In this document: one piece after another, positions 1-29,661 of the stretch
Layout of the letters: each line of letters starts with the position of its first letter
How positions within the stretch are numbered: the stretch's first letter is position 1
IMG/VR virus record: IMGVR_UViG_3300006738_000050
Coordinates: 1-29,661 of that record
From: a virus
Strand: one strand, 5' to 3'
Length of the DNA: 29,661 nucleotides
The notes under the pieces: model-generated
Told to the model about the DNA's origin: nothing
The model's database searches: none
Seen by the model: only the letters and a program-made list of their open reading frames with translations
Position numbers and translations under genes: made by a program

Positions 1-283
1 CATCATTGCGAGACATGGGCTTATGCACGAACATCGAAGTTGTATCATCAGCTGATGCGCTAATCAGAACGTCGCCGCCTGTGACCTCACCGATAACAAA
101 TTTGCACCACCAGCCATTACCGGCCGCTCTGACGCTTGGCAAACTTGCGGTGTATGTGCCATCAGCCACAGATCCAGAATTGAGAACAAAAACTGTTCCG
201 CAATCAGAAACCTTAATAGGCCTGTTTTTTGTGAGAGATATAATTTTTTTTCTATCTGCTGAATATCTTCCTAGCTTACTCAT
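1..283 (-). CDS. Small virion-type protein, paralogue of the next gene upstream (3' end cut by window edge)
   Basis: The frame opens with ATG at 283, preceded by a GGAG ribosome site about 10 bases upstream, and stays open to base 1, so at least 94 residues are visible and the C-terminus is missing. The visible protein (MSKLGRYSADRKK...) aligns with the 152-residue product of the upstream gene through its whole length: MSK-G-YS-DRKK at the N-terminus, a Cys-Gly pair near residue 28, a NGWWCK/PGWWCK motif, a TGG-V-ISASADD motif and a VHK motif. It is therefore a tandem duplicate. The predicted fold is beta-rich, with no signal peptide or membrane segment. Function is unknown. Its position after the capsid gene suggests a small virion or decoration protein, but this is inference only. 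Confidence 0.75.
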   Translation of the reverse strand, partial: MSKLGRYSADRKKIISLTKNRPIKVSDCGTVFVLNSGSVADGTYTASLPSVRAAGNGWWCKFVIGEVTGGDVLISASADDTTSMFVHKPMSRND

Positions 284-315
284 TTTGTGTTATCTCCAAT
301 TTAAAATACTATAAT

Positions 316-774
316 TTAGGGTGCGTCGATAAGGGAAATTGAAGCGGAACAAATGGCTTGTCCACCCCAAGTTACGCCATCGGTAACTAATTCTAATGTA
401 TCGTTTTGACACCAGCTGGCCGTCTGCCACAATAATGCGTCGACATCGACTTCAAGGCCCGTATCAAGGCCCAGCGCGACCAGGGTCATGCCGAGGTCGG
501 AGACATTGACTTTATGCACGCTTATAGATCCGAGATCATCAGCTGATGCTGAAATAGTTACGGCGCCGCCTGTAGTTTCCCGAACGATAAGCTTACACCA
601 CCAGCCCGGGCCTGCAGCTGCGATTTTCGGAAGTGTAATGGTATAAGATCCATCACCAGCAGATCCAGAATCAAGCATAATCACATGACCACAGCTTGTT
701 TGCGTCAACGTTGTATCAGAATCTACATCTGCAACTTTTTTTCTATCTGACGAATATAATCCTACTTTACTCAT
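316..774 (-). CDS. Small beta-rich virion-type protein of unknown function, tandem paralogue
   Basis: A 152-residue protein with no recognised family. The start at 774 has a good ribosome site (TTAGGAGAAAATAAA then ATG). The sequence alternates short beta-prone stretches with Gly/Ser/Asp turns, contains a PGWWCK motif near residues 74-79 and a TGGAVTISASADD-type strand. It lacks a signal peptide, coiled coil or membrane segment. The next gene downstream is a clear paralogue. The pair lies downstream of the major capsid gene and the sulfotransferase gene. An ACTATTTATA motif lies 44 bases upstream of the start. A role as a capsid-surface or fibre-associated protein fits the context but cannot be shown from sequence. 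Confidence 0.75.
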   Translation of the reverse strand: MSKVGLYSSDRKKVADVDSDTTLTQTSCGHVIMLDSGSAGDGSYTITLPKIAAAGPGWWCKLIVRETTGGAVTISASADDLGSISVHKVNVSDLGMTLVALGLDTGLEVDVDALLWQTASWCQNDTLELVTDGVTWGGQAICSASISLIDAP

Positions 775-818
775 TTTATTTTCTCCTAACTAAAAGGTTT
801 CTTACCTTGCTAATCATC

Positions 819-828
819 TATAAATAGT
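819..828 (-). promoter_or_regulatory. ACTATTTATA motif, candidate late promoter
   Basis: Read on the coding (minus) strand the bases are ACTATTTATA, in the gap between the sulfotransferase gene and the 152-residue gene, with the next ATG 44 bases downstream. The same box occurs before several other genes in this window. It is the reverse complement of the T4 late promoter box TATAAATA, so its direction of action is uncertain. The assignment rests only on recurrence and position. Confidence 0.35.
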
Positions 829-864
829 GTTTAGCATTTTTAAAAACCAGATAATTAAATTTAA

Positions 865-1458
865 TTAGCTGTATTTCTGCAACCACTCTTCTGCGATCTC
901 TGCTGCTTGTGGTATGCTTTTAAAATATTCATAATCTTTATTATAAACTATCTTTACTTTTTCTATTATTTTTTCCAGCTCAGGCTCTTCTTCCAGTAAA
1001 GGTCTTTTACTTGTAAACTTCTTTCTAGTTTTGGAGCTGCTTTTAAGTTCTTGAAAAGATTTATAAATAACATTTTCTGGTATCAAGTTTTCATGCCACT
1101 TGTGTTGAGTACTGAAATATATCAGTCCTTCCCCATTATTTAATTCGTCAACATCAATATTATTATTGATAAAGTATTCAAGAGTTTTAAGCGGTGTTTC
1201 TTTTAATACTTCTTTCTTTTTTAAGTGTTTAAAGCGTCGTTTTGCTCGCTTGCAGGAAACCTCGTTGTTTGTATAATAATAAGCGCTTAAAAATCTATCA
1301 ACAGGACACCTCAAATGAACTAAAATTTTAAGTTTTGGATGGTGCACCGGAACATACCTGTGCCAAATAGCTCGTCTTGAATTATTAACTAAAAATGCTC
1401 GGCCGCCTGTTTTGGGCACATGATAATAGCAAAGAGCCCTTCCTAATCTATGAAGCAT
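865..1458 (-). CDS. Sulfotransferase family protein (PAPS-dependent type)
   Basis: A 197-residue protein likely to move a sulfo group from PAPS to an acceptor, probably a sugar. Two hallmark motifs are visible: the 5'-phosphosulfate loop VPKTGGR at residues 14-20, and the 3'-phosphate-binding segment at residues 49-60, LRCPVDRFLSAY, closely matching the family form RDPVDRFLSAY (the usual Asp is Cys here). A later Q-x-x-W motif (QHKW, about 118-121) also fits membrane-bound-type carbohydrate sulfotransferases, although this protein has no membrane segment and is at the short end for the family. The ATG at 1458 has an AAGGAAA ribosome site. The gene sits just after the terminator behind the capsid gene and has an ACTATTTATA box upstream, so it may be separately transcribed. 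It is lysine-rich and AT-rich compared with the capsid gene, in line with acquisition as an accessory gene. The acceptor cannot be inferred. Confidence 0.82.
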   Translation of the reverse strand: MLHRLGRALCYYHVPKTGGRAFLVNNSRRAIWHRYVPVHHPKLKILVHLRCPVDRFLSAYYYTNNEVSCKRAKRRFKHLKKKEVLKETPLKTLEYFINNNIDVDELNNGEGLIYFSTQHKWHENLIPENVIYKSFQELKSSSKTRKKFTSKRPLLEEEPELEKIIEKVKIVYNKDYEYFKSIPQAAEIAEEWLQKYS

Positions 1459-1478
1459 TGTTTTCCTTTGTAGTGTAT

Positions 1479-1488
1479 TATAAATAGT
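1479..1488 (-). promoter_or_regulatory. ACTATTTATA motif, candidate late promoter
   Basis: This is an exact second copy of the ten-base box ACTATTTATA in coding-strand orientation, 20 bases before the sulfotransferase ATG and immediately after the terminator of the capsid operon. That is a sensible place for a new transcription start. It could equally be read as TATAAATA on the plus strand. Confidence 0.4.
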
Positions 1489-1499
1489 TCATTTATTAA

Positions 1500-1537
1500 T
1501 AAAAAAACCCCGCAAAGAGAATTCTCAATGCGGGGTT
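1500..1537 (-). terminator. Rho-independent terminator after the major capsid gene
   Basis: On the minus strand a nine-base-pair stem (AACCCCGCA pairing with TGCGGGGTT, 1529-1537 with 1506-1514) encloses an inner palindrome GAGAATTCTC (1517-1526), and is followed by a run of seven T, then ATTAAT. It sits 22 bases after the stop codon of the major capsid gene and before the sulfotransferase gene. GC-rich stem plus T-run is the classic intrinsic terminator form. It would end the capsid transcript. Confidence 0.9.
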
Positions 1538-1559
1538 AAACTAAGTTACTTAGTGTTTA

Positions 1560-3416
1560 CTAGGGACCACCAGTGGAACCGCCCTCACCAAGCAAGCCAC
1601 GAACAACAACAAGACCATACATATCAGGTCGAACCATCTGTTTGGCATACCGAGTCATCACGCCCTTACGGGGTACGAAGTCTTCGGTACCAAAGATGGT
1701 CGGAGTGACCTGTAGCGGTACGTATGGAGCGTAGACATAGCCACTCTCCAAGAAGCTTGAGCCATTGCGGCCGACAAGAACAACATTACGCGGGAAGTAA
1801 GGATCAACGAAAACGTCGAACTTACGACTAAGGCTGCCAGCGTTAACTGCGCCGATAGTACCACGATCTGCATCCGCAGTAACGTTCGCACGGAATCCTG
1901 AGGTGAACTCAAGAATGTTAGCAACTTCAGGTGAACACACCACGAAGTTAGCTCCGCCACGAAGCGTCTTACGGTGAATCTGAGCCGATACATCGTTAAT
2001 GGTTTCGACAAGAGTCTCATACCATTCACTTACCGTACCAGTGAAGTCAGGAGCAGCTGCCGTAGCACCAAGCTCCGCACCAGTTTCGCGATGAACGAAT
2101 AGACCCGGGGATCGAGACCAGTAGTACCGAGCAGCAGTTCCGCCATGCACCAGAGCACCTAAAATCTCACGGTCGATTTCAAGGGCGATCTGCTCAGAAA
2201 GAATCTGAGTCAATTCAACCTCGGCATCAAGATTATGGTAGGCATTAAGATCCTGACCAAGTTCCGGAGTCCATTTGGCTTTGAGCTTTTTGGTAACAGC
2301 GGTAACAGCGATACTGTCAACCTTGATATCAATCTCAGGAATAGCCGCCTGATCCTCCAAAGCCCATGGTGAACCCATCGCGACAATACCAATAGCATCC
2401 TGGCCAGTGCCGGCGGTCGGGCTGGCATTCATGTTATCCTCAATTGGATAAGTCACCGTCGCAGGGCCGGTAAGCGGAGTAGCTGCAGGTGCAAGCACCG
2501 GAACAGCTGCAGTCTGGCCCGCGAAGACGAAATACAAAGTATCTCTAGAACCGTCCCAACCAGCCTGGGCCGGATGGTGGGTTGCAGAGCCTAATGCAGT
2601 TAACCTTCGAACGTGCGCGGCGTTAGCCAAGTTAGCAGGCTTAGGTTCGGCAAACTCAATAGTTATCAACTTATCACCGTCCAAGAGACCAGCATCCCCA
2701 GCTGCCACCGTGTTGGCTACAGAGGCGGTTACCACCAAGGCTGCGTGTGAAGCACCCAAGCCGAGAACATCAGCGTCCCAACGAAGAAGCCTAGATTCCG
2801 CCTCAGAAATAACAGTCGGATCGAGATCGATCGTTGCAACAAGTGCACCGACGTTCGCTGCAGCTAATGCGTTTGACCCAGTAGTCGTAGAATAGCCAGT
2901 ATTTAGGTTGTAGAAACCTTCATCAGGCGTATCACCAGAAACACCAACAGCATCAGACATGTCAGCAGCAGATTGATAACCTAATTCAACACCACCAGTG
3001 ATCTCATGACCAACACGACCACCACCATAGAGTGATTCGCCGTCGCCATGAGTAGCACCCATGATCCCCGAGTTGTTCGTTCCTGCAGTAAAGTCCAGGA
3101 AGAAGATGAGGCCGGAAGGCAAACTCATCGGTTGGACGGAAACGAGTTCGTTGGCCACGAGGCCTCCGAAGACTCGACGAACGATCGGGAACGCGACTGA
3201 CGCGAAACCTTCAACATCGCCACCAGACATGCTTGAAGCCTCTTTGAGAAGCTGAGCAGCTTGGTTTTCTAATAGACGGGCCATGCCCTGTCTCTTGGCA
3301 TCCCCTTCAAGACCTTCAAGAAGACCGGTACGTTCCCACTTGTCAAGTAAGGCAGCACCCTCTCTTTGAAGACTTCTAGAAGCGATGCCCTCAGTTAGCT
3401 TTTGTAAAACAGACAT
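1560..3416 (-). CDS. 23: Major capsid protein, T4 gp23 type
   Basis: A 618-residue capsid subunit that assembles the head shell around the scaffold. The N-terminal region (residues 1-60) is a helical propeptide; LLKE near residues 56-59 followed by Ala is a plausible cleavage site for the gp21-type protease (inference). The following segment VAFPIVRRVFGGLVANELVS, then PMSLPSGLIFFLDF, is the most recognisable gp23 signature, and the C-terminal stretch with KGVMTRYAKQMVRPDMYG closes the HK97-type fold. Residues about 120-330 are Gly/Ala/Thr-rich and poorly recognisable, placed where T4 gp23 has its insertion domain. At 618 residues it is roughly 100 longer than T4 gp23. The start has an excellent ribosome site (AAGGAGAAATTTAAA then ATG), 25 bases after the scaffold gene. 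A strong terminator follows. Base composition is more GC-rich than the neighbours, as is common for highly expressed phage genes. Confidence 0.96.
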   Translation of the reverse strand: MSVLQKLTEGIASRSLQREGAALLDKWERTGLLEGLEGDAKRQGMARLLENQAAQLLKEASSMSGGDVEGFASVAFPIVRRVFGGLVANELVSVQPMSLPSGLIFFLDFTAGTNNSGIMGATHGDGESLYGGGRVGHEITGGVELGYQSAADMSDAVGVSGDTPDEGFYNLNTGYSTTTGSNALAAANVGALVATIDLDPTVISEAESRLLRWDADVLGLGASHAALVVTASVANTVAAGDAGLLDGDKLITIEFAEPKPANLANAAHVRRLTALGSATHHPAQAGWDGSRDTLYFVFAGQTAAVPVLAPAATPLTGPATVTYPIEDNMNASPTAGTGQDAIGIVAMGSPWALEDQAAIPEIDIKVDSIAVTAVTKKLKAKWTPELGQDLNAYHNLDAEVELTQILSEQIALEIDREILGALVHGGTAARYYWSRSPGLFVHRETGAELGATAAAPDFTGTVSEWYETLVETINDVSAQIHRKTLRGGANFVVCSPEVANILEFTSGFRANVTADADRGTIGAVNAGSLSRKFDVFVDPYFPRNVVLVGRNGSSFLESGYVYAPYVPLQVTPTIFGTEDFVPRKGVMTRYAKQMVRPDMYGLVVVRGLLGEGGSTGGP

Positions 3417-3440
3417 TTTAAAATTTCTCCTTATATATAG

Positions 3441-4655
3441 TTAATTGTCTTTTTTGATTCCAGCTAGGAATCTCCAACGATCTAACGTTGGATCTGCTTT
3501 CTGACTTCTAGAACTTTGTTTTCTAGCCGACAGAATCATCGAAGAAGACTTTTCAACTGCCTCGCTCAGTGACTTAGGCTGCTTAGCATTTCTGCGAGAG
3601 GTGCTGCCCACTGTGCTTTGAAGTGTCTCAAAAATAACTTTTGCTTCTTCAATATTGTCAGCATTTGAAATAGCTTCGGCAAGCTTATGCTTTTGCCGCT
3701 CATTTAGGGAGTCGCTATTCAATGCCTTATTCGTATAAAGTAATTTTGCATTTGTAAGAGAAGCTAAATCAAGCTTTTCTTTTAAAATTACAACTGCATC
3801 TCGCAACCTGGAAATATAACTTTTCGTTTTGGTCAGAGATTCAGTTAATTGTTCATTTTTGTTTTCTAGTGATTCATTTACTTTTTCGAGTTCTGCTACT
3901 GCTTTTCTTATAGCATCTTTTTCTTCTCGAACTTTCGAATCTTGTTCTAGAGCGAGAAGTTCTTCTTCTGCTAGCTCTAGTAGTGGTCCAGGCGTTCCTG
4001 CCCAGCCGCTCTTCTGAGGATGGATGTCGACTGTTAGTTGCTCATAGATTTGGTTAAAGAGGTCTTCTTCTAATTCTTCTTCGGAGAGGTTATCTTCCAA
4101 ATAAAGTTCTTCGTCTAGATCTTCTTCAAAGTAATCATCTTCATAAATCAAATCTTCATCTAGATCCTCATTATAATAATCCTCTTCATAGACCATGTCT
4201 TCTTCATAATATTCTTCAGCCATCAAATCTTCTAAGAGACCCTCAGAAAGATCAATTTCTTCTTTTCCTTCTGTTTCCATATTAATTTTTTCTATTTGTT
4301 CCAGAAGGGCGTCAAGAGGAATTTCAATTTCCTTATCAATATCGCCGGCTTTTTGAGTTGCGGCCTTTGGAATATGTTCCATAACAGTACTTTCTTCAAC
4401 TTCTCCTTCCATGCCAGTGGGGTCTAGCCCCATGGGGTCGGAACCAGGCATTGCCATTGGATCTGGCTCCATACCTGGCATGCCCATGTCACCGGCAGCG
4501 AGTAGAGGATCGGGCATATCTTGTTCTAATAGAGACTCTACAGCCCCTTTAATTTGTTTTGAATATTTTTCCAAAACTAGAGATTCAGCATTTTTGATTG
4601 CGGCGCCACGTAAGGCATCTGCATCAATTATTGCTTGTTCCAACATGTTAGACAT
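3441..4655 (-). CDS. 22: Prohead core scaffold protein, T4 gp22 type
   Basis: A 404-residue acidic, helical protein immediately upstream of the capsid gene, the T4 position of the scaffold that fills the prohead and is later degraded by the protease. Visible parts: helical N-terminus with MLEQAIIDADALRGAA; a Met/Pro/Gly/Asp-rich linker (about 50-85); a very acidic repetitive block (about 138-205) of EEDYYNEDLDEDL-type units; a coiled-coil segment (about 235-300) rich in E, K, L and N; and a C-terminal motif PTLDRWRFLAGIKK that matches the usual end of T4-like scaffolds (DP-x-x-x-R-x-x-LAGIK). It is much longer than T4 gp22 (269 residues), mostly through the acidic block. The ribosome site CAGGAG precedes the ATG at 4655. 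Identification rests on position plus the C-terminal motif. Confidence 0.85.
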   Translation of the reverse strand: MSNMLEQAIIDADALRGAAIKNAESLVLEKYSKQIKGAVESLLEQDMPDPLLAAGDMGMPGMEPDPMAMPGSDPMGLDPTGMEGEVEESTVMEHIPKAATQKAGDIDKEIEIPLDALLEQIEKINMETEGKEEIDLSEGLLEDLMAEEYYEEDMVYEEDYYNEDLDEDLIYEDDYFEEDLDEELYLEDNLSEEELEEDLFNQIYEQLTVDIHPQKSGWAGTPGPLLELAEEELLALEQDSKVREEKDAIRKAVAELEKVNESLENKNEQLTESLTKTKSYISRLRDAVVILKEKLDLASLTNAKLLYTNKALNSDSLNERQKHKLAEAISNADNIEEAKVIFETLQSTVGSTSRRNAKQPKSLSEAVEKSSSMILSARKQSSRSQKADPTLDRWRFLAGIKKDN

Positions 4656-4684
4656 TTAAATTGCTCCTGAATAAAGTTTGTCAT

Positions 4685-4694
4685 TGTAAATAGT
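4685..4694 (-). promoter_or_regulatory. ACTATTTACA motif, candidate late promoter for scaffold and capsid genes
   Basis: A one-base variant of the recurrent box, in coding-strand orientation, lies in the 76-base gap before the scaffold gene, 29 bases before its ATG. Its placement at the head of the scaffold-capsid pair, right after the fibre cassette, would be a reasonable site for a strong late promoter. There is no experimental support. Confidence 0.35.
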
Positions 4695-4731
4695 ATTTAA
4701 ATGATTAAAGTTCCTGTTTGTTATTTTGTTG

Positions 4732-4890
4732 TTAGGTTGCAACACCCATTATTGATTTAATATATGTTGATCCAACGCCTAGGCTACCACTTTGTCTCTT
4801 GACTGAAACACCACTTGTCACGTGACCGAAACAATATTCATAACAGCCAATAGATGGGGTTGTGGGGTGAAAAGGTTTTCCGTCCAAATC
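4732..4890. repeat. Direct repeat copy A: duplicated C-terminal module of beta-helix genes
   Basis: This 159-base stretch matches 5906-6064 over equal length with scattered substitutions (about four in five bases identical by eye). It encodes the shared C-terminal tail of the two beta-helix proteins. The pair could support homologous recombination that deletes or swaps the gene between them. Confidence 0.85.
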
Positions 4891-5880
4891 GTATACGGGT
4901 TGATCTGAAGGAGCATTGGTGGCGGCACGATAAGCTAAACTACCACTCCGAATTCTCATATTCTCGTCATAACTTGCAGATTGATTTGACACTTGGAGAC
5001 TAACGTATAAAGCCTCAACATTGCCCGCTGTTTCAACATCGCCAGTATCGTAACTGTCCGCCGAGGATCCAACATAATCTCCACCGGCGCCGGCTGCCCA
5101 ACCATGAGAAATACTAGCGCTCACCGTCGAGGAGGCGTATATACCAGCATGAGGGTACGGGTTACCACTGTAGCCATGGCCAGAGCGGCCGGCGGCATAC
5201 TCGGTTGCAACAGATCCAGAATCAAGATGGACTAGACAATTTCGTATTATAGGAGCGCGAAAGCCAAAGCTGTTGTATGCACTAACCGCTTGAGTATATG
5301 TACAATTTATTAATACATCGGGCGTATCGTAGCTGCCTCCGTCGGGCCAACCGACGAATAAACAACTAGTGCAAGTAGCATCGCTTGGATATGTCCCAAC
5401 GGTAACGTAGCGCTTGTCGCCGGGGGTGCCCCCCGCGCTGCTGACGGCCCGTGGACCGCTAAATTTTATAATACAACGATCGAGAGTTGAGCCGGCTGCT
5501 TGGTTTTTAACACCATTTCTATTTGAATAAATATGTACATTTTGAACATGGTAAACTTTTCCTCCGCCAACTCCATCAATTGCATATAAATCATTATAGC
5601 CCGGGGCGGTATGGCCACTAGACTCACTAAGATTAACTGTAACATTTTTTAATATACAATTTGTGTTCATTAATACTGTCGCGGTCGATGAGCCAGAACT
5701 TATAATTATTATACTTTCTGCATGTTCAGTTGCACCTTGAATCGTAACACCTGTAAGAGTTCCACAAGTTATTGCTTCCTCGTACGTACCTGCAGCAATA
5801 TTTATGGTGTCATCATTGGCTGCAGCTGCTAAAGCTAATGTGATAGTTGCATAGGAGCCCGGGACTTCTCGTGTTGCCAT
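4732..5880 (-). CDS. Parallel beta-helix appendage protein
   Basis: A 382-residue virion-surface candidate. The N-terminal part resembles right-handed parallel beta-helix proteins of the pectate-lyase/DUF1565 kind: a YATITLALAAAANDDTINIAAGTYEE start, GVTIQGA turn, then successive short strands with CILKNVTVN, CIIKFSGP, CLFVGWP, CTYTQAV and CLVHLDS coils. No pectate lyase catalytic set can be identified. The last 53 residues form a separate conserved tail (PFHPTTPSIGCYEYCFGH...STYIKSIMGVAT) shared almost unchanged with the adjacent upstream gene. The two genes are clear paralogues through most of their length. The start has a GAGGAGAAATTA ribosome site. It is the last gene of the surface-protein cassette before the scaffold. 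It may bind or degrade host surface glycans; this is inference from the fold. Confidence 0.78.
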   Translation of the reverse strand: MATREVPGSYATITLALAAAANDDTINIAAGTYEEAITCGTLTGVTIQGATEHAESIIIISSGSSTATVLMNTNCILKNVTVNLSESSGHTAPGYNDLYAIDGVGGGKVYHVQNVHIYSNRNGVKNQAAGSTLDRCIIKFSGPRAVSSAGGTPGDKRYVTVGTYPSDATCTSCLFVGWPDGGSYDTPDVLINCTYTQAVSAYNSFGFRAPIIRNCLVHLDSGSVATEYAAGRSGHGYSGNPYPHAGIYASSTVSASISHGWAAGAGGDYVGSSADSYDTGDVETAGNVEALYVSLQVSNQSASYDENMRIRSGSLAYRAATNAPSDQPVYDLDGKPFHPTTPSIGCYEYCFGHVTSGVSVKRQSGSLGVGSTYIKSIMGVAT

Positions 5881-5905
5881 ACATTAATTTCTCCTCAATA
5901 CATAA

Positions 5906-6064
5906 TTAGGTTGCAACACCCAACATTGATTTAATGTAGGTTGATCCAACGCCTAAACTACCACTTGTTCTCCTAACCGAAACACCACTTGCTGTGTGGC
6001 CAAAACAATATTCATAACAACCTCTAGATGGGGTTGTAGGGTGAAAAGGCTTTCCGTCTAAGTC
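5906..6064. repeat. Direct repeat copy B: duplicated C-terminal module of beta-helix genes
   Basis: This is the partner of the 4732-4890 repeat in the same orientation. Both begin at the stop codon and run into the coding region to the DLDGKPFHPTTPS segment. Conservation is highest here and falls upstream, so this end is under stronger constraint or was exchanged more recently. Confidence 0.85.
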
Positions 6065-7159
6065 ATGCGTGGGGAATGCAGCTGCTTGATAATTTGTCAT
6101 AGTCTGACCTGAATGATAAGAACTAGTGCCATTACGATAAGCCAGGCTGCCGCTGCGAATTCTAAAATTATAATTGGGAGGTGCGTGATCAATATAAAGC
6201 GCTGATGGCCCACCGGCGGCTGTCGTATTACTAGTATCAAAGCATGATATGCGAGTTCCAACCGGACCGTAATTAGTAGCCCAGTCGCCTTGTTGGCCGT
6301 CCGACCAGCCATGTACTATGCAGTGATTTGCAACGTCCTCGTTATAAATCGCCATACCGGCGCGGTGTGCTGTGTAACTCGTGGTACAACCGGCAGCAAC
6401 CAAGGTAGCCGCAGAGGCTGTATCATAGAAAACAACTGTATTGACTACGCCGCCATTGGCATACAATCCGCGCTTGTTGGGATCGGAATTATTATGAGAT
6501 GCAATTGTACAATTTACAAATCCGCCGCTGCGATAGGTGTCGTGGGCGGGCATATTCATAAATAAACAACTAGTCCACACAGCATCGCTTTCGTTGCCCG
6601 ACCCGGGACCATAAGTGCCAACAACCGCAGTGGTCGCAGCAGTACCAGGAGGACAGGTAGGCCATTCGGCCGTCGGTGTTGGTGCAGATCCACTACCAAT
6701 ATATTCAATGCGTGCACGATTAATCGTCGCGCCAACAGCCAAATTTTGTATAGCGCCTCTGGATGAAAGAACATAACAATTATCGATATGGTATACTATC
6801 TTGCCGCTAGCAGCGCCGACTGCAAAAGTGGCATTATCCCAGTCGTTAGCGCTATCAGCTTCCCCAGGAGGCTGGTGTAGTACTGTAAAATTCTTCAAAA
6901 CACAATCAGTATTAATTGTAACAGTTCTACCTTCTATTGCCGACTGAATTACAACATCCTCCGGATAGCCAGTCGCACCTTGTATGGTGACACCAGTGAG
7001 CGAAGTTGATATCTTTTCATTGTACGTACCTTCTCCAATTATAACAGTCCAGTTGTTGGAAGCCGCTGTTAAAGCAGCGCCAATTGTAAGCTTTGCTAAT
7101 ACTGGTGTTGAGCCATCATTAGAGTCATTGCCTGCTTTGCTTACATAAAGTGTTGCCAT
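5906..7159 (-). CDS. Parallel beta-helix appendage protein, paralogue of the next gene
   Basis: A 417-residue protein paralogous to the downstream 382-residue one. The N-terminus MATLYVSKAGNDSNDGSTPV followed by LAKLTIGAALTAASNNWTVIIGEGTYNEKI is the typical opening of DUF1565-like right-handed beta-helix proteins; the GVTIQGATGYPEDVVIQS turn and CVLKNFTVLHQ, CYVLSSRGAI, CLFMNMPAHD and CTIASHNN strands are the repeating coils. The C-terminal 53 residues (DLDGKPFHPTTPSRGCYEYC...STYIKSMLGVAT) match the paralogue and are probably a trimerisation or attachment tail. No catalytic residues can be assigned. The ribosome site TAGGAGACTG lies before the ATG at 7159. Two neighbouring, diverged copies suggest duplication followed by specialisation for different receptors (inference). 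Confidence 0.8.
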   Translation of the reverse strand: MATLYVSKAGNDSNDGSTPVLAKLTIGAALTAASNNWTVIIGEGTYNEKISTSLTGVTIQGATGYPEDVVIQSAIEGRTVTINTDCVLKNFTVLHQPPGEADSANDWDNATFAVGAASGKIVYHIDNCYVLSSRGAIQNLAVGATINRARIEYIGSGSAPTPTAEWPTCPPGTAATTAVVGTYGPGSGNESDAVWTSCLFMNMPAHDTYRSGGFVNCTIASHNNSDPNKRGLYANGGVVNTVVFYDTASAATLVAAGCTTSYTAHRAGMAIYNEDVANHCIVHGWSDGQQGDWATNYGPVGTRISCFDTSNTTAAGGPSALYIDHAPPNYNFRIRSGSLAYRNGTSSYHSGQTMTNYQAAAFPTHDLDGKPFHPTTPSRGCYEYCFGHTASGVSVRRTSGSLGVGSTYIKSMLGVAT

Positions 7160-7173
7160 TAATAATCAGTCTC

Positions 7174-8022
7174 CTAAATTATTTCAACATAAGTTGAATC
7201 TGGATTGAAAAGAACAACAGAATCTGTATTGGTATTGACCGGACTTGCAAGATAACCAACAATTCGGACAGTGTCACCTGATGCTGAGGGGGCAGTAAAT
7301 GTTAGTGCGCCAGCAGTTGTGCTCACATATACAGGATCTCCCTGTTTTGTGATGGCGGTGCCGGCCAAAAGAGCTGCTGATATTCTTGCATATCCACGAG
7401 TTAACATCCCATCTGTTCCGGAATTTGTTCCGACAGCTAGGCCTAGCAACACAGGCCCAGAGGCAGTTACATCCGATGCGTCAGCGAGGGTCCATACAGA
7501 AGAATCGGTTAGATAACAAAGATTAGATAATACAGTTGTGGTGCTTCCAATTTTAATAATGTCACCTGACATATCGCCATTAGATGTGAAACCATATGGG
7601 TCAACGCCGGTAAAGTCCTGAGTTGAATCTCCTCCACCTCCGGCGCCGGCGGTAATTGAGTCACCGTTAAGAGTTAGACTACCGGAAATTTCCACAGAGC
7701 CCGTTATGCCAATCGACCCCGTAGTATTTAACCCGGTAATACCTGCTACTTTTTGTAGTCCCCAATTATTCATATTAATATCTTGGTAAGGAATCAGTTG
7801 CGCGTCGACTGCCACCATTGAGCCTGTTAGCGTGACAATATCGTCCCCTCCGATTAACAAGCCTTGGCCTTCAGACTGAGACAGGGCCGTGATGGTTCCC
7901 CATACTTCGGCGCCTGATTCAAAAGATATCTTTTCTGGAAGCGTGGGCATGACCAAAGTGTTTGTCATTGTGATTTCAGACCCAGATTGGGGTGATATGT
8001 TATTTACGTATAGTGTACTCAT
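7174..8022 (-). CDS. Fibre/decoration-type protein with a DUF2190-like C-terminal domain
   Basis: A 282-residue protein with two parts. Residues 1-135 are repetitive beta-strand sequence of the fibre kind (STLYVNNISPQSGSEI, then GITGSVEISGSLTLNGDSI) ending in a glycine-rich hinge AGAGGGGD. Residues about 150-282 form a globular domain with GLAVGTNSGTDGMLTRGYAR, a GDPVYVSTTAGALT strand and a closing NPDSTYVEI. The second part closely parallels the C-terminus of the 272-residue gene further upstream (GIALGTDPSTDGMLLRGH... FDPDSVWVEIS), so the two are paralogues. This kind of domain resembles small phage head-decoration proteins (DUF2190 type); I am not certain of the family. The ribosome site is AAAGGAAAATACTT. 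The gene lies inside the fibre cassette. Confidence 0.72.
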   Translation of the reverse strand: MSTLYVNNISPQSGSEITMTNTLVMPTLPEKISFESGAEVWGTITALSQSEGQGLLIGGDDIVTLTGSMVAVDAQLIPYQDINMNNWGLQKVAGITGLNTTGSIGITGSVEISGSLTLNGDSITAGAGGGGDSTQDFTGVDPYGFTSNGDMSGDIIKIGSTTTVLSNLCYLTDSSVWTLADASDVTASGPVLLGLAVGTNSGTDGMLTRGYARISAALLAGTAITKQGDPVYVSTTAGALTFTAPSASGDTVRIVGYLASPVNTNTDSVVLFNPDSTYVEII

Positions 8023-8037
8023 AAGTATTTTCCTTTT

Positions 8038-10095
8038 TTAAAATATTCTCATAGTGGAGCCAGTTCCAATGGTTAAATCATTACCACCACTAAAAACCAA
8101 TGGTCCGTAAAGACCACCATTGTGATCGTCGGGAACAACAATTGATGTGCTGAAAGTTACTGGATTCAAGAAACCAGCATGGGTTGTAAAGAATGAAGTT
8201 GCTTCTACTGATCCGGTTGCAACCAAGCTTGAACCATCAAATGTTAAATTAGCGCTTCCTGTGAAAGCACCAGAATCGTTATATTGAACTTGTGTGTCTG
8301 AACCGCCGGGAGTTCCAGAGCCACCTCCGCCACTTCCAGATATTGAGACACCGTTAACAAAAAGACTTCCAGTGATATTAACACTGCCTGTTAAATTCAT
8401 CCCTCCGCTAACAATTAGTGGGCTGCCGCCGGTGAGGGTACCATCAATAACAATAGTAGAACCTGTTAGAACAATGCCATTATGAGAACCAGAAATGACC
8501 ATATATTGATCACCATCTGCATTGTATTCTATATAACCACCAGTTACGTAGCTTTCAGGGCCGGCGGGATAAGTTCCAAAATATAATTTTATATTATCAT
8601 TAATTTTTATTGATCCGCTGGGATGGTAGCCTGCTGCTGGCTCATCAAAATTCATCAAAGCAGAAGAGTTGCCGGCATTAAATTGAATAGTGCCATCTGT
8701 TCCAGCGCCAATAAGAATATTGCCAGCAGCATTTAAATTAATATTAGCATCAGAATTTAGTGTAATACTGGTGCTAGCAGTCTGAATGATATTTGAACCA
8801 GATATAACTACACCCCCACCAGAAGGGACACCAGGAACATGAGAACCTGAAATAATTAAATATCGATATGCCGGAAGAGCAGTAGCATCATAGTAAATAG
8901 ATGCGGAACCTGATACATTTAGGCTGCCTGTTAAATTCAACCCCCCGCTAACAACTAGTGGGCTGCCGCCTGTAAGGGTTCCATTGATCTGTACATCGTT
9001 ATGGAATACAGCATTCCCAGAAACTGCCATAGTACCCGTGACAGATAGTGTATGAGATGGTGCTGTTGTTCCGATGCCAACATTGCCAACAGTATCAACT
9101 CTAACCTTTTCACTGCCGTCTCCACCGTGTATGCGCAAATTTCCGGCGCCATCGTTACCGTATTTTAAATATATTCCATCATTCGATACTAACACCATAT
9201 CTGCATCTGATAACAAATCAAGATTCGATCCGCCAGAGCCAGTAATAGTAGTAGCGTGTAACACACCATCAATTTGTACATCGTCTCTGAATACAGCATT
9301 TCCTGTTACATACATGCCAGTTGAAGCTGTCACATGAACACGACCTTGGATCGCTTCGAGGTTGATACCGCCGGAGCCGGCCGCCGTGATATTCGCGTAG
9401 CTTGGAGCTATAGCAGAAAAATAAGTCTGCGGTGCAAACCAAACAGCCTCTGCTTGTGTGTATAATGTACCGCCGTCATATAGTGTTATTGTCGCTGTGT
9501 CATTTGCATCTTGGCCATCATCAGCTTTGAGGGTCAAAACTGCATCTTGGCCCGGGCCGGATGCCATAGTAATATTTGAACCTGATAATACAATGCCATT
9601 TGAAGAGCCAGAAATGATTGGACTATAAAGTATATTTGTATTATAATCATATGTAAAGTTGTCAGACCCACTATGAACGGAACCAGATGCAAAAATAACG
9701 TGTTTATCATTTGCTTCGCCCATATGGAAAGAACTTGAAGATAAATCGCCCACAACAATTGAAGCTATTGTATCTTCAAAAGCTAGTTTTATCCATCCAG
9801 GATTTCCAGCAGAGCCAGAAAATATAACCCAATCATTTAAGTCCCAATCAGTTTGACCATCAACATTATGCGCTCCGGATCCTGTTATTTGCCAATAATC
9901 ACCAGCAGAAGCAGTCAAATTGGTTGAAGAATGGTAACCACCGTTAACAGAAGCACCAGCTGTAAAAAGATTGCTGTATGGGCCGCTTGGGGCCCCATCT
10001 AAATCAGATCCTGTTGCCGCATTTGTGCCTGCATTCCAAAGACCTTGGAATCTTGCTGCTCCTAAAAATGCTAATTGTCCTGTTTGTGATGGCAT
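8038..10095 (-). CDS. Long fibre-like virion protein with repeated GSL/GSV modules
   Basis: A 685-residue protein, the largest in the cassette and probably a trimeric fibre. It is rich in G, S, T, N and V, with many short ISGSNI, VSGSASI and TGSVNITGS strands. An NVGIGTTAPSHTLSVTG segment (about 336-352) is typical of phage fibre shafts. A GTLTGGSPLVVSGG-type module occurs twice, near residues 371-390 and 551-570, from a 60-base direct DNA repeat. A glycine-rich hinge precedes a DTQVQYNDSGAF module (about 602-613) that also occurs at the N-terminus of the 272-residue gene. There is no peptidase or chaperone signature at the C-terminus. The ribosome site GTGGGAG precedes the ATG. Whether it is attached to head or tail cannot be decided from sequence; its place in the capsid operon makes a head fibre possible. 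Confidence 0.78.
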   Translation of the reverse strand: MPSQTGQLAFLGAARFQGLWNAGTNAATGSDLDGAPSGPYSNLFTAGASVNGGYHSSTNLTASAGDYWQITGSGAHNVDGQTDWDLNDWVIFSGSAGNPGWIKLAFEDTIASIVVGDLSSSSFHMGEANDKHVIFASGSVHSGSDNFTYDYNTNILYSPIISGSSNGIVLSGSNITMASGPGQDAVLTLKADDGQDANDTATITLYDGGTLYTQAEAVWFAPQTYFSAIAPSYANITAAGSGGINLEAIQGRVHVTASTGMYVTGNAVFRDDVQIDGVLHATTITGSGGSNLDLLSDADMVLVSNDGIYLKYGNDGAGNLRIHGGDGSEKVRVDTVGNVGIGTTAPSHTLSVTGTMAVSGNAVFHNDVQINGTLTGGSPLVVSGGLNLTGSLNVSGSASIYYDATALPAYRYLIISGSHVPGVPSGGGVVISGSNIIQTASTSITLNSDANINLNAAGNILIGAGTDGTIQFNAGNSSALMNFDEPAAGYHPSGSIKINDNIKLYFGTYPAGPESYVTGGYIEYNADGDQYMVISGSHNGIVLTGSTIVIDGTLTGGSPLIVSGGMNLTGSVNITGSLFVNGVSISGSGGGGSGTPGGSDTQVQYNDSGAFTGSANLTFDGSSLVATGSVEATSFFTTHAGFLNPVTFSTSIVVPDDHNGGLYGPLVFSGGNDLTIGTGSTMRIF
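8384..8443. repeat. Internal direct repeat, copy 1, in the 685-residue fibre gene
   Basis: Sixty bases beginning CTGCCTGTTAAATTCA recur 540 bases away at 8924-8983, exactly in frame (180 codons apart), with about eight to ten differences by eye. The repeat encodes the LTGGSP-VVSGG-NLTGS fibre module. Confidence 0.8.
8924..8983. repeat. Internal direct repeat, copy 2, in the 685-residue fibre gene
   Basis: This is the partner of 8384-8443 in the same orientation and frame. Recombination between the copies would shorten the fibre by 180 residues without loss of frame. Confidence 0.8.
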
Positions 10096-10137
10096 TTAAT
10101 ATTCTCCCACTAACATATAATTAGATAGCAATATTTA

Positions 10138-11682
10138 TTATCTTCCCATGATCTTAAAAACATTTGCAGATGCAACGCCAAATACTTTTTTAATATCTAC
10201 GCCTGGTGTTTTATATACCTTATTTGTATAAACAATATCACCGTCATCACCGTCACAACTATATGAAGGGGGGTCAATACTAGCTAAGATAGATATATGA
10301 GGGTGGTACTTTATAGACGATTCTCCATCGTCGCTGTAATCTGAATAGACTATTCCGGTGGATTGCTCTTCCAAGACTGGCTCAACATTTAAGTAATCAT
10401 GATCGTAATTTACTAATACAATTGAAAAGTTATCAAGAAGCGTTATATCAGCTCTTGCAGCTGCGTTAAGCGATATTTCATTATAATTCGTGGAGCCGCC
10501 GTGCAACGAGGCTGTCAGCCAAGTTGTAGTCGCGATTGAATAATCAGTAACATTTCCTGCCATTGTGTTACCAGCAGAAAATCCTGTAATAGCGTCGAAA
10601 TCTGACAGTGTTAAAGCTGACCCAGTCCAAGATGATTTTACAACAATTAGATCCGAGAGGCCCTGGGGGGGCGTCGCGTAGCCTGCAATTTTCAATGTTG
10701 CGTTGTCTGGTACAGAAGTAATTTGACTCGTATCAAAAGTCATGAAAGCGCGGGAGACAAGCCACCCTTCGACGGGGACGTCGAAGTGCAACGCGGCGGC
10801 GGGGAATTCCTCGGCGGTGGCGCTGTCCGTGCCGTAGGTTCCGGATAAAGAATCTCTTGAATCAGACCAGGAGGTGCCGAGGATATTCAAGATGTGACCA
10901 TCGCCTGGGGCGGTGTAGTCGACCCCCCAAGTGGTACCACTAACATAAATTTGCTGAACGCTACTTGTCGCAAAGAAGCTGAAGCCGTATGCTTCTCCTA
11001 GGTCGGTGTTATTTGCTTCTCCTGGCCAATTAATTATAATTGGGGTAGAGTAATTATCGCGTGCCATAAGATCGGTCGCTGCTGGATCAATGGTACCACC
11101 GAGGTAATATGACTGATTATAAAAACCTCTTCGGCCGTAGATGGTGTTGTCCGCGACGCCAATAGTGGCGCCTGCACCCCACGCGTGCCCAGGAGAGCCG
11201 ACTACAACTATCGGTGCGTATCTAAATTCAATTCTACTAGATGTTTCATATAATACAACCTGGAATTTAAGATCTGCGTAGTTGGCGGCATCTTGGCCAT
11301 ATTCGCCAACTTCCCACTCTATAACAAAAAATTGGTTTGGTGTGGTACCAAACGCTTCAGATTTAACATACTGGGAAGTACCTGTAGTAGCCCTTAAATC
11401 GTCCCACCAAGGAGCTACAACTACAACGTCGGGGCCGTTAAATTTCGGATTATTATAAGATACACCGAAGGTGCCATCAAAACTGAGTAGTCCGTTAACG
11501 TTAATAGAGATCGTTGTATAATCACCACCATTAAAATTAAATGTAAAGGGTAATATAACTGTATCCCAGTTATCGTCGGCGCCGGCCGTGAAGACCGTCG
11601 TGGGTGAAATCAACGGTAATAATGCATCAGGTCCGCCGAGGCAAGGCTCCCGGGTGAGTGTCATATCATTGATTAGCGGCAC
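10138..11682 (-). CDS. Multidomain surface protein with bacterial-cell-surface-like beta domains
   Basis: A 514-residue protein. The GTG at 11682 is the likely start because AGGAGG lies eight bases before it; the ATG at 11664 lacks such a site. Residues about 30-235 resemble the beta-sandwich of bacterial surface proteins: TFNFNGGDYTTISINVNGLLSF, then VVAPWWDDLR, FFVIEWEVGEY and FQVVLYETSSRIEFRYAP, a pattern like nidogen-type or gliding-motility-associated modules. Residues about 285-430 (FDVPVEGWLVSRAFMTFDTS, ATLKIAGYATPP and later strands) resemble DNRLRE/carbohydrate-binding-type sandwiches. The C-terminal tail PGVDIKKVFGVASANVFKIM is a short motif also hinted at in the beta-helix proteins. 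It probably sits on the virion surface and binds host glycans (inference). A GC-rich patch lies inside the gene at about 10740-10860. Confidence 0.7.
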   Translation of the reverse strand: MPLINDMTLTREPCLGGPDALLPLISPTTVFTAGADDNWDTVILPFTFNFNGGDYTTISINVNGLLSFDGTFGVSYNNPKFNGPDVVVVAPWWDDLRATTGTSQYVKSEAFGTTPNQFFVIEWEVGEYGQDAANYADLKFQVVLYETSSRIEFRYAPIVVVGSPGHAWGAGATIGVADNTIYGRRGFYNQSYYLGGTIDPAATDLMARDNYSTPIIINWPGEANNTDLGEAYGFSFFATSSVQQIYVSGTTWGVDYTAPGDGHILNILGTSWSDSRDSLSGTYGTDSATAEEFPAAALHFDVPVEGWLVSRAFMTFDTSQITSVPDNATLKIAGYATPPQGLSDLIVVKSSWTGSALTLSDFDAITGFSAGNTMAGNVTDYSIATTTWLTASLHGGSTNYNEISLNAAARADITLLDNFSIVLVNYDHDYLNVEPVLEEQSTGIVYSDYSDDGESSIKYHPHISILASIDPPSYSCDGDDGDIVYTNKVYKTPGVDIKKVFGVASANVFKIMGR

Positions 11683-11694
11683 TAAAAAGCCCTC

Positions 11695-12513
11695 CTAAGA
11701 TATTTCAACCCAAACAGAATCCGGATCAAATTTAATTACGCCCACAGTAGGCGTACAATACCCGACAACTCTTACATAAGAACCTGATGCCGATGGGGCT
11801 GAGCCTGTCATCGCACCGGACATACCAGGCCCAGATGCAACATATACTGCTGATCCTGTCTGCCAGGCGCCGAGGACAGAGTATACTCCTGGAAACAGTT
11901 CAGTATTGACATGGCCGCGGAGGAGCATCCCGTCGGTTGACGGGTCAGTTCCCAGCGCTATTCCCAGAAGAGACGCATTCCCAGCGGCGGTTTCACCCAG
12001 AGAGCCTGTGCCGGCAGCATTTGGGGCTTGCCACCCACCATCAGCATTAAGATAGAAAAGTGTGCCGGGCGGCACCGTAGAACCTGTGCCGTAATAAACA
12101 ACGTCGCCAATTCCAGTTGCTGAAGCCAGGCCGGCTGGGTCGAGGGCTCCCGTAGCATGTCTAGAGCAGTGGCCCATCTCTAAAGCTAAAAGGTTAGCAA
12201 CAGAAAGGGAGGTACCATCATAAGTTACGTTAGAGGCTCCCTGAAAATTTACTCCATCGCTGTATTGGACATGGGTTGCGGTGCCGCCTGGTGATACGTG
12301 CCAACCATCACTGCCAGTAATCCCAACTCCATTAACAGTCACACTACCTGTCACGTTTAGCGAGCCGCTAACAAATAATTCTGGTACTGGAAGAGTGTCA
12401 TCAAAAGTTAATCGAGCGCTTCCAGTAAAAGTACCAGCATCATTATATTGGACTTGAGAATCAAGCCCACCTGGTATACCAGCTCCACCGCCGCCGCCGC
12501 TTTTAAAACCCAT
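11695..12513 (-). CDS. Fibre/decoration-type protein, paralogue of the 282-residue gene
   Basis: A 272-residue protein. The N-terminal glycine-rich hinge and the module SQVQYNDAGTFTGSARLTF (about 19-37) recur as HVQYSDGVNFQGASNVTYDG near residue 82 and as DTQVQYNDSGAF in the 685-residue fibre. Residues about 135-272 form the globular domain shared with the 282-residue protein: GIALGTDPSTDGMLLRGH, GSAVYVASGP, ASGSYVRVVGY and a FDPDSVWVEIS end. A ribosome site GTAGGGGA precedes the ATG. The gene lies between the multidomain surface protein and a small virion-type protein. It is likely a fibre-tip or decoration component; its partner is not identified. Confidence 0.72.
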   Translation of the reverse strand: MGFKSGGGGGAGIPGGLDSQVQYNDAGTFTGSARLTFDDTLPVPELFVSGSLNVTGSVTVNGVGITGSDGWHVSPGGTATHVQYSDGVNFQGASNVTYDGTSLSVANLLALEMGHCSRHATGALDPAGLASATGIGDVVYYGTGSTVPPGTLFYLNADGGWQAPNAAGTGSLGETAAGNASLLGIALGTDPSTDGMLLRGHVNTELFPGVYSVLGAWQTGSAVYVASGPGMSGAMTGSAPSASGSYVRVVGYCTPTVGVIKFDPDSVWVEIS

Positions 12514-12523
12514 TGTTAATCCC

Positions 12524-12982
12524 CTACTCTGTTACGCCAGAACCAGTTAGTTCATACATTGATTGTGTGGGAATATTTGTTAATGATGCATATAACATAA
12601 ACCCGCCCACGTTGGCAGCGGGTGCGGAAATAAATATTTCCTTGCACTTAACATCAAATTCCATGGAATCTTCATGACTATTTAATTCTATAAAATGCAA
12701 ACCACTTACAACGTTCTCCCACGGCTTTCCAACAGAGCCGGTTGATACAAAGTGCACTCTTATAGGGCCGTCGGTATCGACGGCAGAAGAGCCCGATGCT
12801 ACAACATTAATCTTTTTTGTTACGGTAGGAAAAGAAATCTGAATTTCCTGACCAGCTGCGACTGTCGAGCCGGTAATAAAAGGATGACCGGATACTTGAT
12901 ATGAGCCCACATTTCTTAAACCGACGCGTGTTGCTCCCGCAAACGTTACGTTGTCACTTGCTTCTCTGGGTTTAAATGCCAT
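12524..12982 (-). CDS. Small beta-rich virion-type protein, unknown
   Basis: A 152-residue protein beginning MAFKPREASDNVTFAGATRV. It has alternating beta strands (EIQISFPTVTKKINVVASGS, RVHFVSTGSVG, EIFISAPAANVGGFMLYASL), no membrane segment and no coiled coil. Composition resembles small phage capsid-surface or fibre-associated proteins. The ribosome site GTAGGAATA precedes the ATG at 12982, eight bases after the bS21-like gene. It is the first gene of the fibre cassette. No family is recognised; virion role is inferred from composition and neighbours. Confidence 0.68.
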   Translation of the reverse strand: MAFKPREASDNVTFAGATRVGLRNVGSYQVSGHPFITGSTVAAGQEIQISFPTVTKKINVVASGSSAVDTDGPIRVHFVSTGSVGKPWENVVSGLHFIELNSHEDSMEFDVKCKEIFISAPAANVGGFMLYASLTNIPTQSMYELTGSGVTE

Positions 12983-12990
12983 TTTTATTC

Positions 12991-13230
12991 CTACCTTATA
13001 TTTAGTTTTCTATTTCTTTCTTGTTCTGCCTTTCTGGCATTTTGAAATTTTTTAATTTTTTCTTGTCGACGTTTTTTCGAAGGTTTAATATAAAATCTCT
13101 TATCTAAATAGTCTTCAATTATTCTTTCTTTTTTGACCTTTTTGATAAATTTTCTTATTAAGCGATTTATATCTCCGCCAACTTCTCTTATATCAACTTT
13201 CACGTTAACTGGTCTCTTACCCTTGCTCAT
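12991..13230 (-). CDS. rpsU: Ribosomal protein bS21 homologue
   Basis: A 79-residue very basic protein. The segment VNVKVDIREVGGDINRLIRK through KKERIIEDYLDKRFYIKPSKKRRQEKIKKF parallels bacterial bS21 ([39 protein letters not shown].K) along its whole core: the beta strand, the R-x-F-K-K helix, the R-x-F/R-E-F-Y-x-KP turn and the lysine/arginine-rich tail. bS21 sits on the 30S subunit near the anti-Shine-Dalgarno region and aids initiation, so a phage copy may replace the host protein and favour phage messages (inference from reports of viral bS21). The start at 13230 overlaps the upstream stop as ATGA, implying coupled translation; a GTG at 13245 would add five residues but is less likely. 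It lies in the capsid-assembly operon. Confidence 0.88.
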   Translation of the reverse strand: MSKGKRPVNVKVDIREVGGDINRLIRKFIKKVKKERIIEDYLDKRFYIKPSKKRRQEKIKKFQNARKAEQERNRKLNIR

Positions 13231-13601
13231 ATCATGTGTTTCCACTTGTCGTCAACAATATTCAGTATACCGGCTATATCAACGCCGGCGTCGTTAGCTG
13301 CAACGCCAGCTAGCGGGGATCCTGGTGATGACTCCCTTATTTCTGGAACGTTGCCAAAAACGTCAGCCTTCACTTTGACAGATTCATTTAAACGTTTAAT
13401 ACGTTCTTGACGTTTACGCTCATATTCTTCTTCTAGCTTTCCTTGCTCTGAATCTTTTTTTGTTTCCATTACAACACCAGTGTTCATTCCGCGAACAACT
13501 TCAGAAATGATGCCTGACAACATTCCTTCTTCTAGAATTACTTCTCGAACTGTTTGCCTTATCAGGGGCTTAAGAATTTTTTTAAAATCTTCTCTATTCA
13601 T
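13227..13601 (-). CDS. Conserved-type unknown protein between protease and bS21 genes
   Basis: A 124-residue protein of unknown function. The N-terminus (MNREDFKKILKPLIRQTVRE, then VILEEGMLSGIISEVVRG) is amphipathic helix; residues about 50-75 are a charged helix with EEEYERKRQERIKRLNES; the C-terminal half is less ordered with PGSPLAGVAANDAGVDIAGI. It starts two bases after the protease stop and its own stop overlaps the bS21 start by four bases. Position between protease and scaffold would suit a prohead-core protein, but no homologue is recognised. Confidence 0.75.
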   Translation of the reverse strand: MNREDFKKILKPLIRQTVREVILEEGMLSGIISEVVRGMNTGVVMETKKDSEQGKLEEEYERKRQERIKRLNESVKVKADVFGNVPEIRESSPGSPLAGVAANDAGVDIAGILNIVDDKWKHMI

Positions 13602-13602
13602 T

Positions 13603-14220
13603 TTAATCTCTCAATATTGAATCTAGCAAGTGATCAATTCGATCCTTTTTTGACTCATTTAAATATAAATTAATTTCTGGATTGATATTTGTGGACGGGT
13701 GTACATATGCGCCCGGAGTTGAGGGCTCAGAGACCATATCGAAACAAATAAGTTGAAAATCATCTTCAACAATTGTTTTTCCATCTTTTTCTTTAACTGA
13801 ACCCAAACCACGAGACGAAATACCAAGCTTGACATTTGCTTTTACAAGATCTTTGAGAATTCGGCCAGAGGGGGTGTCGAGAACTTCAAATTTTCCCATT
13901 ACACTTTCTCCCTCCCACCACATCTTTATAGCCAAATGAGAAGCATTTTTGAGATTAATCACACTGTCATCAGGATGATCAAGTTCCCCCAAAGATCTTC
14001 TCTCGTGCACCGCTTTTTGGTAATTTTTAATTTCACGAGTAAGAATATTTTTACTATATACTCGTCCATTACCATTTTTGGTACCAGCCTTCTGGCATAT
14101 GCCCACAAGATAGATAGCGCCGTCCATAGCCTTTCTTTTTTCGGCTTCGGTTAAAACATTTACCGGACATCGACCTTCTGGGCACAGCTCAAAATATTCT
14201 TTTAAAAGCCGTTGTGCCAT
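13603..14220 (-). CDS. 21: Prohead core protease, T4 gp21 type
   Basis: A 205-residue serine protease of the phage prohead protease family (herpes-assemblin-like fold). It cleaves scaffold and capsid propeptides after glutamate during head maturation and then itself. Visible landmarks: NGRVYSKNILTREI near 51-64; the ELDHP motif with catalytic-type His82; a GKFEVLDTPSGRILKDL segment; the KLGISSRGLGS motif with catalytic-type Ser135 or Ser136; and FDMVSEPSTPGAYV near 160-173. Length agrees with T4 gp21 (about 212). The gene is followed closely by two small genes. In T4 the scaffold and capsid genes follow directly; here they are separated by 9 kb of other genes. Confidence 0.93.
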   Translation of the reverse strand: MAQRLLKEYFELCPEGRCPVNVLTEAEKRKAMDGAIYLVGICQKAGTKNGNGRVYSKNILTREIKNYQKAVHERRSLGELDHPDDSVINLKNASHLAIKMWWEGESVMGKFEVLDTPSGRILKDLVKANVKLGISSRGLGSVKEKDGKTIVEDDFQLICFDMVSEPSTPGAYVHPSTNINPEINLYLNESKKDRIDHLLDSILRD

Positions 14221-14226
14221 TTTCTA

Positions 14227-14382
14227 TTATTTTCTCACTGTTTTGGTTGATAAGTTTGGACCAATCTTGCCTTTGCCAGCACCAGGAGGAGCCTGATTTG
14301 CAACCTTGCCAGGATTTTTAATTCCCCAAACCATCGAAGAAGCTTTTCCTTCTTTTACTACTTTTTTATCGCCTTTAGCCAT
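14227..14382 (-). CDS. Small basic protein of unknown function
   Basis: A 51-residue protein, MAKGDKKVVKEGKASSMVWG onward, lysine- and glycine-rich with a QAPPGAGKGKIGPNLSTKT tail. The start at 14382 is chosen because AAGGAG lies eight bases upstream; a longer frame from 14445 lacks such a site and begins in unlike sequence. The stop lies seven bases before the protease start. Composition suggests a nucleic-acid- or core-associated small protein, similar in place to T4 genes 67/68, but no homology is claimed. Confidence 0.65.
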   Translation of the reverse strand: MAKGDKKVVKEGKASSMVWGIKNPGKVANQAPPGAGKGKIGPNLSTKTVRK

Positions 14383-14398
14383 TTTTAAATCTCCTTTT

Positions 14399-14429
14399 AA
14401 AAAAAATAATTTGTGAGGCTCACCCTCAC
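14399..14429 (-). terminator. Weak hairpin plus T-tract upstream of the 51-residue gene
   Basis: On the minus strand GTGAGG pairs with CCTCAC around a five-base loop (stem arms 14424-14429 and 14413-14418), followed after AAATTA by eight T. The six-base spacing between stem and T-run is longer than ideal, so it may act as an attenuator or have no role. Confidence 0.3.
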
Positions 14430-14485
14430 GCGATATCGCTACCATTGCAGCAGCGACGAACTTCTGGAATGTTACGCCGTTTCAT
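14426..14485 (-). CDS. Possible 19-residue peptide, translationally coupled
   Basis: The frame MKRRNIPEVRRCCNGSDIA begins at 14485. Its ATG overlaps the stop of the membrane-protein gene as ATGA, and GGAGGTGAAGAGA lies just upstream, one of the better ribosome sites in the window. It ends at 14426 in the hairpin. No family can be recognised at this length; it may be a leader peptide, a gene remnant or chance. Confidence 0.3.
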   Translation of the reverse strand: MKRRNIPEVRRCCNGSDIA

Positions 14486-14796
14486 TTCTCTTCACCTCCA
14501 TTTGTATTTCTAAATTTTAAGCCGAAATCGTTTAATAACATGCTCAAGAAATAACTTGTCCCGGCTGATAACCATCCCAAAAGTAATCCATTTATTAAAT
14601 TGTACTCAAACGTAAATAGTTCTGTGAAACAATTGATCCCCCACAAAAAAACACCAACCCAAAAACCAAGACAAAGTGGGCAATGGAACAATTCTCCCAG
14701 TTTGCCATGCGCTGGCCTCATTGAGTTAAAAATTGAACCGTAAGCAAGGATGTACGTTAGGCCGTAAGCACACAAGATAAAATATATTAATTCCAT
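14482..14796 (-). CDS. Small membrane protein with CPLCLGFW motif (DUF1360-like)
   Basis: A 104-residue protein with three or four hydrophobic segments: residues about 3-20 (YFILCAYGLTYILAYG), about 42-58 (LGFWVGVFLWGINC), and about 68-88 (INGLLLGWLSAGTSYFL). The central HCPLCLGFWVG motif, with two cysteines three apart at the start of a membrane helix, is like that of DUF1360-type small membrane proteins. The ending NTNGGEEK is hydrophilic. It could be a holin-like or superinfection-related protein, but the similarity supports only 'membrane protein'. It starts seven bases after the upstream gene. Confidence 0.7.
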   Translation of the reverse strand: MELIYFILCAYGLTYILAYGSIFNSMRPAHGKLGELFHCPLCLGFWVGVFLWGINCFTELFTFEYNLINGLLLGWLSAGTSYFLSMLLNDFGLKFRNTNGGEEK

Positions 14797-14802
14797 AATT
14801 AC

Positions 14803-15327
14803 CTATATACGATAAATTGAATTTATTCCGTAAGCTGGGCCGCCTGGTCGTAAAGTACCCTTTCTATCGCTGTGATACCTTTCAGGATCGAACTCTGTGT
14901 ATTCGTCGATTTCTGGCTCAAGTAAATTACGCTCTACTTCTGCTTCAAATTCCTTTTGATCTACGTAGAAAGGTAAATCTCCATCAAAGAATTTTGATAC
15001 TGCAAATAATATATATTGTATTGAATCACCTTCTTTGGCGTCAGGATATGAAGCTTCCATCGACATAAATAAGTTTCCAGCTTGGACAGAATCGTAAGTT
15101 ATAACACCATTTGAATTTAAAAATTTAAATAATCTAACCTGAGTTTCATGTATTTCGTCATCTAACTCTTCTTTTGGCAAAGCAACTACTTTCTTTTGAG
15201 CTGGCAAAATCATAATATCAATCTCGGGATGATCAACAATAATTATATTTCCATCAATAGTCTTCTTGGCTTTAAGATGGATTGTTTCAATTGAAGGTTC
15301 TTCTACGATTTTAATGATTATGGGCAT
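14803..15327 (-). CDS. Unknown acidic protein downstream of the portal gene
   Basis: A 174-residue protein, beginning MPIIIKIVEEPSIETIHLKA. It has an N-terminal beta-rich part (residues 1-50, with NIIIVDHPEIDIMILPA) and a mixed helical, acidic C-terminal part ending RPGGPAYGINSIYRI. Start and upstream stop overlap as TAATG at 15327, so translation is coupled. There is no membrane segment or known motif. It lies where T4 has prohead-core genes 67/68; a structural or assembly role is a guess from position. Confidence 0.7.
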   Translation of the reverse strand: MPIIIKIVEEPSIETIHLKAKKTIDGNIIIVDHPEIDIMILPAQKKVVALPKEELDDEIHETQVRLFKFLNSNGVITYDSVQAGNLFMSMEASYPDAKEGDSIQYILFAVSKFFDGDLPFYVDQKEFEAEVERNLLEPEIDEYTEFDPERYHSDRKGTLRPGGPAYGINSIYRI

Positions 15328-16136
15328 TATTTATTTATCTCGCTAACCAATGATTGTATTTGGAATATTTCAAGTACTAAGCTTTTATCTAGTTTTCTTT
15401 GGTTGTAATTTGAAATACGTTCCAGAAGCTTTTGCATTTTTTCTTTTGTTGCATGATTTTGAGAAGATATATTCTCTTTTAACGTAGTAGAGAGGCGTGT
15501 AATCTCTTCGTACAAAAGCGCTTTAAACTCTAAACCATTATCCATATATGATGTAATATATTTATTTAAAAATTCTTTCTGCGATTCATTTAAGTTTGCT
15601 GAATACTGCTCATTAAATTTTTCAACAAAATTTTTCATAGCTAAATTATTTATTTTAGGAAACTTTCCATTATCTTCTTCTGTTTTTGTTGTAAAAGAGT
15701 CTAAAAACTTTTTTTCAAGCAATATTTGTTTTTTGGGGTTCAAATTTTCTTGTAATATCTGGTTAATGGTGGCCAGTCTTTTAAAAGAGGGAACAAAAGT
15801 TTTCCAAATATTTTTTGTTAAAGTCTTATTCATCTTGTTAATCAGGTTAGTTTGTTGATTAAAAACTTCTTTTTTGCTAATTGAACTAAATTGTTTTTTT
15901 GCTTCAATTATTAATTTTTCTATAGTTTTTTGTGGCAAATCTTCAATTTCTGAAAAGGAGTCATATATCTCTTTTTCTTTCCTCAAAATCTTTTCTTTTC
16001 CAAAATATTCTTTAAGTATGCTGATAACCGTACCTTTTTTAGCGTTCTCTTTGTGTAAGATAGATTTAGTTAATTCTTTAATTAATATTTCGTAAATCAA
16101 AGCAGTATTGCGTTTTTTATTATGACTAAGTTTCAT
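15327..16136 (-). CDS. Lysine-rich helical protein of unknown function, prohead-core position
   Basis: A 269-residue, strongly helical and basic protein (about one residue in six is lysine). The start at 16136 (MKLSHNKKRNTALIYEILIK) is preferred to 16160 because it leaves only an 11-base overlap with the portal gene and gives a natural N-terminus. Sequence alternates long amphipathic helices with Asn-rich linkers (NLNPKKQILLEKKFLDSF, NEQYSANLNESQKEF, YNQRKLDKSL). No catalytic motif is visible. Adjacent to the portal gene, it may be an inner-core or portal-assembly protein (inference). Confidence 0.72.
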   Translation of the reverse strand: MKLSHNKKRNTALIYEILIKELTKSILHKENAKKGTVISILKEYFGKEKILRKEKEIYDSFSEIEDLPQKTIEKLIIEAKKQFSSISKKEVFNQQTNLINKMNKTLTKNIWKTFVPSFKRLATINQILQENLNPKKQILLEKKFLDSFTTKTEEDNGKFPKINNLAMKNFVEKFNEQYSANLNESQKEFLNKYITSYMDNGLEFKALLYEEITRLSTTLKENISSQNHATKEKMQKLLERISNYNQRKLDKSLVLEIFQIQSLVSEINK

Positions 16137-18114
16137 CAGTTGTTTTCTCCAAAGAATCAATCAAAACTTTGATATCGTGACTTTCTTTAAATAGTTTGGC
16201 CTCTTCCTCATCATAATTAGCTTCCAGATCTTCTGAAAGGTTATAAAGTAACTTCAAATCTGAATAACCTTTCAGAGTATTTCTAGAAGTATTGCTACCT
16301 AATTCTGCTCCCACCATTCCAAGCATTGAGCGCCGGCGTGGTCCAGAAGATTTTCGCTTATCGCTTACTTTAGGTTCATACCAGCCATGTGATCTGGGAG
16401 TCGTAGTTTTACGACGTCCAAATTTATCCCGGCCAGTATAGGGCCAATCATCACGGTTTCCCGGAGCTTCGGCTGGGGATGGCGCCTCTGTAGCTGCTAA
16501 GAGTGGCCCTGCTTCTTCCTCCCCGCCTTCTTCGGGTGCACCTTCCTCAGGGGCGCCTTCCAGCTCACCAGGCATACCCATTTCTTCTCCGCCGGCTCCT
16601 AGGTCATCTAAACCGCCTAGGCCACTGGGGCCTCCGCCGGCTGCAGCTGCAGCCTCACCAACCTGTTCCAAAGCGAAATCATGTTTTCTATCATAAAAAG
16701 CTTCAATTTGCATTCTCCCAAATTCTTGTTCACTAACATTCAAAATATTCTGTGCGACCCAACGACGACTAAAATATCCTTCGCTGGCTGCATCAGCTGC
16801 CTCAAATCTAGCCTTCCAGTGTTCAAGCTCTTGTAGCTCGGCGATCTTTGAAGGATTGTTTAAAGCCAGCTTAAAAGATAATAAGTCATTTCCACGATAT
16901 CCCATCGTAAACAAATGTATAACGCCTACTTTTTCAAGCTCTGAAATGATTGAACGCTGCAGTCGCTGAACTGTTCTAGCGAATCTAACATCTTTTTGCG
17001 CCAAAGTTGCTTTATCTTCATCGGCCCCCTCTCCTCTAGACAAATAAGAAGCAGGTATTTTTAATGCACTAAAAAGTTTATCTCTTAGATATTTAACATC
17101 TTCAATGTCTCCGGTATATTTCCCGCCTCCGAGGCTCTCTATTTTGGTATTCGAGGCCTGACCTCTGATCGGGATATAATAGTCTTCTTCAATGCTCAGA
17201 GGATTATAACGTAAATCGACGCGACCACTATTAACATCAACAATTTGATTTCGCTTCATCTGCGTCATAACTTTCTGCATATATTGTTCAACATCCTCGG
17301 GGGGTACGTTGCCAACATCAATATAGAAAACCCTACGATCGGGAGAACGAACAATCCTATATGCCATCATAGCATCTTCTAATAAAGTCAACTGTCTCCA
17401 TATTCTTCGAGCAGCATCTAGTGCTGATGTACCGTACGGTGCGAACTTGTCATTTCCCAAAATTCTAAAATGCGCCATTTGCCAATTTTCTAATGTCAAA
17501 CCGGCAGTATTCCATTGATATTGTATATAATTTGGATTCTCTTTATCTTCTCCTTCTAGACGTTCAATTTCATTTGGGGGAAGGCCGATGGCATTCTTAA
17601 TTCCCTCATCCTCTTCAATATCTAAGTAAAGAAAAAAGTCTCCATACTTACACATAGAACGACTCCAACCATATAAATTAAACTCAAGGTTTAGTATATT
17701 ATAATAGAGAGTTTCCAAAACTGACTTGATTTCAGAGTTACTACAGATAATATTTAGTAAAGGAGTATATAACGAGGAAGTGGTCATCTCGTCAGCATAA
17801 ATATCTAGTGCAGAAGCTATTTCTGGAGTATATTCCATCTGATCAAAATCGACGTATCTATCTAATCTATTCTGATTCGAATAATACTCAACCTGCAGGG
17901 CGCCATAAACATCCTGGTAGGCTGACATTTTAAATTCTTGGCCGCTAGCTGAGCGAAAACGTGATTTATATTTATCTAATTGACGTCTTTTTAGTTGCTT
18001 TGTATCCTGCCTTCTGTATCTAACAAGAGGTCCGGATAATAATTTAGTTAATTGTCTAAAAAGCGGATTTTTAGGATTTCTAGGGTTCTTTTTGTTTTGA
18101 TTTCTAGGGGGCAT
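16126..18114 (-). CDS. 20: Portal vertex protein, T4 gp20 type
   Basis: A 662-residue portal that nucleates the prohead and forms the DNA channel. Recognisable segments: basic N-terminus; YQDVYGALQVEYYSNQNRLD (about 66-85); the YTPEIASALDIYADEM block near residues 95-110; GWSRSMCKYGDFFLYLDI (about 158-176); the AYRIVRSPDRRVFYIDVGN block with PPEDVEQYMQKV (about 255-285), the most typical gp20 signature; and LFSALKIPASYLSRGEGADEDKATLAQKDVRFAR with the ALSQEDVRF-like motif. Residues about 485-560 are a low-complexity Gly/Ala/Glu/Pro run. T4 gp20 is 524 residues, so this C-terminal tail is extra. The ribosome site AAAGGATAA precedes the ATG, four bases after terminase. Confidence 0.95.
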   Translation of the reverse strand: MPPRNQNKKNPRNPKNPLFRQLTKLLSGPLVRYRRQDTKQLKRRQLDKYKSRFRSASGQEFKMSAYQDVYGALQVEYYSNQNRLDRYVDFDQMEYTPEIASALDIYADEMTTSSLYTPLLNIICSNSEIKSVLETLYYNILNLEFNLYGWSRSMCKYGDFFLYLDIEEDEGIKNAIGLPPNEIERLEGEDKENPNYIQYQWNTAGLTLENWQMAHFRILGNDKFAPYGTSALDAARRIWRQLTLLEDAMMAYRIVRSPDRRVFYIDVGNVPPEDVEQYMQKVMTQMKRNQIVDVNSGRVDLRYNPLSIEEDYYIPIRGQASNTKIESLGGGKYTGDIEDVKYLRDKLFSALKIPASYLSRGEGADEDKATLAQKDVRFARTVQRLQRSIISELEKVGVIHLFTMGYRGNDLLSFKLALNNPSKIAELQELEHWKARFEAADAASEGYFSRRWVAQNILNVSEQEFGRMQIEAFYDRKHDFALEQVGEAAAAAGGGPSGLGGLDDLGAGGEEMGMPGELEGAPEEGAPEEGGEEEAGPLLAATEAPSPAEAPGNRDDWPYTGRDKFGRRKTTTPRSHGWYEPKVSDKRKSSGPRRRSMLGMVGAELGSNTSRNTLKGYSDLKLLYNLSEDLEANYDEEEAKLFKESHDIKVLIDSLEKTTDET

Positions 18115-18117
18115 ATA

Positions 18118-19701
18118 TTATCCTTTTAACAACCAAGTAAAATCAGCATATTCTTGTTTTCTTTCTTCAAGATTATTTTCTCTTTTAATCTTTTCATATG
18201 ATAACATACCTGGTATTGATGTGTTCAATGATCTATTCGATGTTCCTACAGAAGATAAAAAAGCTTTTTGGTAATCTAAGTCTCTTTGGTTAATAGAATA
18301 TGCTGTATCTTTGACCCAGCACCCAATTGCGCATGCCATAATTAAATCATCATTATGTTTTTTCATTGCTTGCGGTCTTCCATTGTGCCAAACAAAAGTT
18401 TTCATTTCGTTAAATAATCTCCTAGACTTAACTTTAATTAGTTTATTTCTAACAAACTCTTCCATTTTGGCTATAACTAGAGGCCTGGTTTTTTGTGATG
18501 TAGTAAAACCAGGTACGATTCCGGAATGGCCGGCCATAAGTGGGTCAACATACTCGTGAGTCGACTTTTTAGAAAAATAAATATTTGGATATCCATATTC
18601 TTGCAATTTATCTAAAGCTGCCCAGCCGACTGTATTGTTCTCGATAACAATCATACAATTTCCATATTCTTTTCCAATTTCGTTAAGCATGTTGGCATAA
18701 ATATCAGGAGTCGGCTTGCCCTTATATTCGGCAATGATTTCATCAGTTTCTAATTTAAAAATATGAAATGTAGAATAATCTTCGCCATCGCCGCGGGCCA
18801 CATCAGCTGCTAACATGTAAGAATTTTGTGGAGTATATTCTTCCCAAATCCAAAAATTCCTGTCAAAACCAGTCTTGTATTTTGGCTCGCACAGCACACT
18901 TCCAATCCACTCCATATCCTCTGGGTGGAAAACAGTTTCACCAGACATGTTGAAATTACATTCGAGTTCTTGAGCAATTTGTCGACGTGACATGTTTTTA
19001 GTTTCTTTATCAAACCATTCTTTATCTCTTTCGGGGTGTACATCCCACGGAAGTGTTACCAAGTTAAAATCATTAACTCCAGATTCGGCCTCGATGCAAG
19101 TCTTGTGAAACCAGTTACCAACACCGTTCGGAGTTGATAATGCTATGCAGCGGCCGCCCGTACTCAATGTCGGGTACAAGCCAGTCCACAATTCTTCCAG
19201 CCCCTCAACATGTGCGGCTTCGTCAATAACTAAAAAAGATAAAGCTTCAGATCGGCCGGCATCGGCACTAGTCGACGAAGCTTTTATTTGAGATCCATTA
19301 TACAGTTCAAAAGAAGTTCGATTATCGATTACAATATCAGATATGCGCATCCAATCTGGAAGGTGCTTGTGTATGGCTTTCACCTTTTTAACTAAATTTG
19401 CAGCTGTTTGAAATTTAGTTGCGATAACTAAAACATTTTTATCACGATGAAACATCATCAACCACGCAACATACGCTGCTGTTATCGTTGAGATGCCAAG
19501 CTGCCTTGCTTTTAGCACAGCATTAAAGCGAAAATCATTAAAATTTTTGATTATCTCTGTTTGATAATCATAAGTCTTAAAGGGAATCAGACCCCTTAGC
19601 GGGTGAGAAATCTTAGCATAATTATTAATAAAATATACTGGGTCTTTGCCAGATTTAACAACTTCTTTTACAATCTGTTCTTTCGAAAGATGGTAAGACA
19701 T
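18118..19701 (-). CDS. 17: Terminase large subunit, T4 gp17 type
   Basis: A 527-residue packaging motor ATPase plus nuclease. The Walker A variant KARQLGIST (65-73) and Walker B LSFLVIDEAAH (154-164, Asp160-Glu161) form the ATPase site; TKFQTAANLVKKV and STPNGVGNWFHK (about 189-200) are the coupling motifs. The C-terminal RNase H-like nuclease has acidic residues at Asp300 (MLAADVARGDGEDYS), Glu354 (IVIENN) and Asp441/442 (HNDDLIMA), as in T4 gp17. The ATG at 19701 follows the upstream stop by one base (TAACATG) and has little ribosome site, suggesting coupled translation. Portal follows directly. Length is a little below T4 gp17 (610 residues). Confidence 0.96.
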   Translation of the reverse strand: MSYHLSKEQIVKEVVKSGKDPVYFINNYAKISHPLRGLIPFKTYDYQTEIIKNFNDFRFNAVLKARQLGISTITAAYVAWLMMFHRDKNVLVIATKFQTAANLVKKVKAIHKHLPDWMRISDIVIDNRTSFELYNGSQIKASSTSADAGRSEALSFLVIDEAAHVEGLEELWTGLYPTLSTGGRCIALSTPNGVGNWFHKTCIEAESGVNDFNLVTLPWDVHPERDKEWFDKETKNMSRRQIAQELECNFNMSGETVFHPEDMEWIGSVLCEPKYKTGFDRNFWIWEEYTPQNSYMLAADVARGDGEDYSTFHIFKLETDEIIAEYKGKPTPDIYANMLNEIGKEYGNCMIVIENNTVGWAALDKLQEYGYPNIYFSKKSTHEYVDPLMAGHSGIVPGFTTSQKTRPLVIAKMEEFVRNKLIKVKSRRLFNEMKTFVWHNGRPQAMKKHNDDLIMACAIGCWVKDTAYSINQRDLDYQKAFLSSVGTSNRSLNTSIPGMLSYEKIKRENNLEERKQEYADFTWLLKG

Positions 19702-19702
19702 G

Positions 19703-20245
19703 TTATTCTGTTCGACGAGTCACATTCTTTGGCTTCGCAGACTTCTTTCCCCAACCACCCAATTCAAGAAAGCTTTTAAAATCCTTCTCCAAATTATCTT
19801 CGCTAGGCTGTGCTTTATCTTCTGCATCCATACCAGAAATCTTATATACCTTTGTTGCAACAACAAAAACGAGATTATTATTCAACTTTTGTACTAAAGC
19901 GTCGACTTCTCCAACTGATTTAAGTCCAAGAGCAGAACCTGTAATTTGTTTATACCTCTTTTTAAGGTGCTTCACAATACTAACCATTGTGCGCTCTAAT
20001 TCATCTTCGAACTTGGTAGCATATACATCTCGTAATTTAATCTGAGATTGGTAAGTACAAATCATATTGGTTCCGCTGCAGCGTACCTTGAAACCATCCA
20101 TCATCCTAGAATCTATTAAAGGATTGCCTTCTTCTCTTTTAAGACCAATCTTAATTACTTCGCCTTTTTCATCCAGGGCGCCGTCGTAGCTATCAGCAGC
20201 TGCCTGGGCAATTCCCTCTATTACTTTAAGTGTTTTTTCTGACAT
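19703..20245 (-). CDS. Unknown protein immediately upstream of the large terminase
   Basis: A 180-residue protein, MSEKTLKVIEGIAQAAADSY onward. It has a helical start, a beta-rich central part (FKVRCSGTNMICTYQSQIKL), a helical DELERTMVSIVKHLKKRYKQITGSAL segment, and a basic C-terminal tail (GKKSAKPKNVTRRTE). The ribosome site GGAG lies before the ATG at 20245, which overlaps the preceding gene by 20 bases. Position just before gp17 matches that of the small terminase gp16 in T4, but no coiled coil oligomerisation pattern or DNA-binding helix-turn-helix is evident, so that identity is only a possibility. Confidence 0.72.
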   Translation of the reverse strand: MSEKTLKVIEGIAQAAADSYDGALDEKGEVIKIGLKREEGNPLIDSRMMDGFKVRCSGTNMICTYQSQIKLRDVYATKFEDELERTMVSIVKHLKKRYKQITGSALGLKSVGEVDALVQKLNNNLVFVVATKVYKISGMDAEDKAQPSEDNLEKDFKSFLELGGWGKKSAKPKNVTRRTE

Positions 20246-20621
20246 CTTTTGGTCTCCATCCTTGTAGCCAACGATTTTCTCGCCCTTCTACATATTTTAT
20301 ATAACATTTATTGCAGCATTCATATTTAATGATAAATATATCATCATTAATCGTTTTAATTTTATTTTTGCACGTCGGGCAATTTAAAAGTACTTCTTTA
20401 TTAATTAGTTTACGAGATATTAAAATACCGTCAACATTATCGAAACCAGAAATTGTTTCTTTAATTTTTTGTTTTGCAGCAAACTCCTTGAGTTGCTCCA
20501 AATATTCTTTTTCTTTGTTTTCATCCCAATATTTTGCCGGATTTTGAATTGTGTCTTCACCATATTTTTCTTTTATGGCTCTTTCTAATCTTGCTACATA
20601 ATCAATATCTTTCTTTTTCAT
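20226..20621 (-). CDS. Small zinc-ribbon protein
   Basis: A 131-residue protein. Residues 1-55 are charged helix (DYVARLERAIKEKYGED, YLEQLKEFAAKQKIKE). The C-terminal half has a zinc ribbon: Cys81-x2-Cys84 (CPTCKNKIKT) and Cys103-x2-Cys106 (ECCNKCYIKYVEG, with an extra Cys102). The protein ends GWRPKDVRK. Its ATG overlaps the upstream stop (TAATG), so translation is coupled. The location before the terminase pair suggests a role in packaging or late regulation, for example DNA binding; this is not demonstrated by homology. Confidence 0.75.
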   Translation of the reverse strand: MKKKDIDYVARLERAIKEKYGEDTIQNPAKYWDENKEKEYLEQLKEFAAKQKIKETISGFDNVDGILISRKLINKEVLLNCPTCKNKIKTINDDIFIIKYECCNKCYIKYVEGRENRWLQGWRPKDVRKNT

Positions 20622-21079
20622 TATTTAGCAACTTCAACACTTGCATAAAATACAGCTACCGAAAGTATAATTCCCAAAGCTACGCCGCCGATGACCCACC
20701 ATTCAGTATGATCGTCACCCATCTCCTCCTTTAGGAGTTCGTTCAAATCATTAATCTGCTGTTCTCTCAAGGAAAGAGTTTCTTTGTGTATTATTTTTAA
20801 AGAATCGTATTCTACCTTAAGTAAATCGAAGGCCAGTCTCTTGCTGGCTAGATCTTGCTGAAATTCTTTTCTTAGCTGAAGTTCAATTTCTGATTTTAAA
20901 TATCTTTGATCTACAATCATTTTTGATGCAGCAATAGGGTCTAACAAAACACCAGCATAGGGAGCCTTTTCGTTTAAGGTAAGAGAGGTAACTTTGCCCT
21001 CTAATTCATTTGCAGCTGCTTCAATTGGAAGAATTATTATTAGAATAGTGAGAAAACATACCAATATTTTTTTTAACAT
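20621..21079 (-). CDS. Spanin-like protein: signal peptide, coiled coil and C-terminal membrane segment
   Basis: A 152-residue envelope protein. Residues 1-22 form a signal peptide (KKILVCFLTILIIILPIEAAA) with likely cleavage after AAA; there is a Cys at residue 8 but no lipobox at the cleavage site. A short motif NEKAPYAGVLLDPIAA follows, then a long helical coiled-coil region (about 55-118) and a C-terminal membrane helix (WWVIGGVALGIILSVAVFY, about 127-145). Protein-in-the-periplasm anchored at the far end resembles a one-component spanin in layout, except for the missing lipobox. It follows two other small membrane proteins. A lysis function is inferred from topology and neighbours only. 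Confidence 0.7.
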   Translation of the reverse strand: MLKKILVCFLTILIIILPIEAAANELEGKVTSLTLNEKAPYAGVLLDPIAASKMIVDQRYLKSEIELQLRKEFQQDLASKRLAFDLLKVEYDSLKIIHKETLSLREQQINDLNELLKEEMGDDHTEWWVIGGVALGIILSVAVFYASVEVAK

Positions 21080-21082
21080 AAA

Positions 21083-21487
21083 TCACCTGTTACTCTTATG
21101 ATATTCTGCGCTAAGAATTCTAGCTATTTCTTCTGCTAACTTATCCGGAGTGTCTTTATTTTCTTCAATAATCTTAGCAAGTTCATTTTGTTTGTCTTCT
21201 TCTAGCTCTTCTATTTTAATATCGTGCTCTTGTTCTATTCTTTCTAGTTCTTCTATGTGTTTCGTGAAGATCTCAGTTTTCTTCTTATCGGTTTCTTCAA
21301 CTGTTTCTTTAACGATTTGTAATTCTTTTTCATAGTTTTCTTTTTGTTTGGAGAGAAGACCAAATAACTTTTCTCTTGAGCTGGCGCCGGCGACTGTTGA
21401 AAATATTAATAATACTATTATAACAGGCCAATACCAATAATGTTTAAGCCATGTCCACGCTTTTTTCCAGAAAACTTTAGTAAACAT
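21083..21487 (-). CDS. Membrane-anchored coiled-coil protein (inner-membrane spanin-like)
   Basis: A 134-residue protein with the start placed at 21487 (MFTKVFWKKAWTWLKHYWYW), one base after the upstream stop. An in-frame ATG at 21574 lies inside the neighbouring gene and gives an unlikely leader. A single membrane helix, WPVIIVLLIFSTVAGA (about 20-36), is preceded by a positively charged aromatic N-terminus, giving cytoplasm-in topology. Residues 40-125 are one charged coiled coil (YEKELQIVKETVEETDKKK, EELERIEQEHDIKIEELEED). This is the plan of an Rz-type inner-membrane spanin, but tail-associated membrane proteins can look similar. It lies between the holin-like and signal-peptide proteins. 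Confidence 0.68.
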   Translation of the reverse strand: MFTKVFWKKAWTWLKHYWYWPVIIVLLIFSTVAGASSREKLFGLLSKQKENYEKELQIVKETVEETDKKKTEIFTKHIEELERIEQEHDIKIEELEEDKQNELAKIIEENKDTPDKLAEEIARILSAEYHKSNR

Positions 21488-21488
21488 T

Positions 21489-21686
21489 TCAACTTCCGTG
21501 TTTCCAGCGAGCTGCAATATCAACAAGTGCTTCAGAACCAATATAAGCCAAAGTAACTGCAACCCAATCTTCACTTGTTAGTGAATTACTTGCAACCAAA
21601 TAAGTTGCTGTACCCCATGCTAAAAATTTACGGGATATAAATCTTTCTAAATGTTTATCTAACCATGCTCTTACTGCTGTCATCAT
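21489..21686 (-). CDS. Small holin-like membrane protein
   Basis: A 65-residue protein with a charged N-terminus (MMTAVRAWLDKHLERFISRK), two hydrophobic stretches (FLAWGTATYLVASN, about 22-35, and WVAVTLAYIGSEALVDIA, about 41-58) separated by a short polar turn, and a basic end (ARWKHGS). Size and two-segment layout fit class II-like holins. The ribosome site AACAGGAGGTCAGA gives a strong match before the ATG at 21686. An ACTATTTATT motif lies 15 bases upstream. No endolysin is present in this window, so a full lysis cassette cannot be proven. Confidence 0.6.
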   Translation of the reverse strand: MMTAVRAWLDKHLERFISRKFLAWGTATYLVASNSLTSEDWVAVTLAYIGSEALVDIAARWKHGS

Positions 21687-21701
21687 TCTGACCTCCTGTT
21701 A

Positions 21702-21711
21702 AATAAATAGT
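21702..21711 (-). promoter_or_regulatory. ACTATTTATT motif, candidate late promoter for the putative lysis cassette
   Basis: A copy of the recurrent box in coding-strand orientation, between the recombination gene and the holin-like gene. Its distance to the ATG is only 15 bases and it abuts the ribosome site, which leaves little room for a leader. This weakens the case for a promoter here. Confidence 0.3.
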
Positions 21712-21714
21712 TTT

Positions 21715-24700
21715 TTATTCATTTACATACGCAAAACCATCTATTTTTTCAATAAGCAGCTGCTGGTCAACGACATCTTTTAAATTATCCAAATGAGAGA
21801 TTAACAATACTGTCTTGAACTGGATTTTTATCATTTCAAGAATTCGAACAAACCCTTCCATGTTTTCAGCGTCTAGTGCTGTACCTGGCTCATCCAGAAT
21901 AAATATATCACCCTTTGGTAGGGTTGTAACATTTAACAGAGCCAAGCGAATTGCCATAGCTGCAATAGTTTTTTCTGCCCCCGAACCCATTTCGATTGGG
22001 CGCGGATCATGTTTTGGGTGCTTAATCGATATATCTAATTTTTTTTCATCATTCTCGAAGAAAACTTCAAAATCAACTATATTTGTTAAAATTTTAGAAA
22101 TCTCGTCATTAATAACTGGTAATCGCCTTTTAATAATATCATAAGATATGCCGTTAGGATGCATGCATCGCATAAATAAATCAGCCATTGTGAATTCATT
22201 TTCGAGATCATAAAAATCCTGCCTCTGCTTGTCGATTTCATTAAATTTCTGCTCCAATATTCCATTAGACTTATATAGTTCCATCAACTTCAATTTGTCT
22301 TTTTTGTGTGCATTTTCTAGTTTTCTTAGGTTTTCAAAAAGATCATCTTTCTTCACTAATAAATTTTCTAAATTTTCAATTGTCTCTTTGTTTTCTTCGT
22401 ATTCTTGCTCTTTCGCGCTTAAGGTTTTTAAATTGGCCTGGAGACGGAGAATCTTTGTTTTGTTTCTTTCGTAATCAAGCTCCAATTGGGTTATTTTGTT
22501 CTTTTGTTCTGAACGTTTCACTGAGATCAGTTGATATTTTTCTAAGTATTCATCAATCTTATTGGGATTTAAATCCTCTATTTTCTTAGTTAATGTTTTT
22601 CTATTTAAACTCATCTGGTTTGCAGATATTTTAACTCTTGCAGTGTCATCGATAGCGGTTCTAGCATCTTTAACAAACAAGCAGCGGGCCCGCGCGGCGT
22701 GGCTACATGGTATTTTTTTCAAATATTCTATTTTTCTATCATTTACTTGTTTTTCTTTTTCGTGTTGCGAAAGATCTTTTTCAATTTGTAAAATTTTTCG
22801 TTTATGTTCCTCGACAATCTGTTTTTTATCAGTAAAAGACGTAACGTCGAAGTTATCAACAAAATTTTCGATCTTCTTAAGAAATTTCTTCTCACATTCA
22901 AGCTCTCCTTGCTTACCCTTGTTATCTTCTAGAAGGGAATCTAGTTCTTCTTGGCTTTTTTTAATCTGCTTTTTAATATTTCTAATATCAATTATTTCTG
23001 CTGGAATGGAATTAATTTGATCACTTGTTGTTTCCAGGTCTCCTGATTTTTGACCAATATTCTCTTCCAGTTCACTAAACTTTCTATTTTTTAAAGATAA
23101 TTCTGTTTCCGAGCGTGCAAGATCTTCTCTAGTTTCCTTTAGTTCTTGATCGTAGTCCCTGTCGGACAAGCGGCGGAGGGCGCCCTTGAGATCTGCCGAA
23201 TCTTCTCTTATCATTTTAAATTTTCGATCAAATAATTCCAAATCCAAAAATTTTGCAAGAATCTCCTTTCTTCGAGTTGAACCCTCATTAATAAATGCTA
23301 GAGAATCTAACTGACTGGCCATGGAGGTCATAAGAAAGTCTTCTATTGTGCCAAATATTTTTCTAATATTTTTATCAGTTTCTACTCGCGTGATGCCGTT
23401 AAGGGAGTGAGTAGTTCTGGCGATATTATCAGTTACAGTAAACTCAATATCTGTTCTAGCTTCTAGAGTTTCTTTGCCCTTTAATTTCTTTTTATATTTA
23501 GTACTTGTTCTTTCAATTTTATAAGTTTTCGACCCAACATCAATTTCAACATATCCTCGACATGTTTCTTTATCTTGATTAATTAAATTAATTGTTTTTC
23601 GATTGTTTTTAGAAGTAGCATTATAAACTGTGTATAACAAACTATCGATAATACTTGATTTCCCAGAAAAGTTCTTTCCAAGCACACCAACAATTCCATT
23701 TAGATTTCCAAAATCAATTGAATTATCTTCACCATAATTAAATAAATTGCTCCATTCTAATTTTTTCAATTTCCAATTAATATTGCGCTGGACTTCCTCT
23801 TCACGCTCAGCAACCGCATTATATTTTTTGTTAACTTCATATATTTTTTTAAGTATATCTTCTTCTGGTTGATAGTCAACCAAATATTCAGAAATTAATT
23901 CTTCTTGTACTGCTATATCTCTTAAATCTTCTTGTTTCAGAAGATCGGTGAATTCTTCAATGTTTTTTCTCTCCCCGGCGGCGCGGTTCAAGTAAGTTAC
24001 GGATCCTGGTTTAAACCTCGACTTCGCAGCGTCAACGGCTTTACGTACAACACCTATAGGTAGGTTGTTTTCAGATACCAGGCGTATTCTAGCGCCCTTT
24101 TGCACCTTAAGTTTGTTTGGAAATCTGCCCTTGGGGGTTAATTTGATCGTCAAAAAAGGTTTGGGGTTTTTTAAAACATGGTGGTCGCATGTAAAAGAGT
24201 CTTTGTCTTCAATATCCCATATTAGAAAACCCTTGTCGTTTGTTTCCCCGTGGTTCTGTTGTATCATGGAGCCCGGATAACGAATCTTTCCCTTTTTGTC
24301 AATGGTTTGATTGGTTTTGTGTATGTCCCCAAGAAAACCATAGTCAAAATTACCAAAAATATTAATATCATTTTCTCCGTTCTCCATTTTCCAGCCAGTA
24401 TCGGTTTTTACACCACTAATTGAGCCATGATACAAAGCAATATTAATTTTGTCCGAGTTAACAGGAGGTTGCCAATTTTTTCTGTCGAAAACCGATAAAA
24501 CATTGAGGGTGAACTCGTCGTTTAGCTGAGTTTCTCCGGAGTCCTTCAACAAAAAAAGATTTTTGTGATTTAATGCTTGTATTATTGGTGTGAGCGCATC
24601 TTGACGACTAGAGTTTCTTAAATTTCCGTCATGGTTACCCAAGATAATATATGTTGGGGCAATATCTGCTAGATTTTTTAAAAAACCAGAACACATATCC

Positions 24701-24873
24701 ACAAACTCAGGACTTAATTGTGTTTTGGTGTGTGCAATATCCCCACAATGAATAATATAATCAACTGATTGCTGACGCAGGCTCTTGTAGAGTCTGTCAA
24801 ACACAACACGATATTCCTTATGATATTTTAAATTTCTAATGTGGGTGTCTGCTATGTGTGCAAACTTCATCAA
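21715..24873 (-). CDS. Fused recombination nuclease-ATPase: gp47/Mre11/SbcD plus gp46/Rad50/SbcC
   Basis: A single 1052-residue polypeptide joining two proteins that are separate in T4 and bacteria. Residues 1-340 are a calcineurin-type phosphoesterase of the Mre11/SbcD kind: ADTH (Asp9, His11), GDIAH (Asp45), GNHD (79-82), His149 and GDIH (182-185). After a short linker, residues about 365-1052 are a Rad50/SbcC-type ABC ATPase: Walker A GKNFSGKS (399-406), a Q-loop-like region near 521 (SQLDSL), two long coiled-coil arms (about 560-900) around a hinge with Cys723 and Cys731, signature MGSGAEK (962-968), Walker B FILDEPG (991-997) and a His1027 switch. The complex processes DNA ends for recombination-dependent replication. 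The ribosome site AAGAGGT precedes ATGATG. No internal stop or frameshift separates the halves. Upstream a TATAAT box may drive it. Confidence 0.95.
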   Translation of the reverse strand: MMKFAHIADTHIRNLKYHKEYRVVFDRLYKSLRQQSVDYIIHCGDIAHTKTQLSPEFVDMCSGFLKNLADIAPTYIILGNHDGNLRNSSRQDALTPIIQALNHKNLFLLKDSGETQLNDEFTLNVLSVFDRKNWQPPVNSDKINIALYHGSISGVKTDTGWKMENGENDINIFGNFDYGFLGDIHKTNQTIDKKGKIRYPGSMIQQNHGETNDKGFLIWDIEDKDSFTCDHHVLKNPKPFLTIKLTPKGRFPNKLKVQKGARIRLVSENNLPIGVVRKAVDAAKSRFKPGSVTYLNRAAGERKNIEEFTDLLKQEDLRDIAVQEELISEYLVDYQPEEDILKKIYEVNKKYNAVAEREEEVQRNINWKLKKLEWSNLFNYGEDNSIDFGNLNGIVGVLGKNFSGKSSIIDSLLYTVYNATSKNNRKTINLINQDKETCRGYVEIDVGSKTYKIERTSTKYKKKLKGKETLEARTDIEFTVTDNIARTTHSLNGITRVETDKNIRKIFGTIEDFLMTSMASQLDSLAFINEGSTRRKEILAKFLDLELFDRKFKMIREDSADLKGALRRLSDRDYDQELKETREDLARSETELSLKNRKFSELEENIGQKSGDLETTSDQINSIPAEIIDIRNIKKQIKKSQEELDSLLEDNKGKQGELECEKKFLKKIENFVDNFDVTSFTDKKQIVEEHKRKILQIEKDLSQHEKEKQVNDRKIEYLKKIPCSHAARARCLFVKDARTAIDDTARVKISANQMSLNRKTLTKKIEDLNPNKIDEYLEKYQLISVKRSEQKNKITQLELDYERNKTKILRLQANLKTLSAKEQEYEENKETIENLENLLVKKDDLFENLRKLENAHKKDKLKLMELYKSNGILEQKFNEIDKQRQDFYDLENEFTMADLFMRCMHPNGISYDIIKRRLPVINDEISKILTNIVDFEVFFENDEKKLDISIKHPKHDPRPIEMGSGAEKTIAAMAIRLALLNVTTLPKGDIFILDEPGTALDAENMEGFVRILEMIKIQFKTVLLISHLDNLKDVVDQQLLIEKIDGFAYVNE

Positions 24874-24908
24874 TACCTCTTATATGCTGTAGAACACAAC
24901 ATATAGAT

Positions 24909-24914
24909 ATTATA
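24909..24914 (-). promoter_or_regulatory. TATAAT -10 box, candidate host-type promoter for the gp47-gp46 fusion gene
   Basis: A perfect TATAAT in coding-strand orientation lies in the 71-base gap upstream of the fusion gene, 35 bases before its start. No good -35 hexamer is visible at 17 bases; T-rich sequence (TTGTTTTTGTTGC) lies just upstream. This may be an early or middle promoter, or chance in AT-rich DNA. Confidence 0.4.
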
Positions 24915-24944
24915 GCAACAAAAACAAATCAAGAAATAAACTTT

Positions 24945-25484
24945 TTATCTCTTTACATCATTGTAGAATTCTAATAACACCGTTTTAAGCTCTTCTATCA
25001 CAACTTTTTCTAAATCGCAATAATCGATTTCTGATCTTTTATTTTCTTTAAGATCTTCTTTCTCTGGAGCTTTCTCAGGAGTATCTTTTTTGGTAGTGGT
25101 GATGGACAGAGGAGCGGCGCGACCATAAGTTGTCTGGGCTGCCTCGATATCTGCACCCGAAATAGAGCCGCCGGCAGTTTGGGCGACCATGGCAGTATTC
25201 CCATCAATACTTACATCCATATCTTCCAACTTTGATACTTGGACTGTTAAAATATCTTGCATATTTTGTAGTAATTCATTAGTTTGTTTTAATAGCGCTT
25301 CTACGTTCTGATTTCGTACTCTGAGACCCTCGGTGGACTTTACTTCTAGTGCGCCCTCAGATCCATCCGGCCATGATGTCACATCGACATCTAATTCTGG
25401 TAAAATATCGAATTCGGTAATGGCAGTTATAATTGCTGTAGCGATAGCGGCTGCGGTGATTTCTTCATTCAACTTTTGAAGCAT
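24945..25484 (-). CDS. Unknown acidic protein between primase and recombination genes
   Basis: A 179-residue protein. The N-terminus (MLQKLNEEITAAAIATAIIT) is amphipathic helix; residues about 75-110 form another helix (VEALLKQTNELLQNMQDI, VSKLEDMDVS); about 135-155 is a charged Lys/Glu/Pro linker; and the C-terminal helix (CDLEKVVIEELKTVLLEFY) may mediate dimerisation. No motif or family is recognised. It starts two bases from the primase stop with a GGAG site and an ACTATTTATT box upstream. It might be a virion protein, because the composition resembles the other late proteins. Confidence 0.7.
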   Translation of the reverse strand: MLQKLNEEITAAAIATAIITAITEFDILPELDVDVTSWPDGSEGALEVKSTEGLRVRNQNVEALLKQTNELLQNMQDILTVQVSKLEDMDVSIDGNTAMVAQTAGGSISGADIEAAQTTYGRAAPLSITTTKKDTPEKAPEKEDLKENKRSEIDYCDLEKVVIEELKTVLLEFYNDVKR

Positions 25485-25485
25485 A

Positions 25486-26430
25486 TTATTTAATTTCTCC
25501 GATTGTTCTCAATAAATAGTCCGTGGAATTGATAAATGCTGCTTCTTGTTTTTTCTCTAGAAAAACAGATTTGGGCATCTCCCCAACATCTTTATAGGGC
25601 GAAATATCAATTTTATAAATTTCAATATCATATTTCAAAAGTAACTTAATAATTTCAAGTTCTTTTTTCGTGGCATCGGTGTCCAAAGCAATATAAATTG
25701 GAGTATCATTGCGAACAATTTCTTGAAAAAGCTTGTGTTTTTCTCTTAGAGTCGAGCCCAAGAGAGGTATCGTGTTGTCACCCGCTACAATAGCGTCAAA
25801 AACGCCTTCAACTAATATTATGTCTTCATCAAAATCCAAATATAAATGATTAAAAATAATATTTTTCGATACCGGTGGGTTCATATATTTTTTCCAAGTA
25901 TTTGGGGAATAAGACCTGGCAATAAAATAATTAATTTTTCCGTCTAGGTCGAAAGAAGGTAAAATTATTCTGCCTCCATATTGACCGTCGAAACAATATC
26001 CCATCTTCCATTTAATAATATCTGTTTTTGTTACATTTCTACTCTGTAAATAATTTAAAGGGTACTGCGACGTCGGTGGCAAATTTTTATTGACGAGTGA
26101 AACAAACCCTTCTGGTAGCTGCAGGGTGGGATCCTTTTCCACCTCTTCTTTCCCAAAGAGCTTTTCAGCAAAATTCTCAATCTCTATTTGATCAAAAAAC
26201 CTCTTCCACTCGTTGCGATCCTGGAAAGAACCATATCGTCGAATAATACGATAAATATTCCTGCCAGACCAATCACAAACCCAGCACTTAAACATATTTT
26301 TTTCAATATTGATTGATAATTTGCGCTTGTGATGTTCACAACGAGGACAATAAAAAAGATACTCTGAATTGCTTCTATAATATTCGCCTAGTGTATTCTT
26401 TAAAATATTTATTTTGGTGTTTTTTGACAT
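25486..26430 (-). CDS. DNA primase, DnaG-like (zinc finger plus TOPRIM)
   Basis: A 314-residue primase that makes RNA primers for lagging-strand synthesis. The N-terminal zinc finger is CHC2-like: Cys28-x2-Cys31, nearby His33/His34, then Cys49-x2-Cys52 (FKCWVCDWSGRN). Residues about 130-190 include GYCFDGQYGGRIILPSFDLD and INYFIARSYSP, the usual pre-TOPRIM core. The TOPRIM domain carries the acidic residues ILVEGVFDAI (Glu208) and YIALDTDATKK (Asp250, Asp252). It is shorter than bacterial DnaG and lacks the helicase-binding domain, as in phage primases such as T4 gp61. The start overlaps the resolvase gene by 22 bases. The matching helicase is not in this window. Confidence 0.93.
   Translation of the reverse strand: MSKNTKINILKNTLGEYYRSNSEYLFYCPRCEHHKRKLSINIEKNMFKCWVCDWSGRNIYRIIRRYGSFQDRNEWKRFFDQIEIENFAEKLFGKEEVEKDPTLQLPEGFVSLVNKNLPPTSQYPLNYLQSRNVTKTDIIKWKMGYCFDGQYGGRIILPSFDLDGKINYFIARSYSPNTWKKYMNPPVSKNIIFNHLYLDFDEDIILVEGVFDAIVAGDNTIPLLGSTLREKHKLFQEIVRNDTPIYIALDTDATKKELEIIKLLLKYDIEIYKIDISPYKDVGEMPKSVFLEKKQEAAFINSTDYLLRTIGEIK
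25511..25520 (-). promoter_or_regulatory. ACTATTTATT motif inside the 3' end of the primase gene
   Basis: A copy of the recurrent box in coding-strand orientation, 26 bases before the start of the 179-residue gene and within the last codons of the primase. A promoter here would give separate late expression of the downstream gene. The motif also encodes part of the primase, so chance cannot be ruled out. Confidence 0.25.
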
Positions 26431-26957
26431 TGCAACCAGCCGGCTCTAGCAACAACCCAACTATCAGCCTTATCGTAGCATTCAGGTTTCGGGTTGTTGT
26501 ACTTAGTATATTCTATAAGAACATCTGGTACGTTGTCAACAATATGTTTTATAACAACTTGTTTTGCCTTTTCGCCCCTTGGTACTTTAATCCCGCATAT
26601 TTTTCTTGCTGATGTCGCAGCAATATATTGTGGCTCTGTATATAGATGGTTATAAAGTAGCCATGAGACGAGGCCATTAAAACGTGATAAAGCTGAAAGT
26701 GTCTTGGCCGACGAAAATCCAGATCTAAATGACTGCAAAGATTGTTCTATAAAAATTGCGTCAACCCATTTTGCCTTTATAATGTTGGGGCCAAGTCTTT
26801 TGGGCAAAGTAATTATTTTTTCTTTTATAAAATCAGCTTTTTCAAAAAAATTCTTAAATCTTCTTGTATCCCAAGCTTCGTTTAAGATGATTTCGCCCTC
26901 ATCATCCAAAATAGTAATGCCAGTTATGCTGGTGCTTATGTCTAAACCAAAAATCAT
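26409..26957 (-). CDS. RuvC-like Holliday junction resolvase
   Basis: A 182-residue RNase H-fold nuclease of the RuvC type. Catalytic-type acidic residues are in the expected order: Asp6 in MIFGLDISTSITG, Glu71 in AIFIEQSLQSF, and Asp162 and Asp165 in YDKADSWVVARAG. Length matches E. coli RuvC (173). It would cut branched DNA intermediates before packaging, a job done in T4 by the unrelated endonuclease VII. It precedes the primase with a 22-base overlap. There is no ribosome site, but a TATAAT box lies six bases before the ATG, compatible with a leaderless message. It could alternatively act as a structure-specific nuclease on replication forks. Confidence 0.9.
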   Translation of the reverse strand: MIFGLDISTSITGITILDDEGEIILNEAWDTRRFKNFFEKADFIKEKIITLPKRLGPNIIKAKWVDAIFIEQSLQSFRSGFSSAKTLSALSRFNGLVSWLLYNHLYTEPQYIAATSARKICGIKVPRGEKAKQVVIKHIVDNVPDVLIEYTKYNNPKPECYDKADSWVVARAGWLQCQKTPK

Positions 26958-26963
26958 ATATAA

Positions 26964-26969
26964 ATTATA
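26964..26969 (-). promoter_or_regulatory. TATAAT box directly before the resolvase ATG
   Basis: On the coding strand TATAAT ends six bases before the ATG with no Shine-Dalgarno sequence between, so a transcript from it would begin at about the start codon. The surrounding DNA is very AT-rich (TATATAG, TTATATATG), which lowers its weight. It overlaps the end of the upstream gene (stop at 26970). Confidence 0.3.
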
Positions 26970-28127
26970 CTATATATCTAACTTTAATTTAAATGTATAA
27001 CTTCGATCTTCTAATTTTTTAACAGGATTGGCCAATGCAGCAATCGCAATTAAGTTTTTATCTTCATCATATAGCGCGACTTTAGAAATATAAGTCACAG
27101 GTTGATAGCTAGCCGAATAGGTAGCGTAACTGCTGGACATGATATTTTTTATATCTGCTTTATCTGGCTCGATATAGGTCGTGGATGAAGTAGCGGCGGT
27201 AAAAGATGCAGTAGTGAGAAAAGTTATATTATTCGAAAAATTTAATTGATTTTCTTTCGCATGCGCAAACATAGTCAAAGTATTAATATAGTTTATACCT
27301 TTAAAATTAATAGAATAACTAGAAGACGGGGCGCCCACTCCTGATCCCGTAACACCAAAATATTGCCACGAAGCGGAAACTGCAGGAAGTACTGGATCTT
27401 CTAAATATTTTTCTGTATGTAACGCTATAGGTACGCTAGAGGTTAGCAACATAAAACCTTCGTTGTATAATACAACACCAACCGTGCTTCCTGTCAAAGA
27501 CCCGGATGTCTGAATTAATTCTCCATTTCTTTTAGTGTCCGAGGCCTCTGCTATGAGGGAACCGCTAACATAATATTTCAACACCACACTGCCCTTCTTT
27601 ATGCTAGAGCCATAAAAAATAGAAGGAACGCTAATCAAGTTTAATGGTTGCGTTTCTTTGTCGCCTAAATCAGAAGAATAAGCATAATGCATGCTCAATT
27701 TAGAATTAAAATCTAAACTATTTCGAAGAGCGTACAACACTCTCTTTTTCGCAGTGGACAGTACCGCATCATATCTGTCAACAGAAATAGAAGCTGTTAA
27801 GGGATAAGAACCAGATATTACATCACCGAAAACAAAATCATGATTAAATTCACTCGTTGAGATAGTTTTAAAATTAGTAAAAGACCCCTCCTTTGTTATA
27901 AAGGGGTGTATTAGTTGATCACCTGATTTATTAACATTTAATTCATATAAATTTACACACCCATTTGGTGTGTTTGGATTCATAGCATTCTGGTTCTCAT
28001 TATTATAGTATACAGATCCACTATAAATAAAGAACTCTACCTCAGGATATGTCTTGAGCCTGTTGTGGAATATATCATCTTTTTCAAATTTGAAAAAGTT
28101 GCCGTATTGGGGCTTGTGAGACGACAT
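26970..28127 (-). CDS. Virion-type structural protein, paralogue of the preceding gene
   Basis: A 385-residue beta-rich protein, probably a tail or baseplate-associated virion component. The middle part has SVPSIFYGSSIKKGSVVLKY near 168-187, a GVVLYNEGFMLLTSS strand (about 218-232), then an asparagine-rich FKGINYINTLTMFAHAKENQL region. The end, TYISKVALYDEDKNLIAIAAL then ANPVKKLEDRSYTFKLKLDI, parallels the end of the upstream 338-residue protein (LTTVGLYSADNELLAVAKLS, EPIRKDPNTELTLRVRLDY), showing common origin. The ribosome site AAGGAGTAACCT precedes the ATG. No enzyme motif is seen. Assignment to the tail is inferred; head or neck location is possible. Confidence 0.75.
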   Translation of the reverse strand: MSSHKPQYGNFFKFEKDDIFHNRLKTYPEVEFFIYSGSVYYNNENQNAMNPNTPNGCVNLYELNVNKSGDQLIHPFITKEGSFTNFKTISTSEFNHDFVFGDVISGSYPLTASISVDRYDAVLSTAKKRVLYALRNSLDFNSKLSMHYAYSSDLGDKETQPLNLISVPSIFYGSSIKKGSVVLKYYVSGSLIAEASDTKRNGELIQTSGSLTGSTVGVVLYNEGFMLLTSSVPIALHTEKYLEDPVLPAVSASWQYFGVTGSGVGAPSSSYSINFKGINYINTLTMFAHAKENQLNFSNNITFLTTASFTAATSSTTYIEPDKADIKNIMSSSYATYSASYQPVTYISKVALYDEDKNLIAIAALANPVKKLEDRSYTFKLKLDI

Positions 28128-28137
28128 AGGTTACTCC

Positions 28138-29154
28138 TTAGTAATCTAAACGTACTCTCAAAGTAAGCTCCGTATTTGGGTCTTTTCTAATAGGTTCAGA
28201 TAATTTAGCAACTGCTAGCAATTCATTGTCTGCTGAGTACAAACCAACTGTTGTTAAATAAGATACTGGCAAATCATTGACATTGTTTTTAACAACTAAT
28301 TTGCTACTAGAAACATAAGTTGGGTTGGCGCTATAATTAAATTCGTTATGATTAATACGGCAGAAATAAATTGTTGAATTCAATTCAATAGTATTATTAA
28401 AATCCATGTCATAGAGGCGATGTCTGAAACCATCGGCCATTTGTTCTATTGTAGAGCCAGTTTGTGCGGCTGGAAGCAAATCGCCGCTAACAAACTCAGC
28501 TGTTGAGAAAACAGAAGAAGTCAACACAACGACACCAGCTTGATAGAAAATTAGACCAACGCTATTAGTATTATCTGATACATCAGCTGATGAAGTAAAT
28601 ATTAATCCATAGTCTCCGGATGGGGAGGTTCTGTATTCATCTGCTGCGTCAAAATCTCCAAGAGTTAATAAGGTGCCATCTTGTGGATCGGCGAGTGGGT
28701 TGTCGACATATAGTCCCAGTCTAAAAGAATTTTTCTTAACTTCATCCTTCGTAAGCAGTCTAGAAAAGTTCATAAAGAAACAATGATTCATTGTACCAGC
28801 AAGATCATCAAGAGTCCCATCTGAATCAAAATTTCTAATTTGACCATCTGTGGTATATCCCATTAAAACTTGGGCCATCTGGTTATATATATTTAGTTTT
28901 TTAGAATTCTGTGTATGTGAGGATGATGCCGCATTTGAGCTATGTCCAAAAGTTAAATCAAAAATATGATTTGCAGAAGAACTCAAATAAGGATAATCAT
29001 AAACAGACTCAAACATGCCATGAGAAAATGTCTTAATATTGTTGTCTGCATATGTGCCAGAGGCAATTGTTCCCGTAATTGGAATTGCTTCGTGTAAAAG
29101 AGTTCTTGTGTTTACCACATCATCGTTTAATAATGTTTTAAATGTGCTTGCCAT
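28138..29154 (-). CDS. Virion-type structural protein, paralogue of the next gene
   Basis: A 338-residue protein related to its downstream neighbour. Visible features: an N-terminal MASTFKTLLNDDVVNTRTLL segment; IYNQMAQVLMGYTTDG and the HCFFMNFSRLLTKDEVKKNS region (about 127-147); a paralogue-shared VGLIFYQAGVVVLTSSVF strand (about 200-217); then an IYFCRINHNEFNYSANPTY segment; and a C-terminal module ending EPIRKDPNTELTLRVRLDY. Beta-rich, without membrane segments. A short 14-base gap separates it from the gene before. Such modules are frequent in uncharacterised marine myovirus virion genes in my experience, but no T4 gene is matched. Confidence 0.73.
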   Translation of the reverse strand: MASTFKTLLNDDVVNTRTLLHEAIPITGTIASGTYADNNIKTFSHGMFESVYDYPYLSSSANHIFDLTFGHSSNAASSSHTQNSKKLNIYNQMAQVLMGYTTDGQIRNFDSDGTLDDLAGTMNHCFFMNFSRLLTKDEVKKNSFRLGLYVDNPLADPQDGTLLTLGDFDAADEYRTSPSGDYGLIFTSSADVSDNTNSVGLIFYQAGVVVLTSSVFSTAEFVSGDLLPAAQTGSTIEQMADGFRHRLYDMDFNNTIELNSTIYFCRINHNEFNYSANPTYVSSSKLVVKNNVNDLPVSYLTTVGLYSADNELLAVAKLSEPIRKDPNTELTLRVRLDY

Positions 29155-29168
29155 AATTTATATCCTAT

Positions 29169-29661
29169 CTATGCTATTTTAACATATCTTACTGGAATGT
29201 CCATTCTGATTCCAGTATTCGCCCCAATAACCCTAACGGTAGTGTCGAGGTAATAAGTTGTTTTGCCCTCAACTACGTCGCGATCGTCGGCAACAAGAAA
29301 GCCAAATATGTTTCCGGCGCCATCTGTATCTTCAGAAGAGCCCAGTTGCGTGAACAAATATGTGGAATTTTGCAGCTCGGCCGAGGCGTGTATTCTAAAT
29401 TGAAAAATAGTGCCCCGGGGGCCAGCGAAGACTTGAGGGCCCCTGGGGTGTTCGTCATCAACACCTTTTATATCAACACTAGGATTATTTATTACATAAG
29501 CAGTATCAGTTATATAATAAGAAGCAACATTATCATCGTCTATAAAGTTAACAGGGGCCGGTGACTGTGATCTCGGCGGTTTTATCCTGCCCAAACGATA
29601 ATCCATTTCAACAATATAAGCAGTCTCAACTAAATCAGTATCCATGCCTACTGTCGGACTA
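29169..29661 (-). CDS. Virion-type protein, possibly cut at its 5' end by the window edge
   Basis: The frame has an ATG at 29645 (158 residues from there), but it remains open without a stop to the window edge at 29661, and there is only a weak TAGG site before that ATG, so the true start may lie outside. The visible sequence is beta-rich: VETAYIVEMDYRLGRIKPPR, then VASYYITDTAYVINNPSVDI, GTIFQFRIHASAELQNSTYL, and FLVADDRDVVEGKTTYYLDT, closing in RMDIPVRYVKIA. No domain is recognised. It precedes the paralogous virion proteins and is probably a tail or baseplate-associated protein, by context. Confidence 0.65.
   Translation of the reverse strand, partial: SPTVGMDTDLVETAYIVEMDYRLGRIKPPRSQSPAPVNFIDDDNVASYYITDTAYVINNPSVDIKGVDDEHPRGPQVFAGPRGTIFQFRIHASAELQNSTYLFTQLGSSEDTDGAGNIFGFLVADDRDVVEGKTTYYLDTTVRVIGANTGIRMDIPVRYVKIA

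Follow-up and report, generated by a model that had tools for sequence, protein, structure and literature searches.

Why should a virus of bacteria carry a gene for a ribosomal protein, and why among the genes that build its shell? The question is raised by a virus record analysed here in full (IMG/VR IMGVR_UViG_3300006738_000050; 29,661 bases, G+C 0.397; hereafter the window), which may be a genome fragment and in which a search for tRNAs found none. Its source is a T4-like virus of bacteria with its own copy of bS21 among the shell-building genes. bS21 is the commonest ribosomal protein in uncultivated viruses, making up 88% of those detected (Mizuno et al. 2019, PMC6375957), and a capsid-linked phage bS21, expressed late and read as an instrument of late takeover, has already been published (Chen et al. 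2022, PMC9723584).

The ORF starts with an ATG at 13230 and comprises 79 codons. Its product, which the initial annotation had called bS21, matches Pfam PF01165 (Ribosomal_S21) over residues 19-60 with 34.5 bits against a cut-off of 27 (E 1.6e-8) and the NCBIfam equivalog TIGR00030 (S21p) with 29.9 bits against 28.95; both matches exceed the curated cut-offs, and the assignment is borne out. The PHROGs family "ribosomal protein S21" is matched more weakly (E 0.0019). A single-sequence search of solved structures gave bS21 in 17 of 18 rows, with weak E-values (best 0.01), and the profile of an alignment of 26 relatives, 25 of which match PF01165 at E <= 0.01, reaches the bS21 chains of solved ribosomes (best E 8.2e-7). 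AlphaFold2 predicts the bS21 helix pair that had been anticipated (residues 21-45 and 50-78; mean pLDDT 88.2, pTM 0.52). Foldseek returned nothing at E <= 10 for this model; of the two chains ranked highest, both with low Z and high rmsd, one is Pseudomonas bS21 (7unr_u; Z 4.2, rmsd 9.1, 61 aligned) and the other, 8rwg_t (Z 3.3, rmsd 7.9, 54 aligned), belongs to an entry under which that bS21 sequence is also listed. Z values of 3.3-4.2 can arise by chance for helices, and the fold comparison adds little to the helix pair. Judged by its profile matches, the ORF is a genuine phage-borne member of the bS21 family.

The proposed location inside a head operon also holds, T4-type head genes lying around bS21 (Table 1). 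Read along the minus strand as transcribed, they run from terminase through portal, orf268, orf174, orf104, a small basic ORF, prohead protease and orf124 to bS21; after it come orf152, six ORFs that are SGS-rich or fibre-like, a probable scaffold gene and the gene for the gp23-type capsid protein. Terminase, portal and protease are at most nine genes upstream of bS21, and the capsid gene lies downstream past variable ORFs. orf124 starts 1 nt past the protease gene, and orf152 begins 8 nt beyond bS21. Searches of Pfam and PHROGs gave no family match for orf152, and the probable scaffold has none above cut-off. The six SGS-rich or fibre-like ORFs (4732-12513, minus strand) occupy the stretch between orf152 and the scaffold, where relatives have anything from nothing to different large ORFs; the head operon thus seems to contain a variable cassette here.

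Table 1. Features of the head operon and its surroundings (window coordinates)
Feature	Coordinates	Strand	Evidence
Terminase large subunit	18118..19701	-	phrog_2, 187 bits
Portal protein	16126..18114	-	phrog_213, 253 bits
orf268, conserved head-operon ORF	15327..16136	-	
orf174, conserved head-operon ORF	14803..15327	-	
orf104, conserved head-operon ORF	14482..14796	-	Sub-threshold DUF1360 (20.2 bits, cut-off 21); position conserved
Prohead protease (T4 gp21 type, Peptidase_S77)	13603..14220	-	PF03420, 109.8 bits; phrog_207
orf124, conserved head-operon protein, adjoins bS21 in nearly all relatives seen	13227..13601	-	
bS21-family protein, 79 aa	12991..13230 including stop (coding 12994-13230)	-	PF01165, TIGR00030, AlphaFold2, dN/dS
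orf152, frequent neighbour 3' of bS21	12524..12982	-	Relatives downstream of bS21 in many loci
Probable prohead scaffold	3441..4655	-	Precedes capsid gene, D/E-rich; position before major capsid protein conserved
Major capsid protein (T4 gp23 type)	1560..3416	-	PF07068, 243 bits

In the initial annotation the gene was described as coupled to late capsid genes through an ATGA overlap. The stop-start overlap is real (13227..13230, minus strand), but the partner is the 124-aa ORF orf124 and not a capsid gene. bS21 lacks a recognisable Shine-Dalgarno (SD) site (-3.3 kcal/mol), and translational coupling of orf124 and bS21 is probable. The two genes are spaced by -3 in 17 of the 95 loci (near-copies included) where spacing was measured, by -7 in 2 and by 0-16 nt in 73, and are far apart in 3. 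In the orf124 family, K7, E20, G26, L28, E34, V35 and G38 are invariant within a helix-like N-terminal stretch, and a D-x-G-V motif lies towards the C terminus.

A scan of viral contigs with the window bS21 yielded 38 loci. All of these have their recognised head genes on the bS21 strand. A single-sequence search places orf124 immediately upstream of bS21 in 37 of them, and the family profile adds the 38th, L028. Since this set had been chosen by bS21 itself, a second set was drawn through the prohead protease, consisting of the best 80 of at least 598 loci; two contigs are common to both sets, and some loci are near-copies. Among these best 80 of at least 598 loci, the bS21 profile finds the gene in 56 (54 different sequences), on the protease strand in every case and directly after orf124 in 53; L081, L086 and L111 have it some 0.9-1.0 kb further on. 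Of the remaining 24 of the best 80, 19 end before orf124 or no more than 100 nt past it. In L114 the contig stops within bS21, leaving a partial gene. Profile searches of the 3.4 and 1.0 kb past orf124 in L093 and L100, respectively, found no bS21 (in L093 only a chance-level match, E 0.46), and L110 has neither orf124 nor bS21 within 6 kb after the protease. The bS21 place in L101 is taken by an 87-aa ORF (7087-7350) that the profile does not match but that by eye looks like a bS21 far diverged from the rest. Most members of this part of the lineage have the gene, but the absences in L093 and L100 and the divergence in L101 show that it can be dispensed with.

Further afield, no bS21 was found in the 18.5 kb around the protease of Flavobacterium phage immuto, in which the bS21 profiles do not match a 75-aa ORF after the protease, or in the stretches analysed next to the capsid genes of Rhodothermus phage RM378 and of LR756511. 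In LR756508, an uncultured phage of 484 kb, a bS21 match at 5726-5998 immediately precedes scaffold-like and capsid genes, all on one strand.

How the gene came to this place was approached through an unrooted tree built on 79 columns, with 86 rows from phages and 59 from bacteria, in which many forks are collapsed. The bacterial rows are loci from two phyla, minus three that were dropped; L127 and L128 (phage copies in MAGs), L156 (wrong frame) and a 32-aa fragment from L112 were removed before residue counts and tree building. Eighty-five phage rows (84 distinct, Microcystis phage Mel-JY01 being present twice) stand behind one starred branch (96/88), apart from all sampled bacteria; SAR11 phage Mosig is the only phage row that groups with bacterial bS21. 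With two bacterial phyla sampled and many forks unsettled, a single old acquisition by the phage lineage is suggested rather than proven. In a scan of genome contigs the phage-like finds were limited to two, both from MAG bins (L040 and L041), and the scan therefore gives no nearest bacterial donor. These two head-operon contigs are binned in Flavobacteriaceae and Micavibrio MAGs, possibly by misbinning or possibly as hints of the hosts; both MAGs hold another, bacterial-type bS21 gene.

The divergence of bS21 follows that of its neighbours. Taken over 62 loci, distances between bS21 sequences are correlated with protease distances at r 0.51, with portal distances at 0.59 and with orf124 distances at 0.63, values similar to the protease-portal correlation (0.60), and none of 999 permutations reached the observed correlations. 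The head-operon position is kept while the bS21 sequence diverges together with the head genes. dN/dS for the window bS21 is 0.03 against a 93%-identical relative (L005), 0.21 against L006 and 0.17 against L007, and it is 0.03-0.10 in four other pairs, synonymous sites being near or past saturation in most of the comparisons. The adjoining protease gives 0.08 against L005 and 0.09 against L006 (the two computable comparisons), so that constraint is tighter on bS21 than on the protease in the L005 comparison and looser in the L006 one. bS21 is under purifying selection.

The residues that selection has kept, and those that have changed, were compared between 59 bacterial and 85 phage rows, Mosig and Mel-JY01 included. 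The window motif Y47-I-K49-P50-S51 is the aromatic-x-K-P-S/T core of bS21: position 47 has an aromatic ring in 85/85 phage rows (Y 67, F 10, H 8) and in 59/59 bacterial rows, and among 86 rows K49 is present in all and P50 in 94%. Core residues fixed in bacteria are thus kept in the phages, as expected if anchoring to rRNA is kept. Helix 1, in contrast, differs between the two groups. Position 24 is A in 55/59 bacteria and L or M in 79/85 phages; position 29 is K in 59/59 bacteria versus 2/85 phages (mostly I); position 33 is E, Q, D or N in 59/59 bacteria and K in 82/85 phages; and position 36 is G in 55/59 bacteria versus 29/85 phages.

A further column concerns the anti-Shine-Dalgarno sequence directly, since an aromatic residue at the position of Tyr54 of Flavobacterium johnsoniae bS21 (numbering confirmed on chain 7jil) hides it in Bacteroidota and in the phages of Chen et al., according to that paper (PMC9723584). 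The aromatic residue is found in 61/61 of their phages, whereas the window has Q63 and only 1/85 of our phage rows (L090) is aromatic, as are 7/59 bacterial rows. The window bS21 would therefore suit hosts that use SD pairing. This reading agrees with the gene starts: SD pairing at head-gene starts is above local background in 104/105 loci, the exception being a Flavobacterium phage (L122). Unlike that phage, the window has SD-rich gene starts, which appear to argue against an SD-blind host.

Many late genes in the window were initially credited with strong AAGGAG or GGAGG sites that might pair with a bS21-altered initiation preference. A count by eye places an exact site at 5 of 31 gene starts (those of the major capsid protein, nido514, orf52, orf385 and orf65), so "many" was overstated; SD sites are nevertheless well above chance, with AAGGA, AGGAG or GGAGG at 13/31 gene starts versus 10/599 other ATGs on the same strand and a median of -6.4 versus -2.6 at those 599 ATGs. 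The suggested pairing with bS21 is not supported. Medians are -6.4 for 21 structural-type genes and -6.1 for the 10 others (p 0.58), and loci lacking the gene show no consistent loss of SD pairing, a comparison that turns on a small number of bS21 losses: relative to background, L093 (-4.0) and L100 (-4.3) are at the strong end of the 105 loci and L110 (-1.5) at the weak end, with L101 outside the scored set. The same weak end includes three near-copies of the window that do carry bS21 (L001-L003; -1.7). A special partnership between SD sites and this bS21 was accordingly rejected, structural and other genes of the window being alike in SD strength and the sites being strong in L093 and L100 without bS21 and weak in L001-L003 with it.

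The T4 late-promoter motif is TATAAATA. It occurs in the window 4 times against 3.1 expected, with no occurrence on the coding strand, and at this chance level T4 late promoters were ruled out as support for late timing. Across positions 11000-20500, a sigma-70 scan gave 28 hits against 27.0 in shuffles and a terminator scan gave 8 against 7.8 in shuffled sequence. From its operon position, late expression of bS21 is plausible. Chen et al. report that phage bS21 is highly expressed and transcribed with structural genes and also that the bS21 region is not transcribed as one operon (PMC9723584); the latter means that operon position alone does not fix timing.

We consider it moderately probable that the phage bS21, made with the head proteins, replaces host bS21 on the 30S subunit and biases initiation toward phage mRNA. 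bS21 would be produced together with the head proteins from the T4-type head operon and, while these are being synthesized, would take the place of host bS21, a protein that the 30S exchanges easily; its changed helix 1, lying beside the anti-Shine-Dalgarno, would then alter initiation in favour of phage messages. We infer late timing, incorporation into ribosomes and the effect on initiation from the gene's position together with published work. The bS21 of pelagiphage HTVC008M enters E. coli ribosomes, and E. coli ribosomes with viral bS21 have their in vitro translation reduced to about 5% (Mizuno et al. 2019, PMC6375957), an activity that fits inhibition as well as bias.

That bS21 was instead recruited as a head component, either as an RNA- or DNA-binding prohead core protein or packaged and injected for the ribosomes of the next host, seems unlikely to us. 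It would account for a gene that sits among head genes in deeply diverged relatives, directly after orf124 in 53 of the 56 loci that carry it among the best 80 of at least 598 protease loci, and whose distances follow protease, portal and orf124 about as protease follows portal; encapsidation has also been suggested by Chen et al. (PMC9723584). A purely structural role, however, would not need the residues shared with ribosomal bS21 that are kept here, and phage bS21 also occurs away from head genes, none being annotated in the 12.2 kb around the Mosig gene. We regard as similarly improbable a translational inhibitor, in which the incorporated phage protein disables host ribosomes for host messages and does not promote those of the phage. 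The low activity of E. coli ribosomes with pelagiphage bS21 (PMC6375957) and the near-invariant charge change in helix 1 are in keeping with it, but the published assay was cross-species, and unless phage messages were spared, an inhibitor translated along with the capsid genes would damage the operon that encodes it. That bS21 is merely a passenger might explain the missing match in L093 and L100 and the strong divergence in L101 but is highly improbable in view of the dN/dS values (0.03-0.21 for the window gene, beside 0.08 and 0.09 for the adjoining protease) and of the long retention at one place.

In a more far-reaching reading, which as a whole is unlikely, an old T4-like lineage would have gained bS21 a single time and kept it fixed in the interval from protease to capsid genes; the altered helix 1 would make the phage protein a head-phase initiation factor for SD-using hosts, and the protein may in addition be a virion or prohead component that is injected into the next cell.

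The closest published counterparts are the Bacteroidetes phages of Chen et al. (clades a-e; PMC9723584), in which bS21 is likewise a few genes from terminase, portal, prohead protease and capsid, has the same proposed late role, and diverges in an N-terminal helix placed over the anti-SD. In those phages bS21 and the structural genes lie on opposite strands, whereas the bS21 of the window shares the strand of its head genes and overlaps the preceding gene. The pelagiphage proteins (HTVC008M, compared from papers, and Mosig EXVC030M) are also of the bS21 family and from phages of marine bacteria, but Mosig has no head gene annotated within 6 kb of bS21; this and its grouping with bacteria make a separate acquisition probable. 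Microcystis phage Mel-JY01 (RpsU; PP395634) has the arrangement of protease, hypothetical ORF, bS21, two ORFs, scaffold-like ORF and capsid on one strand, although its bS21 is distant in sequence (34% over 63% of the query, E 0.9), the ORF before it is unrecognised as orf124, and its recorded host is a cyanobacterium. A term search of the PhiMa05 paper (PMC13157829) found S21 named in the reference list only. Searched by title and the start of the abstract, the open literature yielded no same-strand head-operon bS21 group without the aromatic residue. Added here are the near-constant orf124-bS21 order, the grouping of phage bS21, the helix-1 change and the missing Tyr54 aromatic. The set adds a lineage in which bS21 stays with the head genes, without the residue that hides the anti-SD in Bacteroidota, although a few members do without it. 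The latter might be used as natural controls, and for experiments Mel-JY01 is an isolate on record with the same arrangement.

Other ORFs of the window merit brief mention. Translations of the neighbouring ORFs at 4732-5880 and 5906-7159 (both minus strand) have very similar C-terminal ends, as after a tandem duplication. Past the capsid gene, an ORF at 865-1458 (minus strand) is sulfotransferase-like, with 16.5 bits against a Pfam cut-off of 22. In a single 1052-aa ORF at 21715-24873 (minus strand), residues 2-162 form an Mre11/SbcD-like phosphoesterase and residues 369-1037 an SbcC/Rad50-like ATPase, the latter part falling under the SMC_N cut-off but being matched by phrog_77; in T4 these functions are encoded by two genes, 47 and 46.
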